Shown: positions 1-64,000 of the stretch, in pieces
Layout of the letters: each line of letters begins with the position of its first letter
How positions within the stretch are numbered: position 1 is the stretch's first letter
Source of the DNA: Pandoraea communis
GTDB taxonomy: Bacteria > Pseudomonadota > Gammaproteobacteria > Burkholderiales > Burkholderiaceae
Reading direction: 5' to 3'
Assembly: GCF_902459745.1 (NCBI RefSeq)
Contig: NZ_CABPSJ010000001.1
Location: 1,302,001-1,366,000, forward strand
DNA: 64,000 bases
The notes under the pieces: generated by a model
The model's input: only the letters and a program-made list of their open reading frames with translations
Databases searched by the model: none
What the model was told of the DNA's origin: nothing
Translations under genes and position numbers: made by a program

Positions 1-175
1 ACAGCACCTGCGTGAGCCCCGTCTCGTTCAGATGTGCGCGGATGGCTTGCGCGGGATGGTCGTATGGGAACAGAAATTCCACGCCTCGGAATCCATCGCT
101 CGCCGCTTCGCGAAAGCGGTCCAGAAACGGTACTTCCTGATACAGCAGGGTCAGATTCGCGGCAAATCGCGGCAT
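1..175 (-). CDS. hyi: Hydroxypyruvate isomerase-like TIM-barrel protein, N-terminal part
   Basis: Only the first 58 codons lie in the window; the rest runs off the left edge. The N-terminus begins MPRFAANL and contains EVPFLDRF and [10 protein letters not shown], which match the start of hydroxypyruvate isomerases (Hyi/YgbM family, AP endonuclease 2-type TIM barrel). These interconvert hydroxypyruvate and tartronate semialdehyde in glyoxylate metabolism. I chose the ATG at 175 because a GGAG lies six bases upstream; an in-frame ATG at 181 is possible but overlaps that site. Substrate is inferred from family only, and related sugar isomerases share this N-terminus. Confidence 0.72.
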
Positions 176-232
176 GAGCATCTCCGTCGCCCAAAGCGGG
201 CCGGGCAGGGTGGGCCTATGGCCGTCACAATA

Positions 233-739
233 TCATTGCCCGTCGATCTGAGGCGCTGCCACGCTGCGCAACTGAAAGCGGCCGTCGTTGTTGAAGAGCC
301 ACGTCTCGACCGCGCGTACGCGTCCGCTGCTGTCGACCAGCGCCCGGCTGGGCGCCGGTAACGGGCTGGCCCGTCGCAGGCTCGCCATGGCAATGCGCTC
401 CGCCTCGAGATCGCCGTTGCTGCGGTAGAGCGCCACGCTCGTGACGTTCCCGCTGCGGTCCACCCAATACTCGAGCGACACCACCGAGCGCAACATCGGC
501 TGTGGATTACCCGGCGTGATCTCCCGCGCGTTGACTTCGCTGACCCGCTGCGCCGCCGCGATCTTGTACAGATCCAGCGACGAGGCCGGCGTCTGACCGG
601 ACATCAGGTTGAGGACGAGCGGCTTTTTGGGCTCGAAATCCGGATTGGCGCAACCGGCAACCGCCAGAACACAGGCGATGACGGCGAGCCGCGTGGCGGC
701 GCACGGTGCCCGCTGGCACCGGGAAAGTTGCGTATTCAT
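233..739 (-). CDS. Lipoprotein with TonB C-terminal-like domain
   Basis: A 168-residue protein with a lipoprotein signal: a basic start, a hydrophobic stretch, then the lipobox VAGC with Cys at about residue 30. The rest resembles the TonB C-terminal fold in outline (residues about 85-150): a VSLEYWVDRSGNV strand, a repeated VxSVxLYRSNG turn, then a helix ending in a proline-containing strand (SPLPAP). There is no transmembrane TonB box partner nearby. A GGGAG lies just before the ATG at 739. It probably sits on the inner leaflet of the outer membrane; its partner is unknown. Long upstream in-frame extension is ignored because the signal peptide fixes the start. Confidence 0.65.
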   Translation of the reverse strand: MNTQLSRCQRAPCAATRLAVIACVLAVAGCANPDFEPKKPLVLNLMSGQTPASSLDLYKIAAAQRVSEVNAREITPGNPQPMLRSVVSLEYWVDRSGNVTSVALYRSNGDLEAERIAMASLRRASPLPAPSRALVDSSGRVRAVETWLFNNDGRFQLRSVAAPQIDGQ

Positions 740-843
740 GAGCGGTCTCCCGCAGCGTTCGCGACACTCTGTACTTGTGATCCACGTCCTTACGCCCGTC
801 ACGCGGCAACTGACGCCGCGTGACGGGTAAACCACCGCCGCGC

Positions 844-2079
844 TCAGTGCGCCCGGGTACCGAACGACCAGTTCGGCATCAGGGTATTGGACGGCAGATT
901 CTCGTCCTGCAACTTGCGCGCCGTCTCGACGCCCGCCACCGGCAGTCCCGTTGCGTCGAGCAGGCCGATCTGCACCAGCACGCTGGCCTGATCCCAATAG
1001 ATATGCTCGTGCTCGAGCTTGCCGCCACGGAATCGCACGATAGCGACCAACGGAATCTCGACGCGGCGCCCGGTGGGTTCCACCCCCGGCAGCATCCAGT
1101 CGACCGGCGTCGTATGCGTAAAGCAGAACAGCAATTCGTCGACGAGCTGCGTCGCGCCGATCGTGCGCGAAATCGGTATCAGCCGGGTGTCGGGCGGATT
1201 GCTGTTGACGAAGTGGTTCCGGTAAAAGTGCGCCAGTTGTTGATGGCCCACGCCGCCTGTCATCGTCGGGATGTGATTCACGTATGGCTCGTCGACCATG
1301 GTCTTCATCAGGGGATCGATTTCGCGGATGGCGAATTCGTAAGCGCAATGCGTCTCCCAGAGCGACGCGAAGTCGTAGTGCGGACCGACGGCACGGCGCA
1401 AGGCGCCGATCGTGCGCTGATGCGCCAGTTGCGTAGCCGCGCGATCGAAGTGATCGCCGGGGCGCGCGAAGGCGTGGTCCGCGTCGGGATAGGTGTAGAG
1501 CGTGATGTCGGCATGCCCGCCCAGCCGCGCGGCAAGCGTTTCGCGCACTTCGGCAGGGGCATATTTGTCGAGTTCGGCAATGTGCAGCACGAGCGGCGGG
1601 TGCTCACCGGCGAGTTCGTCGACGTGCTGCTCAAGCCCCACGCCGTAGTAGCTGATGGCCACGTCTGCGCTCGTGCGCGTGACGGACAGGGCTGCCAGCT
1701 TGCCGCCGAGGCAGTAGCCGACGACACCGACACCGCCGGCACACTCGGGCAAGGCGCGCAACGCGTCGACACTCGCGCCGACATCTTCCATCCCCAGATC
1801 GATATCGAAACTCTGGAACAGGGCAAACGCCCGCTGCCAATCGCCGGGCGAATAGCCCAATTCGATGCCCGGCTCGATACGCCAGAACAGATCGGGTGCC
1901 AGCACGACGTAGCCCTCTTCGGCATATCGGTCGGCAAGCTCGCGTATGTAAGCGTTCACGCCGAATATCTCCTGACACAGCACCAGTCCCGGACCCTTGC
2001 CCGCCCCTTGGGGGCATGCCAGATAGGCCTGGAAGGTTTTGCCGTCGCGCGACTTGATGCTGATGAAGCGTCCTGCCAT
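844..2079 (-). CDS. Dienelactone hydrolase fused to an NTF2/SnoaL-like domain
   Basis: The first ~230 residues are an alpha/beta hydrolase of the dienelactone hydrolase family. The catalytic triad falls exactly at the classical numbering: Cys123 in GYCLGGK, Asp171 in LHIAELD and His202 in PDADHAF. The family opens dienelactones to maleylacetate in chlorocatechol degradation, though many members act on other esters. Residues about 240-411 form a second domain with the look of an NTF2/SnoaL-like fold (MVDEPYVNHIPTMTGG, FRGGKLEHEHIYWDQ), which may add a second catalytic or a binding site. AGGAGA lies seven bases before the ATG at 2079. The true substrate is unknown. Confidence 0.78.
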   Translation of the reverse strand: MAGRFISIKSRDGKTFQAYLACPQGAGKGPGLVLCQEIFGVNAYIRELADRYAEEGYVVLAPDLFWRIEPGIELGYSPGDWQRAFALFQSFDIDLGMEDVGASVDALRALPECAGGVGVVGYCLGGKLAALSVTRTSADVAISYYGVGLEQHVDELAGEHPPLVLHIAELDKYAPAEVRETLAARLGGHADITLYTYPDADHAFARPGDHFDRAATQLAHQRTIGALRRAVGPHYDFASLWETHCAYEFAIREIDPLMKTMVDEPYVNHIPTMTGGVGHQQLAHFYRNHFVNSNPPDTRLIPISRTIGATQLVDELLFCFTHTTPVDWMLPGVEPTGRRVEIPLVAIVRFRGGKLEHEHIYWDQASVLVQIGLLDATGLPVAGVETARKLQDENLPSNTLMPNWSFGTRAH

Positions 2080-2416
2080 GTCACTTTCTCCTGAAGAACC
2101 GGATCGTGCGACACCCAGTGCGTTCTCTGCCAATCTTAGGCGACCCATGCGGCGCGCGCAGCGCGGTTAACACGTAGAAAGCTGCACGTAAAAAGCCGCA
2201 CCGGGAACCCGGCAGCTAGCGCCCTGCGGAGCGTACGTCGGACGATGCGTGAAGTTAATAGGGTGAGGCTGGGGTGAAGCTGGGGAGATGCCGCCGATGC
2301 TACCGCAGAGGTCCGTGGGTAGCGGCATACGACGATACCATGCATACTCGGAGCGCACGTTCGAGGCGTGAACAACGATATCGCGCCGGACGCATTTTGT
2401 ACGCAATGGAGTGACC
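2080..2416. other. Intergenic region between divergent hydrolase and arsC-like genes
   Basis: About 340 bases without a convincing gene; short frames here lack initiation signals and family features. It should hold the two divergent promoters. An inverted repeat (ATGCCGC at 2288-2294 with GCGGCAT at 2322-2328) could form a hairpin or a regulator site. I see no clear -35/-10 pair. Confidence 0.4.
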
Positions 2417-2773
2417 ATGATTACCGTGTATCACAACCCGCGCTGCTCGAAGTCGCGCGAAGCGCTGGCCCTCGTGGAGGGCTCTCCTGCCGTGGGCGGC
2501 AGCGATCTGCAAATCATCGAGTACTTGAAGACGCCGCCGGCGCTTGCCGAACTCAAGCGTCTGCACAAGTTGCTGGGTGTGCCCGTGCGCGAGATGATCC
2601 GCAGCAACGAAACCGAGTATGCGGAACTGGGGCTGGCCGATACGGGGCTGACCGACGACGCATTGCTCGCCGCCGTGGCGAAGCATCCGAAGCTGTTGCA
2701 GCGTCCCATCGTGGTCAATGGCGACAAGGCGGTGATTGCGCGTCCGCCCGAGTTGGCGAACAACGTTCTATAA
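2417..2773 (+). CDS. arsC: ArsC-family arsenate reductase-like protein
   Basis: A 118-residue thioredoxin-fold protein of the glutaredoxin-dependent ArsC family. The active-site Cys is residue 10 in YHNPRCSKSR, followed by the EYLKTPP segment, and later LLQRPIVVNG with the arginine expected near the active site. Enzymes of this family reduce arsenate to arsenite in the cytoplasm, but the gene stands alone here without arsB, arsR or acr3, so it may be a YffB/ArsC relative with another role. GGAG at 2408-2411 sits five bases before the ATG; a GTG at 2411 overlaps that site and is less likely. A 12-bp hairpin follows at 2786. Confidence 0.82.
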   Translation: MITVYHNPRCSKSREALALVEGSPAVGGSDLQIIEYLKTPPALAELKRLHKLLGVPVREMIRSNETEYAELGLADTGLTDDALLAAVAKHPKLLQRPIVVNGDKAVIARPPELANNVL

Positions 2774-2785
2774 GCGGCCGGCATC

Positions 2786-2816
2786 GCAAGCGCGACGCGT
2801 TACACGTCGCGCTTGC
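2786..2816. terminator. Strong hairpin between convergent genes
   Basis: A perfect 12-bp stem (GCAAGCGCGACG at 2786-2797, complement at 2805-2816) with a seven-base loop lies between the ends of the arsC-like gene and the exonuclease gene, which face each other. No T-run follows on either side, so it may act as a bidirectional transcription barrier or stabilise 3' ends rather than be a classical terminator. Confidence 0.6.
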
Positions 2817-2832
2817 CAGTGGCCGGCGGGGT

Positions 2833-3591
2833 TCAGCCGTGGGCCGTGCTGTCTTTGCCGGGGCCGGTGTCCGGTGACTCGGCGTCTGCCGCTTCGGCCA
2901 AGGCTGCCGCAGCGGCAGAACCGAACACCGGGGCGTCGGCGTTGGCTGTGAGCCCGGCGCCGCGCCAGCCGGGGAGTTCGGACAACGTCTTCTGCTGGTC
3001 ACGCAGCTCTGCGAGCATGTTGCAGAAGAGGGCGCCTTGTTCGAGTGCGTCGTCGAGGGCCACGTGAGTGTGCGGCAGCGGGTCGAGCCAGACCTGCGGC
3101 AGACGTGGCTTGATGCACTTGCGGTAGGGCATGCCGGTCATCGCGAACGCGAGCGTCTTGATGTCGAGTGCCGACCATGAGAACGGGCAACGTCCGACGA
3201 AACGCATCATGTACCAGAACATGAACGTGAAATCGAACCCCGCCGGATAGGCGACGAACACCGGTTTGCCCGGCAACTTTTCCACCCACTTCACATACGC
3301 CTTGAGCGCCTTGGCCGGGTCTTCCGGATCGACGCGGCAAGCGGCCCATGCCTCGGGCTCGGTCTTCCACCATTTCATCGTCAGCGGATGCCCCTTGGCG
3401 TCCGGCAGACATTCGAGGTTGGCGCTGAAGGTGCCGATCAGTTCCTTGTCCGCCGTGTAGGCCGCCGACGCGAAGCTGAGCATCGAATGCGGGCCGGGGA
3501 TCGGGCCATCGGCCTCGACGTCGGTACTGACGAAAATCTCCTCGTCGACGGGAATGATGCGCGACGGTGTGCGGGACATGGCCTCACTCAT
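2833..3591 (-). CDS. DEDD-type 3'-5' exonuclease-like protein
   Basis: A 252-residue protein with an exonuclease-like fold: the first acidic motif is STDVEADG (residues about 22-29), a middle [11 protein letters not shown] motif supplies another Asp, and [11 protein letters not shown] near residue 185 resembles the final HxxxD motif. This fits the RNase T/DnaQ superfamily, close to the small stand-alone exoribonuclease type. The last ~40 residues are low-complexity Ala/Ser. The ATG at 3591 overlaps the stop of the upstream metallo-hydrolase gene (ATGA), so the two are translationally coupled. The nucleic-acid substrate cannot be told from the sequence. Confidence 0.72.
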
Positions 3592-4244
3592 ACGGCGCTC
3601 CGGGCGAGCACGGCGTCGGCGACGTACGGGTTGGTCTGACGTTCCTGTCCGAACGTGGAGACGGGGCCGTGCCCCGGAATAAACGTCACGTCGTTGCCGA
3701 GCGGCCAGAGTTTGTTGCAGATCGAGGCGATCAGATCGGCATGGTTGCCACGGGGAAAGTCGGTGCGGCCGATGGAGCCGGCGAACAGCACGTCGCCGAC
3801 ACAGGCCAGACGCTCGTCTGCCGAGAAGAACACCACGTGACCCGGCGTGTGCCCCGGGCAATAGAGCACATCGAGGGTGACCTCGCCGAACCGGACGGTG
3901 TCGCCGTCACCCAGCCAGCGGTCGGGCGTGAACGGTTCGGGCTTGGGAAACCCGAATCGCGCGCTTTGCGCCTCGAGCTGATCGATCCAGAAGGCATCGT
4001 CCGGATGTGGACCTTCGATCGGCACGTCGTACTTCGCGGCCAGTGCGCCCGCGCCCCCGCAATGGTCCAGATGGCCGTGCGTCAGGAAGATCTTCTCAAG
4101 CGTCACTCCCTGGCGTTCGATCTCGCCAGCGATTCGGTCGATATCGCCGCCGGGGTCGACCACGGCGGCGCGCTTCGTCGCATCGCAGACGAGCAGGGAG
4201 CAGTTTTGCTGGAAAGGCGTGACAGGAATCAGGGTAACGTTCAT
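3588..4244 (-). CDS. Metallo-beta-lactamase fold hydrolase, glyoxalase II-like
   Basis: A 218-residue cytoplasmic protein with all metal-binding motifs of the glyoxalase II-like branch: [31 protein letters not shown] and IPGHGP. The size matches the short YcbL-type hydrolases, which lack the C-terminal glutathione-binding domain of true GloB. They cleave thioesters such as S-lactoylglutathione with relaxed specificity. It is the first gene of a two-gene unit with the exonuclease. Divergent rlpA starts about 250 bases away. Function as a generic thioester hydrolase is an inference. Confidence 0.8.
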
Positions 4245-4490
4245 GAGTTATCGGGGACGCGGTTTTTGCCTATTGTAATTCGGGCCGGGGTGCGGTCGCC
4301 CGATGCACCGCCGAAGACCGATGTGCCGCCCGCGTGTCCGGCCTTTGTCGCAGGGGCGGGGCCGGAATTTTCCAATCGTCACCGGGCGACATGAACCATC
4401 GAATCGCGTAATGCTTTGTAAACAAGTCTTACCACGTAAGTGAACGCTCGCTGATGGGTTGAGTTTGACGACGTGTTAAACTTGCGGCCT

Positions 4491-5108
4491 ATGCGAACAC
4501 GCGACATGCTCACACGGTTCGCGGTTGGTTGCGCCCTCGCCCTGACGTTGACAGCCTGCACAACGCCGCTCGAACACCCCAGCCAAACGGCTGCCGCCCC
4601 TTCGGCGACAGGCGATCGCGCCCGTGCGCGCGAAGCCAACGCACCGGTTGGCTCAAGCTTCGATCTGCATTGGCCTGGCCGGGCCTACCGCAACGAAGGT
4701 CTCAATCCCGGCGACCCCGACGCACCGGAACGCGATGGCGAAGCCCGTCTGCGCGCCGACGCCGGCACGTTCTATCAGACCGGCATGGCATCGTGGTACG
4801 GCAAGAAGTTTCATGGCCGGCGCACGGCAACCGGCGAAGCCTTCGACATGAACGAGCCGACGGCCGCGCATCCGACCCTGCCGCTGGGGAGCTTCGCGCT
4901 GGTGCGCAACGTTGCCAATAACAGGACCGTCGTCGTCAAAGTCAACGATCGCGGTCCCTACACCCGCCGTCGCATCATCGATCTGTCCTTTGGCGCGGCC
5001 AAGCAACTCGACTTCATTCACGCCGGGCACGCCAAGGTCGAAATTCGCCGACTCTCCCGCAGCGAAGTCGCCGCCCTCGGTCTGGACGAGACCAACAACG
5101 CGCCCTGA
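4491..5108 (+). CDS. rlpA: RlpA-like double-psi beta-barrel lipoprotein
   Basis: A 205-residue lipoprotein: signal peptide ending in LTAC, then a Pro/Ala-rich linker, then a double-psi beta-barrel at residues about 95-190 with GMASWYGKKFHGRRTA, NEPTAAHPTLP and VKVNDRGPYTRRRIIDLS. RlpA proteins are septal or cell-wall-associated lytic transglycosylases acting on glycan strands stripped of stem peptides. No SPOR domain follows, so it is a short form. An in-frame GTG lies at 4473, but the ATG at 4491 gives a standard signal peptide. The ribosome binding site is weak. Confidence 0.82.
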   Translation: MRTRDMLTRFAVGCALALTLTACTTPLEHPSQTAAAPSATGDRARAREANAPVGSSFDLHWPGRAYRNEGLNPGDPDAPERDGEARLRADAGTFYQTGMASWYGKKFHGRRTATGEAFDMNEPTAAHPTLPLGSFALVRNVANNRTVVVKVNDRGPYTRRRIIDLSFGAAKQLDFIHAGHAKVEIRRLSRSEVAALGLDETNNAP

Positions 5109-5554
5109 CCGCACCCTGACGCGCACCGAGACGCGGCTTGCGTCCCCATTTCCGAATATCCTCCCGGATTCGCCTCGCAATCCCACTTAAAAAATGGGAC
5201 GTTGTTTGCATATTTATTGTGCAAAAAGGCCCGTTGTCATCGAAATTACGCGCATTGTTTCGTTTTTTGGTGCATCTCATTGGTTGAACGCCTCGCACGA
5301 ACGTGCGCGCATCCGCTCACCGGCGACCGAATCGTCTAATTTTTTTACGATTGCCGCACCAATCTGCCAGCACTTGGGCGCAATCCGATGTTCTGCGCGG
5401 TGATGGGGAAGTTGCGTTGGTAACCGTTGTTCGCTGCGGGGGATGTGGGTAGACTGTGCCCCACGCGCAGGTGCACGCTTTGTGTGCATCCGAACGAGGC
5501 CCGCAGAGACCCGGGCACGGCGCACCTATCAAGAGTATTCCTGGAGGAGTTTTG
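5109..5554. other. A/T-rich intergenic region upstream of the ABC importer
   Basis: About 450 bases with no credible gene. The stretch 5180-5350 is clearly richer in A/T than the flanks. It contains an inverted repeat TTTGCA (5205-5210) and TGCAAA (5220-5225), which could bind a regulator, and a candidate promoter at 5427-5455 listed separately. The mRNA leader of the importer operon would be about 90 bases. Confidence 0.4.
5427..5455 (+). promoter_or_regulatory. Candidate sigma-70 promoter for the trpX-type operon
   Basis: TTGTTC (5427-5432) and TAGACT (5450-5455) are separated by 17 bases and lie about 100 bases before the substrate-binding protein start. Both boxes are imperfect, so this is a tentative call from spacing and position. 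Confidence 0.35.
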
Positions 5555-6541
5555 ATGTCGACAATGGGCAAACTCGCCAAGCGCACCTTGCTGTGCGCCG
5601 TGGCCGCAACGTTGTTGGGGACGACCGGCGCGGCATTCGCGCAAACGACGAAGTCGGTGGCCGTACTTGCCATCGTGGAGCACCCGGCGCTCGACGCCAT
5701 CCGTGATGGTGCGCGCGACGAACTCAAGGCGGAAGGCTACGAGGTGGGTAAGAACCTCAAGTGGGAATATCAGAGCGCGCAGGGTAACGTCGGTACGGCT
5801 GCACAGATCGCCCGCAAGTTCGTGGGTGACAAGCCGGACGTGATCATCGGTATCGCCACGCCGACGGCACAGGCGGTCGCGGCAGCCACCAAGTCCGTGC
5901 CGCTGGTGTTCTCGGGCGTGACCGATCCGGTGGCCGCACAACTGGTCAAGAGCTGGGAGCCGTCGGGCACCAACGTGACCGGTGTGTCGGACAAGCTGCC
6001 GCTGGACAAGCAGGTTGCCCTGATCAAGCGCGTCGTGCCGAATGCCAAGCGTGTGGGCATGGTGTACAACCCGGGCGAAGCGAACTCGGTCGTGGTCGTC
6101 AATGAACTGAAGAAGCTGTTGCCTGCCGCCGGCATGACGCTGGTCGAAGCTGCCGCACCGCGTACCGTCGACATCAGCTCGGCGGCCAGCAGCCTGGCCG
6201 GCAAGGTCGACGTGATCTACACGAACACGGACAACAACGTGGTGTCGGCTTACGAATCGCTGGTGAAGGTGGCCAACGACCGCAAGATCCCGCTCGTCGC
6301 GTCGGATACCGACAGTGTGAAGCGCGGCGCCATTGCGGCGCTGGGCATCAACTACTACGATCTCGGCCGTCAGACTGGCAAGGTGGTTGGCCGTATCCTG
6401 AAGGGTGAAAAGCCGGGGGCGATCGCTTCGCAGACCAGCTCGAATCTGGAACTGTTCGTCAATACGGCAGCGGCCGCCAAGCAAGGCGTGACCCTGTCGG
6501 ACGATCTGGTGAAGGAAGCCAAGACGGTTATCAAGCAGTAA
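5555..6541 (+). CDS. ABC transporter substrate-binding protein, TrpX/ABC_sub_bind family
   Basis: A 328-residue periplasmic protein. A Sec signal peptide ends near GAAFAQ (residues 1-29). The mature protein shows the family signatures VLAIVEHPALDAIRDG, KPDVIIGIATPTAQAV, VPLVFSGVTDPV and YTNTDNNVVSAYESLV. This family (PF04392) feeds a permease and an ATPase for import of aromatic amino acids, tryptophan being one suggested ligand, but ligand identity varies. GGAGGAG lies just before the ATG. The permease and ATPase follow in the same direction, with a hairpin in the first gap that may favour high expression of the binding protein. Confidence 0.82.
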   Translation: MSTMGKLAKRTLLCAVAATLLGTTGAAFAQTTKSVAVLAIVEHPALDAIRDGARDELKAEGYEVGKNLKWEYQSAQGNVGTAAQIARKFVGDKPDVIIGIATPTAQAVAAATKSVPLVFSGVTDPVAAQLVKSWEPSGTNVTGVSDKLPLDKQVALIKRVVPNAKRVGMVYNPGEANSVVVVNELKKLLPAAGMTLVEAAAPRTVDISSAASSLAGKVDVIYTNTDNNVVSAYESLVKVANDRKIPLVASDTDSVKRGAIAALGINYYDLGRQTGKVVGRILKGEKPGAIASQTSSNLELFVNTAAAAKQGVTLSDDLVKEAKTVIKQ

Positions 6542-6593
6542 TGCGCGTGGTACCGGTGCGGCGGGCGAGTGCCTGATGCACCGGCGAGCGACA

Positions 6594-6632
6594 GGGCGGC
6601 GTCCGGACACGATCTGTCCCCGCCGCTCTTTT
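6594..6632 (+). terminator. Hairpin/attenuator between binding-protein and permease genes
   Basis: GCGGCG (6596-6601) pairs with CGCCGC (6621-6626), and inside it GGACA (6605-6609) pairs with TGTCC (6615-6619); TCTTTT follows. It looks like a partial terminator or mRNA stabiliser that would give more substrate-binding protein than permease, a common arrangement in ABC importer operons. Confidence 0.5.
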
Positions 6633-6770
6633 CCTATCGAATGGGTGGGACGGCTCCCCCCGGACGCGGTCGCATAACGACCGGCGATGACCCGAACTGG
6701 CCTATGTCGGCCGTGCGAGCGCTGATGCCGAGACCCGGCATGGGCTGTCTTGCGCAGTGGAATTACGAAA

Positions 6771-7679
6771 ATGTCCCTTTTTTCTATGATGGGCGCACTG
6801 GAGATCGGCCTGATCTTCAGCCTCGTGGCGCTCGGGGTGCTGATTTCCTTCCGCATCCTCAATTTCCCCGATCTGACCGTCGACGGCAGCTTCGCGCTGG
6901 GCGGTGCGGTCGCGGCGATACTCATCGCCGGCGGCACCAATCCGTTCGCGGCGACCGTCGCGGCCATGGCGGCCGGGGCGTTGGCGGGCTTCATCACGGG
7001 CTGGCTCAATGTGCGGCTGAAGATCATGGATCTGCTCGCCAGTATCCTGATGATGATCGCGCTGTACTCGGTGAACCTGCGCGTGATGGGCGCACCCAAC
7101 GTGCCGCTGATCACCTCGCCGACGGTCTTCACGATGATCCTGCCGGAGAATGCCCCGAACTGGCTGCCGGACTACGTGTTGCGTCCGCTGCTTCTGCTGG
7201 CCGTGGTGGTCGTGGTGAAGCTCGGTCTCGATTACTTCTTTTCGTCGCAGCAGGGCCTCGCCATGCGCTCGACAGGCGCGAATCCGCGCATGGCTCGCGC
7301 GCAGGGCGTGAACACCGGTCACGAGATTCTGGCGGGCATGGCGCTGTCGAACTCGCTGGTGGCGCTCGCGGGTGCGTTGTTCGCGCAGTCGCAGGGCGGC
7401 GCGGACATTTCGATGGGGATCGGTACCATCGTGATCGGTCTGGCGGCGGTGATCATCGGTGAGACGATCTTGCCGGCACGACGCCTCATTCTCACAACGC
7501 TGGCGGTGGTCGTGGGGGCGGTGCTGTACCGCTTCTTCATTGCGCTGGCGCTTAACAGTGACTTCATCGGTCTGAAGGCGCAGGACCTCAACTTGGTGAC
7601 GGCCTTGCTCGTGGCGGTGGCGCTGGTGCTGCCCGCGACGCGCCGGAAGCTGTTTGCCCGCAAGAACGGAGGTGCCTGA
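6771..7679 (+). CDS. ABC transporter permease, TrpY-type
   Basis: A 302-residue integral membrane protein with about eight hydrophobic segments. The motifs LGVLISFRILNFPDLTVDGS near residue 20 and GANPRMARAQGVN near residue 175 are typical of the permease partner of ABC_sub_bind proteins (BPD_transp_2 family, branched-chain amino acid permease-like). I start at the ATG at 6771, as the 5' extension is not hydrophobic. The stop lies two bases before the ATPase start, so the two are coupled. It forms the membrane channel of the importer. Confidence 0.82.
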   Translation: MSLFSMMGALEIGLIFSLVALGVLISFRILNFPDLTVDGSFALGGAVAAILIAGGTNPFAATVAAMAAGALAGFITGWLNVRLKIMDLLASILMMIALYSVNLRVMGAPNVPLITSPTVFTMILPENAPNWLPDYVLRPLLLLAVVVVVKLGLDYFFSSQQGLAMRSTGANPRMARAQGVNTGHEILAGMALSNSLVALAGALFAQSQGGADISMGIGTIVIGLAAVIIGETILPARRLILTTLAVVVGAVLYRFFIALALNSDFIGLKAQDLNLVTALLVAVALVLPATRRKLFARKNGGA

Positions 7680-7681
7680 TC

Positions 7682-8476
7682 ATGTTGAGCGCAAAAGACC
7701 TCAAGATCACTTTCAACCCGGGCACGCCCATCGAGAACCGCGCGCTGCGCGGCATGTCGCTGGAGATTCCGACGGGCCAGTTCGTCACGGTGATCGGTTC
7801 GAACGGGGCGGGCAAGTCCACTTTCCTGAACGCGATCAGCGGTGACCTGTCGGTGGATTCGGGCACGATTTCCATCGACGGAAACAACGTCACGAAAAAG
7901 ACGGCATGGCAGCGTGCGAATCAGGTGGCGCGCGTGTTTCAGGACCCGATGGCGGGGACGTGCGAGGCGTTGACCATCGAGGAAAACATGGCGCTGGCGG
8001 TCAAGCGCGGCGAACGCCGGGGTTTCCGCTTTGCGTTGAATCGAGAGTTGCGCGAGCGATTCCGCGAGAAGCTGAGCCTGCTCAATCTCGGACTGGAAAA
8101 CCGGCTCTCTGACCGTATCGGGCTGCTCTCGGGGGGGCAGCGTCAGGCGGTGAGTCTGTTGATGGCGTCGTTGCAGCCGTCGCGGATTCTGCTGCTCGAC
8201 GAGCATACGGCGGCGCTGGACCCGAAGACGGCCTCGTTCGTGCTGGCGCTGACGGCGCGCATTGTGCAGGAGAGCAAGCTGACGGCGATGATGGTTACGC
8301 ACAGCATGCGTCAGGCACTCGATTACGGCGACCGCACCGTGATGTTGCATCAGGGCAAGGTCGTGCTGGACGTGTCGGGTGACGAGCGCAAGGGGCTGGA
8401 TGTGCCCGATCTGCTGCAGATGTTCGAACGCACACGCGGCGAACAACTCGACGACGATGCGCTGCTGCTGAGCTGA
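7682..8476 (+). CDS. ABC transporter ATP-binding protein, TrpZ-type
   Basis: A 264-residue cytoplasmic ATPase. Walker A is GSNGAGKST at residues 39-47, the signature LSGGQRQ at 149-155, Walker B ILLLDE at 169-174 and the switch His in MVTHSM. It energises the importer made with the preceding permease and binding protein. The hairpin with a T-run at 8494-8519 ends the operon. The single ATPase agrees with a homodimeric pair driving the transporter. Confidence 0.88.
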   Translation: MLSAKDLKITFNPGTPIENRALRGMSLEIPTGQFVTVIGSNGAGKSTFLNAISGDLSVDSGTISIDGNNVTKKTAWQRANQVARVFQDPMAGTCEALTIEENMALAVKRGERRGFRFALNRELRERFREKLSLLNLGLENRLSDRIGLLSGGQRQAVSLLMASLQPSRILLLDEHTAALDPKTASFVLALTARIVQESKLTAMMVTHSMRQALDYGDRTVMLHQGKVVLDVSGDERKGLDVPDLLQMFERTRGEQLDDDALLLS

Positions 8477-8493
8477 TCGCCGCCATGTGATGG

Positions 8494-8519
8494 AAAAGCC
8501 CGCTTCGGCGGGTTTTTTT
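8494..8519 (+). terminator. Rho-independent terminator of the ABC importer operon
   Basis: CCCGC (8499-8503), loop TTCG and GCGGG (8508-8512) are followed by seven T residues; A residues at the 5' side extend the pairing. It ends the rightward operon and could also stop leftward transcription from rsmI. Confidence 0.85.
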
Positions 8520-8607
8520 GTTTAGCGGCACTTGGGCAAACAGAGAAATCGTCGTCGGAAACGTCCGATTCCTGACGCCTCCGAACCCCGCTTCCCGCGC
8601 CCGGCAA

Positions 8608-9492
8608 TCAACCGTTCTTCAGTGCCAGCGCGCGCTCGTAAAGCGCGTTCTTGGGCGCGCCGGTGATCGCCGCCGCGAGCTTGGCGGCGCTCTTCGTCGG
8701 CAGTTCCGCGACCAGCAGGGCGAGGATGCGCTGCGCTTCGGCGTCCACGCCGTCCTCGCTCGCACTCGCCATCGCGCCCGAGACCGCCAGTACGAACTCG
8801 CCGCGCTGACGGTTTGCGTCCGCCTTCAACCACGCCACGCCCTCGCTCAGTGCGCACTCGTGAATGTCTTCGAAGCGTTTGGTCAGTTCGCGCCCGATCA
8901 GCAGGCGTCGCTCGCCGCCCAAGCCATCGGCCAGCGCGGCCACCGTCTCCATGATCCGATGCGGCGCCTCGTAAAAGACCTGCGCCGACGTCGATCCCGC
9001 AAGCGCGGCAATCGCCTGAGCCCGTTGCTGCGCCTTCGAGGGCAGGAATCCCACGAAGGTGAATGTCTCTACCCACGCTCCGGCCACCGAGAGCAGCGTG
9101 ATCACCGCGCTTGCGCCCGGTACCGGCACCACCGGGAGGCCGGCGGCACGCACCGCGTCGACCAGCCGTGCGCCGGGGTCCGAGATGCCGGGGGTGCCGG
9201 CATCCGAAATGTAAGCGATGCGTTCACCGCCGCGCAGGCGCTCGACGAGCCGCGTCGCCGCTTCATTCTCGTTGTGCTGATGGGCCGCAATCAACGGCTT
9301 GTCGATGCCGTATCGCTGCAGCAACTGCGCGCTGTTACGCGTATCTTCACAGGCGATGGCGTCGACCATGGCGAGGATGTGAAGCGCTCGCACCGTGATG
9401 TCGGCAGTATTGCCCAACGGGGTCGCCACGACGTAAAGCGTGCTTGCCGGGTAATGCTGGCCCTCGGCCAGCGACATCAGGCGCTCATCCAT
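8608..9492 (-). CDS. rsmI: 16S rRNA (cytidine-1402-2'-O)-methyltransferase
   Basis: A 294-residue tetrapyrrole methylase-fold enzyme. Signatures are [48 protein letters not shown] and FVGFLPSK, in the order usual for RsmI (YraL). It 2'-O-methylates C1402 of 16S rRNA together with RsmH, improving decoding at the P site. The ATG at 9492 has GGGAG nine bases upstream; a longer reading to 9558 adds an Arg/Pro-rich segment not seen in the family. It is divergent from yraN, with the diaA and BON genes beyond, as in many beta- and gammaproteobacteria. Confidence 0.93.
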
Positions 9493-9587
9493 GGCGTCGG
9501 GCTCCCGCCAACGAAAGCACCGCCTCGCGGGGCGGGCGGGCGTGGGTAACATCGGCATCGCCGGTCACGTCAAACATCGGAACAACC

Positions 9588-9941
9588 ATGTCGAATCAGC
9601 TTGGAGAATCGTTCGAGGGCCGCGCGCAGACGCTGCTGGAGCGGCGCGGCTGGCGGCTAGTCGCACGCAACTATCGGTGTCGCGGCGGCGAAATCGACCT
9701 CATTATGCGGGATCGCGCCGGCGTGCTGGTATTCGTCGAGGTGCGCGCGCGCTCGCGTAGCGACTTTGGCGGGGCTGCCGAGAGCATCACACGGACCAAG
9801 CGACGTCGTCTCGCGCTGGCTGCACGTCACTATCTGTTGCGGCGTCCCGCCGCGCGTTGCCGCTTCGATGTCGTGGCGTTCGACGGCCATCCGCCGGTGG
9901 CGTGCTGGCTGCCCGATGCCTTTCGCACCGACGATTTCTGA
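9588..9941 (+). CDS. yraN: YraN family (UPF0102) endonuclease-like protein
   Basis: A 117-residue protein with the conserved core [21 protein letters not shown] and [15 protein letters not shown], followed by [13 protein letters not shown]. This pattern (E-x-D-hydrophobic, then E-V-[RK]) is that of a PD-(D/E)XK nuclease-like fold. The biochemical role is unsettled; a Holliday-junction resolvase-like activity has been suggested. It lies in the conserved rsmI-yraN-diaA block. The start at 9588 has a poor ribosome binding site, and in-frame upstream codons exist. Confidence 0.85.
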
Positions 9942-10008
9942 CGAAACCCGCGCCCCTCGGCCCTGTTACACTTGCGGAAGTGCCGTTTTCAAGACTGACG
10001 GCCTGTGA

Positions 10009-10674
<666 letters not shown>

Positions 10675-10792
10675 ACCTATTGTCATCGTAAGGCGTCAAG
10701 ATCATGACGGGCACCGGATCGCGGGGGCGAACGGTGCCGGCTGAGTGCGGCGGGGGCCGCCCCGTTCGACTATCCAATAAGGAGAAAGCCCG

Positions 10793-11566
10793 ATGAGTTT
10801 CCAACGCGTGATTAAGCCGCTTGCTGCGGCAGCGTTGATTGTTGCAACCCTGGGCGGCTGCGTCCCCATCCTCCTCGGCGGCGCTGCGACCGGCGCACTG
10901 GTCGCCACCGACCGTCGTTCCGTCGGCGCGCAAACGGAAGACCGCGAAATTCAGGTCAAGGCCGAAGCCAACATCGCCAATACCCTGACCGACGATGCCG
11001 TGCATGTGAACGTGACCGTCTTCAATCGCCGCGTCTTGCTGACCGGCGAAGTGCCTGACGAGAAGACCAAGCAGCGCGCGGTGGACATCGTCAAGCAGAT
11101 CAATAACGTGCGCGGTATCGTCGACGAAATCGCCATCGCACCGAAGAGTTCCCTCGGCTCGCGCTCGAACGACGCCTGGATCACCAGCAAGGTGAAGGCC
11201 AACCTGATCAATACGAAGGAGATTTCGGCCAACGTCTTCAAGGTGGTCACCGAGCGTGGCGACGTCTATCTGATGGGCCTCGTCTCCGAAGAGGAAGGCC
11301 GTATCGGTGCCAATGTGGCGAGCCGCATCGACGGTGTGCAAAAGGTCATCAAGCTCTACGAATACGTGAAGCCGGAAGAAGCGCAACGCCTGTCGACCGA
11401 GGCTGCGAAGAACCCGGCGCCGGTGCAGGCAGACGATTCGAATGCCGCCACGGTCACGACTACGCCGATCGGCAACGATACGGTGACGGCCAAACCGCTG
11501 TCCTCGCCCGCGCCGATCAGCGAGGGCCCCGTCAAGCCCGGCCCGTCGACCAGGACCGGTAACTGA
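10793..11566 (+). CDS. Dual BON-domain outer-membrane lipoprotein (DolP/YraP-like)
   Basis: A 257-residue lipoprotein with lipobox LGGC (Cys at about 23). Two BON domains follow, at about residues 55-120 (IQVKAEANIANTL, VFNRRVLLTGEVP) and 125-195 (ITSKVKANLINT, TERGDVYLMGLV). The last ~55 residues are a Pro/Thr/Ser-rich tail absent from the E. coli protein. DolP-like proteins bind anionic lipids and help keep the outer membrane intact at the division site. AAGGAG precedes the ATG. It is the last gene of the conserved cluster. Confidence 0.86.
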   Translation: MSFQRVIKPLAAAALIVATLGGCVPILLGGAATGALVATDRRSVGAQTEDREIQVKAEANIANTLTDDAVHVNVTVFNRRVLLTGEVPDEKTKQRAVDIVKQINNVRGIVDEIAIAPKSSLGSRSNDAWITSKVKANLINTKEISANVFKVVTERGDVYLMGLVSEEEGRIGANVASRIDGVQKVIKLYEYVKPEEAQRLSTEAAKNPAPVQADDSNAATVTTTPIGNDTVTAKPLSSPAPISEGPVKPGPSTRTGN

Positions 11567-11669
11567 CGCACGCCTCTTCCGAGCCCCTCCCAAGCCTCGG
11601 ACACCCTCCGTGCGCATGCGTGCCGTCCTCTGCCCAGCAGTGAAACGCCGCTATCGCCTCCGTCACCCG

Positions 11670-12098
11670 ATGACGAGACGGACGATAGCGGCGGCATTCG
11701 TTCTGACGTCCGCCGCATGGCTCGCCGCCACGGGCGCGGCGTTTGCCGCACCGGCCTCCGGCGTGCGTGCGGCGTCTCCCGTGTTCGTCGCGCCGATATC
11801 CTCGCAGGCGTCGCCACCCGACTGGCAGGCCCGCGATTGGGCGATGGCGTGCATGAGTTGTCACAACGCGTCGGCGCCGGTGAGCGCTGGCAAGGCGGCG
11901 CTGCCGACGCTGGAAGGCCGCCCGGTGGCGGAACTCATGACGGTGTTGCAAGCCATGCGCGACGCACGGCGTCCTGCCACGTTGATGCCGCAGCTTCTCA
12001 AAGGCTATCGCGACGACGAATTGCAGCGTATCGCGGCGTACTTCGCGGCGCAGCCCGCGGCCGATGCGGCGTCTGCGTCCGCACCTAATTCCCGATAA
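11670..12098 (+). CDS. Monohaem cytochrome c subunit of a flavocytochrome c pair
   Basis: A 142-residue periplasmic protein: Sec signal (about residues 1-25, AAATGAAFAAP), then a single haem site CMSCH near residue 70, and a distal Met candidate in ATLMPQLL. The helix YRDDELQRIAAYFAAQ is typical of class I cytochromes. It lies 10 bases before a sulfide dehydrogenase flavoprotein gene, so it should accept its electrons (FccA/SoxE-like role). FccA and SoxE proteins often carry two haems; this one has one. The start is uncertain because no ribosome binding site is evident; a GTG at 11610 is in frame. Confidence 0.78.
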   Translation: MTRRTIAAAFVLTSAAWLAATGAAFAAPASGVRAASPVFVAPISSQASPPDWQARDWAMACMSCHNASAPVSAGKAALPTLEGRPVAELMTVLQAMRDARRPATLMPQLLKGYRDDELQRIAAYFAAQPAADAASASAPNSR

Positions 12099-12108
12099 GG
12101 CGGACACG

Positions 12109-13404
12109 ATGCGTCGCCGCGATTTTCTTCTTGGTCTGGGTTCGGCAACCGCATGGGCTGGCGCCCCCCCGGCGTTGGCAGCGCCGCTCTGGCCGACACC
12201 GGTCAAGGGGCGCGCCCGTGTGATCGTCATCGGCGGCGGGTTCGGCGGTGCCACGGCCGCGAAGGCACTGCGCCTGCTCTCGGGCCATACGATCGACGTC
12301 ACGCTCGTCGAACCGAATCCGGCGTTCGTCTCTTCACCGTTGTCGAATCTCGTGGTCGGCGGGAATCTGCGTGTGAGCGACCTGACGGTTTCCTACGACA
12401 GGCTCGTCGCGCGACATGGCATCGTCTGGCGGCGCACGCGAGCCAGTGCCATCGACGCGGCAAACAAACGGGTGCAACTGGCCGACGGCGGCCGTCTTCC
12501 GTATGACAAGCTGATCGTTGCCCCCGGTGTGTCGCTGCGCCGGGACGCCATTGCCGGGCTCTCCGATCCGGCGATCCGCGACGCCCTGCCGGTAGCGTGG
12601 ACCGATGCCCGGGAAAGCGCCGCGCTGCACGCCCGTCTGCAAGCGATGCCCGACGGGGGCGTGTTCGCCGTCACGATTCCCGAAGCGCCGTTTCGCTGCC
12701 CGCCCGCTCCCTACGAGCGCGCGTGTCAGGCGGCAGCGTGGCTCAAGCGGCACAAGCCTCGCGCGAAGGTCCTCATCTTCGACGCCAACGATCAGGTGCT
12801 CGCCGAAGCGGAGCAGTTTCACGAGGTCTGGCGCACCCAATTTGCCGGGATCGTCGAGTATCACCCGCAGTTCAATTGCACCGACGTGGCCATCGACGGC
12901 GCAAAGCAAATGGCACGCTTTGAACTGGGCGAGGAGATCCGGGCCGACGTGCTGAACGTGATTCCGCCGATGCGGGCAGGCGATATTGCCGTAGAGAGCG
13001 GACTGGCAACAGCCAACGGCCGGTGGTGCGACGTCGATTTCCTGACGCTCGCCTCGAAGGCGCAACCCGACGTTCATATTCTGGGCGACGCCATCCAGAT
13101 CGCGCCGCAAATGCCGAAGTCCGGCCACATGGCCAACCAGCACGCCAAAGTCTGCGCCGCGGCCATTGTGGCGACGCTGTCCGGCCGCCCGGTCAACCCC
13201 GAACCGCTCTACAGCAATACTTGCTACACCTTCGTATCGGCGACCGAAGCGATGCACGTGGCGAGTGTTCATCGCTACGACGCCGCGCAGCACACCATGC
13301 TGCCGGTGCCGGGCACGGGCGGCGCTTCGCCACGCGCCACGCGAGACGAGTTCGCACTAGGACTCGCATGGGCACAGGGCATCTGGGCGGATACGCTGGC
13401 CTGA
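12109..13404 (+). CDS. fccB: Flavocytochrome c sulfide dehydrogenase flavoprotein subunit
   Basis: A 431-residue FAD protein with a Tat signal (RRRDFLLGLGSATAWAG) and a dinucleotide-binding motif VIVIGGGFGGATAAKAL. Cys residues in APFRCPPAPYERAC and in PQFNCTD, and the late LGDAIQIAPQMPKSGHMANQ segment, are those of FccB/SoxF proteins. The C-terminal part includes a flavocytochrome c sulfide dehydrogenase-type domain with NTCYTFVS. It oxidises sulfide to sulfur or polysulfide in the periplasm and passes electrons to the cytochrome encoded just upstream. The sox genes lie 3 kb downstream. Confidence 0.88.
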   Translation: MRRRDFLLGLGSATAWAGAPPALAAPLWPTPVKGRARVIVIGGGFGGATAAKALRLLSGHTIDVTLVEPNPAFVSSPLSNLVVGGNLRVSDLTVSYDRLVARHGIVWRRTRASAIDAANKRVQLADGGRLPYDKLIVAPGVSLRRDAIAGLSDPAIRDALPVAWTDARESAALHARLQAMPDGGVFAVTIPEAPFRCPPAPYERACQAAAWLKRHKPRAKVLIFDANDQVLAEAEQFHEVWRTQFAGIVEYHPQFNCTDVAIDGAKQMARFELGEEIRADVLNVIPPMRAGDIAVESGLATANGRWCDVDFLTLASKAQPDVHILGDAIQIAPQMPKSGHMANQHAKVCAAAIVATLSGRPVNPEPLYSNTCYTFVSATEAMHVASVHRYDAAQHTMLPVPGTGGASPRATRDEFALGLAWAQGIWADTLA

Positions 13405-13534
13405 TGCGGATGCCGACGGCATTCGCTGCCGTCGAAATGCGTTTGGAGGATAGCCTCTAAGCGACGCAACCTACGTACTGCCGACGCCCATGATCCGGTT
13501 GTTGTGTCGGTGCCGAATCTCCCCGGATTCCCCC

Positions 13535-13565
13535 GTTGACGGGGCCTCACGCCTCCCGGTTACAC
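13535..13565 (+). promoter_or_regulatory. Candidate promoter for the TpsB gene
   Basis: TTGACG (13535-13540) and TACACT (13560-13565) are 19 bases apart and end 30 bases before the ATG at 13595. The -35 box is good; the spacing is slightly long. Confidence 0.4.
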
Positions 13566-13594
13566 TGGCCCTACGAAAAAATAAGGGGGTGGGG

Positions 13595-15361
13595 ATGGCG
13601 CATCGCCAGGGGGAGTCGCGTCTTTCGTCACGCATCGGGCGTGGCGTCTCGATCAAATCTGTTCGCGACCGCAAAGTCGTCGTTCGATTCGTTGCCGTGT
13701 CGCTGTCAGCCATCAGCCTGCTGAGCACGCAACAAGCCTGGTCCGATGGTAGCCCCGTGCGCGGCGATCCACTGCAAAGTCTTCCGAAGATCGAGGCGCC
13801 CAAGGCGCCGGCCGCCACCTTCCAAATTCAGCCGCCGACGCAGGAAGACGCCCTCAAGTCGCTGCTCGCCCGCAAGATCACGCCGCAGCGTTTCGGCATC
13901 GAAGGTGTCAAGTCGCTGTCGTTCGAATCGGTGGCCGGGTTGTTCGCGCCGATGGCGGGCAAGGAAGTGACCATCGGTGATCTGGTCGAGAAGGCCAATC
14001 AGGTCACGAAAATGTATCAGGACGCAGGCTATCTGCTGTCCTTCGCGTTCGTTCCGGCGCAGGATTTCAACGAAGGCTTCGTGCGCGTGACCGTGGTCGA
14101 GGGCTATATCTCGAGCACGAAAATTACCGGCAAACCGGGGCCGTCGGAACAACGTCTGCGCGACATCGCCGCGCATATCGAGGCGGAGCGTCCACTCAAG
14201 CGGGCCACGTTCGAGCGTTATCTGAATCTGCTCACGCTCGTGCCCGGCATGAAGATCAAGGCCGACGTGCAGCCGCCCACGCAGACCGACGGCGCGACCG
14301 AACTCTCGCTGGATGTGTCGCGTCAGCCTGTGGCGCTGGGCACGTCGCTCTCGTATAACAACCCCGGCGTTCGCGGCGTGTTCACGGTGTCGAGTAACGC
14401 GCTCACGCCGCTCGGCGAACAGATTCAGCTCACCGCCATCGCGCCGAAGGGCCACAACGACGAAGAGTTCTATGCCGCGTCGTATATCCAGCCGTTGGGT
14501 TCGGACGGTTTGCAGGCGCGTGTCGATGCGTCGCACTATCGCGGACAGCCCGACGATCAGGCGCTCGCCGGACTCACGCGACACCTCGATACCAAACGTG
14601 TCGCCGTGAGCGTGTCGTACCCGATTCTGCTGAACAATCAACGCAGCCTGACGGTCAGTGGTGGCATGTATGGCGTGAACTCACGCGATCGCTACGAAGT
14701 GCCGAATTCGCCGAACAACATCAATTCGCAGACGAACGTACGCGCCGGGCAAGTGCAACTCGCGTACAACGAAGTCACCGACAAGCAAACGCGCAGCGCC
14801 GCACTGGGCGTGTTCAAGGGGTTCAACGGGATGGGCGCGAGCCAGTCCTACACGACACAACCGGCGGGCCTGCCGCAAATACTCGGCCCCTACGATCTGG
14901 CCTTCTGGCGCTTCACGCTCGATGGCAAACAAGGTGTGGTGCTGCCGTGGGACTTCGGCGTCATCGTCTCGGCCGGTGCGCAGTACAGCAGCAACACGCT
15001 GCCAACGTCCGAGCAGGCGACGTTCGGTGGCCAGCGCTTCGGTCTCGGGTATCCGGCGGGCGAAATCGCCGGAGACAAAGGCTGGGGAGCGTCCATCGAG
15101 CTGAACAGGATGTTCCGCACCGACTTCCGTTTTCTCAAGACGATCCAGCCGTATCTGATGCTCGATACCGCGCGCGTCTATGTGAATGCCGGTCAGTTGT
15201 TCCACAATCAACTCGCCTCCGTCGGGCTGGGCGTCCGCATCTCCGACAGCAAGTACTACTCGCTCGACCTGTCATTGGCCAAACCGATGGCCGACGCCCC
15301 AACCAACTCGCCGAAACGGCCGCTGCGCTTCAACGCGAACTGGTCGTATCAATTCGAGTGA
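13595..15361 (+). CDS. ShlB/FhaC/HecB family outer-membrane secretion protein (TpsB)
   Basis: A 588-residue two-partner-secretion transporter. A long basic N-terminus precedes the signal sequence (cleavage near QQAWS, residue ~50). POTRA domains span about residues 65-240 (IEGVKSLSFESVAGLF, VRVTVVEGYISSTKITG), then a 16-strand barrel with the conserved loop-6 region GYPAGEIAGDKGWGASIEL near residue 490. Such proteins export a large haemagglutinin- or haemolysin-like TpsA. No tpsA gene is adjacent on either side. The last residues are SYQFE; most outer-membrane barrels end in Phe or Trp. A purine-rich AGGGGG lies before the ATG. Confidence 0.85.
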   Translation: MAHRQGESRLSSRIGRGVSIKSVRDRKVVVRFVAVSLSAISLLSTQQAWSDGSPVRGDPLQSLPKIEAPKAPAATFQIQPPTQEDALKSLLARKITPQRFGIEGVKSLSFESVAGLFAPMAGKEVTIGDLVEKANQVTKMYQDAGYLLSFAFVPAQDFNEGFVRVTVVEGYISSTKITGKPGPSEQRLRDIAAHIEAERPLKRATFERYLNLLTLVPGMKIKADVQPPTQTDGATELSLDVSRQPVALGTSLSYNNPGVRGVFTVSSNALTPLGEQIQLTAIAPKGHNDEEFYAASYIQPLGSDGLQARVDASHYRGQPDDQALAGLTRHLDTKRVAVSVSYPILLNNQRSLTVSGGMYGVNSRDRYEVPNSPNNINSQTNVRAGQVQLAYNEVTDKQTRSAALGVFKGFNGMGASQSYTTQPAGLPQILGPYDLAFWRFTLDGKQGVVLPWDFGVIVSAGAQYSSNTLPTSEQATFGGQRFGLGYPAGEIAGDKGWGASIELNRMFRTDFRFLKTIQPYLMLDTARVYVNAGQLFHNQLASVGLGVRISDSKYYSLDLSLAKPMADAPTNSPKRPLRFNANWSYQFE

Positions 15362-15761
15362 GACGGGACGGGTTTCTCGCAGCATCGCTCGCTTCAAGGG
15401 ACGCGGTACGCTGAATGCGGTGCTTCGAACGGCCGCCCCTCGTCACTTTTCTTATCGGGTTTTTCCCTTATGCCGCGATCGGCCAAGAGGTCCCCCGTAT
15501 GGCGGCGTCCGCCAGCGAGGGTGGCGTTACGCCTCGCGCAATCGCATGAGGCGTGGTGCGCTATATCCAGCGGTATACATGGAAACGCGGCTGACGAACG
15601 AGAAACATGCGCCGTCCGGCGAGTTGCATCGGGGTCCGATATGTTGCAGTGCAGCTTGCTTCTGTCGCCCGATATTTTGATTATCCGTATATGCGTATGT
15701 GGGCATATACGACATTTTCTGTGCCTTCACACGAACCTTATGTTTGGCCGGACTGAGCGTC
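15362..15761. other. Intergenic region upstream of the sox regulator
   Basis: About 400 bases between tpsB and the ArsR-type repressor. I see no gene. The last 100 bases are A/T-rich and carry the sox operator palindrome described separately; the promoter of the regulator and probably of the whole sox operon must lie here. Confidence 0.5.
15686..15711. promoter_or_regulatory. Palindromic operator of the sox ArsR-type repressor
   Basis: A perfect 9-bp inverted repeat: CGTATATGC (15686-15694), eight-base spacer, GCATATACG (15703-15711), 50 bases before the regulator start. A dyad of this size and A/T content upstream of an ArsR-family gene is the usual autoregulatory operator. Binding by the adjacent repressor is inferred. 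Confidence 0.7.
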
Positions 15762-16109
15762 ATGGAAGAACTCGATCGCGTATTCGAAAAGGTGTCGCAC
15801 TACTTCAGCCTGCTCTCCGAGCCGACCCGGCTGCGCATTTTGCACGCGCTTTGCGGTGGCGAGCGCTCGGTGAACGAGGTGGTGACGCAGGTGGGTTCGT
15901 CGCAGACGAACGTGTCGCGGCATCTCGGGGCGATGTACCAGGCGGGCGTGCTGTCGCGTCGTCGCGACGGGAACCAGGTGTATTACACGATTGCAGATAC
16001 CGGGGTGGTCGAGATTTGTCGCGCCGTGTGCGTGCAGGTTGCCGGCCGGATCGAGGAGGAGGCCCTGCCGGAGCGTGCCGTCGATGGCTTCATGCCACGC
16101 GGGAACTGA
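15762..16109 (+). CDS. ArsR/SmtB-family repressor of the sox cluster (SoxR/BigR-like)
   Basis: A 115-residue winged-helix protein: LLSEPTRLRILHALCGGERSV, then the recognition helix SSQTNVSRHLGAMYQAGVL and the wing RRRDGNQVYYTI. Three cysteines (31, 86, 90) could form a thiol switch; sulfur-responsive ArsR proteins such as SqrR/BigR use a Cys in a similar N-terminal place and one in the last helix. It directly precedes soxC and follows a strong palindrome, so it probably represses the operon until reduced sulfur species modify the cysteines. The metal-site motif ELCVCD of classical ArsR is absent. Confidence 0.82.
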   Translation: MEELDRVFEKVSHYFSLLSEPTRLRILHALCGGERSVNEVVTQVGSSQTNVSRHLGAMYQAGVLSRRRDGNQVYYTIADTGVVEICRAVCVQVAGRIEEEALPERAVDGFMPRGN

Positions 16110-16267
16110 CACACGCCGCAGGTCGTGGTGAAACCGTAGCACCACAGCATTGCACGACCCGTAAGACAGCGCGGCAACGAGACCGCGTCCGTAGGCTCGA
16201 ACAAAAGCGGTAAGCCGCCCGTGTCCTCGCGATATCGGCGGCCGCCACAAAACGCGAGGAGACAGGG

Positions 16268-17644
16268 GTGAGCAAGACCAGCGATAGCGCATCGCGAGCC
16301 GGCCGTTTGCGCCGTGCTCCGGAGAATTTCGTCGACGGCGAGCTTGCCGCCGACGTCGTCCGCGACGGATGGAACCCGACACGACGCAGTTTCCTGCAGC
16401 GCAGTTTTCTGGCGGCCGGTGCCGCGCTGGCGGGGGGCACGGCCTTCGCTGCCGACGCGCCGGCCACCCCCGGCGCCGTGGGCGACCCGATGATTCTCGA
16501 ACCGCGTCCGTGGGCCACGTCGCTGGGCCAGCCGGTCGCGGCACGTCCGTACGGCATGCCGTCGAAATACGAAGCGAACCTGCAACGCCGTCAGTCGCCG
16601 GGACTCACCCAGACGGCGCAGGCCTCGGTCGCCTTCACACCATTGCAGGGCCTGTTCGGCATCATCACGCCGAGCGGCCTGCACTTCGAGCGTCACCACC
16701 AGGGCTGGCAGGAGATCGACCCGACGCAACACCGCCTGATGGTGCACGGCCTCGTGCGTGAGTCGAAGGTGTACACGATGGACGACATCATGCGGTTGCC
16801 GTCGGTCTCGCGCATGCACTTCATCGAATGCGGGGCGAACACCGGCATGGAGTGGGGCAATGCGGCGGTGCCGACTGTCCAGTACACGCACGGCATGCTG
16901 TCGTGCTGCGAATTCACGGGGGTGCCGCTGTCCGTGCTGCTCGACGACGTGGGCGCCGACACCAAGCGCGGCCAGTTCGTGCTCGCCGAAGGCGGCGACG
17001 GCTCCGGCATGACCCGTACGATCTCGATGGAAGCGGCACTCTCGGACGTGCTCGTCGCCTGGGGGATGAATGGCGAAATGCTGCGCCCCGAGAATGGCTA
17101 TCCGCTGCGATTGGTCGTGCCCGGCGTGCAGGGCGTGTCGTGGGTCAAATGGCTGCGCCGCATCAAAGTGGGCGACGCGCCGTGGAATACGAAAGATGAA
17201 ACGAGCCACTACGTCGACCTGATGCCGGACGGTCAGCATCGCCAGTACACCTCGATTCAGGAGTGCAAATCCGTCATCACGTCGCCCTCGGGGGGGCAGG
17301 CGCTGCTCGATCGCGGCTATTTCAACGTGACGGGCCTCGCGTGGTCGGGGCGGGGCCGCATCAAACGGGTCGACGTGTCGACCGACGGCGGCAAGTCGTG
17401 GCGCGCGGCGCGGCTCGAGTCGCCCGTGTTGCCGAAGTGCCTCACGCGCTTCAACTTCGACTGGCAGTGGGACGGCTCGCCCGCGTTGCTGCAAAGCCGT
17501 GCGGTGGACGAGACGGGCTTCGTGCAGCCGCGTTACCGGCAGCTACGCGACGTGCGCGGCACCAAGTCGATTTATCACAACAACGCGATCCAGACGTGGC
17601 AAGTGGCGGCAAACGGGGAGGTGATCAATGTTCACGTCGATTGA
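16268..17644 (+). CDS. soxC: SoxC, molybdenum-cofactor sulfane dehydrogenase subunit
   Basis: A 458-residue sulfite-oxidase-family protein. A Tat signal, TRRSFLQRSFLAAG at about residue 38, sends the folded molybdoprotein to the periplasm. HFIECGANTG carries the molybdenum-ligating Cys; the dimerisation domain follows (GRGRIKRVDVSTDGGKSW). With SoxD it oxidises the sulfane sulfur left on SoxY to a sulfone, releasing six electrons. The start is GTG, supported by GAGGAG nine bases upstream; it lies 158 bases after the regulator. The gene overlaps soxD by 17 bases. Confidence 0.94.
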   Translation: MSKTSDSASRAGRLRRAPENFVDGELAADVVRDGWNPTRRSFLQRSFLAAGAALAGGTAFAADAPATPGAVGDPMILEPRPWATSLGQPVAARPYGMPSKYEANLQRRQSPGLTQTAQASVAFTPLQGLFGIITPSGLHFERHHQGWQEIDPTQHRLMVHGLVRESKVYTMDDIMRLPSVSRMHFIECGANTGMEWGNAAVPTVQYTHGMLSCCEFTGVPLSVLLDDVGADTKRGQFVLAEGGDGSGMTRTISMEAALSDVLVAWGMNGEMLRPENGYPLRLVVPGVQGVSWVKWLRRIKVGDAPWNTKDETSHYVDLMPDGQHRQYTSIQECKSVITSPSGGQALLDRGYFNVTGLAWSGRGRIKRVDVSTDGGKSWRAARLESPVLPKCLTRFNFDWQWDGSPALLQSRAVDETGFVQPRYRQLRDVRGTKSIYHNNAIQTWQVAANGEVINVHVD

Positions 17645-18839
17645 ACGCAAATTATCTCGTCACATGCTGCGGCGCATACAGGTGGCGATCATCGCCCTCC
17701 TTTGGGCAAGTGCGCTGGCGCTCGCCGCACTGACCGTTGTCGCGTGGCTCTCGGCTCCGGCGAAGGCAGCCCCGGTCAGCGTCTCGCAGACGGCACCCGT
17801 CAAGATCAAGGCCCCCGCCGGCATCGGACGCGACGCCACACCCGCCGAACTGAGTGCGTGGGACATCGACGTGCGTCCCGACTTCAAGGGGTTGCCCAAG
17901 GGGCAGGGGTCGGTGGCCGACGGCCAGAAGCTCTTCGATGCGCGCTGCGCGTCGTGTCATGGCACGTTTGGCGAGAGCAACGAGGTGTTCAACCCGCTGG
18001 TGGGCGGCACCACGGCCGACGACATCAAGACCGGGCACGTGGCGTCGCTGCGCGCGAACAACCAGCCGGTGCGCACCACGCTCATGAAGGTCGATACGGT
18101 CTCGACGATCTGGGATTACATCCGTCGCGCCATGCCGTGGAATGCGCCGCGCTCGCTCACGCCGGACGAGGTGTACGCGGTCACGGCCTACATCCTGAAT
18201 CTCGGCGAGATCGTGCCGGCGGACTTCGTGCTGTCCGACAAGAACATCGCCGACGTGCAGAAACTCATGCCCAACCGCAACGGCATGACGCGCTCGCACG
18301 GCATGTGGCGCGTGGGCGACAAACCGGATACCCATAACAAGGCCTGTATGCAGGATTGTCCCGAGGCTGGTATCGTGACGTCCGCACTCCCTGCGTACGC
18401 CCGCGACGCACATGGGGATCTGGCCGCGCAAAACCGTGTCGTCGGACCGGTGCGCGGAGTCGATACGAAGCTGCCGCCGCTGTCGGGCACTGCCGCGCAA
18501 AATGCGTCGGTGCGCAAGACTGCGGCCCTCGTCACGCTAGGCATGACGAGTCCGGACGCGCCGGCCCAAACCGCTGCTGCGACGTCATCGGTAGCAACGC
18601 TTGCGGACAAGAATGGTTGTCTGGCCTGTCACGGTGTGACCGACAAGAAGATCGGGCCCGCCTTCTCGGAGGTCGCCGCCAAGTACCATGGGCAGTCGGA
18701 TGCGACTGAAAAACTGGTGGCGAAGATACGTGCCGGAGGCGCCGGTAACTGGGGCAGCATGCCAATGCCGCCTCAGGCACAGGTCGCCGAGACCGACGTC
18801 CGCACGATGGTCGACTGGATTCTCCGTGGTGCACATTGA
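17628..18839 (+). CDS. soxD: SoxD, dihaem cytochrome c subunit of sulfane dehydrogenase
   Basis: A 403-residue protein with an N-terminal hydrophobic segment (residues about 15-40) that may be uncleaved signal anchor. Haem sites are CASCH (about residue 106) and CLACH (about 330). The region around YIRRAMPWNAPRSLTPDEVYAVTAYILNLG is typical of SoxD. The second haem domain is a short c8-like module closely resembling the next gene product. It accepts electrons from SoxC. GGGGAGG stands six bases before the ATG, inside the soxC end. Confidence 0.92.
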   Translation: MFTSIERKLSRHMLRRIQVAIIALLWASALALAALTVVAWLSAPAKAAPVSVSQTAPVKIKAPAGIGRDATPAELSAWDIDVRPDFKGLPKGQGSVADGQKLFDARCASCHGTFGESNEVFNPLVGGTTADDIKTGHVASLRANNQPVRTTLMKVDTVSTIWDYIRRAMPWNAPRSLTPDEVYAVTAYILNLGEIVPADFVLSDKNIADVQKLMPNRNGMTRSHGMWRVGDKPDTHNKACMQDCPEAGIVTSALPAYARDAHGDLAAQNRVVGPVRGVDTKLPPLSGTAAQNASVRKTAALVTLGMTSPDAPAQTAAATSSVATLADKNGCLACHGVTDKKIGPAFSEVAAKYHGQSDATEKLVAKIRAGGAGNWGSMPMPPQAQVAETDVRTMVDWILRGAH

Positions 18840-18921
18840 GCGGGCAGGGTGTCCGACGGATGCGCCAGGGTTGTCAGGCCGCCGCAGGACCCCGTCCCCT
18901 ACACAAATCGAAGGAGATACG

Positions 18922-19251
18922 ATGAAGAAGATGCTGATCGCTGCGGCCATGCTGGCCGGCACCTCGCTGGCGCACGCCGGTGTCGATGTCGCTGCGGCGA
19001 CCAAGCTCGCGGGTGCCAACGCCTGTATGGGTTGCCACGCCGTCGACAAGAAGCTCGTGGGGCCGTCCTATCAGGATGTCGCTGCCAAGTACAAGGGCGA
19101 CAAGGACGCTGTGGCCAAGCTGGTGAAGAAGGTGAAGGGCGGCGGTTCGGGCGTCTGGGGTCCGATCCCGATGCCGGCGCACCCGAGCATGTCGGATGCC
19201 GATGCCAAGATCCTCGTTGAGTGGGTGCTGGCCGGCGCCCCGGCGAAGTAA
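18922..19251 (+). CDS. Small periplasmic cytochrome c (c8/c551-like)
   Basis: A 109-residue protein: Sec signal MKKMLIAAAMLAGTSLAHA, then one haem site CMGCH, VGPSYQDVAAKYKG, and a Met ligand in GPIPMPAHP. This is the class ID cytochrome pattern. It is nearly a stand-alone copy of the last domain of SoxD and sits between soxD and soxY, so it likely carries electrons from SoxCD or SoxAX to a terminal oxidase. AAGGAG precedes the ATG. Confidence 0.87.
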   Translation: MKKMLIAAAMLAGTSLAHAGVDVAAATKLAGANACMGCHAVDKKLVGPSYQDVAAKYKGDKDAVAKLVKKVKGGGSGVWGPIPMPAHPSMSDADAKILVEWVLAGAPAK

Positions 19252-19387
19252 TACCGGGGCAGGGGGCTCGCCGGCCGGCCGCCATGCAGGATCGGGCGGC
19301 AGATCGGGCGAGCGAACGGCGGCCGGTGCGACAGGTGTCTTCAGCACGTTTCGCATCGGCGGCCTTCAGAGAAGGAAATACACAGAG

Positions 19388-19855
19388 ATGAACCAACAGC
19401 GACGCGACATGCTGCGGTTTTCCGCGGTAATGGGACTGGCGGTGGCCGCCGGGCTGATCAAGCCCGAAGAGGCCCGCGCGGCACAGGTGGAATGGAACAA
19501 GGCGGCGTTTGCGACCCGAAGCGTGGCCGATACGGTCAAGGCGCTTGGCGGCACGAGCGCGAGCCCCAGCGACCTGGTCGTGCTGACCGCTCCCGACATT
19601 GCCGAGAACGGTGCGGTCGTGCCGGTGGCGGTGACGAGCAAGGCACCGCATACGCAAATGATCGCGATTCTGATCGAGAAGAATCCCAATACGCTCGCCG
19701 CGTCGTTCGACATTCCGGACGGCACCGAGCCGTCGGTCACCACGCGCGTGAAGATGGGGCAGACCTCGAAGGTCTACGCACTCGTCAAGGCGGATAACAA
19801 GTACCTCGTGGCCGAGAAGGAAATCAAGGTCACGTTGGGCGGTTGCGGCGGTTAA
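19388..19855 (+). CDS. soxY: SoxY, sulfur carrier protein
   Basis: A 155-residue protein with a Tat-type signal (QQRRDMLRFSAVMGLAVAAG) and the invariant C-terminal GGCGG, whose Cys carries the covalently bound sulfur substrate during the cycle. The middle part has the VPVAVTSKAPHTQMIAILIEKNP strand pattern of the immunoglobulin-like fold. It forms a complex with SoxZ, encoded 34 bases downstream, and is exported as a heterodimer by the single Tat signal. AGAAGGA precedes it by some distance. Confidence 0.94.
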   Translation: MNQQRRDMLRFSAVMGLAVAAGLIKPEEARAAQVEWNKAAFATRSVADTVKALGGTSASPSDLVVLTAPDIAENGAVVPVAVTSKAPHTQMIAILIEKNPNTLAASFDIPDGTEPSVTTRVKMGQTSKVYALVKADNKYLVAEKEIKVTLGGCGG

Positions 19856-19889
19856 GCGGCGCATCGTAGAACTCTAGAGGAGCCACAAC

Positions 19890-20201
19890 ATGGGTAATCC
19901 GATGCGCATTCGCGCAACCGAGGCCGGCGGTGTCGTCGAGGTCAAGGTGCTGATGAGCCACATCATGGAAACCGGTCAACGCAAAGACGCTTCCGGTAAT
20001 ATCGTCCCTGCGCACTTCATCCAGACGGTCATGGTCACCTGCAACGGCAAGACGGTGCTGACGGCCGAATGGGGGCCGGCGGTGTCGAAAGATCCGTTCA
20101 TGTCGTTCAAGTTCAAGGGCGGCAAGAAGGGCGATAAGGTCACGGTGACGTGGACTGACAACAAGGGCGACTCGCGTACCGACGAGGCGGCCATCGCCTG
20201 A
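19890..20201 (+). CDS. soxZ: SoxZ, sulfur carrier complex partner
   Basis: A 103-residue protein with no signal peptide of its own, as expected for SoxZ, which is carried across the membrane with SoxY. Signatures: VEVKVLMSHIMETGQRKD, HFIQTVMVTCNGKTVL, and the C-terminal KGDKVTVTWTDNKGDS. It binds SoxY and helps present the swinging arm to SoxAX, SoxB and SoxCD. AGAGGAGCC precedes the ATG. Confidence 0.94.
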   Translation: MGNPMRIRATEAGGVVEVKVLMSHIMETGQRKDASGNIVPAHFIQTVMVTCNGKTVLTAEWGPAVSKDPFMSFKFKGGKKGDKVTVTWTDNKGDSRTDEAAIA

Positions 20202-20287
20202 CGGAGCGAACGCCGGGAAGTGCGCGGTGGCGCTGACGGGGAGCCTCCCCGTGATGCGCCGAACAACCCCACACAGAGGAGACTCAG

Positions 20288-21160
20288 ATGCTTGAGGCGC
20301 AACATAGCGCACGGGTGAGCACCCCACGTCACGCAGCATGGCTGCGTCGGACTGTGCTCGGCGGCATGCTCGCCATCGCGGGTGCCAGCGCCCCCGTCGC
20401 CGCCGTATTCGCTGCCGATAGCTCGACGGCCGACGCCATCGCGCAATATCGCGAGATGCTCGCCGACGGCAACCCCGCAGAACTGATCGAAATGCGTGGC
20501 GAGGAACTCTGGAAAACGCCGCGCGGCCCGAACAACGTCTCACTCGCGCAGTGCGACCTGGGCCTTGGCGCCGGGGTCGTGAAAGACGCCTACGCGCAAC
20601 TGCCGCGCTACTTCCCCGATACGAAACGCGTGCTCGACGCCGAGTCGCGCATCGTCGAATGCATGGTGAATCTGCAGGGCTTCAAGCGGGCAGACGTCAT
20701 CAAGCAGCCGTTCTCCAAGGAAGGCCAGGACCCGACCGATCTCGAGTCGCTCACCGCCTATGTGGCCGGTCAGTCGCGAGGTGCACTCATCCACGTGCCG
20801 CAGTCGCGCAAGGAAGAGAAGGAAGCGTATGCGCGTGGCCAGAAGATCTTCTATTACCGTGCCGGTCCGTACGATTTCTCGTGCGCGTCGTGCCATGGGG
20901 CTGACGACAAGCGCATTCGTCTTCAGGACCTGCCGAACCTGACCAAGCCTGCGGCGGCGCGTCAGGCGTTTGCGACGTGGCCGGGCTATCGTGTCTCGCA
21001 GGGTGCGCTGCGCACGATGCAGTGGCGGATGTACGACTGTTTCCGTCAACAGCGTTTGCCCGAGCTGAATTTCGGTTCGCAGGCGTCCGTCGATCTGATT
21101 ACCTTCCTCGGTGTGATGGCCAACGGCGGCAAGATGGACGCCCCCGGCCTGAAGCGCTGA
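20288..21160 (+). CDS. soxA: SoxA, cytochrome c L-cysteine S-thiosulfotransferase subunit
   Basis: A 290-residue periplasmic protein with a signal peptide ending near AAVFAAD (about residue 43). Only one haem site, CASCH, is present, in the C-terminal half; the N-terminal half has lone cysteines (AQCDLG, IVECMVN) where dihaem SoxA proteins carry a second haem. YDCFRQQRLPELNFGS supplies the active-site Cys, expected as the cysteine persulfide haem ligand. With SoxX it joins thiosulfate to the SoxY cysteine. It is thus the monohaem SoxA type. Confidence 0.93.
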   Translation: MLEAQHSARVSTPRHAAWLRRTVLGGMLAIAGASAPVAAVFAADSSTADAIAQYREMLADGNPAELIEMRGEELWKTPRGPNNVSLAQCDLGLGAGVVKDAYAQLPRYFPDTKRVLDAESRIVECMVNLQGFKRADVIKQPFSKEGQDPTDLESLTAYVAGQSRGALIHVPQSRKEEKEAYARGQKIFYYRAGPYDFSCASCHGADDKRIRLQDLPNLTKPAAARQAFATWPGYRVSQGALRTMQWRMYDCFRQQRLPELNFGSQASVDLITFLGVMANGGKMDAPGLKR

Positions 21161-21179
21161 CCGATCACGAGGCACACCC

Positions 21180-21830
21180 ATGAAATCATTCGCATTGCGC
21201 GCGACGAGCGTTGCGCTGGCAGCGGCCGGGGCACTCGTCGTCGGCATGGCGTTCGCACAGGGCGAGGGCGCGAAGCTCGTCACCGGCTCGACCGATGCCG
21301 CTGTCGTGCAGGAACTGCGCGACTCGTTCCGTCCCTCGGGCATTGCTCAGATCGATCGCATCGATCAGAGTGAATTGCAGAAGCTGTGCACGCAGTACGC
21401 GGTCAAGCCGATGCCCGCGAAGATTGCGGAGCGTCTGCAAAAGATCGAACTGGCGAACGTCAAGGCACCAGCCGACGGCAAGTATCTCGGCGACTGGAAG
21501 GAAGGCGAGAAGGTGGCGCAGAACGGCCGCGGCATGCAGTTCACCGACAAGGCGGACACCGTCAACGGCGGCAATTGCTACGCGTGCCACCAGTTGACCA
21601 AGAGCGAGATCTCGTTCGGCAACATCGGCCCTTCGCTGTACAACTACGGCAAGCTGCGCGGCGATTCGCCCGAGGTGGTCAAGTACACGTGGGCGAAGGT
21701 CTATGACTCGCACAGCTACATGGCTTGCTCGAACATGCCGCGCTTCGGCGCGGCGGGCATTCTGACGGAGCAGCAGTTGAAGGACGTCATGGCGCTGTTG
21801 CTCGACCCGGCTTCGCCTGTGAATCAGTAA
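21180..21830 (+). CDS. soxX: SoxX, monohaem cytochrome c subunit
   Basis: A 216-residue protein with a Sec signal (cleavage near GMAFAQ). The single haem site is CYACH near residue 137, in GNCYACHQLTKSEISFGNIGPSLYNYG, and MPRFGAAGILTEQQLKDVMALLLDP ends the domain and gives the Met ligand. The ~100 residues before the haem domain are an N-terminal extension, making this the longer SoxX form. It partners SoxA, encoded 20 bases upstream. Confidence 0.93.
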   Translation: MKSFALRATSVALAAAGALVVGMAFAQGEGAKLVTGSTDAAVVQELRDSFRPSGIAQIDRIDQSELQKLCTQYAVKPMPAKIAERLQKIELANVKAPADGKYLGDWKEGEKVAQNGRGMQFTDKADTVNGGNCYACHQLTKSEISFGNIGPSLYNYGKLRGDSPEVVKYTWAKVYDSHSYMACSNMPRFGAAGILTEQQLKDVMALLLDPASPVNQ

Positions 21831-21906
21831 CACCACCGCCGTTCCGGCAGGCGACCGGAGATCCGTCCGATCGATGGTCGCCGCCTGCTTCCGGAGTGTC
21901 GCAAGC

Positions 21907-22437
21907 ATGAAATCCCTGGGCTTTTCTATTTCTCACGTCGGCACGCGTGTGCGACGGCGGATGTTGGCTGCCGTGCTGGGCGTGGGGGTGATGGCCGCCG
22001 CGTGGCCCGCACAGGCGTTGGAGGTTGGCGATGCCGTCGTGCTGCCGTCGCTCACGTTGCTCGATGGCAAGACGTTGCCCGCCAGCGCGTTCAAAGGGCG
22101 TACGGTCATCGTCGAGTACTGGGCGTCCTGGTGTCCGTTCTGCGCGCAGCAGAACCCGCATCTGCAGAAGCTCTACGAAGCTACGCGCGGCAAGCCGATC
22201 CAGATCGTCACCCTCTCCATCGACAAGAAACCGCAGGAAGCCGCCGACTATCTGAAGACGCATGGCTACACGTTCCCCGCGGGCATGGAGAGCGAGGCGT
22301 GGCAGGCGGCGCTGGGCAAGCGTCGCGGACTGCCGGAGCTGTATGTCATCGGCCGCAACGGCCGCGTGCTGCGCAAGGAAGTGGGCGAGATGTTTGGCGA
22401 GGATGTGGCGGCGCTTGCGGATTACGCGGGCAAGTAA
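21907..22437 (+). CDS. Periplasmic thioredoxin, SoxW/TlpA-like
   Basis: A 176-residue secreted thioredoxin-fold protein with active site WASWCPFCAQQNP. The signal peptide spans about residues 15-38 (VLGVGVMAAAWPAQAL). The C-terminal part has the cis-Pro loop LPELYVIGRNG. In sox clusters such a protein (SoxW, with the membrane partner SoxV) keeps SoxY or the Sox cytochromes reduced. No soxV/ccdA gene is present in the window, so its electron donor must be elsewhere. GGAG lies ten bases before the ATG. Confidence 0.8.
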   Translation: MKSLGFSISHVGTRVRRRMLAAVLGVGVMAAAWPAQALEVGDAVVLPSLTLLDGKTLPASAFKGRTVIVEYWASWCPFCAQQNPHLQKLYEATRGKPIQIVTLSIDKKPQEAADYLKTHGYTFPAGMESEAWQAALGKRRGLPELYVIGRNGRVLRKEVGEMFGEDVAALADYAGK

Positions 22438-22501
22438 GCGAGCCGAATTCGACGAATGACAATGCAGGCGCGCCACATCGTGCGCGTGCTACGGAGACGA
22501 A

Positions 22502-24211
22502 ATGAATCGACGCGAGTTCATGCAGGTGTTGGCGGTGGCGGCGGCGGGTGGGATGGCGCTGTCGCATCACGAAACGGCGGCGGCCAAGGCGGCTGCGGCG
22601 TTCTACGATCTGCCGACATTTGGCAATGTGCATCTGCTGCACTTCACCGACTGCCACGCGCAGTTGCTGCCGATTTATTTCCGCGAGCCGAGCGTCAATC
22701 TGGGGATTGGCGAGCAGGCGAACAAGCCGCCGCATCTGGTGGGCGAGGCGTTCCTGAAGGCGTATGGTCTGCGTCCCGGCACGCCTGAGGCATATGCGTT
22801 CACGTATCTCGACTTCGCGGCGGCGACGCGCACATACGGCAAGGTCGGCGGGTTTGCGCATCTGGCTACGCTGGTCAAGCGCATGAAGGCGTCGCGCCCT
22901 GGCGCGCTGTTGCTCGATGGCGGCGATACGTGGCAGGGCTCAGGCACGGCCATGTGGACGAAGGGGCAGGACATGGTCGACGCCACGCTCGCGTTGGGCG
23001 TCGACGTCATGACGGCGCATTGGGAATTCACGTACGGGGCGGATCGCGTGAAGTCCGTCGTCGAGGAGCAGCTCAAGGGCAAGATCGACTTTGTTGCGCA
23101 GAACGTGCAGACGAACGATTTCGGCGATCCGGTCTTCGCGCCGTACACGATCAGGACGATGAACGGCGTGCCTGTGGCGATCATCGGACAAGCGTTTCCG
23201 TACACGCCGATCGCGAACCCGCGCTACTTTGTGCCGGATTGGACATTCGGAATTCAGGAAGCGCGCTTGCAGTCGATGGTCAACGAGGTGCGCGGCAAGG
23301 GCGCGCAGGTCGTGGTCGTGCTGTCGCACAACGGCATGGACGTGGATTTGAAGCTGGCGTCGCGCGTGCGCGGCATCGACGCGATCATGGGCGGTCACAC
23401 ACACGACGGCGTGCCGAAGCCTGTTGTCGTGGAGAACGCGGGCGGCAAGACACTCGTCACCAACGCCGGTTCGAACGGGAAGTTTCTGGCGGTGCTCGAC
23501 TTCGATGTGAAAGGCGGCAAGCCGGTGGACTTCCGTTACAAGTTGCTGCCGGTGTTTGCCAACTTGTTGCCGGCAGATGCGCAGATGCAGGCGCTCATCG
23601 AGCGCGTGCGTGCGCCGTTCGCCGCGAAGCTGGCGGAGCCACTGGCGGTGACGGAAGGCGTGCTGTACCGCCGGGGCAACTTTAATGGGACGTTCGACCA
23701 GTTGCTGCTCGACGCGGTGATGGCCGAGAAGGACGCCGAAATCGGCTTTTCGCCGGGCTTCCGTTGGGGAACGTCGCTGCTACCGGGCGCGACGATCACG
23801 ATGGAGCAACTGCTCGACCAGACGGCAGTCACCTATCCGTATACGACGCTCACGCCGATGACCGGCGAGACGATCAAGACGGTGCTTGAGGACGTGGCCG
23901 ATAACCTGTTCAATCCCGATCCGTATTACCAGCAGGGAGGGGATATGGTGCGCGTGGGCGGCATGGATTACACGATTGATCCGATGGCGCCGATGGGGCA
24001 GCGCATTACGGACATGCGTCTGAACGGCAAGCTGATCGAGGCGGGCAAGACGTACAAGGTGGCCGGCTGGGCGCCGGTGGCCGAAGGGGCCCAGGGCGAG
24101 CCGGTGTGGGATGTCGTGGCCCGGTATCTGCGCGCGCAGAAGACGGTGGTGGCGAAGGCCCCGAAAGTCCCGTCCATCAGGGGGATGAAGGGGAATTTGG
24201 GGGCTGCCTGA
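22502..24211 (+). CDS. soxB: SoxB, thiosulfohydrolase
   Basis: A 569-residue periplasmic enzyme of the 5'-nucleotidase/metallophosphoesterase family, with a Tat signal (NRREFMQVLAVAAAGGMA). Dinuclear manganese ligands lie in HFTDCHAQ, LDGGDTWQGS, VLSHNGMD and GGHTHDG. It hydrolyses the sulfone from SoxY-bound cysteine S-thiosulfonate, releasing sulfate. Length agrees with known SoxB. It closes the operon after the thioredoxin gene, 64 bases downstream. GGAGACG precedes the ATG. Confidence 0.95.
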   Translation: MNRREFMQVLAVAAAGGMALSHHETAAAKAAAAFYDLPTFGNVHLLHFTDCHAQLLPIYFREPSVNLGIGEQANKPPHLVGEAFLKAYGLRPGTPEAYAFTYLDFAAATRTYGKVGGFAHLATLVKRMKASRPGALLLDGGDTWQGSGTAMWTKGQDMVDATLALGVDVMTAHWEFTYGADRVKSVVEEQLKGKIDFVAQNVQTNDFGDPVFAPYTIRTMNGVPVAIIGQAFPYTPIANPRYFVPDWTFGIQEARLQSMVNEVRGKGAQVVVVLSHNGMDVDLKLASRVRGIDAIMGGHTHDGVPKPVVVENAGGKTLVTNAGSNGKFLAVLDFDVKGGKPVDFRYKLLPVFANLLPADAQMQALIERVRAPFAAKLAEPLAVTEGVLYRRGNFNGTFDQLLLDAVMAEKDAEIGFSPGFRWGTSLLPGATITMEQLLDQTAVTYPYTTLTPMTGETIKTVLEDVADNLFNPDPYYQQGGDMVRVGGMDYTIDPMAPMGQRITDMRLNGKLIEAGKTYKVAGWAPVAEGAQGEPVWDVVARYLRAQKTVVAKAPKVPSIRGMKGNLGAA

Positions 24212-24273
24212 GGGGAGATGTTCCGAAATCCCGAGCAATTTTGTCGGCTGCTCGCGGGTTCGGGAAAAACCGA

Positions 24274-24279
24274 TATAAT
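24274..24279 (+). promoter_or_regulatory. -10 box of the tRNA-Ala promoter
   Basis: A perfect TATAAT lies 13 bases before the tRNA. The -35 region has no clear match at the normal distance. Confidence 0.6.
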
Positions 24280-24292
24280 CGTGGCTTCGTGT

Positions 24293-24368
<76 letters not shown>

Positions 24369-24696
24369 ACTTCTATGTAAACGAGTTGCGAGAGGCGCCA
24401 TGCCTCGAATTCGCTGGGCTCGGAGCCGTTGTTTTCGGCTAAATAAAGCCCATACACCGCTGACATTGGCTGTTGCCCGATGTTGCGCTCGCTGTGTCCT
24501 GACCACGATTGACCTGGCGCTCCCGCACGTCTCCAAGTGTGACATCTTGTCACGCGCACCCTGTCGCAAGGGACACGGCGTCAAACCAAGACGGGCTTAT
24601 TCGCCCGGATGCCCGCGACGCACAGCGATTGGAATCGCGAAGCGATGCCTAAACCGCCCCTTTCTGTCGGGGCGGTTGCGTCATGATCGAAGCGCG
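24369..24696. other. Intergenic region after tRNA-Ala
   Basis: About 330 bases with no convincing gene. Near the right end is the hairpin at 24652-24677. I see no obvious repeat of the tRNA 3' end here that would mark an integrated element. Confidence 0.4.
24652..24677. terminator. Terminator of the leftward polysaccharide operon
   Basis: A perfect 9-bp stem (AACCGCCCC at 24652-24660, complement at 24669-24677) with an eight-base loop, 20 bases past the stop of the polymerase gene. Read leftward, the stem ends in TTT. It lies between convergent units and may act both ways. Confidence 0.7.
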
Positions 24697-26229
24697 TTAG
24701 GTTGGTAGCACAGTGCGCTGCTTGGCAAGTCGATCACGCCACCGTGCCACGACCCCCCCATTGCTCACGAGCGCTTGCAGCGCCGCGAGGAGCACCAGTG
24801 CTGCAAAATTCATGGCAAGCGGAATTACGTTCTGGCGTGGCGTCAACCCGAACTGAGCGACCAGATTAGCTACGTAGACCCCCATGAACGCCATGATGAA
24901 CGGATTCTCGGTAATCCACCCTGCAAGGCGTTCAGCGGCGAGCACCGTCAGGCCCAGCAGGAAACACCCGGCGAACACAATCCATACGGTGCCACTCAGA
25001 TAGAAGAATCCAATGGGTCCCGGCAGCGTAGCGAACTGGTATCGCTTGGGATCCATATCCTTGTAGTGGGCTGCCGAAATCGACTGATATTCACTGATCG
25101 TGTCGAGCTGGCGCTGTTCCATCATCAGCCGGCCAAACGTTTTCAGGCTCTTGTCGCTATATGCCACGGCAGTCATGACGCCTTCTGCGCCCAGCCAGCG
25201 ATCGACGGCCAATTGTGAAAATGTTACCGCTGCCTTTAGCAGGAAGCCACGCGACTTCATCTCGGCGATGATCGCATTTGCAGCCGGATTGCCGCCGCCT
25301 CCCCCGTCACCGAAGCCACCCACGCTACCCACGCTACCCACGCTACCCTGCGCAATCTCGGGCCGGCTCGTATAGACGTAATCGCGCTGGAGGTTGACTG
25401 CGGTCGCCGTCACGAACGTTCCCACCGCCGCAAGGGCGACGAACGCAAGGGCGACACGGTGACCGAACAGACGGCGCCCCGAGAAGTGCATATACATCAG
25501 CACAAGGCCTACAGGTAACAGATGAAAGACGTAACTGGCACGACTGAGAATCGAGACGCCAACAATAAAGCCTTCCAGTATCACAATGACGACGCCAAGC
25601 TTCACATTGCTGCGGCTCAGCACGCTGAGATACATCAGTGTCGCGACGCCGAGGGCGAAGCCGGTCGACATGAGCCAACTCACCAGCGCATTACCCGGAT
25701 ATGGCAGGACGACATCGGGTGGGAGGCCCACGCGAAGGATATTCAGGCTGGCATTTACCACGCCCAAGCCGAGCATGGCGAGCAACGACAACAGCCACGC
25801 CCATTTGAGCGCCGAGGGCAACCACGGCTTTGCGCGCGGCCGCACGGTGTTCTCTCGCATAGCCACGTAAAAGCGCGACGCTACAAGGAAGGCGACGGCA
25901 AAGCCCATCATCCCAATGGAGGAAACATGCAGAAGCTCTGAAAATTCAGCTGGAAGGAATTTGAATTTCCCAAGCGGCTCTATATAAGGATAGCCGACGA
26001 TAAAGTGACAGGTAATTTTCAGCCAAATGCCCAGCCACACGAATAAGGCCAAAACGCCCGTGCCGTAGGCGCGAGACTTGAAAATCCCGATGTCGAGCAT
26101 CAAGGCCGCACTGAGCGTAAAGAAAAAGAAATCAACAGCGCTGCCGCCGTAAAAGCCAACAGCAACCAATCCCACCACCACCTGCAGTCCCCAAAGCACC
26201 GCACGGCCTCCGCCTACCATACGCTTCAT
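24697..26229 (-). CDS. wzy: O-antigen/oligosaccharide repeat-unit polymerase (Wzy-like)
   Basis: A 510-residue membrane protein with about a dozen hydrophobic segments and one large hydrophilic loop in the second half, the topology of Wzy polymerases. Sequence identity between Wzy proteins is low, so the call rests on topology and on position at the end of a Wzx-containing operon. The loop holds a repeated SVG unit followed by GGFGDGGGGGN, encoded by a 9-bp tandem repeat at 25318-25348. ALLERMKS-type loops are absent. Starts at 26229 or, with a hydrophilic extension, 26307 are possible. Confidence 0.72.
   Translation of the reverse strand: MKRMVGGGRAVLWGLQVVVGLVAVGFYGGSAVDFFFFTLSAALMLDIGIFKSRAYGTGVLALFVWLGIWLKITCHFIVGYPYIEPLGKFKFLPAEFSELLHVSSIGMMGFAVAFLVASRFYVAMRENTVRPRAKPWLPSALKWAWLLSLLAMLGLGVVNASLNILRVGLPPDVVLPYPGNALVSWLMSTGFALGVATLMYLSVLSRSNVKLGVVIVILEGFIVGVSILSRASYVFHLLPVGLVLMYMHFSGRRLFGHRVALAFVALAAVGTFVTATAVNLQRDYVYTSRPEIAQGSVGSVGSVGGFGDGGGGGNPAANAIIAEMKSRGFLLKAAVTFSQLAVDRWLGAEGVMTAVAYSDKSLKTFGRLMMEQRQLDTISEYQSISAAHYKDMDPKRYQFATLPGPIGFFYLSGTVWIVFAGCFLLGLTVLAAERLAGWITENPFIMAFMGVYVANLVAQFGLTPRQNVIPLAMNFAALVLLAALQALVSNGGVVARWRDRLAKQRTVLPT
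25318..25348. repeat. 9-bp tandem repeat inside the polymerase gene
   Basis: ACCCACGCT occurs three times in a row plus four more bases. It is in frame and encodes repeated Ser-Val-Gly in an external loop of the polymerase. Copy number could change by slippage without breaking the frame. Confidence 0.85.
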
Positions 26230-26541
26230 AATCACAATTTTCCCGTTCGGATCGAAGATGACGTCAGACTTCTCGTGAACCGTTTCCCGGTCAGCGCCGG
26301 ACCCCAAAATAACATTCGATTACCGCATACGCTGTCGTGTACGGCGTGTCCCAACATAAAATGCCTTCACAGATTCGCCGCGGAGCACCGCCTGCAGCGA
26401 ATGCACTGCAACCCCGAAATCAATGGATGCAAAGGCCTCGCTGGCCATCGCACCTGACCAAATCGATTCAGCGGTCGCCAGACGCCAAGTGTTGCGCTGT
26501 CGCGGCGAGGAGGTACTCTTCAACGTGATCGATCCGTGCCG
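26230..26541. other. Gap between polymerase and GT10 genes
   Basis: About 310 bases, richer in A/T than the flanks. The only leftward frame (26320-26523) shows no family features and no ribosome binding site. It may hold an internal promoter for the polymerase or be the trace of a lost gene. Confidence 0.35.
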
Positions 26542-27582
26542 TTACAGTTGACCACAAGTGTGGAGTAGCGAATTGAAATAGCGTGAGCGTCCGCTCGTGC
26601 GCAGGAATTGTCTGCCTGCTTCACGCATTTCCTGCCATCGCGCGTCGGACATACCCAATACTGCATCGCAAACTTCGTCGTATCCGGCGTAATGACGCAT
26701 ATCCACAAATGCCTCGGCAGGTACCAGCGAATCGATATCCGGTGCCCCCCAATAAATCGGAACCGTACCCGCGTAAAAGCAATCGAAGATTTTCTCTGTG
26801 AGGTATCCCGTCATTGGCATGTTTTCGAAGCATAACGAAAATCGATAATTCGCCAACACATCAAATTTCGATTCACAACTGCCACGATACGCCTTCATGA
26901 GCGCACGATAATGAAGCCAGTACGGCAACCATGCTGACTGTCGCGACCAACGCCGGTCCCAGCCGCGTCCATACAAATCAATCACATCCCGCTTGCCAAG
27001 CTGCGCAACAGCTTCAATGCGCTTGCTATAGAATTCCGGACGGCGAAAACGTGGATTGTGATTGCCCGCGATGACAACCAGTTTATTCTGGCGATCCGTT
27101 CTGCTCCAGGTGCCGGGGATTTCAGATTCATAAGGTTGTGGCCAGTCAAGCTTTTCTAGCTTGTCAATGTCAACACCCTTTAGCGAGTATCCGTCCCCGA
27201 TCGTATTATGAAGAAGGACTGATTCAAATTGTTGTGAGATTTCCGGCAATGCCGAATACGTTTTTGGGGCAACCAGAGGCGGTTCAAATAGAAAGAACCC
27301 TCTGAACCGAATATCGTCGCGCCCTTGCAGCGGTTGGTAACCATTCAGCAGCCCCATGGACCAGTAATGGTTCTGCTTGGCGACGACGCGCCCTTCGCGC
27401 AGTGCGTCGGCCGTATGCACAGGAATCCCTCGCGCCATCAATTGCTCCCTCAGCCGCACGAAGGGTTGAAGCGTGCCGTCGCGATTCAGGAGTGCATTGC
27501 TGGCGTCAAATAACCGATCGCCCAGGAAATGTTCGCTTGAAGGGTCGATAAATACCGCATGCTCGGGGAAAAACTGCGCCAT
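26542..27582 (-). CDS. Glycosyltransferase family 10 (fucosyltransferase-like)
   Basis: A 346-residue cytoplasmic transferase. The diagnostic GT10 motif, YRFSLCFENMPMTGYLTEKIFD with VPIYWGAPDI, is at residues 246-282; it binds the GDP-sugar donor. Known GT10 enzymes are alpha-1,3/4-fucosyltransferases using GDP-L-fucose. In this operon the GDP-sugar made is probably GDP-L-colitose (3-deoxy-fucose), so the enzyme may transfer colitose. Lower G+C than the sox genes suggests horizontal origin. It sits 13 bases after the previous gene. Confidence 0.85.
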   Translation of the reverse strand: MAQFFPEHAVFIDPSSEHFLGDRLFDASNALLNRDGTLQPFVRLREQLMARGIPVHTADALREGRVVAKQNHYWSMGLLNGYQPLQGRDDIRFRGFFLFEPPLVAPKTYSALPEISQQFESVLLHNTIGDGYSLKGVDIDKLEKLDWPQPYESEIPGTWSRTDRQNKLVVIAGNHNPRFRRPEFYSKRIEAVAQLGKRDVIDLYGRGWDRRWSRQSAWLPYWLHYRALMKAYRGSCESKFDVLANYRFSLCFENMPMTGYLTEKIFDCFYAGTVPIYWGAPDIDSLVPAEAFVDMRHYAGYDEVCDAVLGMSDARWQEMREAGRQFLRTSGRSRYFNSLLHTCGQL

Positions 27583-27595
27583 TTAATACCGCTCC

Positions 27596-28606
27596 CTATA
27601 CGCTTTTGAAATTCCGGGGCTGTCCCATTTCTGAAAATACTCGTGCAAAACGCTTTGCATAAGTGTGCTCTGACATGGTGCGCTCGTAAGCTGCGTCTGC
27701 CATACGGTTACGCAATGCTTCGTCGTCCAGGTAGTAGCGAACTTTCTCAACCAGATCGTCAGGATCGAGATAGATCGCCATTTCTTCGCCGAGACGATAA
27801 CACCGCTCCAGGCCGTCAACGTAATACGAGAGTTGGAATGCCCTGCAGGCATTGATCTCGAAATGACGGGCCTTCAGTTGTTCCACGCTCTTCTTCGATC
27901 GCAAACGGTTCAGCAGCGCTCTTGGCGACGACGCGAGAAAGCGAACATCCCACGAAGTGGAATTCGAAAGATTCAAATTAATTCTGCTTTCGTTGAATAT
28001 TTTCACCATCTCTTCGTGAGCGACGATGCCGTTAGGCCATCGATACCCCGCCACGTACACAGAAATGCCGGCCTTTTCGAGCCGTTTGATCAACCATTCG
28101 CGATAGGGGTGCCATGCACCAACAAACGATACGTCGTGTTGCTTCTCAAGGCCGAGCGGTTTGTAGCGAGCCTCGTTGACTCCGAACGGCATGTGAAGTG
28201 AGTGATGTATGCCGAGGCGCTCGTATTTGCGCTTGCTTTCAAAATCGGGCGACGTGAAATAATGAAAATGCGGCGCCCAAAAACGTGAAAAATCGACTCG
28301 CCACGTGTCGTCGTGGAAAAAACATAAGGTTTGCGTATGATCGCGGACCTTATCCACCGTTTCGGGTGTCAACTGGTCGGTATACAAAGAGAAAATGGCG
28401 ACGTCGGGCTTCATTGATGTGACGCGATCAAGCAACGCGTCGTTCATCGCGGCCTTCCCCAGTCGCCCAAGTTCTTCCATGTAATCAAACAGCTCGACGT
28501 CGTTGCCCGCCGCCTTGAGACTTTCGAAGAAGTTGTAGTACTCGTACGAGCGGCCGCGTGAACGATCCCCGTAGTCATACTCCATGCACACAAGCAGGAT
28601 TTTCAT
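27596..28606 (-). CDS. CgeB-type glycosyltransferase
   Basis: A 336-residue protein of the GT-B fold group known as CgeB or Glyco_trans_1_2. The N-terminus MKILLVCMEYDYGDRSRG, the middle DVSFVGAWHPYREWLIKRL and a C-terminal segment ARHFEINACRAFQLSYYVDGLE with YLDPDDLVEKVRYYLDD are typical. It presumably adds one sugar of the repeat unit at the cytoplasmic face. It overlaps the flippase gene by four bases. Donor and linkage cannot be told. Confidence 0.78.
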   Translation of the reverse strand: MKILLVCMEYDYGDRSRGRSYEYYNFFESLKAAGNDVELFDYMEELGRLGKAAMNDALLDRVTSMKPDVAIFSLYTDQLTPETVDKVRDHTQTLCFFHDDTWRVDFSRFWAPHFHYFTSPDFESKRKYERLGIHHSLHMPFGVNEARYKPLGLEKQHDVSFVGAWHPYREWLIKRLEKAGISVYVAGYRWPNGIVAHEEMVKIFNESRINLNLSNSTSWDVRFLASSPRALLNRLRSKKSVEQLKARHFEINACRAFQLSYYVDGLERCYRLGEEMAIYLDPDDLVEKVRYYLDDEALRNRMADAAYERTMSEHTYAKRFARVFSEMGQPRNFKSV

Positions 28607-30192
28607 GATTCTTTAAGAATTTTGGAGCGTCGGAGCATCAACATGGCAACGGGCGACCAGAGACATGCGATCAACGCCGTACCGACTAGCGGCGTCACTC
28701 GCCCGCCCAGACCGTCGATCCAAGGTCGAAGCAGTATTGATATCGCAACGCCCAGTGCGGCAACGACCGTCACCGTCAGCAACGGCCGTAGACTGGGGCG
28801 CATCACAAAACCCGTGCCGCGCGAATGCCAGTAGAGCTGAAGTACGACCAGGGCTCCCCCAATCGCGATCGAGGGTGCCACGCCGTCGAGCCCAACGTGC
28901 GGCAGTGCGAGAAACACGAGGCCGAATGTTGCAGTCGCGCCAACCAGATTGGGCACGACAAGCGATCGCGTCTGCATGCGCAAATGGGCGCCCAGACCAA
29001 ATAGTCCGATCAATATGCGAATCCACTCTGCAATCGCGCCAAACGCTACGAAACGTGCGGCGCCCTGATACTGCGGACCCAACATCAACGCGGTCAGATA
29101 GGGTGCGCCCGCCAGTAGCGCGGAGACGCCCAGAATCGAGAGCGGCAGCAGCTTGTCGGCATAGCGAACCCACGCCGTTGCTCGGACGTGCTGATCCGGA
29201 TCGTTTGCCTGGCGGTAGAAAGCAGGTTGAAACCAGGTTGTCAGGATCGTTTCCGTGGCGGCCAGTAACGCCGCGGCAATACCATATCCTGCGACAAACA
29301 GGCCGAGATCCGCGAGTCCCAATTCCTTGGCGAGAACGAATCGGTACCCCTGCATCTGTAACCAATTCAAGCCGGCAGCCAAAGCCACGGGCCAGCAAAA
29401 GCGAAACAGGGCGACGCATCGCTCCCTTGTCAGTACTCCACGTAGCCCCCTGAACGGCTGCATTGTCGCCGGGGAAAAAAAGACGACGTAGCCGAGCACG
29501 GAGAACAGGATCTGCCCGATGATGACACCGGTCAGCCAGCTTTCCGCGCTTGCCGACCATAGGTGTACGAGAACGACAGAGAACGCCAATCCGGAGATCA
29601 AGGTTGCCAAGGTCAGCACGACGAACGCGCGTGCCCGTCCGATCATGTTCAGCGACGGCACGAGTGTCTGATTGACGGTGGCAAACAGAATGGAGCCGGC
29701 CACCAACAATGCCGGCCACCATGTCCCGGTTCCGGGTGGCACGAGCCGGGTATGAAACAGTGCCCAGATAATGGCCGCAGCAACAATCGCTACACCGCTC
29801 AGATAGAGACAATAGGCGTGAAAATAGCCACGCATCGTCTTGTTGTCCTGCCACGCGTGCAGGCGCCGGTTGATGAACATCCCGACGGGATTGATTAGCA
29901 GCATTGCGAAGAAAGCGACGCTGCTGGTGATCAGTGCCGTTTTGCCCAACTCGTGCGGCGGCAATATGGTCGTCATGACCTTGACCGTAAGGAACATCAC
30001 CGCAAACTGCAGTAGGCGGCCGACGAGTACAAAAATCACGGTGGTTTCGTCCAAAATGGGAGCAAGCGGATGCTCCTGTAGGCGTTCGCTCAGCGGGAGC
30101 GCGTCAGCAATTTTCGACTGAGCGAAGGGTGCTTGAGGCCAAGTCGACACCCCATGAATAGCAGGTAGTGGCTGACGGTGCGATAGCACCAT
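28603..30192 (-). CDS. wzx: Wzx-type oligosaccharide flippase
   Basis: A 529-residue membrane protein with about 12-14 hydrophobic segments, of the MATE-like polysaccharide transporter group (LGKTALITSSVAFFAMLLINP, MQGYRFVLAKELGLADLGLFVAGYG, GPQYQGAARFV). It flips undecaprenyl-linked repeat units to the periplasm. The first ~45 residues are hydrophilic. The start is uncertain: the ATG at 30192 gives a 103-base overlap with the upstream glycosyltransferase, but no downstream ATG precedes the first membrane helix. Confidence 0.82.
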   Translation of the reverse strand: MVLSHRQPLPAIHGVSTWPQAPFAQSKIADALPLSERLQEHPLAPILDETTVIFVLVGRLLQFAVMFLTVKVMTTILPPHELGKTALITSSVAFFAMLLINPVGMFINRRLHAWQDNKTMRGYFHAYCLYLSGVAIVAAAIIWALFHTRLVPPGTGTWWPALLVAGSILFATVNQTLVPSLNMIGRARAFVVLTLATLISGLAFSVVLVHLWSASAESWLTGVIIGQILFSVLGYVVFFSPATMQPFRGLRGVLTRERCVALFRFCWPVALAAGLNWLQMQGYRFVLAKELGLADLGLFVAGYGIAAALLAATETILTTWFQPAFYRQANDPDQHVRATAWVRYADKLLPLSILGVSALLAGAPYLTALMLGPQYQGAARFVAFGAIAEWIRILIGLFGLGAHLRMQTRSLVVPNLVGATATFGLVFLALPHVGLDGVAPSIAIGGALVVLQLYWHSRGTGFVMRPSLRPLLTVTVVAALGVAISILLRPWIDGLGGRVTPLVGTALIACLWSPVAMLMLRRSKILKES

Positions 30193-31004
30193 GCGCGCTC
30201 ACAGGCGGGGCGTTGCCGCTGCGCCCGCCACCAGTTCAGCCAGTAGACGAAACGGTACTCGACAACCGCCGGCGAGCGGGGCGTAATGCTCGACTGCCGG
30301 TATAAGTGGCGCAGCAGCCTTAGCCGCTGCCCGATCGACTCCACCCGGCTGTCGTTGCTCGCGTGAACGCGATACAGCATATGCGGCTTGGGCAACCAGA
30401 GCATCGGCCCACGTCGCAATACGCTCATCAGGAATGCCAGGTCGGCGTGCTTGCCGCCTTCCTCCGGTTTCAGGGATAGGCCATCGAGCCACTTGCGGCG
30501 GTACATATATCCCGGGAACGGTGCGGGCCTCGGGCCCGTCAAGGTCAGATAGGGCGTCACCAATGCTTCGACAGACCCAATCTCTTGCGCCTCGGTGCAA
30601 TCGCCCATAACGCGCCGCGGCGTTACCTTGTCTCCCATCATGATGTTGGCATTGCAAGCTACCGCACCCAACTCCGGACGGGCAACGAGCGCATCGCGCA
30701 AGGTCGCGACGAAGCCCGGAAGAATCAAGTCGTCATCGTGAAAATAGACGACGAACTCAGCGGAGCTTTCCGTGATAACCACGCGGAAATGGTCCAGCGC
30801 AGGTAGCGCCGGCCGACGTCTGATATAGGTGACGAGAGGAAATTCCCTCGCAACCATGTGCTCGACCTCATCGCCCTCGGAGTTATCCGAGACGATGACC
30901 TGAACGTCGTCATTCATCTCGCAAATTGCCGAACGCAAGGTCTCCTGTAGGTATTTCGGGCGATCGCGAGAAAGGATGTACAACTGCACCTTTGCAGTCG
31001 TCAT
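30090..31004 (-). CDS. Glycosyltransferase family 2
   Basis: A 304-residue GT-A transferase. VQLYILSRDRPKYLQETLRS begins the nucleotide-binding fold, VSDNSEGD follows, and YFHDDDLILPGF holds the DxD-like metal motif at about residue 90. It lacks membrane helices and should act on the lipid-linked intermediate in the cytoplasm. The ATG at 31004 overlaps the stop of the transketolase C-terminal subunit gene (ATGA), tying the two in translation. Confidence 0.84.
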   Translation of the reverse strand: MTTAKVQLYILSRDRPKYLQETLRSAICEMNDDVQVIVSDNSEGDEVEHMVAREFPLVTYIRRRPALPALDHFRVVITESSAEFVVYFHDDDLILPGFVATLRDALVARPELGAVACNANIMMGDKVTPRRVMGDCTEAQEIGSVEALVTPYLTLTGPRPAPFPGYMYRRKWLDGLSLKPEEGGKHADLAFLMSVLRRGPMLWLPKPHMLYRVHASNDSRVESIGQRLRLLRHLYRQSSITPRSPAVVEYRFVYWLNWWRAQRQRPACERAWCYRTVSHYLLFMGCRLGLKHPSLSRKLLTRSR

Positions 31005-31933
31005 GTCGCAACCCCGCCTGAACTCGACAGAATGCCTTCGATGCGCTTGCGAATCGTGGGAGTATCCAGTCGATGCTCGCTGAGCAGATATTCGTACGTG
31101 CCGCAATAGGCGGAGAACCGGTCTTCCACGCCGATTCGATGGACGCGCGGAGTGTCCGCCCCCAGATCGGCGAGGCTTTCGGCCACGCAACTACCCAGTC
31201 CGCCGGCGACGACGTGTTCTTCCAGTACGAAGATGTCCTTTGCGCGTGCACCGATGCCACGCAACGCCGTCGTGTCGAGGGGTTTGATTGACGGGATGCT
31301 CCAAACGTCGGCCTGCATGCCCGCATCGACCAGATTGACTGCCGCACTTACCATTGAGCCGGTCGCGATCAAAACAATCTCGCGATTGCGCTCGCGCACC
31401 TTAAGGGAGGTGCCGGGTGTCAGCGTGAGCGCGCCGTTATGCACATCGCCGCGATCCGATTTTCCCATGCGCAGGTAAACTGGGCCGCGCGTGTCGAAAG
31501 CAAGCTGCATCGTCGCCGCCATCTCGTAACGATCCGCCGGCGACAAGATGGTAAGTCCCGGCAACGGACGCGTCACGGCGACATCTTCCATCGACTGATG
31601 GCTCGCACCCAAGTGGCTGTAGACAAATCCTGCGCCGTCGCCAATCAGCATGACCGGCAGGTTCTCGTAGCAGATGTCGATCTTGATTTGCTCAAGCACG
31701 CGCACGGGAACGAATGCAGCAAGGCCGTACACTACAGGCCGAAAACCCGCGCGCGCCAACCCGGCGGCCACGCCGACCATGTTTTGTTCGGCCACGCCAC
31801 AGTTGATGTATTGATTCGGGCAAGCGCGACGAAACGCATCAAACAGTGCGTAGCCGTGATCGCCGGTCAGCAGCAGAATTTTTGGATTGGCTAGCGCTGC
31901 GCTTACCAGGGCATCTGAGAAGGCGGCTCTCAT
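31001..31933 (-). CDS. Transketolase-like protein, C-terminal (pyrimidine-binding) subunit
   Basis: A 310-residue protein corresponding to the Pyr and C-terminal domains of transketolase/DXS. FINCGVAEQNMVGVAAGLA (positions around 43-62) holds the Glu that activates thiamine diphosphate; SHLGASHQSMEDVAVTRPLPG and VEDRFSAYCGTYEYLL follow. It needs the N-terminal subunit encoded just upstream to form the active site. Split transketolases transfer two-carbon ketol units. In a CDP-dideoxyhexose operon it may act on a nucleotide sugar rather than on pentose phosphates; this is an inference. Confidence 0.85.
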   Translation of the reverse strand: MRAAFSDALVSAALANPKILLLTGDHGYALFDAFRRACPNQYINCGVAEQNMVGVAAGLARAGFRPVVYGLAAFVPVRVLEQIKIDICYENLPVMLIGDGAGFVYSHLGASHQSMEDVAVTRPLPGLTILSPADRYEMAATMQLAFDTRGPVYLRMGKSDRGDVHNGALTLTPGTSLKVRERNREIVLIATGSMVSAAVNLVDAGMQADVWSIPSIKPLDTTALRGIGARAKDIFVLEEHVVAGGLGSCVAESLADLGADTPRVHRIGVEDRFSAYCGTYEYLLSEHRLDTPTIRKRIEGILSSSGGVAT

Positions 31934-32736
31934 TTGGCAGATCCCAATTCATTCATTGCATTACGATAGGTGTCGCTGTTCAGACGAGTGTAGTGCCAGA
32001 TATTGGCGTTCTCCATGAACGACACGCCCTTGCCCTTGATCGTGTTGGCAACGATCGCCTTGGGGCGCCCATCGCGCCGCTGCCTTGCAGCCAAATAGGC
32101 GGCGCCGATCGCATTTTCGTCGTGCCCGTCGATGGTTAGGGCATCGAAGCCGAAGGCCGCGAACTTGGCTTCGATGTCGCCGAGTCTCATGACCTCGTCC
32201 GTCGATCCCATTGCCTGGAAACCATTCTTGTCGATGATGACCACGAGATTATCCAGCTTGAATTGGCTCGCGAACAACGCTGCTTCCCAGATCGTGCCCT
32301 CGTTGATTTCGCCATCACCCACCACGGCATAGCACATCTGATCGGTGTGATTAAGCTTGGCCGCGAGCGCCAGACCGGCGGCCACCGACAACCCGTGGCC
32401 AAGCGAGCCTGTCGTGGCTTCCACCCCGGGGACATGCACATCGGCGAGTCCCTTCAGGCGTGTGCCGTCCTTGAAATAGTTCGCCAGATCCTCCTGCGTC
32501 AGCCAGCCGAGTTCGGCAAGGCAGACGTATTGCGCCATGACGCCATGGCCCTTGCTCAGGACGAGATAATCGCGTTCCGGCGCATCGGGCTGGTCAACCC
32601 TGAGCCTCAGATGATCGCGATACAGAACGGCAATCAGTTCAACGATGGAGAACGCACAGCCGATGTGCACGGTGCCGCCGGCATACGCCATGTCGATGAT
32701 CGCTCTACGAATCGCTTGTGGGTTAAATTTGCTCAT
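31930..32736 (-). CDS. Transketolase-like protein, N-terminal (diphosphate-binding) subunit
   Basis: A 268-residue protein with the thiamine-diphosphate motif VVGDGEINEGTIWEAA, ending in the DKNGFQAMG segment, and AGGTVHIGCAFSIVELIAVLY at the N-terminus with the His expected near the cofactor. GHGLSVAAGLALAAKL supplies the hydrophobic core. It overlaps the C-terminal subunit gene by four bases and the upstream epimerase gene by four bases, so all three are translated together. Role as for its partner. Confidence 0.85.
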   Translation of the reverse strand: MSKFNPQAIRRAIIDMAYAGGTVHIGCAFSIVELIAVLYRDHLRLRVDQPDAPERDYLVLSKGHGVMAQYVCLAELGWLTQEDLANYFKDGTRLKGLADVHVPGVEATTGSLGHGLSVAAGLALAAKLNHTDQMCYAVVGDGEINEGTIWEAALFASQFKLDNLVVIIDKNGFQAMGSTDEVMRLGDIEAKFAAFGFDALTIDGHDENAIGAAYLAARQRRDGRPKAIVANTIKGKGVSFMENANIWHYTRLNSDTYRNAMNELGSAK

Positions 32737-33779
32737 AGTCTGGTCGTCGTCCGAGCCCAGGAAATGGTCTTGTGAATTGCATCGTTCAGAGCGACATACT
32801 CCTCCAGGCCCAGTTCGCCTCGCGCCTTGGATGTGTCGGGGACGTAGCGTTGCGGCAGGCCGGCAGTCGGCGTGCCGGCAACGGTCAGTGCAGCATTCGA
32901 ACCGCTTGCGTCGCGAATACGTTCGGCCAAGGTGCGGATAGAGACAACATGCTCCGACCCCACGTTGTAGGCGGCGCCGGCGGTGCCGCGCATCAGCATC
33001 TGCAGCAGCCAGACGCAGGCGTCAGCTACGTACAGATACGTCCTGCATGGGCTGCCGTCACCCTGTATCCGGATCGGATTGCCGGCGACGGCATCACGAA
33101 TGAAATTACCCGCCGCAAAGGTTCCGTCGAGAGGCAGCCCCGGGCCGATCAACGCGTAAATGCGTGCAATGCAGGCTGCCATGGCGGTGTGCTCCGACAT
33201 CGCGCACGTTAACCATTCCGCCGCCCGCTTACCCTGTCCGTACGCACTGGCGACATCCAGTGGCGATGGGGCCTGCGGGAACGTTTCGGAGACCGCCGCC
33301 ACTTCCGGTGGTTGCGGTCCGTACACGGCACCGCTCGAGGTCAGCAAGAATCGCTGAGCACCGTTCTCCAGTGCGGCCTCGAGCACTCGACGGGTTCCCA
33401 TCAACGCCGTATCGAAGGTCTGTAAACGGTTGGCTGCCTTGCGAGGATCGGACACGTCGGTCGCCGCGTGAATGCACAAGTCAACCGCGCCGATATTGCG
33501 ATCGAACGACACCGCGTCGCCGCGCACGAACCGTACGTGAGACGCGCCAAATACCTGTATCGCCCGCGCGCACGCGGCGTCGGGATCGCGGCTAAGTGCC
33601 ACGACCTGGATGTCGCTGTCGAGCATAGCGTTCGCGTACCGCACGCTTTCCACCAGCCAGGTGCCGATGAAGCCCGTTGCGCCAGTGAGGAACAGACGCG
33701 CGCCGCGATAGCGGTGCCAAAACTCGGCGGTCCGTTCGACAACCTGCTCGATATCCCGCGAAGGCAAGGCGATAAACAT
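32733..33779 (-). CDS. NAD(P)-dependent epimerase/dehydratase of the SDR family
   Basis: A 348-residue extended SDR with a Rossmann motif LTGATGFIGTWL at about residue 30, a TSSGAVYG motif and the catalytic YGQGK (YxxxK). Between rfbH and the transketolase genes it likely acts on the CDP-4-keto-3,6-dideoxyhexose or on its two-carbon adduct, as the C-4 reductases (RfbJ, AscF, Prt-type) and YerF do in other organisms. Which one cannot be decided here. It lies nine bases after rfbH, downstream on the same strand. Confidence 0.78.
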   Translation of the reverse strand: MFIALPSRDIEQVVERTAEFWHRYRGARLFLTGATGFIGTWLVESVRYANAMLDSDIQVVALSRDPDAACARAIQVFGASHVRFVRGDAVSFDRNIGAVDLCIHAATDVSDPRKAANRLQTFDTALMGTRRVLEAALENGAQRFLLTSSGAVYGPQPPEVAAVSETFPQAPSPLDVASAYGQGKRAAEWLTCAMSEHTAMAACIARIYALIGPGLPLDGTFAAGNFIRDAVAGNPIRIQGDGSPCRTYLYVADACVWLLQMLMRGTAGAAYNVGSEHVVSIRTLAERIRDASGSNAALTVAGTPTAGLPQRYVPDTSKARGELGLEEYVALNDAIHKTISWARTTTRL

Positions 33780-33788
33780 GGCCGTCGC

Positions 33789-35094
<1,306 letters not shown>

Positions 35095-35102
<8 letters not shown>

Positions 35103-36180
35103 AAATTCCGTTGCTGCTGTTTTGATACTCGGCGATCTGGCACAACGTCATCGCGCGCATATCAGTGTTGTGAAGGTGTGCTTTGTGCCAAGCGACAATC
35201 TTTTCCAACGCCTGAACAAGTGTCCAGCGCGGCTGCCACGCCAACTGCGAATGCGCTTTGGTGCAATCGAGCTTCAGAATATTGGCCTCGTGCGGCTGCG
35301 GATTTGCGTCAAGGCGCCAGGTGCGCCCGTCGCCCCATAGCTCAACGAATCGCTCGACGATCCATTGCACGGGTCGCGCGTCGCTGCCGGCAGGTCCGAA
35401 ATTCCATCCTTCCGCGAAGGCCGCGCCTTCTTCGTATAACTTCTCGGCCAGCAGCAGGTAACCGCTGAGCGGCTCCAGCACATGCTGCCAAGGGCGGATG
35501 GCATGCGGACTACGCACCAGAATGTCACTGCCTTGCACCATGGCCCGAACAATATCGGGCACCAATCGATCCAATGCCCAATCGCCACCGCCGATAACGT
35601 TACCTGCACGCGCGCTTGCCAGACCGACGCCATGTTCTCCGTGGCGTTGCGTATTGAAATATGAGTTTCGATACGCGGCCGTGACGAGTTCGGCACAACC
35701 TTTACTGCTACTGTATGGATCGTAGCCGCCCATTGCCTCGTTCTCGCGATAAGGCCACGGCCACTCGCGATTCTCGTAGCACTTGTCGCTGGTCACGTTG
35801 ACCACCGATTTAATCCCCGGTGTCGCGCGCACGGCTTCCAGCAGATGGACAAGCCCCATTACGTTTGTCGAGTATGTCTCGACCGGCTCTGCATACGAAT
35901 AGCGAACTAATGGCTGCGCTGCCATATGAATGACGATCTCGGGCTGTGCTTCGCTCACGGCTCGACGCAGCGAGGCGCCGTCACGCACATCCCCAATCAC
36001 CGAGCGCATGTTCTCCGCGACCCGAGCGACCTCGAACAGACTGGGCTGCGTCGCTGCAGGCAACGCGTAACCGGTGACTTCGGCGCCGAGCTGCTGTAGC
36101 CAAAGTGCCAGCCAGCCCCCCTTGAAGCCGGTATGGCCTGTCAGAAAAACGCGCTTTCCGTGCCAGAATGTCGGATTCAT
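35095..36180 (-). CDS. rfbG: CDP-glucose 4,6-dehydratase
   Basis: A 361-residue extended SDR with [16 protein letters not shown] at the N-terminus, [21 protein letters not shown] in the middle and the catalytic YDPYSSSKG. These identify CDP-glucose 4,6-dehydratase. It makes CDP-4-keto-6-deoxyglucose from the rfbF product. The ATG at 36180 forms TGATG with the rfbF stop, so I prefer it to an ATG six bases earlier. It belongs to the CDP branch of the operon. Confidence 0.95.
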
Positions 36181-36950
36181 CACCATGTCTTCCACGGCGC
36201 CTTGCCGCTGGTCCACAGGTCCTCCAGCAACACCTTGTCACGCAAGGTATCCATTGGCTGCCAGAAACCATCGTGGGAGTAAGCTGCCAATTGACCGCTG
36301 CTTGCCAGGCATTCGAGCGGCGCGCGCTCCCAGATCGTACTGTCGTCGCGGACCAGGTCAATAACCTTCGGCGAGAGAACGAAGAAGCCACCGTTGATCT
36401 TGGCGCCGTCGCCCTTGGGCTTTTCTTCGAACGTCAACACACTATTGCCTTGCATGTCGAGCGCACCAAATCTGCCCGGCGGCGTGACCGCAGTCAAGGT
36501 CGCCTGGACGCCTGTACTGCGGTGGAAGGCGATTAGTTTCGTGATATCCACATCACTGACGCCATCGCCGTAAGTGAAGCAGAATGCCTCCTCATTCTCC
36601 ACGTAGCGCGCCACCCGCTTCAGCCGGCCGCCAGTCATGGTTTCCTCGCCAGTATCCACCAACGTCACACGCCACGGTTCGGCGTGCCGCTGATGTACTT
36701 CCATCTCGTTTCGCTGCATGTCAAAGGTCACGTCTGACGTATGCAGGAAGTAATTGGCGAAGTATTCCTTGATTACGTAGCCCTTATACCCGCAGCAAAT
36801 TACGAAATCGTTGACGCCATGCGTCGAATACATCTTTAAGATGTGCCAGAGAATCGGCTTGCCGCCGATCTCGATCATCGGCTTGGGCTTGAGATGGGTT
36901 TCTTCGGAAATACGGGTTCCAAGTCCACCGGCGAGAATCACTGCTTTCAT
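36180..36950 (-). CDS. rfbF: Glucose-1-phosphate cytidylyltransferase
   Basis: A 256-residue nucleotidyltransferase with [20 protein letters not shown] and [15 protein letters not shown] at the N-terminus and [14 protein letters not shown] for the metal site, characteristic of RfbF/DdhA. It joins CTP and glucose-1-phosphate to CDP-glucose, committing carbon to the CDP-3,6-dideoxyhexose pathway. It lies three bases after the colD gene in the direction of transcription. Confidence 0.95.
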
Positions 36951-36953
36951 GAC

Positions 36954-38120
36954 TTAGATCTGCCTCAACGCGGAAATAGCGTTTTCAATCGGATAGTGAT
37001 GGTTGCCAACGAACAGGCCGGAATGATCGATGTGCTCCGCGTTTCGCAATTCCCCTGCAATCGAATGATCGAAATACTTCACGACATCGTTCTTGGCAAA
37101 GTTACCTGCCACGATCGGGCGGCACTCGAAGCCTGCTTCGTTGAGTCGCTTGACCAGCGTATCTCGGGTCAGCGACGAACCCCGGCGAATCACCAGACTG
37201 AACCCGAACCAGCTGCTCTCACCGATTTCGCGTTGGATCATCAACTCCGGATGACCTGCCATCACTTCTTGAAGTCGTGCGCCGTTGGCGCGGCGCGCAC
37301 GAATCAGCTCGGGCAACCGCTTGACCTGCTCGATACCGATCGCGCCCGACATCTCCAGCGGGCGGACGTTATAGCCGGGCAGCATGAAGCGGAACGATTC
37401 CTTGAACGGATCATCGCTCTTCTCGCCGCACACGTGGTTGAACTTCGGCAGGTTGCGAGTCCAGCCATGCGCGCGCAACGACAGGAGGATGTGATAAAGC
37501 TCCTCGTCGTCGGTGACGATCATGCCGCCTTCCATCGTCGAGATATGGTGCGAGAAAAAGGCGCTGTAGCTGCCCATGATCCCGAACGTACCGGTCTGAC
37601 GATTCTCGAAAGTCGCTCCCATCGACTCGCAGTTGTCTTCGATCATGACGATTTCGCGCTTGCCGATGATCTGCTTGAGGCGGGCGAAGTCATTGGGGTT
37701 GCCCAGCAGGTTCACGACCATGATCGCGCGAGTTTTTTCGGTAATCGCGGCTTCGAGTGCATCCAGATCATAGTTGAGCGTTTCGAGATCGATATCGACG
37801 AAACGCAACTTCAGTCCGTATTGGTACAGAGGGTAGTACGTGGTGCTCCACGACACGGCGGGCACGATCACTTCGTCGCCTCGCTCCAGCTTGAACGCCG
37901 GATTCTTCGTGTAGAACTGTGCTGCCACCATCAATAGATTGGCCGACGATCCGGAATTCACCATCACGCAGTACTTGCTGCCGACATAGTCAGCAAAGCA
38001 ACGCTCGAATTCCGCTACTTTCGGCCCCATGGAAAACATGCCAGACGCGACAACGCGCTGAATGGCGTCATACTCCTCGGGTCCCCAGGAAGACGTGGCG
38101 AGTGGATATTGAAAGCTCAT
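36954..38120 (-). CDS. colD: GDP-4-keto-6-deoxymannose 3-dehydratase (ColD)
   Basis: A 388-residue PLP enzyme of the DegT fold. The Schiff-base Lys is replaced by His in FFSHHISTMEGG (first His, residue 191), as in E. coli ColD, where it is His188. Other ColD-like segments: VPAVSWSTTYYPLYQYGLKL, NLLGNPNDF, LPGYNVRPLEMSGAIG, and CRPIVAGNF. ColD uses glutamate and PLP to remove the C-3 hydroxyl of GDP-4-keto-6-deoxymannose, on the way to GDP-L-colitose. Unlike RfbH it has no iron-sulfur cysteines and needs no reductase. Confidence 0.92.
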   Translation of the reverse strand: MSFQYPLATSSWGPEEYDAIQRVVASGMFSMGPKVAEFERCFADYVGSKYCVMVNSGSSANLLMVAAQFYTKNPAFKLERGDEVIVPAVSWSTTYYPLYQYGLKLRFVDIDLETLNYDLDALEAAITEKTRAIMVVNLLGNPNDFARLKQIIGKREIVMIEDNCESMGATFENRQTGTFGIMGSYSAFFSHHISTMEGGMIVTDDEELYHILLSLRAHGWTRNLPKFNHVCGEKSDDPFKESFRFMLPGYNVRPLEMSGAIGIEQVKRLPELIRARRANGARLQEVMAGHPELMIQREIGESSWFGFSLVIRRGSSLTRDTLVKRLNEAGFECRPIVAGNFAKNDVVKYFDHSIAGELRNAEHIDHSGLFVGNHHYPIENAISALRQI

Positions 38121-39043
38121 CCGAGATAGTCCTTCAAGTAATAGTCATAGGTTTTGGCAATGCCGTCCTCGAGACTTGATTTCGCTTGCCAGCCCCAGGT
38201 GGTTTGTCTTTCGATCGACACGAGTTTCTGCTTCATACCGACCGGTTTGCTCAGATCGTGCTCGAACTTGCCCTGCCAACCGATGACCCTGGCGGCGATT
38301 TCATAATATTCATTGATGCTGAAATCATGACCCAGCCCGATGTTTGTCATCTCGGGCAGTCCCTCGAAATCGTCGAGCGCATGGAGGATTGCGTCGGCCA
38401 GATCGCCGGCGTACATGAATTCGCGCCGCGCCGTGCCATCCCCCCAGATCTCGACCGAATCCTGCTCGGAAACCTTGGCGGTGTGGACCTTGTGGATGAT
38501 GGCCGGAATCAGATGTGAATTCTGCGGTGCGAATTTGTCGAAGCGGCCGTAGAGGTTGCAGGGAATGAGCGTCTTGTAGTCGAGCCGGCTGTTTTCGCGG
38601 CGCACGTACTGGCAAAGCCGTGCGGTCACGATCTTGGCGATTGCATAGCCCTCGTTCGTCGGTTCAAGCTCGCCTTGCAGTACCATCTCCTCCGATAGCG
38701 GGTTCGCGGCATTGCGCGGATACATGCAAGAGCTTCCGAGGTTCAGTAACCGTGGCACGCCGATGGCCTTGGCGGCCATGACCACGTTGCGTCCCATGTC
38801 GAGATTCTTGACAAGAAAATCGACCGGCGCCGCAATATTTGCCTGTATGCCGCCAACCAGCCCGGCAGCGTGGATCACGACATCGGGACGGTGTTCGGCC
38901 ATATAGGCTTCAACTTTCGCGTAGTCGCACAGATCCAGCTCGCGTGAGGTTGGGGTCAGGAATACCCGTCGGCCCGCACCGGCGCGCTCGACGATATTGC
39001 GCCCGACCATGCCGCTGCCGCCCGTCAACAAGATACGCTGCAT
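38117..39043 (-). CDS. colC: GDP-colitose synthase (ColC), GDP-fucose synthase family
   Basis: A 308-residue SDR of the GDP-fucose synthase family with LLTGGSGMVGRNIVERAG, GSSCMYPRNAANPLSEE, and the catalytic NEGYAIAKIV. Adjacent colD, with which it overlaps by four bases, makes GDP-colitose synthase (5-epimerase/4-reductase) the best reading. It could instead or also make GDP-L-fucose, since Fcl and ColC are homologous and the sequence alone does not separate them with certainty. Confidence 0.8.
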   Translation of the reverse strand: MQRILLTGGSGMVGRNIVERAGAGRRVFLTPTSRELDLCDYAKVEAYMAEHRPDVVIHAAGLVGGIQANIAAPVDFLVKNLDMGRNVVMAAKAIGVPRLLNLGSSCMYPRNAANPLSEEMVLQGELEPTNEGYAIAKIVTARLCQYVRRENSRLDYKTLIPCNLYGRFDKFAPQNSHLIPAIIHKVHTAKVSEQDSVEIWGDGTARREFMYAGDLADAILHALDDFEGLPEMTNIGLGHDFSINEYYEIAARVIGWQGKFEHDLSKPVGMKQKLVSIERQTTWGWQAKSSLEDGIAKTYDYYLKDYLG

Positions 39044-39045
39044 GG

Positions 39046-40185
39046 TCAGCCTTGATAGCGCAGGGCCTTGTGGCCCGAGGCCTTGACCTGTAATTCGAAC
39101 TCCGCTTCGCGGAGATCGGACTCGGCCATTTCGCGTACCAGCTCGGCAAAGCTTGTCTGTGGCTTCCAGCCCAACTTGTCGTGTGCCTTGCTCGCGTCGC
39201 CCAGGAGCGTCTCGACTTCGGTCGGGCGGAAATAGCGTGGATCGACGGCAACGACAGCCTTGCCGATCAGCGTCTGCGCACTCTCGCCTTCGGCAGCGGT
39301 CAGAATGCCCACTTCATCGACCCCCTCGCCGTGCCATTCAAACTGAAGGCCAAGGGCATCGCCGGCGCGATTGACGAAATCGCGCACACTATGCTGCTCG
39401 CCGGTCGCGATCACGAAGTCGTCCGGAGTGTCCTGCTGCAACATCAACCACTGCATCTCGACGTAATCGCGAGCGTGACCCCAGTCACGCAAGGCGTTCA
39501 GGTTGCCAAGGAACAGCTTTTCCTGCAGGCCGAGCTTGATGCGCGCAAGTGCGCGGGTGATTTTGCGCGTGACAAACGTCTCGCCGCGGATCGGGCTTTC
39601 GTGATTGAAAAGAATGCCGTTGCAGGCATACATGCCGTAGGCTTCGCGGTAGTTCACCGTGATCCAGTAGGCATAGAGTTTGGCCACCGCATAGGGGCTG
39701 CGCGGGTAGAACGGCGTCGTTTCCTTCTGCGGTATTTCCTGCACCAGGCCGTACAGTTCGGACGTCGATGCCTGGTAGAAACGGGTCTTTTTTTCCAGGC
39801 CGAGAATCCGCATGGCTTCGAGAATTCGCAATGCGCCCAAACCATCCGAATTGGCCGTGTACTCGGGCTCTTCGAACGACACCGCGACATGGCTCTGTGC
39901 GGCGAGGTTATAGATCTCGTCCGGCTGGGTCTGCTGAATAATGCGCACGAGACTTGACGAGTCGGTCAGATCGCCATGATGCAGTATGAAGCGCGGATCC
40001 GGGACGTGAGGGTCTTGGAACAGATGGTCAATCCGGTCAGTATTGAACAGCGAAGTGCGGCGTTTGATGCCGTGCACTTCATAGCCCTTGCCAAGCAAGA
40101 ACTCGGCCAAGTACGCGCCATCCTGACCGGTAACGCCCGTAATCAGGGCAACTTTTCGTTCGCTTTTAACCATTTGTTCGTCCAT
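39046..40185 (-). CDS. gmd: GDP-mannose 4,6-dehydratase
   Basis: A 379-residue extended SDR. Signatures: [53 protein letters not shown], and the catalytic [10 protein letters not shown]. It converts GDP-mannose to GDP-4-keto-6-deoxymannose, the branch point for colitose, fucose and related sugars. I start at the ATG at 40185 (a second ATG is at 40173). The 5' end overlaps manC by about 20 bases. Confidence 0.94.
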
Positions 40186-41632
40186 AAGTATCTTCAAATC
40201 GTACGATGTCGTCCTCGCCCAGATAGCTGCCCGACTGAACCTCGATGATTTCGAGATCAAATTTGCCTGGGTTTTCAAGCCGATGGACGGTCCCCAGCGG
40301 GATATAGGTGGACTGGTTTTCCGACAGCAGGATGGTTTCGTCGCCGCGTGTCACTTTGGCCGTGCCATGCACGACGACCCAGTGCTCCGCGCGGTGATGG
40401 TGCATCTGTAGACTAAGCGATGCGCCCGGTTTCACAACAATGCGCTTGACCTGGAACCGCTGCCCGGCGTCAATGCTGTCGTACCATCCCCAAGGGCGGT
40501 GCACCTTGCGGTGGGTGTTGGCCTGGCTAAATTGCTCCACCTTGAGGCGCGACACGATATGCTTGACGTCTTGGGTGGCGTCTTTGTGGGCCACCAATAC
40601 GGCATCGGGTGTCTCAACCACGATCAGGTCGTCCACGCCAACACACGCCACCACGCAATCTTCGGCAAATATAAGATTATCGCGTGCATTGTGCATAAGC
40701 ACATCGCCTCGCGTGACGTTGCCGGCATCGTCCTTTTCGGACACCTGCCACAGAGATTCCCACGAGCCGACGTCCGACCAGCCTGCCGACAACGGGATCA
40801 CGTGGCACGGCATCTCGGCGGACTGGGCGGCCGACAGCGGTTCCATGACCGCGTAATCGACTGAGTCCGACGGACACGCCTCGAAGGCGGCAGCATCGAT
40901 GCGGCGAAAATCAACGTCCGTGCGACCTCCTTCGATGGCGGCGCGACAGGCTTCAAGCATCGTTGGCTGGAAGCGAGCCAAGGCTTGTATCCAGGCGCTC
41001 GCACGCAACACGAACAGTCCGCTGTTCCAGAGATATTCGCCGCTTTCGAGATATCGCTGTGCAGTAGCGTTGTCAGGTTTTTCGACAAATTGCGTCAGCG
41101 CCAGCGCAACACCGTCCGTCCGTCGCTGACCCGTGCGAATGTAGCCGTAACCCGTCTCGGCTCGGTCAGGCACGATACCGAAGGTCACGATCCCGCCGTC
41201 GGCGGCGAGCGGGAGTGCCGATGCCACGGCCGCCTCAAAAGCCGCCACGTTGCTGATCACATGATCGGCAGGCATTGCGAGCAGTACTGGGTCCGCATCC
41301 GATTGCATTGCGACCAAGGCGGCCAGGGTGAGCGCGGGTGCGGTATTTCGGCCAAACGGTTCGAGCACGATTTGGCTCGAGGGCTTGCCCGCCGCTAACA
41401 TCTGCTCTGCGGTAATGAAGCGATACGCCTCATTGCAAACGATGATCGGCGCTCGCAGTGCTGCGGTCTTCGACAGCCCGTCCACGCGTCGGGCCGTTTC
41501 CTGCAACATCGAGCGCTCGCACGTCAACTGCAGCAACTGCTTTGGATATTGCTCGCGTGAAAGCGGCCATAAACGCGTGCCGGATCCGCCCGAAAGAATC
41601 ACCGGCTGAAGCACTACTTCGCCAAATTCCAT
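40166..41632 (-). CDS. manC: Mannose-1-phosphate guanylyltransferase/mannose-6-phosphate isomerase
   Basis: A 488-residue bifunctional enzyme. The N-terminal nucleotidyltransferase has [19 protein letters not shown] and the FVEKPD motif; the C-terminal cupin (about residues 370-480) has the metal-binding [18 protein letters not shown]. It supplies GDP-mannose for gmd. As first gene of the leftward sugar block it is preceded by 137 bases with an A/T-rich palindrome TTTAATTAAA (41717-41726). Confidence 0.94.
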
Positions 41633-41716
41633 ACTGTTCCAATACAAATCGCGGGTTGAATGGGATGAAGAAATGCATCGTCATCCGTTGGCTTTGCGTA
41701 TGCCGAACGGCGATCG

Positions 41717-41726
41717 TTTAATTAAA
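41717..41726. promoter_or_regulatory. A/T palindrome upstream of manC
   Basis: TTTAATTAAA is a perfect 10-bp palindrome in the 137-base gap between the regulator gene and manC, about 85 bases before the manC start. It may be part of a promoter or a regulator site. Confidence 0.3.
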
Positions 41727-41769
41727 TTCGCTCCAGGGCGTCGTATGCTCGGGCGCTGGGCCTCACCGA

Positions 41770-42114
41770 TTAAGCTCTCACTTCGGCACCGAGGTCGCCG
41801 GATGCGTCGACTTCCTCTTGCAACGCATCGATTTCGCGGCGCATCGCCTCGTATTCCGCTTGCTTCCGACGTAAATAGGACAACGTCAGCTTGGCCTTGG
41901 CCTCGATGCCTGCGGGCGTCAACAAGTATGCGTACGCGCGTTTGTTTTCACTGTTGTGGAAGTTCTGTACTTTTACCCAACTCTTCCCCAGCAGGCCGCG
42001 CAAGCAGTAATTGGCCTTACCCAAGCTCACGCCGAGAACTCTGGCAAGCTCTCTTTGAGAGATGGTAGGGTTTTCGGCTAATAATCGCAGTATTCGGTAG
42101 TGAATCTCGTCCAT
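41770..42114 (-). CDS. MarR-like EPS-associated transcriptional regulator
   Basis: A 114-residue winged-helix protein: IHYRILRLLAENPTISQREL, then the recognition helix GVSLGKANYCLRGLL, the wing KVQNFHNSENKRAYAYLLT, and a coiled C-terminal helix (YLRRKQAEYEAMRREIDALQ). This is the pattern of MarR-family regulators found at exopolysaccharide loci. It lies at the divergence point of two sugar operons and shares direction with manC. Starts at ATG 42114 (TTG at 42138 is an alternative). Targets are inferred from position. Confidence 0.8.
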   Translation of the reverse strand: MDEIHYRILRLLAENPTISQRELARVLGVSLGKANYCLRGLLGKSWVKVQNFHNSENKRAYAYLLTPAGIEAKAKLTLSYLRRKQAEYEAMRREIDALQEEVDASGDLGAEVRA

Positions 42115-42573
42115 ATCCGAAGGGAAATGTAGTGGCAAGCGCCAGAAATAATCGCTTGCGACATCGGCCTCTACCTGGGGTGAGTCGAACCGCCGTCAGC
42201 GTTCAACCATTGAACTCCCGGGATTCGACCATGACTTGTCAGACGTGTCAACCGCCGGGTAAAGGACGCGCGGCAACATTGCCGTTCGTCGGCCAAAACG
42301 CGCGGTGCCGAGATGCTGAGGGTTGCGCATACGCAACGTCCCGCGATCCGAGGTGTTTTACAATCCTGCTTCGTTTGCCCGATTGATATTGCCGAACCAC
42401 CGTCCGCCGACCTATCCCGGAAGATGCGATCGATCGCCATGATGGCGATGTTGCTCTGCGCTGGTCCCATTCATAACACCGCCCGCTGAAGCCGCCGTGC
42501 GCCATCCGCTTGCTTTTCCCTTACCGTCCGACAGGCAATCCGACGACATTGGCCGGATTCGACACCGATACCT
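42115..42573. other. Divergent intergenic region of the polysaccharide locus
   Basis: About 460 bases between the regulator gene and the rightward glycosyltransferase gene, with no convincing gene. It must contain the divergent promoters. A nested palindrome at 42184-42229 is the most notable feature. Confidence 0.45.
42184..42229. promoter_or_regulatory. Nested palindrome, candidate operator
   Basis: A perfect inverted repeat GTTCAACCATTGAAC (42201-42215) sits inside a wider one (GTCGAA at 42184-42189, TTCGAC at 42224-42229) with almost the same centre. It lies about 70 bases upstream of the MarR-like gene and could be its operator. Confidence 0.45.
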
Positions 42574-43641
42574 ATGTCCAGCAAGTTGATCATCCACGCC
42601 ACGAACGTCCACCAGGGCGGTGGCCGAACATTGCTCGACGCGCTGCTCCGGCAAGCCCCTGGAGGTCCGATCACAGCGTTGCTGGACAGCCGTATGGCGC
42701 TGGCGGAAGGTGCGGTGCGAGGCATCGATATCGTGCGCGTCAAACCTACGCCGATGGCACGCCTGCGTGCCGAGCGGTGGTTGGCCGCCAATACGGGCAG
42801 CGGCGACGTCGTGCTCTGCTTTGGCAACTTGCCTCCCCTGTTCAAGCTGCGCGGCTGGGTGCGCGTCTTTCTGCAAAATCGCTACCTGATCGACGAGACC
42901 CCCTTGGACAACTTCTCGCTCAAAGACCGTTTGCGTATCTCCGTTGAGCGCAGATGGCTTTCAGGACGTATCGGTAACGTCGATGAATTCATCGTGCAGA
43001 CGCCTACCATGAAGCGGTTGCTTGACGAGAAAACGCATGGACAGCCGCTGGCGCATGTTCTGCCGTTTGTTACCGATAAGCGGCACTACTCGCGCAGCAT
43101 TGGCGCCGGCGTCACCGCTCGAACCGCTTGCCAAGGGCGTTTCGTCTACGTGTCATCAGGCGAGCCGCACAAAAACCATCGTACATTGCTACAGGCCTGG
43201 TGCCTGTTGGCCGAAGAAGGACTGTTTCCGAGCCTGCAGGTCACGCTGGACGCTACGCGATTCGCCGACTTGTGCGGCGACATCGATGCTATGCGCGCCC
43301 GCCATGGGCTTCATGTCACGAATCTCGGCCATGTGCCGCACAGCGAAGTCCGCGCATTGTACGCAGACGCTGACGCACTGATCTTCCCGTCCACGCTGGA
43401 ATCGTTTGGCTTACCATTGATCGAGGCCAGACAAGCCGGGTTGCCCGTGCTCGCTTCTGAGCTCGACTATGTTCGCGATGTGCTCGATCCCGAGGCCGCG
43501 TTCGATCCCTATTCGCCGTATTCGATAGCGCGCGCAGTCAAGCGCTTCTGCGGTAATCAAGAGCTTTCATTGCCATTGCGCGATGCCTCCGAATTTATGA
43601 ATTGCATCGTTAAAAAGGGCAAACTATCTTGCGAGTCCTGA
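42574..43641 (+). CDS. Glycosyltransferase family 1/4
   Basis: A 355-residue GT-B transferase: N-terminal IIHATNVHQGGGRTLLDALL, and a C-terminal GT-4 motif with GEPHKNHRTLLQAW, LGHVPHSEVRALYADADALIFPSTLESFGLPLIEA. The E(x7)E signature binds the sugar nucleotide. It is the first gene of the rightward block and overlaps wbuB by 13 bases. The sugar it adds is unknown; the block makes UDP-L-FucNAc. Confidence 0.84.
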   Translation: MSSKLIIHATNVHQGGGRTLLDALLRQAPGGPITALLDSRMALAEGAVRGIDIVRVKPTPMARLRAERWLAANTGSGDVVLCFGNLPPLFKLRGWVRVFLQNRYLIDETPLDNFSLKDRLRISVERRWLSGRIGNVDEFIVQTPTMKRLLDEKTHGQPLAHVLPFVTDKRHYSRSIGAGVTARTACQGRFVYVSSGEPHKNHRTLLQAWCLLAEEGLFPSLQVTLDATRFADLCGDIDAMRARHGLHVTNLGHVPHSEVRALYADADALIFPSTLESFGLPLIEARQAGLPVLASELDYVRDVLDPEAAFDPYSPYSIARAVKRFCGNQELSLPLRDASEFMNCIVKKGKLSCES

Positions 43642-44879
43642 TCGTCAGCCAGTATTTCTGGCCGGAAAATTTCCGCATCAACGACCTGGCGTCCGGGCTT
43701 CGGGAGCGGGGTCACGATGTCGAGGTCCTGACTGCCCGGCCGAATTATCCTGCGGGAAAGCTATTCAAGGGCTACGGCTGGTTCAAGCCTTGGCGGGAAA
43801 CATACGATGGCATCCCGGTTTTCCGCGTGCCGATCGTGCCCAGGTTTGAAGGTCGGGGGCGTCATCTTGCGATGAACTATCTGTCCTTTGTTGTCTCCGG
43901 ATGCCTCCTGGCGCCCTGGTTCTGCCGTGGCAAGTACGACGTCATCTTCGTCTATGGAACATCGCCGATCACGGTGGCGTTGCCCGCTATGATGTTGCGC
44001 GCTCTCAAGCGCGCCCCGATGCAATTGCAGATTCTCGATCTCTGGCCGGAAACGCTTGAAGCGATTGGCGTGACGCGATCGCGCTGGGCGGCGCGTCTGG
44101 CTGACGGACTGGTGCGCTTTATCTACCGGCATTGCGATCAAGTGCTCGTTCAATCGCGCGGGTTTGTCGAGTCCGTGGTATCCCGGGGCGTGCCTGCGGA
44201 GCGCGTCGACTACTTCCCGACGACAGCAGAGTCCCTGTTTTCGGCATCGAACGGCGACGCTGCGGGGCCACCCGTGACGGTGCCCGGTGAATTCAAAGTG
44301 ATGTTTGCCGGCAATGTCGGGGATGCGCAGGACTTCGGTACGATTCTCGATGCGGCCGCGCTCACGGCACACGAGCCACGCATCACCTGGGCCATTGTGG
44401 GCGACGGCCGCCGGTCGGCTTGGGTGGCATCGGAAGTGTCGCGCCGTGGTCTGAGCAATGTGGCGCTGCTTGGGCGGCACCCGCTAGATACGATGCCTGC
44501 CTTTTTCGCACAGGCCGACGCATTGCTGGTTACGCTCAAGCGCGACCCGGTATTCGCGCTGACGATTCCTGGCAAGTTGCAGTCCTACCTCTCGTTCGGC
44601 AAGCCGGTTGTTGCGGCGCTCGACGGCGAGGGCGCGCGCTTGGTCAAGGAGTCCGGCGCCGGGTTGGTGTGTGATGCAGGAGACGCGGAAGGCTTGGCTC
44701 GGTCGGTGCTGTCTCTCGCCGCCATGAACGAAACGCAGCGCGCTGAACTTGGCCAGAACGGCCGACGCTATTTCGGCACTCATTTCGAGCGTAACATGCT
44801 ACTTGACCGACTTTGCGGTTGGATGCATGCCTTGGCTCAAGGTGGCCGTAAAGCATCAACTGAAAATGAACGTATATAA
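43629..44879 (+). CDS. wbuB: WbuB-type L-fucosamine transferase
   Basis: A 416-residue GT4-like transferase close to WbuB: VLIVSQYFWPENFRINDLA, LTARPNYPAGKLFKGY, YGTSPITVALPAM, LQILDLWPETLEAIGV, and FAGNVGDAQDFGTILDAA. WbuB adds L-FucNAc to the lipid-linked GlcNAc-type primer; the adjacent fnlA, fnlB, fnlC genes make its donor. The start is TTG at 43629, which lies inside the upstream gene; the family N-terminus begins exactly at this codon. Confidence 0.87.
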   Translation: MRVLIVSQYFWPENFRINDLASGLRERGHDVEVLTARPNYPAGKLFKGYGWFKPWRETYDGIPVFRVPIVPRFEGRGRHLAMNYLSFVVSGCLLAPWFCRGKYDVIFVYGTSPITVALPAMMLRALKRAPMQLQILDLWPETLEAIGVTRSRWAARLADGLVRFIYRHCDQVLVQSRGFVESVVSRGVPAERVDYFPTTAESLFSASNGDAAGPPVTVPGEFKVMFAGNVGDAQDFGTILDAAALTAHEPRITWAIVGDGRRSAWVASEVSRRGLSNVALLGRHPLDTMPAFFAQADALLVTLKRDPVFALTIPGKLQSYLSFGKPVVAALDGEGARLVKESGAGLVCDAGDAEGLARSVLSLAAMNETQRAELGQNGRRYFGTHFERNMLLDRLCGWMHALAQGGRKASTENERI

Positions 44880-44880
44880 A

Positions 44881-45915
44881 ATGAGTCCCTTCAAAGATAA
44901 AACGGCCCTGATCACTGGCGGAACCGGTTCGTTCGGGCGCACCGTATGTAATTACCTGCGCGAACAAGGCTGCGGCGAAATTCGCGTGTTCAGTCGCGAC
45001 GAACTCAAGCAAGAACTCATGCGGATCGAACTGAACGACCCGCGGGTGAAGTTCTATCTTGGGGATATCCGTGATGAAGCCAGTATCGACGGCGCCATTG
45101 AGGGCGCAGACCTGGTGTTCCACGCCGCCGCACTGAAGCAAGTGCCGTCATGCGAGTTCTTCCCGATTCAAGCGGTCAAGACCAATGTTGTCGGCAGCGA
45201 GAACGTGATTCGCTCGGCGATCCGGCACGGCGTCGACAAATTGGTGTGCCTCAGCACCGACAAGGCGGTCTACCCCGTAAACGCCATGGGCATGACCAAG
45301 GCGTTGATGGAGAAGGCGGCGCTGGCCGCGTCCCGCGACAGCGGCAAGACCACGATCTCCTGCGTTCGATATGGCAATGTAATGTATTCGCGCGGTTCCG
45401 TCATTCCGCTGTTTATTCAGCAGATTCGCGATGGCAAGCCGCTGACGATTACCGACGGAGAAATGACCCGCTTCCTGTTGCCGTTGCGCGATGCGCTTGA
45501 TCTGGTGCTTTTCGCGTTTGAGCATTCGCGCTCCGGTGACATCTTCATCAAGAAGGCGCCGGCCTGTACGGTGATTGATCTCGTGACGGCGCTCAAGAAC
45601 CTGTTTGGCGCAGACAATCCGGTGGCGCAAATCGGCACGCGCCACGGCGAAAAGGTCTACGAGACGCTGGCGACCCGCGAGGAACTTGTGCGGGCGGACG
45701 ATCTTGGCGACTACTATCGCGTACCGATGGACGGCCGCGATCTCAACTACGGAAAGTTCTTTACCGAAGGTTCGGTCGTCGAGGCAAGTACCGACGACTA
45801 CCACTCGCATAACACCCGCCGTCTGACGGTGCCGGAGATCGAAACGCTCTTGCTCAGCCTGCCTGAGGTGGTGCACCAGTTGGATGCACATCGTGCCGCA
45901 AAGGGCAAGGCATGA
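44881..45915 (+). CDS. fnlA: UDP-GlcNAc C4,6-dehydratase/C5-epimerase (FnlA/WbjB)
   Basis: A 344-residue short CapD-type SDR: ALITGGTGSFGRTVCNYL, FSRDELKQELMR, FHAAALKQVPSCEF, LSTDKAVYPVNAMGMTKA (Ser-Met-Lys triad rather than Ser-Tyr-Lys). It makes UDP-2-acetamido-2,6-dideoxy-L-arabino-hexos-4-ulose, first step toward UDP-L-FucNAc. I start at ATG 44881, one base after the wbuB stop; an in-frame ATG at 44866 is also possible. It overlaps fnlB by four bases. Confidence 0.91.
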   Translation: MSPFKDKTALITGGTGSFGRTVCNYLREQGCGEIRVFSRDELKQELMRIELNDPRVKFYLGDIRDEASIDGAIEGADLVFHAAALKQVPSCEFFPIQAVKTNVVGSENVIRSAIRHGVDKLVCLSTDKAVYPVNAMGMTKALMEKAALAASRDSGKTTISCVRYGNVMYSRGSVIPLFIQQIRDGKPLTITDGEMTRFLLPLRDALDLVLFAFEHSRSGDIFIKKAPACTVIDLVTALKNLFGADNPVAQIGTRHGEKVYETLATREELVRADDLGDYYRVPMDGRDLNYGKFFTEGSVVEASTDDYHSHNTRRLTVPEIETLLLSLPEVVHQLDAHRAAKGKA

Positions 45916-47015
45916 AGACAGTCGGGATCACCGGAAGCAATGGCCTCATTGCTTGGCACCTGCGGAGCTTCCTGTCCACGGATAAGACGCTGTCGATAGT
46001 TTGCGCCGGAAGGGAAACTTTCGCGCGGACCGAATTGCTTGAGGCATTTGTCAAACGCTGTGACGTCATTGTCCATCTTGCGGGCGCGAACCGCGGCAAT
46101 GAAGCGGAAGTGACGGCGACCAATGTCGGTCTGGCAGACTCGCTCGTTGCCGCTTGCGAGGCGACGGGGGCGACGCCGTACGTCATCTATTCGAACTCGA
46201 CGCATATCTACCGTGGCACGCCGTATGGGCACTCCAAGCGAGCTGCCGCCGAGACGCTGCGCGCATGGGCGATCCGTAGCGGTGCGAAACTGACCAACCT
46301 GATTTTGCCGAACGTCTTCGGTGAGCACGGTCGGCCCTTCTACAATTCCGTCGTTGCGACCTTTTGCCACCAACTCGTCAACGGGGAGACGCCCGAGATC
46401 AAGGTCGATGCGACCTTCGACTACGTGCATTGCCATGAAGTGTCGTTGGCGATCGGCGCACTTCTTGCCGACCCCGTCGATGGTGACCAAACATTGTCTG
46501 GCCGTCCGATTTCGGTGACGCAGTTGCTGGCGTTGTTGACGAAGTTCCAGCAGCGCTATCGCGACGAAGGCGTGATCCCGGTATTGGCCGACCGCTTCGA
46601 ATTGGCGCTTTTTAACACCTACCGGTCGTATCTCTACCCGCAGCATTACCCTGTCGTGTTGCCGTTGCGCACCGATGCGCGCGGTAGTCTGTTCGAAGCC
46701 GTCAAGACCGACCGGGAAGGGCAGGCATTTCTGTCCACGACACATCCCGGCATTACCCGCGGCAACCATTTTCATTTTTTCAAGATCGAGCGCTTCCTGG
46801 TGTTGAGCGGCGAGGCAACAATCCGCTTGCGGCGTCTGTTGACCGATGATGTCACTGAATTTCGCGTGACCGGCGATTCGCCATGCTATGTCGACATGCC
46901 GACACTGCATACGCACAACATCACCAATACAGGTAGTGGGGACTTGCTGACGATGTTCTGGTCCGGCGACATTTTCGACCCGGCCAATCCCGATACCTTC
47001 GCTGAGCCCGTGTAA
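45912..47015 (+). CDS. fnlB: UDP-2-acetamido-2,6-dideoxy-hexos-4-ulose reductase (FnlB/WbjC)
   Basis: A 367-residue two-part protein: an SDR with [14 protein letters not shown] and [20 protein letters not shown] (YxxxK), then a cupin-like C-terminus with [21 protein letters not shown] and HTHNITNTG. This SDR-cupin layout is that of FnlB/WbjC (Cap5F). It epimerises at C-3 and reduces C-4 of the FnlA product to give UDP-L-PneNAc type sugar, substrate of FnlC. The last stop precedes fnlC by four bases. Confidence 0.9.
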
Positions 47016-47019
47016 GACC

Positions 47020-48156
47020 ATGACCAAGCGTTTGAAAATTGTTACTGTCCTGGGTACCCGTCCGGAGATCATCCGTCTTTCGCGCGTGATCGCCGCGCTC
47101 GACCGGTACTTCGATCACGTTCTTGTCCACACGGGCCAGAACTACGACTATGAGCTGAACCAGATTTTTTTCGATGATCTGGGACTTCGGAAGCCGGATT
47201 ACTTTCTCGATGCGGTCGGCACGACCGTTGCCGAGACGATCGGCAACGTGATTGCCAAGGTGGACCCTGTCCTTGCCGAGGAGGCGCCGGACGGGGTACT
47301 CATTCTGGGCGATACGAACAGCTGTCTGGCGGCCATCTCCGCCAAGCGCAGGCATATCCCCGTGTTCCATATGGAAGCGGGTAACCGGTGTTTCGACGCG
47401 CGTGTTCCGGAAGAGACTAATCGGAAGATTGTCGACCATACGTCGGATATCAACATGCCCTACAGCGATATCGCGCGCGAATATCTGCTGCGCGAGGGCA
47501 TTTCGCCGGATCGCATCGTCAAGACTGGCAGTCCGATGTATGAGGTTCTGACGCACTACCGGCCGGCGATCGACGCTTCGACAGTACTGGCCGACCTTGC
47601 GTTGAAGGCGAATGAGTATTTTGTCGTAAGCTGCCATCGCGAAGAGAATGTCGACGCACCGGAAGAGCTTGCACAGTTGGCCGACGTACTGAATCAACTT
47701 GCTGCGCAATACGATCGGCGTGTCATCGTCTCGACGCACCCACGAACTCGCAAGCGGATCGAGGCTGCGGGCCTTACGCTGGACAATCGCGTTGAGCTCC
47801 TGAAGCCACTCGGCTTCTTTGATTACGTACATCTTCAGATGCGCGCTCGCGCAGTACTGTCCGACAGCGGAACGATTACCGAAGAGTCGTCGGTGCTCAA
47901 CTTCCCCGCCCTTAATATTCGCCAGGCGCATGAGCGTCCCGAGGGGATGGAAGAGGGTGCCGTCATGTTGACGGGTCTGCGTTGGGCGCGCGTCAAGCAG
48001 GCACTTGCGATTTTGGAAAGCCAGCCACGGGACGACCATCGTTTGCTGCGCATGGTGGCCGACTACAACGCCCCGAATGTCTCCGAGAAAGTGGCCCGCG
48101 TCATTCTGAGCTACATCGACTACATTCAACGTGTCGTTTGGCGCCAGCCGGTGTGA
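47020..48156 (+). CDS. fnlC: UDP-N-acetylglucosamine 2-epimerase-type enzyme (FnlC/WbjD)
   Basis: A 378-residue non-hydrolysing 2-epimerase: [75 protein letters not shown], and [18 protein letters not shown]. Position as third of the fnl genes indicates conversion of UDP-L-PneNAc to UDP-L-FucNAc. A WecB-like role on UDP-GlcNAc cannot be fully excluded. Confidence 0.9.
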
Positions 48157-48229
48157 GCGTCTGAGTCGGGGGGGGCATAGTGTTAAACGGGCGAAGCCAT
48201 GAACGAAAGATCGCGTGCTTCGCTCGATA

Positions 48230-48294
48230 AGCGTCTGCCGGAAGCGGCGGCTTAATATGAGAATAGCGTCGCGCCGGGGAACGCCGCAGACGCT
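48230..48294. repeat. Long-spaced inverted repeat upstream of the initiating transferase
   Basis: AGCGTCTGC (48230-48238) and GCAGACGCT (48286-48294) are perfect complements 47 bases apart, in the 246-base gap before the WecA-like gene. The spacer includes TTAATATGAGAAT, a possible -10 region. It may be a promoter with flanking operator halves or an mRNA stem. Confidence 0.4.
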
Positions 48295-48402
48295 GAACGA
48301 TCGATAGGGAGCGTCGGCCGGCGTGGCGCGCAATTACCGTTTCCGACTCACGGAACATGAGCGCTGACACCCGTTACCGGCTCGATGCCTGGAAGAAGAG
48401 TG

Positions 48403-49422
48403 ATGACGCTTCACGGACTATTTTTATGGTTGTTTGCCGCGGGAGTTGCGTGGGTTGCCGCCGTATTCTTGCGGCGTCATGCGGTTCGCTTGCACCTCGT
48501 GCAAGCGCCGAACCACCGCTCGTCGCATGCACGGCCTACGCCACAGGGCGGGGGGGTGGGCATTGTGCTGGCTGGTGTCGCCACCGCCGTCTGGGTGGGA
48601 GACGGTGAAATCCGCCAGGGGCTGACGCTTCTGTCGTTGCTGATCGCAGTTGTCGGTTTCTGGGACGACGTTGCACAAGTGTCCGCAAAACTCCGTTTCG
48701 CCGTGCAGTTGCTGGCAAGCGGTGCGTTGATCTGGCTGTATTGGTCGCCGGCTGCGTTGCCGCTGAGCGCGCAATGGGTCATCCCGGGACTTTGGTTAGC
48801 GGTGCCGCTGACGATCGCCAATGTATGGTGGATCAATCTGTTTAATTTCATGGATGGCATCGACGGCATTGCTGCGACGCAATGCATTTTCATGCTGCTC
48901 GGCGCGGCTGCACTCGGTGTGTATGTACAACCCGACTTGTCTGGCACGCCGGTCTGGCAATGGATGATCGCGCTGGCGGCGGCGTCGTTCGGATTCCTCT
49001 GCATGAATTGGCCGCCTGCGAAGATTTTCATGGGGGACGTGGGCAGCACTTATCTGGCGTTCGTCATGTTCGGTCTGGTTCTGATCAGCACCCGTGCCGG
49101 ATGGATGACCTATTCGGCCTGGGCGATTCTCGCCGCAGCATTCGTCGCGGATGCAACCGTGACGCTGGTACGGCGGATGGCGTCGGGGCAGCGATGGTCG
49201 CAGGCTCATCGAAGCCACGCGTACCAGCGACTCTCGAGGCGCTGGGGCTCCCATAAACGTGTCACGCTTCTGTTCGTGGGATTGAATGTTTTCTGGTTGC
49301 TGCCGCTAGCTTGGCTATCGTTGGCATGGCCTGAGGCAAGCTGGGCGTGCCTTGTGGCCGCTTACGCTCCGTTGGTCGTTACGGGGAGCAAACTCGGTGC
49401 CGGGAGGCCTGACCATGCGTAA
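48403..49422 (+). CDS. Undecaprenyl-phosphate glycosyl-1-phosphate transferase (WecA/WbpL family)
   Basis: A 339-residue membrane protein with about ten hydrophobic segments. Motifs of the MraY/WecA superfamily: PNHRSSHARPTPQGGGVGIV, VVGFWDDVAQ, NVWWINLFNFMDGIDGIAA, KIFMGDVGSTYLAF and the cytoplasmic HRSHAYQRLSRR. It transfers the first sugar phosphate (GlcNAc, QuiNAc or FucNAc type) to undecaprenyl phosphate. GGAAG precedes the ATG at 48403. It overlaps the following dehydratase gene by eight bases, as wbpL-wbpM pairs do. Confidence 0.88.
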   Translation: MTLHGLFLWLFAAGVAWVAAVFLRRHAVRLHLVQAPNHRSSHARPTPQGGGVGIVLAGVATAVWVGDGEIRQGLTLLSLLIAVVGFWDDVAQVSAKLRFAVQLLASGALIWLYWSPAALPLSAQWVIPGLWLAVPLTIANVWWINLFNFMDGIDGIAATQCIFMLLGAAALGVYVQPDLSGTPVWQWMIALAAASFGFLCMNWPPAKIFMGDVGSTYLAFVMFGLVLISTRAGWMTYSAWAILAAAFVADATVTLVRRMASGQRWSQAHRSHAYQRLSRRWGSHKRVTLLFVGLNVFWLLPLAWLSLAWPEASWACLVAAYAPLVVTGSKLGAGRPDHA

Positions 49423-51361
49423 AATTTTCAGTTCGCACCTGACGAGCATGCCGAGGCCGTACAAACAGGTGCTAATGTTGGTGACGGACATCGTACTGAT
49501 GACGTTCGCGGGATGGGCGGCATACTCGATCCGTCTCGGAGATTTCTTCGTACCGAATTCCCGGCAAGTACTGCTTTTGGCGGCGGCGCCTTTGCTTGCG
49601 CTGCCGTTTTTCGTTGTCTTCGGGCTGTACCGTTCGATCATTCGCTACGTGGGGGAGTACGCGCTGTGGGCTGCCGCACGGGCTATGACACTGGCGGCGC
49701 TGTGCTGGACCGGGTTGGCGTTTCTGACATCGATGACCGGATACGAGGGCATGCCCCGGTCCGTGCCGCTGATGTACTGGATGATCGGATTCATTCTGCT
49801 GGGTGGCAGCCGGTTTCTTGCGCGCTGGGTACTTTGGAAGCCGGTCAAGGAGCGCTTTCGCGGGCGCCAGGTGATGATTTACGGCGCTGGCGCGGCTGGG
49901 CGCCAACTGGCGGCATCGTTGCGGCAAGGCAAGGAATTATTGCCGGCGGGTTTCCTGGACGACGATCCGCGCCTGCACGGCACCGACGTCGCGGGGGTTC
50001 GCGTCTACTCGCCGAAGCGTTTGCGGTCACTGATCGACCAGTTCGGTATTCACGATGTCATCGTGACGCTTCCGTCGGTGTCGGCAGCTCGACGCCGGGA
50101 AGTCGTGGCTTTGCTGGAGCGGCATCGGGTGCACGTGCGTATCTTGCCCGCGCTCGTTGATATTGCGAGTGGCCGCCACCTGGTGAATATGGTGCGCGAA
50201 GTGAACATCGGTGATCTGCTCGGACGCGATCCGGTCGCAGCCGACCCGTCTTTGCTCGGACGCAGTATTACTGACAAGCGCGTGCTTGTCTCAGGCGCCG
50301 GAGGGTCGATCGGCTCGGAACTCTGCCGGCAGATTGCTTTGCAGAACCCTTCGCGCATGGTGCTCGTCGAATCGAGCGAACATGCGCTTTATCAGATTGA
50401 GCGGCATATCCGCGGTCTTGTGGATATCCCGGTACAGGCTTGCCTCGGGTCGGTGACGGACGAGGCGCTCATGCGACGCCTGATCGAAGACAATCGCATT
50501 CAGACGGTCTACCACGCCGCGGCGCATAAGCATGTGCCGCTGGTGGAGGCCAACGTCATCGAGGGCACTCGAAATAACGTGCTTGGCACGCGTGCGCTGG
50601 CGCAAAGCGCATTGGCGGCGGGTGTGGAAACATTTGTCCTGATTTCGACGGACAAGGCAGTACGGCCGACGAATGTGATGGGTGCAACCAAGCGCTGGGC
50701 CGAACTGGTGGTGCAGGATGCCGCGCGTACTGCTGCCGAACGCGGCACGGGACAGCGTTTCTGCGCAGTGCGCTTCGGCAATGTGCTGGGGTCGAGCGGG
50801 TCGGTGATTCCGCTGTTCAAGGAGCAGATTCAGAACGGCGGGCCCGTGACGGTGACCCATGAAGACGTCACACGATATTTCATGTCGATTCACGAGGCCG
50901 TCGAGCTGGTGATTCAGGCGGGCAGCATGGCGCAGGGCGGAGAAGTCTTCCTCCTCAATATGGGCGAACCCGTGAAGATCATCGACTTGGCGCGCAACAT
51001 GATTCGTCTTGCAGGGCACACCGTGTGCGACGCAGATTGCCCTGACGGTGATATCGAAATCGAGGTCACAGGTCTACGTCCGGGCGAAAAACTCTACGAA
51101 GAACTGCTGATAGCAAGCAGCAATGCGGAGGGGACATCTCATCCCAAGATCATGAAGGCGAACGAGCCTTGCATCGTCGGCGAGCGCTTGGTGAACCTCA
51201 TGAACCGTTTGGAGTACGGGCTGGACCGTCGGGATTCGGGCGCAACACGCGATCTGCTCATGTCGATCGCGCTGGCCACTGGGGCCGAACTCGACTCGGT
51301 AAGCGCACCGCCCGTCTTGCATCGTATCGATGGCAGGAAGGCCGGTGGTACGAACCCCTGA
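49415..51361 (+). CDS. wbpM: WbpM/CapD-type UDP-GlcNAc 4,6-dehydratase
   Basis: A 648-residue protein: four N-terminal membrane helices (residues about 15-130), a CoA-binding-like domain with YGAGAAGRQLAASL, then an SDR domain with LVSGAGGSIGSELCRQIA, AAHKHVPLVEAN, and STDKAVRPTNVMGATKR (Ser-Met-Lys triad). It makes UDP-4-keto-6-deoxy-GlcNAc for QuiNAc or FucNAc, the likely primer sugar. It ends the rightward polysaccharide block. Confidence 0.9.
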   Translation: MRKIFSSHLTSMPRPYKQVLMLVTDIVLMTFAGWAAYSIRLGDFFVPNSRQVLLLAAAPLLALPFFVVFGLYRSIIRYVGEYALWAAARAMTLAALCWTGLAFLTSMTGYEGMPRSVPLMYWMIGFILLGGSRFLARWVLWKPVKERFRGRQVMIYGAGAAGRQLAASLRQGKELLPAGFLDDDPRLHGTDVAGVRVYSPKRLRSLIDQFGIHDVIVTLPSVSAARRREVVALLERHRVHVRILPALVDIASGRHLVNMVREVNIGDLLGRDPVAADPSLLGRSITDKRVLVSGAGGSIGSELCRQIALQNPSRMVLVESSEHALYQIERHIRGLVDIPVQACLGSVTDEALMRRLIEDNRIQTVYHAAAHKHVPLVEANVIEGTRNNVLGTRALAQSALAAGVETFVLISTDKAVRPTNVMGATKRWAELVVQDAARTAAERGTGQRFCAVRFGNVLGSSGSVIPLFKEQIQNGGPVTVTHEDVTRYFMSIHEAVELVIQAGSMAQGGEVFLLNMGEPVKIIDLARNMIRLAGHTVCDADCPDGDIEIEVTGLRPGEKLYEELLIASSNAEGTSHPKIMKANEPCIVGERLVNLMNRLEYGLDRRDSGATRDLLMSIALATGAELDSVSAPPVLHRIDGRKAGGTNP

Positions 51362-51849
51362 TGGATCGCCGCTGGCGGGGGAATGTGGCCGGCGAGTCCA
51401 CTTTACCGGAGGGGCTGCGCGACCATCGAAGTCTATGGACTGGTCGAGAACGGTAATGGCACACAAGCCGTCAACGCCGAGAGGTAAACGATCGGTTCTC
51501 GTGCGTTGGATGGCAATATGGCGCGAATTCGAATTCACGGTTCTAGCGCACCGTCTTCCCAGGCTACGCCCTTGATTGTATTGCTCCTGTGAGGCGCAGG
51601 CAGCAGTGAATTGTTGCGGCGCAGCACCGACGTCGCTTGCTGAGAACTTGACAGGCGCGCATGAGCGTCTAGCCTTAATGACACCAAGCTCATGGTGCAT
51701 GCTCCACAGAGGAGCGATTGCGCCACGAATGCGGGGTGCGCAAGGAGGATAGACAACAAGGAGGTCGGCATCGTGCAAGACGATTCGTACGGCAAACGCC
51801 GGGCGGGCGTGCACTTTGGCGTCCGCGCGCATTGGTATCACTGCGCGCC
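51362..51849. other. Intergenic region between polysaccharide and oxidase loci
   Basis: About 490 bases. It contains a consensus -35 box at 51648 and a short frame (51773-51871) with a strong ribosome binding site, both listed separately. I see no clear terminator for the polysaccharide block. Confidence 0.45.
51648..51675 (+). promoter_or_regulatory. Candidate promoter of the oxidase operon
   Basis: TTGACA (51648-51653) is a perfect -35 box. TAGCCT (51670-51675), 16 bases on, is a weak -10. It lies about 100 bases before the short upstream frame and 175 before coxB. Confidence 0.35.
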
Positions 51850-51871
51850 ATGGCCCTCCCGATCCTCCTGA
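51773..51871 (+). CDS. Short upstream frame overlapping coxB
   Basis: A 32-codon frame starting GTG, with AAGGAGG eight bases upstream, the best ribosome binding site in this region. It ends 22 bases inside coxB in another frame. coxB itself lacks a site before its ATG at 51850, so the short frame may couple translation into coxB. It could also show a sequencing error, with the true coxB start here. The peptide (QDDSYGKRRAGVHFG) resembles nothing I know. Confidence 0.35.
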   Translation: MQDDSYGKRRAGVHFGVRAHWYHCAPWPSRSS

Positions 51872-53418
51872 TCGTCATTGTCGCCGCCGCGCTCGCCTTC
51901 CACTTCTGGAGCCCGTGGTGGCTGACCCCGCTGGCGTCGAACTGGCGCCAGATGGACGACACCCTCACCATTACGCTGATCATCACCGGCGTAGCCTTCG
52001 TTGTCGTGAATCTCTTCGTCGCCTGGGCGATCTTCCGCTATCGCCATCGCGACGGTCATCGGGCCGCCTACGAGCCGCATAACCGGCGTCTCGAAGGCTG
52101 GCTGATCGGCATTACCACCGTTGGCATTGCCGCCATGCTCGCGCCCGGCCTGTTCGTCTATGCCAAGCTCATCGATCCCCCCGCCAATGCGCGCGTCGTC
52201 GAGGTTGTCGGTCAACAGTGGCAGTGGCGCTTTCGCCTGCCCGGTCCGGACGGCCGTCTCGGCGCTTCCGACCCCAGCTATGTCACCGCCGAGAACCCGC
52301 TCGGCCTCAATCCCAAGGACCCTGCGAATCAGGACAATCGCATCGTCGACGCCCCGGAACTCCATCTGCTCGTCGGCGAGCCTGTGAAATTGCTGCTGCG
52401 CGCAAAAGACGTCCTGCACGATTTTTACGTCCCGCCGTTCCGCACGCGGATGAACATGGTGCCCGGCATGGTCACGCAAATGTGGCTCACCCCCACGCGC
52501 ACCGGACGTTTCGACATCCTTTGCGCCCAACTCTGCGGCGTGGGGCATGCGAACATGCGTGGCGTGGTCGTCGTCGACGACAAGCCCGCCTACGATGCCT
52601 GGGTCGCCAAACTGCCCACATTTGCTGCACTGCAAGCACAACATGCGGGCGCGGCGATGCTTGACCCGCTCGCCGCCAAAGGGAAGTTGCTGGCGCAGGC
52701 CAAGGGATGTGCCAGTTGCCACACCGTCGACGGCGCGCCCGGTGTCGGACCCACTTGGCACGGCCTGTTCGGCAAGACGGAGACGTTTCAGGACGGCAGT
52801 TCGGCACACGTCGACGAGGCGTACCTTTCCGCTTTCATTCGCAATCCAACCGCTCGCGTGCCCAAAGGCTTCGCACCGATCATGCCGAAGCTCGATTTGA
52901 CCGACGACGAGCTAAAGGCGCTCATCGCTTACATCAAGACATTAAGCACTGCGGCGTCGCCCGGGCTGACACCGGCGCAGCCGGCTACCCCGGCGTCTTC
53001 GCCCGCCGCACCTGTTGCTGCGCAGGCCACCACGCCCCCTATGTCCGTCTCTACCGCCAATAGGCCGGCACGCATGCTTCATACCGCCGCTGTTACCGCT
53101 GTCGCTTCCATCCTCGTGTCGACGTCCGTGCAGGCGGCCCCGCAGACGCCTGCGCCTACCATTCAATTGGCGCAGGACGCTGTGCAAACCCCCCGCCCAC
53201 CGGTCCAGTTCGCGCCGCTGACGCCCTCCGCGTCGCCGTATGCCGGTACGCAGCGACCGTCGCAACCCGCCCGCCGACAGGGAGGGACGGCCGGCCTGCC
53301 GTTGCAGAACGACCCGAATACCAACGCACCGCCGCTGGCGATCCCGCCACGGCAGTCCGGTAACCCGTCGTCGGGCCCGTCACAGCCGAGTGTGCCGATG
53401 ATCCGGCCTGCCCCGTAG
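51850..53418 (+). CDS. coxB: Cytochrome c oxidase subunit II with fused cytochrome c domain
   Basis: A 522-residue protein. Three hydrophobic segments at the N-terminus are followed by the cupredoxin domain with the CuA site CAQLCGVGHANM (Gln where Glu is usual), then a cytochrome c domain with CASCH and MPKLDLTDDELKALIAYIKTL. This is the caa3-type layout, taking electrons from cytochrome c. The last ~130 residues are unusual: a hydrophobic segment that looks like a signal peptide (from about 53041) then a Pro/Gln-rich tail. Start at 51850 lacks a ribosome binding site. Confidence 0.86.
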   Translation: MALPILLIVIVAAALAFHFWSPWWLTPLASNWRQMDDTLTITLIITGVAFVVVNLFVAWAIFRYRHRDGHRAAYEPHNRRLEGWLIGITTVGIAAMLAPGLFVYAKLIDPPANARVVEVVGQQWQWRFRLPGPDGRLGASDPSYVTAENPLGLNPKDPANQDNRIVDAPELHLLVGEPVKLLLRAKDVLHDFYVPPFRTRMNMVPGMVTQMWLTPTRTGRFDILCAQLCGVGHANMRGVVVVDDKPAYDAWVAKLPTFAALQAQHAGAAMLDPLAAKGKLLAQAKGCASCHTVDGAPGVGPTWHGLFGKTETFQDGSSAHVDEAYLSAFIRNPTARVPKGFAPIMPKLDLTDDELKALIAYIKTLSTAASPGLTPAQPATPASSPAAPVAAQATTPPMSVSTANRPARMLHTAAVTAVASILVSTSVQAAPQTPAPTIQLAQDAVQTPRPPVQFAPLTPSASPYAGTQRPSQPARRQGGTAGLPLQNDPNTNAPPLAIPPRQSGNPSSGPSQPSVPMIRPAP

Positions 53419-53554
53419 GCGGCAAAACACCTGACCGAGGCGATACCGACAGGCAACGCTGAGAAGCATCACCAAGAAGCAACGTTGAGAAGCCGCACCG
53501 GAATACGAAACCGAGAGAAGCCACCGCACCCACAACAACACAGGGAGACATCTC

Positions 53555-55420
53555 ATGACCGGAGATCCCGACAGTTCCGACAGCGCTGCCCATGCCGGCG
53601 CACACCCCGGCGGTTCCTACGATTTCTGGACGAAATACGTCTGGAGTCAGGATCACAAGGTGATCGCGGTGCAATACGCGTGCACGGCCATCGCGGTCGG
53701 CCTCGTGGGGCTCGTGCTCTCGAACCTCATGCGCATGCAACTGGGCTTCCCCGGCAAGTTCTCCTTCATCGACGCCAATCACTACTATCAGTACGTCACC
53801 ATGCACGGCATGATCATGGTGATCTATCTGCTCACGGCACTTTTCCTCGGCGGCTTCGGCAATTACCTGATCCCGCTGATGGTCGGCGCGCGCGACATGG
53901 TCTTCCCGTTCCTGAACATGCTCAGTTACTGGGTTTACCTGCTGGCGGTCATCGTGCTGATGGTGAGCTTCTTCGTACCGGGCGGCCCGACAGGCGCGGG
54001 CTGGACGCTTTATCCCCCGCAAGCGATCCTGCCGGGCACGCCGGGTACCGAATGGGGCATCGTGCTGATGCTCGTCTCGCTGGCGATCTTCATCGTGGCA
54101 GCGACGATGGGGGGCCTGAATTACGTCACGACGGTGCTGCAAGCGCGCACCGAGGGCATGACGTTGCTGCGCATGCCGCTCACGGTCTGGGGCATCGTGA
54201 TGGCAACGGTGCTGGCACTCCTCGCGTTCCCCGCGTTGTTTGTCTCCGCCGTGATGATGCTGCTCGACAAGACCCTGCATACGAGCTTCTTCATGCCGGC
54301 CATCGTGTCGATGGGGCAGCCGCTCGACTATCGCGGCGGCAGCCCGCTGCTGTTCCAGCATCTGTTCTGGTTCTTCGGCCATCCTGAGGTGTACATCGTC
54401 GCGTTGCCCGCGTTCGGCATCGTCTCGGATCTCATCAGTGTGCATGCGCGCAAGAACATCTTCGGCTACCGCATGATGGTCTGGGCGATTCTCGCCATCG
54501 GCGTGCTCTCGGTCGTCGTCTGGGCGCACCACATGTTCATCAGCGGCATGAATCCCTATTTCGGCTTCTTCTTCGCGACAACCACACTCATCATCGCGAT
54601 CCCGACTGCCATCAAGGTCTACAACTGGGTGCTCACGCTGTGGCGCGGCGACATTCACCTCACGGTGCCGATGCTGTTTGCCATCGGCTTCATCAGCACC
54701 TTCGTGATCGGCGGGCTTACCGGACTCTTCCTCGGCAACGTCAGCGTGGACATGCCGTTGTCGAATACCTACTTCGTCGTCGCTCACTTTCACATGGTGA
54801 TGGGCGTCTCGCCGCTGCTGGTGATCTTCGGCGGCATCTATCACTGGTATCCGCTGATCACCGGCAAGCGACTGAACGATCGTCTCGGCCAATGGCATTT
54901 CTGGATCACGTTTCTCGGCACCTACGCGATCTTCTTCCCGATGCACTACCTCGGCGTGCTCGGCATGCCGCGTCGCTACTACGAGTTCCAGAACTACAGC
55001 TTCATTCCCGAATCGGCGCACACGATGAACGCCTACATTTCGGTGGCGGCGTTTATTGTCGCCACCGGTCAGTTCCTGTTCCTGTTCAATCTGGCCTGGA
55101 GTCTGCGCCACGGCAAACCGGCGGGCGCGAATCCGTGGCGTGCCGCTTCGCTCGAATGGCAGACGCCCGACGTGCCGCCGGTTCACGGCAATTGGGGGCC
55201 GGTGCTGCCAGTGGCCTATCGCTGGCCCTACGAGTACAGCGTGCCGGGCGATATCGACGACTTCGTGCCGCAGAACCTCGCGCCCGACCCTCGCCGGCCG
55301 GCCACGCTCGTGTACGGCGATTCGGCGGCGCTGCCTCGCCGCGACATCCCCCCGCCGTTGCCGCCGTCTCCACCGGATTCGCCTGGTTCACCCGAGTCGC
55401 CCAAGGGAGCTACATCATGA
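53555..55420 (+). CDS. coxA: Cytochrome c oxidase subunit I
   Basis: A 621-residue haem-copper oxidase catalytic subunit. Haem and CuB ligands lie in YVTMHGMIMVI, WFFGHPEVYIV, WAHHMF and VAHFHMVMG. The Glu in GHPEVY marks the A-family D-channel end. A Pro-rich C-terminal tail of about 30 residues follows the last helix. It reduces oxygen to water and pumps protons in the inner membrane. GGGAG precedes the ATG at 53555. The stop overlaps the next gene (ATGA). Confidence 0.94.
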   Translation: MTGDPDSSDSAAHAGAHPGGSYDFWTKYVWSQDHKVIAVQYACTAIAVGLVGLVLSNLMRMQLGFPGKFSFIDANHYYQYVTMHGMIMVIYLLTALFLGGFGNYLIPLMVGARDMVFPFLNMLSYWVYLLAVIVLMVSFFVPGGPTGAGWTLYPPQAILPGTPGTEWGIVLMLVSLAIFIVAATMGGLNYVTTVLQARTEGMTLLRMPLTVWGIVMATVLALLAFPALFVSAVMMLLDKTLHTSFFMPAIVSMGQPLDYRGGSPLLFQHLFWFFGHPEVYIVALPAFGIVSDLISVHARKNIFGYRMMVWAILAIGVLSVVVWAHHMFISGMNPYFGFFFATTTLIIAIPTAIKVYNWVLTLWRGDIHLTVPMLFAIGFISTFVIGGLTGLFLGNVSVDMPLSNTYFVVAHFHMVMGVSPLLVIFGGIYHWYPLITGKRLNDRLGQWHFWITFLGTYAIFFPMHYLGVLGMPRRYYEFQNYSFIPESAHTMNAYISVAAFIVATGQFLFLFNLAWSLRHGKPAGANPWRAASLEWQTPDVPPVHGNWGPVLPVAYRWPYEYSVPGDIDDFVPQNLAPDPRRPATLVYGDSAALPRRDIPPPLPPSPPDSPGSPESPKGATS

Positions 55421-56052
55421 GACCCGCGCCGTCCTGGCCGCCGATGCCCTCGGGAGGCGTGCCCGTCGCACCGCCGCGCCGCCGCGCGGCGTCGCAGATC
55501 GCGCTCTGGTGGCTTATGGGCGTGATCGGCATGCTGTTCTCGTTAATGCTCGTCGCTTACGTGATGCGCATGAGTCTCGGGGACTGGCGTGCGCTGCCAC
55601 CCGTCAACGCGTTGTGGGTCACCACGGGCTTGCTGGGCGCCGCGTGCATCGTGATGCAGTCGTCGGCCTCGCAGGCCCGGCGCGGCGAATGGCGGCGCTC
55701 GCGGCGCGACTGGGGTCTCGCGGGCGTGCTGGCGCTCGCCTTCGTTGCGGGCCAACTGTGGGTCTGGCGCGATCTGGTGGCGCACCGCTACGGGGTGTCC
55801 GGCAATCCTGCGAACAGCTTCTTTTTTCTGCTGACAGGTCTGCACGCATTGCATCTGATCGGCGGGCTGGTGGCGTGGGCATGTCCGATACCGCGCCGCT
55901 TCACGTCCGCCACGCGCGCCCGCCGCCTGTCGCTGACGGCGCAGTACTGGCACTTTCTGTTCGTGCTGTGGGTCGTGCTGTTCGCCGCGATCGTCAACCT
56001 CACACCGGAGATCGCGCAGCGCTTGTGCGGCACCGGCGGGTTGAGTCCGTGA
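55417..56052 (+). CDS. Cytochrome c oxidase subunit III-like protein, short N-terminus
   Basis: A 211-residue membrane protein with five hydrophobic segments. FFFLLTGLHALHLIGGLVAW and SLTAQYWHFLFVLWVVLFAAI are the subunit III signatures. A Pro/Arg-rich N-terminus precedes the first helix. It begins ATGA inside the coxA stop, with GGGAG upstream. A second subunit III-like gene follows, so one of the two may have an accessory role. Confidence 0.8.
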   Translation: MRPAPSWPPMPSGGVPVAPPRRRAASQIALWWLMGVIGMLFSLMLVAYVMRMSLGDWRALPPVNALWVTTGLLGAACIVMQSSASQARRGEWRRSRRDWGLAGVLALAFVAGQLWVWRDLVAHRYGVSGNPANSFFFLLTGLHALHLIGGLVAWACPIPRRFTSATRARRLSLTAQYWHFLFVLWVVLFAAIVNLTPEIAQRLCGTGGLSP

Positions 56053-56087
56053 TGTGATGCGTTTGCCATGGCACGAGGAGTTGCATC

Positions 56088-56780
56088 GTGAATACGTCAT
56101 CGTCTGCCGTTCCCCGCGCTGCGCCGCCGCCTGACGGCTGGCGCGGTGTTGTCACCGACTGGTCGGGAGACCGGGCCGCGTTCCACGTGCCGTGGGGCAA
56201 GGCGATGATGTGGATCTTCCTGCTCTCGGACACGTTCGTGTTCAGCAGCTTCCTCATCGGCTACATGACGGTGCGCATATCGACGACCGCCGCGTGGCCG
56301 AACCCGGCAGAGATCTTCGCGCTCAACGTGAACGGTCATCCGGTGCCGTTGCTGCTCATCGCCATCATGACCTTCGTGCTCATCAGCAGCAGCGGCAGCA
56401 TGGCGATGGCGGTGAACTTCGCATACCGCCGCGACCGCGACAAGACGGCGGCCTGCATTCTCGCCACGGCGTATCTCGGCATCGCTTTCGTCGGCATGCA
56501 GGCATTCGAGTGGACCAACCTGATCGTTCACGAAGGCATCCGGCCCTGGGGCAATGCGATGGGCGCGGCGCAGTTCGGTGCGTGCTTCTTCATGATTACC
56601 GGCTTTCACGGGCTGCACGTGAGTGCGGGCGTCATCTATCTGCTCACGGTGATGCGCAAAGTGCTCAACGGTACGCTCGAGCGGCGCGATAACTATCAAC
56701 TCGTCGAGATCGCGGGCCTTTACTGGCACTTCGTAGATCTCGTCTGGGTGTTTATCTTTGCGCTGTTTTATCTCTGGTAG
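56088..56780 (+). CDS. coxC: Cytochrome c oxidase subunit III family protein
   Basis: A 230-residue membrane protein with MMWIFLLSDTFVFSSFLIGY at the first helix, GMQAFEWTNLI, FMITGFHGLHVSAGVIYLL and YWHFVDLVWVFIFALFYLW at the end, all typical of subunit III. It starts with GTG after GAGGAG. It stabilises the proton-input path of subunit I. It is followed nine bases on by the subunit IV gene. Confidence 0.9.
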   Translation: MNTSSSAVPRAAPPPDGWRGVVTDWSGDRAAFHVPWGKAMMWIFLLSDTFVFSSFLIGYMTVRISTTAAWPNPAEIFALNVNGHPVPLLLIAIMTFVLISSSGSMAMAVNFAYRRDRDKTAACILATAYLGIAFVGMQAFEWTNLIVHEGIRPWGNAMGAAQFGACFFMITGFHGLHVSAGVIYLLTVMRKVLNGTLERRDNYQLVEIAGLYWHFVDLVWVFIFALFYLW

Positions 56781-56788
56781 GAGGCGCG

Positions 56789-57145
56789 ATGGAATCCACG
56801 ACAACACCGGTTGTGCACACGGCCGTTACCGGGGCAGACGCGAAGGGGCAACAGCACTCGGTCGGCATCTACCTCAAGGTATGGGGGCTGCTGTTCGTGC
56901 TCTCGACGCTGTCGTATCTGGTCGACTATGCCAACCTGCAAGGCTATCTGCGCTGGGGGCTGATACTCGCGCTGATGGTGGCCAAGGCGGGGCTTATCGT
57001 GGCGGTGTTCATGCACATGCGCTGGGAGCGTCTCGCGCTCGTCTATGCGATCCTGATTCCGCCGCTGGCACTGCTGGTGTTGATGGGGCTGATGGCTGCC
57101 GAGGCGGACTACACGTTCCTCACGCGGCTCGCGCACTTCCGCTGA
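56789..57145 (+). CDS. Cytochrome c oxidase subunit IV family protein
   Basis: A 118-residue protein with three hydrophobic segments. IYLKVWGLLFVLSTLSYLVD, ILALMVAKAGLIVAVFMHMR and YAILIPPLALLVLMGLM match the prokaryotic subunit IV (CoxF/CyoD-like) family. It is a small structural subunit. It ends the oxidase operon, eight bases from the convergent LysR gene, with no hairpin between. Confidence 0.86.
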   Translation: MESTTTPVVHTAVTGADAKGQQHSVGIYLKVWGLLFVLSTLSYLVDYANLQGYLRWGLILALMVAKAGLIVAVFMHMRWERLALVYAILIPPLALLVLMGLMAAEADYTFLTRLAHFR

Positions 57146-57153
57146 GCCGCCCG

Positions 57154-58086
57154 TTACAGCAATTCCACCAGCCGGCGGTCGCTTTTGCGGCAGTACTCGG
57201 CGCAAGCGGTGCGCGCTGCGGTCGCGGCACCGTGAACGAAGAGCGGCGCGTCGGCGCGCCGCGACATCGACACCACGATGGACGGCGGCGCCGGCTGCAA
57301 CGGCAGCTCCGCGACTTCTCCGCTCGCAATCAGATCGTCGACGAACAGACGCGGAATCGCCGCGACCCCGAACCCGTCGCGAACCAACTGCACGATCACG
57401 GCAATCGACGGCGAGCCGGTGATGCGCGTCTCCGAGAGCGGCACGCCGTGCACGCCCGCCAGCTTCTCCACAATGTCCTCTAGCGCACGATGCGGCGCCG
57501 TGCCGCGCCCGTAAGTGAGGATCGGATGTTGCAGCACCTGCTTCGCCAGGCTGCTGCGTGAGTTCGGAAACATGCCCGTGCGCGCGATCCAGTGCACCGG
57601 GTAATTGGCAAGTGCGTCGCACACCACGCTGCTGTCGTCGCTGCCCTCCACGCGGATGATGAGGTCGAGTTCGTCGGCAATCAGGCGTCGCTGCAACTGC
57701 ACCGAGACGTCGACCGTCAACTCGACTTCCAACGTGGGGTAGTCGGCCGCCAATCGCCGCAAATAGTGCGGCAGCCAGCTATGGACAACGGTCTCGATCA
57801 CGCCGAGACGCAACCGTCCGCGCATCGTGCTCTCGCCCGACGCGGCCGTTTGCAGACGCCGCGCCGCCTCCACGACCGCCTTCGCATAACCCAGCAGGTA
57901 TTCGCCGTTCGGGGTGAGCCGGAACTCACGGCTGTCGCGGTCGACGAGTGCGGTTTTCAACTCCTCTTCCAACACTTTGAGCCGTTGCGAGATCGCCGCG
58001 GGCGTCGCGTGCAGCGCCGCAGCCGTCGCGCGAAAGTTGCGCAGCTTGGCCAGCGTGACGAAGGTTTCGAGAAAGCGTGTGTTCAT
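57154..58086 (-). CDS. LysR-family transcriptional regulator
   Basis: A 310-residue LTTR. The N-terminal winged helix has FVTLAKLRNFRATAAALHATPAAISQRLKVLEEEL; the effector domain follows from about residue 90 (RGRLRLGVIETVVHSWLPHYL). It is divergent from a DUF1445 gene, and the 216 bases between contain two nested dyads of LTTR type. By position it should control the 5-oxoproline or D-glutamate locus to the right. The effector is unknown. Confidence 0.87.
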   Translation of the reverse strand: MNTRFLETFVTLAKLRNFRATAAALHATPAAISQRLKVLEEELKTALVDRDSREFRLTPNGEYLLGYAKAVVEAARRLQTAASGESTMRGRLRLGVIETVVHSWLPHYLRRLAADYPTLEVELTVDVSVQLQRRLIADELDLIIRVEGSDDSSVVCDALANYPVHWIARTGMFPNSRSSLAKQVLQHPILTYGRGTAPHRALEDIVEKLAGVHGVPLSETRITGSPSIAVIVQLVRDGFGVAAIPRLFVDDLIASGEVAELPLQPAPPSIVVSMSRRADAPLFVHGAATAARTACAEYCRKSDRRLVELL

Positions 58087-58160
58087 ATGACTCGGCGTGT
58101 CGGGACCAAGACGGGAGCGTGCCCAAAACGCCCAACGGTGCAATGAAAAGAAATGCAACG

Positions 58161-58235
58161 AACTTCGGGAAAACCCGTGAAGTTGTTAAGAAATTCTATA
58201 CGGTGACGCGTATAAAAACTCGTTAGCGACAACTT
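58161..58235. promoter_or_regulatory. LysR-type operator region with nested dyads
   Basis: TATACG (58197-58202) and CGTATA (58209-58214) form an inner dyad, containing ATAC-N8-GTAT, near the LTTR consensus. AAGTTGT (58180-58186) and ACAACTT (58229-58235) form an outer one with nearly the same centre. A further hairpin AACTTC/GAAGTT with GGG/CCC lies at 58161-58184. The layout fits a LysR regulator acting on the divergent genes. Confidence 0.55.
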
Positions 58236-58302
58236 TTTTTTCTTTCTATGCTTTCCCCATCCGATGCCGCAACGGCATTTCTTCTCCGACGCCAGAGCTG
58301 CC

Positions 58303-59124
58303 ATGAACCACCGAGCCATGCCGAACGATTTCCTCTCGCAACGCGACACGATCACGCCCTTTGAATTCCGTCAGGCCGTTCGCAGCGGGCAATTCCGCGG
58401 GCCGACCGCCGGTTACTGCGGCGACTTCGCGCAGGCCAATCTGGCTATTCTGCCGATGGCGTATGCGCACGACTTTCTGCGCTTTTGCCAGAGCAATCCA
58501 AAGGCTTGCCCGCTGCTGGGCGTGGGCGAGCCGGGGCAGTGGCATGTACCGGCGCTGGGCCGCGAGGTAGACATTCGCGCCGACGTACCGGGCTACAACA
58601 TCTACCGTGAAGGCAAGCTCACCAAGCAGGTGGATAACCTCGCCGAGTACTGGCAAAGCGATTTCGTCGTTTTCGCTATCGGTTGCTCGTTCTCGTTCGA
58701 AGACATGCTGGCCAAGGCGGGTATCCCGCTGCGTCATGTGGAAGAGGGCTGCAACGTGCCGATGTACCGCACCAAGATCGCGAATCAGCGCGCTGGAAAA
58801 TTCGGCGGCGAACTGGTCGTGTCGATGCGACCGATGAAGGGGGCCGACGCCATTCGTGCCGTGCAGATCACGAGCCGCTTCCCCGGCGTGCATGGGGCGC
58901 CGATCCATATCGGCGACCCGTCGGCGCTGGGCATCGAAGATTTGGCCAAGCCCGAGTTCGGCGATGCGGTCACCATTCGCGACGGCGAGTTGCCGGTGTA
59001 TTGGGCCTGCGGTGTGACGCCCCAGACGGCGCTCATGGAAGCCAAGCTCCCGCTCGCCATTGCACATCGGCCCGGCTACATGCTTGTTACGGATATTCCG
59101 AACGCGTCGCTCGCCGTGTTCTAA
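58303..59124 (+). CDS. DUF1445 protein, putative hydro-lyase/D-glutamate cyclase-like
   Basis: A 273-residue protein of the YcsI/UPF0317 (DUF1445) family: [54 protein letters not shown] and [14 protein letters not shown]. The mammalian relative (DGLUCY) has a DUF1445 part and turns D-glutamate into 5-oxo-D-proline. A 5-oxoprolinase gene lies 1.9 kb downstream, after an MFS gene, which fits such a role. The start could be ATG 58303 or 58318. Activity in bacteria is an inference. Confidence 0.8.
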
Positions 59125-59442
59125 CCAGGTAAGACGAGTCCGGCCACTGGGGCGGCGGGTCGGGAACCACTCGGCAGGCGAGGGTGCATAACGCGTCTTC
59201 CCCGTAACAAAGCGCCGCCGCGCATCGGAAATCAAGCCGTCGCACGAGGCCGCGACCCGGGCCGAAGCAAAAGGGCGCAGCAGGCAATCACCGCGTTAGG
59301 GAGCGGAAGTCTCTCCCCGTATCGCGCCAAGACGGGAGGCGGCCAGCGAGGGTTGGCTCGCCGCCGATCCCACACGCACACCGCATGTGCGGATTTGTCG
59401 ACATCACACGCAAGTCAGGACATCACCGGAGTCTTATTTCTC
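59125..59442. other. Intergenic region before the MFS gene
   Basis: About 320 G/C-rich bases. I see no gene and no clear hairpin with a T-run. It could contain an extra promoter for the transporter. Confidence 0.35.
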
Positions 59443-60765
59443 ATGGAAAGCAAAACCCCTCTCGCGCCGCCCGCCGCACCGGCCTCGTCTGCCCCTCCCG
59501 AGGCTAGCGGCAGCCTGTTCGGTTGGTACGGCGACGCCGCACCGCGCGAAAAACGCGCCTTCTGGAGCTGCAAGGTCGGTTACATGCTCGACGGCATGGA
59601 CACCCAAATGCTGAGCTTCGTCATCCCGACGCTGGTTGCCACGTGGGGCATCAGCCTCGCGGACGCCGGCTTCATCGGCACGCTCACGCTACTCGCTTCG
59701 GCGCTGGGCGGCTGGGTGGCCGGTATTCTGTCGGATCGCATCGGACGCGTTCGCACGCTGCAACTCACCGTCCTGTGGTTTGCCGTCTTCACAGGGCTTT
59801 GCGGCCTTGCGCAGAACTACCACCAGTTGCTGGCCGCGCGTGCGCTCATGGGCTTCGGCTTCGGCGGCGAATGGACGGCAGGCGCCGTGCTTATCGGTGA
59901 AGTCATCCGCGCGCGTGATCGAGGCAAGGCCGTTGGTCTGGTGCAATCGGGCTGGGCCATCGGTTGGGGTCTGACGGCGATTCTCTACTCTGTGCTGTTC
60001 TCGCTGCTGCCCGCCGAGATGGCCTGGCGTGCCCTGTTCCTGATCGGCCTGCTGCCGGCGCTGCTCGTGCTCTTCATCCGTCGCTATGTGCAAGAGCCCG
60101 AGGTGTACCGCAACGAGAAGGCCAAACAGAAGTCGGAAGACGCACCGGGCCTGGCTGCCATTTTCAGCCCGGCACTGCTCTCGACGACGATTCGCGCCGC
60201 GCTGCTGACCACGGGGGCGCAAGGTGGCTACTACGCCATTACGACGTGGCTGCCGACGTATCTGAAGACGGAGCGCCATCTCACGGTGATGGGCACCGGC
60301 GGCTATCTCGCGATGATCATCTTCGGCTCGTGGGTCGGCTATCTGGTCAGTTCGTATTTGACCGACCGGCTGGGCCGCAAGCCGAACTTCATCCTGTTCG
60401 CTGTGGGATCGATGGTGATCGCGTTCTCGTACACGTCGCTGCCCCTGACCGACAGCGCAATGTTCTGGCTCGGTTTCCCGCTTGGCTTCTTCGCGTCGGG
60501 CATCTTCAGCGGCATGGGCGCCTTCCTGACCGAACTGTTCCCGACGCGGGTGCGCGGTTCCGGACAGGGCTTTTGCTACAACGTCGGCCGTGCCGTCGGT
60601 GCGCTCTTCCCGTTCCTGATCGGCATGCTCTCGAAGCAATACGGCCTGGGTCCGACCATCGGCATCTTCGCAGCGTTCGCCTACGGCGTGCTCATCCTCG
60701 CGGCGCTCACCTTGCCCGAGACGCGCGGCCGCGAACTCGAATCGCTCGAGACGCGCGCGTCATGA
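59443..60765 (+). CDS. MFS transporter, sugar/organic acid type
   Basis: A 440-residue transporter with 12 hydrophobic segments. Signatures of the major facilitator superfamily are GWVAGILSDRIGRVRTLQ after helix 2, and SSYLTDRLGRKPNFI in the second half. DGMDTQMLSFVIPTL at helix 1 resembles the aromatic/organic acid symporters. An N-terminal Pro/Ala-rich stretch of about 25 residues precedes it. Flanked by DUF1445 and 5-oxoprolinase genes, it may import 5-oxoproline or a related acid. CCGGAG lies 12 bases before the ATG. Confidence 0.84.
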   Translation: MESKTPLAPPAAPASSAPPEASGSLFGWYGDAAPREKRAFWSCKVGYMLDGMDTQMLSFVIPTLVATWGISLADAGFIGTLTLLASALGGWVAGILSDRIGRVRTLQLTVLWFAVFTGLCGLAQNYHQLLAARALMGFGFGGEWTAGAVLIGEVIRARDRGKAVGLVQSGWAIGWGLTAILYSVLFSLLPAEMAWRALFLIGLLPALLVLFIRRYVQEPEVYRNEKAKQKSEDAPGLAAIFSPALLSTTIRAALLTTGAQGGYYAITTWLPTYLKTERHLTVMGTGGYLAMIIFGSWVGYLVSSYLTDRLGRKPNFILFAVGSMVIAFSYTSLPLTDSAMFWLGFPLGFFASGIFSGMGAFLTELFPTRVRGSGQGFCYNVGRAVGALFPFLIGMLSKQYGLGPTIGIFAAFAYGVLILAALTLPETRGRELESLETRAS

Positions 60766-60793
60766 CACCGCGAGGTGTGTGCCGATGAACTAC

Positions 60794-60815
60794 CGCGGCA
60801 GCCGTCGCTGCCGCG
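60794..60815. terminator. Hairpin after the MFS gene
   Basis: A perfect 9-bp stem (CGCGGCAGC at 60794-60802, GCTGCCGCG at 60807-60815) with a CGTC loop. There is no T-run, so termination may be partial. It lies 195 bases before the 5-oxoprolinase start. Confidence 0.5.
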
Positions 60816-61009
60816 TCCGATGACATTTCATCAGACGCTTCACTAACGCTCCCCGGTAACGAAAACCGTGAGTGCGAGGCCCCGTCCGACGATGTTGGGC
60901 GGGCCCCGTGCCGGGAGACGTGCGCCTCGCGCCAACATGAATGACGACGGTATCTCTGCACCGTCACCCCCTTCGATTCTCGTTTGACCCTTGCTTTGCG
61001 AGTAACTCC

Positions 61010-64000
61010 ATGACGAACGCTCTCACGCCCTCCGACCAAAATCGCGCGCCTGCGCATCAGACACCTTCGCGCTGGCAGTTCTGGATTGACCGTGGCGGTA
61101 CCTTTACCGACATCGTGGCTCGCCGCCCGGACGGCGCGCTCGTCACGCACAAGCTGCTCTCCGAGAACCCGGAGCAGTATCGCGACGCCGCCGTCGCGGG
61201 TATTCGTCACCTGCTGGATCTGGCGCCGGGCGAGCCGATCACGCCCGCACAGGTCGACATGGTGAAGATGGGTACGACCGTCGCGACCAATGCGCTACTC
61301 GAACGCAAAGGCGAGCCGCTCGCGCTGGTGACGACGCAGGGCTTTCGCGACGCACTGCGCATCGCGTATCAGAATCGGCCGCGCCTGTTCGATCTGGACA
61401 TCGCGTTGCCGGAAGCGCTGTATGCGCACGTGGTGGAAGTCGATGAGCGCGTCGGTGCGCACGGGGAAGTCGTGCGCGAACTAGACCTCGATGCGGCGCG
61501 CAGCGCCCTCGAGGCGGTCTATGCGAAGGGCGTTCGCGCACTCGCCATCGTGCTGATGCACGGGTATCGCTATCAGGCGCACGAAAAGGCGCTGGCGACG
61601 ATGGCACGCGCGCTGGGCTTCACGCAGGTCTCCGTCTCGCACGAAGTCTCGCCGCTCATGAAGCTCGTCTCGCGCGGCGACACGACCGTCGTCGACGCCT
61701 ATCTGTCGCCGATTCTGCGCCGCTATGTCGAGCAGGTCGCGCAGGAGATGCCGGGCGTCAATCTGCAATTCATGCAGAGTAGCGGCGGCCTCACGCGCGC
61801 CGATAACTTTCAGGGCAAGGACGCCATCTTGTCAGGACCGGCGGGCGGTATCGTCGGTATGGTGCGCGCATCGAGCGCGGCAGGCTTCGAGCGCGTGATC
61901 GGTTTCGACATGGGGGGCACGTCGACCGACGTGTCGCACTACAACGGTGAGTTCGAGCGCGTGTTCGAGACGCAAGTCGCGGGCGTACGCATGCGCGCGC
62001 CGATGATGAGCATTCACACGGTGGCGGCAGGCGGCGGGTCGGTGTTGTCGTTCGACGGCACGCGTTTGCGCGTGGGGCCGGATTCCGCGGGCGCGAATCC
62101 GGGGCCGGCGGCGTACCGTCGCGGCGGGCCGCTCACGGTCACCGACTGCAACGTCATGCTCGGCAAGATTCAGCCGGCGCACTTTCCGAAGGTGTTCGGT
62201 CCGAATGCCAACGAGCCGCTGGATCGGGATGTGGTTGTCGCGAAGTTCACGGCACTGGCCAATGACATCGAACGGGCAACGGGCCGGCGTCAGACGCCCG
62301 AAGCGCTCGCCGAAGGCTTCCTCGAGATTGCGATCGGGAGCATGGCCAACGCCATCAAGAAAATCTCGGTGCAGCGTGGCCACGACGTGAGCCGCTATGT
62401 GCTGACGACGTTCGGCGGCGCGGGCGGTCAACACGCCTGTGGCGTGGCCGATGCCCTCGGCATGACCAGGGTCTTCGCGCATCCGCTCGCCGGGGTGCTC
62501 TCGGCGTATGGCATGGGTCTCGCGGATCAGACGGCGATGCGCGAACGCATGATCGAAGCGCCGCTGTCGGAGGAAGGATTGGCCGCGCTTGACGACGCAT
62601 TCGACGCGTTGGCGGACGAGGCGGCAGGCGCGTTGTTGTCGCAAGGCGTGCCGCCGTCGCGCATCGAGACCGTGCGTCGGGTTCATGTGCGCTACGCCGG
62701 TACCGATTCGGCGCTGGCCGTGCCGTTTGGCGACGTCGCACAGATGCGCGCCGCCTTTGAATCCGCCTATCGCCAGCGTTACTCGTTCCTGATGGACGGC
62801 GCGGCGCTGATTGTCGAAGTGGCGTCGGTCGAAGCCATCGGTCACTCGGACGCACCGGTCGACATCGCCCCGCTTGAAACGCGCACGTCGGGTGCGCCGC
62901 AGGTCGTCGATCACGTGAAACTGTACGCGGGCGGCGCGTGGCACGAAGCGGCGCTGTTCGCCCGCGACACGCTGCTCGCCGGCGATACCGTCGATGGCCC
63001 CGCCATCGTCGCCGAGAAGAGCGGCACGACCGTGGTCGAGCCGGGCTGGCAAGCCCAGATGAGCGCTCAGGGCAATCTCGTGCTCACGCGCGTGGTGCCA
63101 CGTGAGACGCAACGTGAGGCGGGCGAAGGGGCAACGCAAGCCGATCCCGTGCGCCTCGAGATTTTCAACAATCTCTTCATGTCGATTGCCGAGCAGATGG
63201 GGTTGCGTCTGCAGAACACGGCGTACTCGGTCAACATCAAAGAGCGTCTGGACTTCTCCTGCGCGTTGTTCGATCGCGATGGCAACCTCATCGCCAATGC
63301 ACCGCACATGCCGGTGCATCTGGGGTCGATGGGCGAGAGCATCAAGACCGTGATCGAACGCAATCGCGGTGCGATGCGTGAGGGCGATGTCTTCATGCTC
63401 AACGATCCGTATCACGGTGGCACGCACTTGCCTGACGTTACGGTGATTACACCGGTGTTCGTGACGGGTGAGGGCAGCAATGAGGAGGATGCGACCGAGC
63501 CCCTCTTCTATGTCGGCTCGCGCGGCCATCATGCGGATATCGGCGGCATTACGCCCGGCTCGATGCCGCCTGACTCGACGCACGTCGAAGAAGAGGGGGT
63601 GCTGATCGACAACTGGCAACTGGTTGCGGCGGGCGAACTGCGTGATCGGGAGACGCGCGACCTGCTGGCCGGTGCTCGCTATCCGGCACGCAATGTCGAC
63701 CAGAACATGGCCGACCTGCGGGCGCAGGTGGCGGCGAACCAGAAGGGCGTGGACGAACTGCGCCGCATGGTGAGCGAATTCGGGCGCGACGTCGTGCTCG
63801 CCTACATGGGGCATGTGCAGGACAACGCCGAAGCCGCCGTGCGACGTGTGATCGGCGCGCTGGCCGACGGGCATTACCGCTACGCACTGGATAACGGCGC
63901 GGTGATCGAGGTCGCCATTCGCGTCGATCACGCCACCCACACGGCAACCATCGATTTCACGGGAACGTCGGCGCAACTGCCTAACAACTTCAACGCGCCG
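61010..64000 (+). CDS. oplA: 5-oxoprolinase (ATP-hydrolysing), fused HyuA-HyuB type, partial
   Basis: The first 997 codons of a gene that leaves the window open. The HyuA part runs to about residue 700: [61 protein letters not shown] and [13 protein letters not shown], with ATPase motifs. The HyuB part starts near residue 707 ([20 protein letters not shown]) with [16 protein letters not shown] and [18 protein letters not shown]. This fused form (about 1200 residues when complete) opens 5-oxoproline to glutamate with ATP. No strong ribosome binding site; ATG at 61010 chosen from the family N-terminus. Confidence 0.92.

Follow-up and report, generated by a model that had tools for sequence, protein, structure and literature searches.

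The window analyzed here, a stretch of 64,000 nucleotides from Pandoraea communis, contains a minus-strand operon in which the genes run, head to tail, rfbF-rfbG-rfbH-SDR-tktN-tktC-glycosyltransferase (all coordinates below are window positions on the minus strand). The three rfb genes encode glucose-1-phosphate cytidylyltransferase (rfbF, 36180..36950; TIGR02623, 477 bits, cut-off 300), CDP-glucose 4,6-dehydratase (rfbG, 35095..36180, scanned from 36174; TIGR02622, 509 bits, cut-off 278) and the E1 enzyme CDP-4-keto-6-deoxyglucose 3-dehydratase (rfbH, 33789..35102; NF011936, 769 bits, cut-off 423), and all three products score above the curated NCBIfam cut-offs, which marks the CDP-3,6-dideoxyhexose pathway. 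They are followed by an SDR of the extended epimerase/dehydratase type (348 aa, 32733..33779; Pfam Epimerase, 1.9e-35), for which we propose the YerF role of branch-ketone reductase, by the N-terminal, ThDP pyrophosphate-binding subunit TKN (268 aa, 31930..32736; Pfam Transketolase_N, 5.5e-40), by the pyrimidine-binding and C-terminal subunit TKC (310 aa, 31001..31933; Pfam Transket_pyr, 1.8e-27, and Transketolase_C, 1.5e-14) and by a GT2 glycosyltransferase gene (30090..31004). The coordinates confirm the arrangement described in a first-pass annotation of this DNA, with four-base overlaps between SDR and TKN and between TKN and TKC, after rfbF-rfbG-rfbH and before a glycosyltransferase gene; the latter, starting at 31004, overlaps TKC by four bases (atga) as well, and its product is a candidate for branched-sugar transfer. 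Beyond it lie a Wzx-type flippase gene (28603..30192; Pfam Polysacc_synt_3) and, at 26542..28606, two more glycosyltransferase genes recognized by domain matches (GT10, 26542-27582; Glyco_trans_1_2, 27596-28606). No E3 reductase (ddhD/RfbI) was seen among the window operon genes, the best match elsewhere in the genome being 45% identical, and no AHAS-type gene was found in the window.

The operon also holds a ColD-type gene together with gmd, fcl and manC, a set absent from the first-pass annotation. The ColD-type PLP 3-dehydratase (36954..38120) probably serves GDP-4-keto-3,6-dideoxymannose formation in a colitose branch; its best NCBIfam match is RfbH at 266 bits, below the cut-off, and it carries His-His where aminotransferases have Lys. 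Next to it are an fcl/colC-type SDR (38117..39043; 322 bits against the GDP-fucose synthase model, below its cut-off of 500), the GDP-mannose 4,6-dehydratase gmd (39046..40188; TIGR01472, 588 bits, cut-off 415) and the mannose-1-phosphate guanylyltransferase manC (40166..41647; Pfam NTP_transferase and MannoseP_isomer).

Together, TKN and TKC comprise the ThDP pyrophosphate domain, the pyrimidine domain and the transketolase C-domain (Pfam and PDB sequence matches) and thus belong to the split transketolase superfamily. The best PDB sequence match of both chains is the split transketolase from Carboxydothermus (6yak for TKN, 6yaj for TKC, the latter followed by DXS), and the equivalents of yeast H30, H69, H263, E418 and H481 are retained, as is the GDG motif. 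The domains are of the transketolase type and not those of the YerE-type single-chain decarboxylase/AHAS fold, and it is the TKN/TKC pair that occupies the YerE-like setting among ddhABC pathway genes with an SDR. Against the transketolase equivalog the halves score 257 and 161 bits (cut-off 488), a single-chain model that penalizes a split protein; against the dxs equivalog TKC reaches 137 bits and TKN 34 bits (cut-off 466). Elsewhere in the same genome there are two transketolases of full length as well as two DXS genes. A DXS identity was therefore rejected, on the distance from the dxs cut-off and the two DXS genes, and so was a housekeeping transketolase, on the two full-length transketolases and the replaced phosphate-binding residues described next.

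The donor site sets the pair apart. TKN L97 (codon 32446..32448) aligns with the donor-binding (C1 hydroxyl) histidine of EC 2.2.1.1 transketolases, H100 in E. coli and H103 in yeast. This position is L in 40/40 pairs of the clade that includes the window pair (clade A) and H in 49/49 other split pairs, a count outside which stands L048, a decayed copy with one TAG that was grouped as 'other' in the residue alignment; in the one own-genome DXS of the two that was compared it is F. In TKC, the codons of D99 and G100 (31634..31639) place G at the yeast H469 position, a phosphate contact, while L108 (31610..31612) corresponds to E. coli D469/yeast D477 and K158 (31460..31462) to E. coli R520/yeast R528. 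The yeast H469, R528 and D477 positions are G, K and L in 40/40 clade-A pairs, so that the EC 2.2.1.1 phosphate-site residues and D477 are missing throughout the clade, and D99 is D in all 40 and in the own DXS. Loss of H461, R520 and D469 is common to most other split pairs too, for which reason we no longer count phosphate-site loss in favor of pyruvate. The members of clade A form a monophyletic group (support 0.83 in one tree, 0.99 in another), and H->L in 40/40 thus represents one event that was kept, not 40.

Engineering work bears on this substitution. The available text of PMC7661550 gives the H100 position as consistently F in DXPS and reports that H100L in a Geobacillus transketolase brings pyruvate activity to one third of that of DXPS. 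As excerpted, PMC10787763 describes E. coli transketolase variants that accept pyruvate together with aromatic aldehydes; these combine H100L, D469T and S385Y, in some cases with R520Q added. The clade-A residues at E. coli positions 100, 469 and 520 are L, L and K. The best Geobacillus variant in the accessible part of PMC7696235 was also changed at H474, where clade A retains His.

The gene context recurs. The 40 clade-A loci are a lower bound, and the clade is undercounted, because the scan reaches close relatives only; L086/L028, which come from the same record as L005 (P. terrigena), were left out, as was L048, and the window repeats L003/L029/L175 were counted once. rfbF, rfbG and rfbH are all present in 36 of these loci and an SDR in 35, whereas a YerE-like AHAS-type enzyme occurs in none (0/40). 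The window aside, 38 loci were scored for the four-base TKN/TKC overlap (L024 lies outside this count) and 34 have it; this figure and the 36 loci with rfbF, rfbG and rfbH show that the arrangement is more than chance. The yersiniose gene order is ddhDABC-yerE-yerF. In 11/40 loci ddhD directly precedes rfbF, and 10 of these read ddhD-rfbF-rfbG-rfbH-TKN-TKC. This arrangement is the yersiniose gene set, as given in the available text of PMC4509608, with the transketolase pair in YerE's place. Two MAG loci, L019 and L025, are without rfbG and rfbH on contigs long enough to tell, and five loci are without an SDR at the threshold used (L006, L023, L024, L025 and L027, of which L023 is cut by a contig end and L027 is broken).

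A survey of 398 same-family genomes found RfbH in 55; an intact clade-A pair occurs in 17, every one of them within these 55 (hypergeometric 2e-16, ignoring relatedness). An 18th genome, G306, carries the decayed clade-A copy L048 with an SDR before it and no RfbH match; over its better pieces this copy shares 66-76% identity with the window pair, and it has L at the donor position. Within the 55 RfbH genomes, transketolase pairs occur in 22 and AHAS-type (acetolactate-synthase-type) ThDP enzymes in 15, the latter including three weak matches (L146, L153 and L159; 216-257 bits, 31-50% identity), and the two never occur together (P 9e-5, ignoring relatedness). In a single SDR tree without the SDR2 type, the SDRs encoded next to transketolase pairs are intermingled with those next to AHAS-type ThDP enzymes.

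This recurring gene context supports a dedication of the pair to the CDP-3,6-dideoxyhexose pathway, in which it would replace YerE. Since rfbFGH and the SDR accompany it, no YerE-like enzyme does, and transketolase and AHAS types exclude each other, there is good support for a two-carbon branch on CDP-4-keto-3,6-dideoxyglucose, and on this point the first-pass annotation remains the best reading. We consider it probable that TKN/TKC, as a heteromeric ThDP enzyme of the transketolase type, adds a pyruvate-derived two-carbon unit to C-4 of CDP-4-keto-3,6-dideoxy-D-glucose en route to a yersiniose-type sugar, pyruvate being predicted from the donor-site residues and a 4-C-(1-hydroxyethyl) sugar being the predicted product. 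Thus, RfbF would form CDP-glucose, RfbG would convert it to CDP-4-keto-6-deoxyglucose, from which RfbH, aided by an E3-type reductase whose gene lies elsewhere, would give CDP-4-keto-3,6-dideoxyglucose. TKN/TKC would then decarboxylate pyruvate on ThDP, with attack of the hydroxyethyl carbanion on the 4-ketone giving a CDP-4-C-acetyl sugar, and the SDR, judged from its family and position, would reduce the acetyl group to 1-hydroxyethyl, although the position reduced is not fixed by sequence because SDRs of this family are versatile. Finally, this octose of the yersiniose type would be built by a glycosyltransferase into an O-antigen, probably alongside colitose.

The first-pass annotation had instead proposed a ketol donor and a different, hydroxyacetyl-derived octose. 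Transfer of a ketol unit onto the 4-keto sugar, with hydroxypyruvate or a ketose phosphate as donor and a 4-C-(1,2-dihydroxyethyl)-3,6-dideoxyhexose as the product once reduced, would suit the transketolase domains and the same gene context, and the excerpt of PMC12247030 (section 2.3) records hydroxyacetyl transfer as proposed for the split transketolases of miharamycin and amipurimycin. We regard it as unlikely for clade A, in which the donor-hydroxyl histidine is L in 40/40 and the phosphate-site residues are gone, the latter making a ketose phosphate an unlikely donor. Moreover, pairs that keep the histidine adjoin the same genes: it is H in 5/5 A2 pairs beside the same rfbFGH and in a Methylovirgula plasmid pair likewise beside rfbFGH. 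The acceptor alone therefore does not explain the loss of H, and the location of these pairs points to them as the version that transfers a ketol; they may make the hydroxyacetyl sugar, and the octose first proposed fits A2 better than the window. The parallel drawn earlier was with the caryophyllose/erwiniose class; erwiniose formation is attributed to a YerE-like enzyme. Caryophyllose gives no evidence for a transketolase either, since the available text of PMC12247030 credits it, too, to a YerE-like enzyme.

YerE-like enzymes vary in donor according to the same text, and another aliphatic 2-oxo acid (2-oxobutyrate or a longer hydroxylated one), as thought for the caryophyllose enzyme, would yield a longer branch. 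An engineered H102L/H474S transketolase accepted 2-oxobutyrate too (PMC7696235, as excerpted), but pyruvate is the simplest donor and no recurrent companion gene for a special oxo acid was recognized among neighbors that were mostly clustered and not annotated, so that we find this quite improbable. Even less credit goes to the idea of a plain accessory transketolase, or a DXS-like enzyme, that supplies precursors and is carried along in the cluster: TKC does match DXS well, but the full-length transketolases and DXS genes elsewhere, the scores far below both equivalog cut-offs, the replaced phosphate-binding residues and the close rfbFGH link speak against it. We hold it just as improbable that the acceptor is not the CDP sugar but GDP-4-keto-3,6-dideoxymannose, the product of Gmd and the ColD-type enzyme. 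The window and loci L005, L007 and L102 have the ColD set in the same operon and L010 has it nearby, but close ColD relatives (>=70% identity) occur in 5/40 clade-A loci against 36/40 for rfbFGH, for which reason we rejected a GDP-sugar acceptor as a general rule; L214, moreover, has another transketolase pair beside rfbF-rfbG without ColD or RfbH.

Compared with the YerE/YerF pathway of Yersinia pseudotuberculosis and its Pseudomonas WCS417 homologues, the pyruvate-using pair that we favor is alike in upstream rfbFGH (ddhABC), a ThDP enzyme, an SDR-type gene and the predicted C-4 two-carbon branch with pyruvate, whereas YerE is a one-chain AHAS/decarboxylase-type protein and the window pair is of the two-chain transketolase type. 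DXS shares with the pair the predicted pyruvate donor, the absence of His at the H100 position and Asp at D99, but is a single chain with an aldehyde-phosphate acceptor. AviB1/AviB2-type enzymes are of the alpha-keto acid dehydrogenase type. Like the pair, they are encoded by two genes, depend on ThDP and attach an acetyl branch from pyruvate (PMC4753412, available text), but they act on other sugars in Gram-positive antibiotic clusters. The split transketolase of Carboxydothermus hydrogenoformans likewise has two chains and the same domains but, unlike clade A, keeps the H100, H461, D469 and R520 equivalents and does not accept pyruvate (PMC7661550, as excerpted). Engineered H100L/H102L transketolases (E. 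coli, Geobacillus) have, in the excerpts cited above, the same donor-site H->L as clade A with 469/520 also changed, but are laboratory-made and use aldehyde acceptors, whereas clade A is natural and split and has a predicted nucleotide keto-sugar acceptor. The miharamycin/amipurimycin enzymes and the 13 candidates of Krug et al., all from streptomycetes, are also proposed to branch a keto sugar, but in antibiotic clusters and by hydroxyacetyl transfer; ketone-attacking transketolases giving chiral tertiary alcohols had been proposed and none characterized according to the available text of that 2025 review (PMC12247030). Among the matches listed in the open-licence literature (titles and abstract openings), we found no description of a transketolase beside rfbFGH and no Pandoraea O-antigen structure.

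On balance, we lean toward clade A as a natural H100->L donor switch that uses pyruvate, lacks the sugar-phosphate site and performs YerE's acetyl branching, with H100-keeping pairs making the hydroxyacetyl counterpart. Related scaffolds carry such alternatives: clade A in the window is swapped for A2 in L147, with ColD, Fcl, the flippase and two glycosyltransferases shared, and L224 is a plain-reductase variant of the scaffold, against which it counts that its glycosyltransferases are only 30-37% identical. One sugar with different decorations in related O-antigen scaffolds is suggested (clade A, A2 and plain reductase). If true, the two pair types together would provide the first demonstration of a ketone acceptor for transketolase-type enzymes in Gram-negative surface polysaccharides. 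Clade A provides a Gram-negative candidate set for which the predicted acceptor is clear and the donor prediction sharp, and biocatalysis with cheap pyruvate would gain natural enzymes to start from.

The polysaccharide operon of the window, which belongs to a 5.7-Mb genome (G000), runs on the minus strand in the order manC, gmd, fcl/colC type, ColD type, rfbF, rfbG, rfbH, SDR, TKN (31930-32736), TKC (31001-31933), glycosyltransferase, flippase and two glycosyltransferases, with a four-base overlap at each of SDR/TKN, TKN/TKC and TKC/glycosyltransferase. Pandoraea terrigena is the nearest named relative for this region, its cluster (L005) being 85-99% identical, protein by protein. The plus strand (42574-51361) carries a GT4 glycosyltransferase gene together with FnlA/WbjB-, WbcJ/WbjC-, WecB- and WbpM-type genes, WecB alone scoring above its curated cut-off. 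The whole therefore resembles an O-antigen locus in which additional amino sugars are made; the O-antigen probably also contains N-acetyl-L-fucosamine and a 6-deoxy-amino sugar. No ddhD-type E3 reductase gene was seen in the window operon, and the best candidate elsewhere in the genome is 45% identical. The closest solved relatives of TKN and TKC are both chains of the Carboxydothermus split transketolase. The presence in the same genome of two full-length transketolases (C4 and C7) and two DXS-type genes (C2:809579 and C10:30419) makes a housekeeping role for the pair very unlikely.

The pair belongs to a bounded clade, clade A, counted at 40 loci, Polaromonas L007 among them. Short peptide patterns run once against a collection of 84,980 species, an approach that detects close relatives only, gave 23 loci, and a profile search of 398 same-family and 398 phylum genomes gave 16 more, duplicates removed. 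In the family search, scores drop from 439 to 280 bits with nothing between; the intact pair is present in 17 of the 398 family genomes and in two phylum genomes out of 398, G470 and the one that holds the window, and below the gap falls G306, a genome without RfbH that holds a decayed clade-A copy (L048). rfbF, rfbG and rfbH are all present at 36/40 loci, RfbH and TKN lie on the same strand at most 1.5 kb apart at 35/40, an SDR precedes or follows the pair at 35/40, a ddhD-type E3 reductase (assigned by Pfam) occurs at 11/40, and a YerE-like enzyme at none of the 40. Among the four loci without rfbH, L006 and L013 sit on short contigs (7.3 and 4.7 kb) starting just before TKN, while L019 and L025, both MAGs, are without rfbG and rfbH and are either real exceptions or assembly faults. 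At L010, in a Rhodoferax MAG, 4.2 kb of other genes separate rfbH from TKN; a YhcG-type nuclease and two Schlafen/AlbA_2 proteins (2860-5652 and 8802-9959), inside and just past this operon, suggest the insertion of a mobile or defence element. No SDR is recognised at the threshold used at five of the 40 loci (L006, L023, L024 from Ramlibacter, L025 and L027), L023 ending at a contig edge where an SDR begins and L027 being broken. In-frame stops, or broken or inverted parts, are seen in the clade-A pairs of L095, L027 and L048 (two Burkholderiaceae-level genomes and one Variovorax MAG), reflecting either decay or assembly faults, and rfbH is split at L136.

RfbH was found in 55 of the 398 family genomes, and inspection of the surroundings of all 55 gave 17 with clade A, five with the divergent second type of pair (A2), 15 with a ThDP enzyme of the acetolactate-synthase type (weak matches in three cases) and 18 with none of these. 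All 17 intact clade-A genomes fall within the 55, G306 with its decayed copy lying outside, and at no locus among the 55 do a transketolase pair and an acetolactate-synthase-type enzyme occur together (hypergeometric P 9e-5, relatedness ignored). For one AHAS-type protein the top hit among solved structures is 8rph, which we take to be the YerE-like enzyme JanthE. A class-wide sample holds RfbH in 10/369 genomes, comprising one clade A (the window's own), three AHAS-type, five with another reductase or nothing recognized, and one whose contig is too short for a call. At the 11 ddhD-bearing clade-A loci, ddhD stands immediately before rfbF, and ten of these have the order ddhD-rfbF-rfbG-rfbH-TKN-TKC, L009 having an SDR between rfbH and TKN; 3' of TKC in the ten there follows a window-type SDR (seven loci), the start of an SDR at the contig end (L023) or an SDR of another kind (L026 and L102). 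This matches the layout of the yersiniose cluster, with TKN/TKC standing where yerE does. The yersiniose gene set is taken from excerpts of PMC4509608. The SDRs neighbouring clade A, A2, the rfbF-rfbG-only pairs and AHAS-type enzymes are intermixed in a single tree (54 sequences), consistent with a shared reaction that follows the branching. Three rfbH loci with an AHAS-type enzyme (L134, at 9615-10724, L142 and L164) also carry a 3-dehydroquinate-synthase-like gene (Pfam, L134), which hints at a cyclitol step.

TKN/TKC retain ThDP binding and catalytic residues, with yeast H469, D477 and R528 replaced by G, L and K, positions that in transketolase interact with sugar phosphates or with hydroxyls of the acceptor. 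These replacements are common to most other split pairs and so argue only against an ordinary transketolase. The position that distinguishes clade A is E. coli H100 (yeast H103), which is L in 40/40 clade-A loci and in decayed L048; it is H in 5/5 A2, 3/3 rfbF-rfbG-only and 41/41 other split pairs, in the Carboxydothermus enzyme and in both transketolases of the window's genome, and F in the one own DXS read. TKC D99 likewise resembles DXS: this residue is D in 40/40 clade-A loci and in the own DXS, the listed non-A pairs having other residues. According to PMC7661550, the H100-position residue of DXPS is consistently F, H100L raises the pyruvate activity of a Geobacillus transketolase to one third of the DXPS value, and the Carboxydothermus split enzyme does not accept pyruvate; two further papers report pyruvate and 2-oxobutyrate accepted by an H102L/H474S transketolase (PMC7696235) and pyruvate used with aromatic aldehydes by E. 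coli transketolase H100L, D469T, S385Y, with or without R520Q (PMC10787763). Because A2 and the Methylovirgula pair, beside the same rfbFGH, keep H, the change more likely tracks the donor than the acceptor. It counts as one evolutionary event, not forty (clade support 0.83 and 0.99 in two trees), and the argument for pyruvate depends mainly on this one residue.

We propose that RfbFGH would supply CDP-4-keto-3,6-dideoxyglucose, that TKN/TKC would transfer a pyruvate-derived acetyl carbanion equivalent onto its C-4, and that the SDR would reduce the acetyl branch, giving a yersiniose-type 4-C-(1-hydroxyethyl)-3,6-dideoxyhexose. The first-pass annotation had suggested that the pair may carry out a ketol transfer that yields a new branched octose; its branching idea stands, and its ketol donor and new octose, probably not applicable to the window pair, may suit A2.

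Related scaffolds carry another pair or a plain SDR. L147, with an A2 pair, matches the window at ColD (73%), Fcl (67%), the flippase (42%) and two glycosyltransferases (57 and 51%); L224 matches at ColD, Fcl and Gmd (62-68%), with more distant glycosyltransferases (30 and 37%) and a plain SDR 3' of rfbH. At L214 (2417-8359) the pair lies directly 3' of rfbF-rfbG and 5' of an SDR, with no rfbH found, and Methylovirgula plasmid pHY1 (L238) has the order rfbF-rfbG-SDR-rfbH-TKN-TKC. From the contexts at L147, L214 and pHY1, what these pairs have in common is a CDP-4-keto sugar; in the same samples, many other split pairs lack such neighbouring genes. The rfbFGH-adjacent pairs outside clade A at L147, L150, L155, L157, L161 and L238 keep the donor histidine and are candidates for a 4-C-hydroxyacetyl sugar. 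L214, L179 and L182 have rfbF-rfbG without rfbH found, an adjacent SDR, and GtrA (Pfam, L214) and GT2 downstream, and in L179 and L182 two genes with no assigned family, which on inspection resemble a sulfotransferase and a kinase, separate rfbG from the SDR; the product may be a branched 6-deoxyhexose that keeps its 3-hydroxyl. Elsewhere, the neighbourhood of split pairs holds a SIS-domain protein plus a GDP-mannose-dehydratase-like SDR (L176, in G241, and L177) or a methyltransferase plus a radical SAM protein (L193, L195, L199 and L201, families assigned on L201 only).

Among the open-licence papers listed in literature searches, none was seen to describe a transketolase next to rfbFGH; a 2025 review (PMC12247030), in the sections available, treats transketolases as proposed, untested ketone-accepting enzymes, the candidates all being streptomycete. 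Yersiniose A sources named in portions of PMC4153317 and PMC4753412 are Burkholderia brasiliensis, which has it in a polysaccharide, Yersinia, Budvicia and Pseudomonas. Since yersiniose A is already known from several genera, the novelty would lie in the enzyme and not in the sugar: a known transketolase superfamily would be doing a known sugar-branching job, a role not previously known to us.
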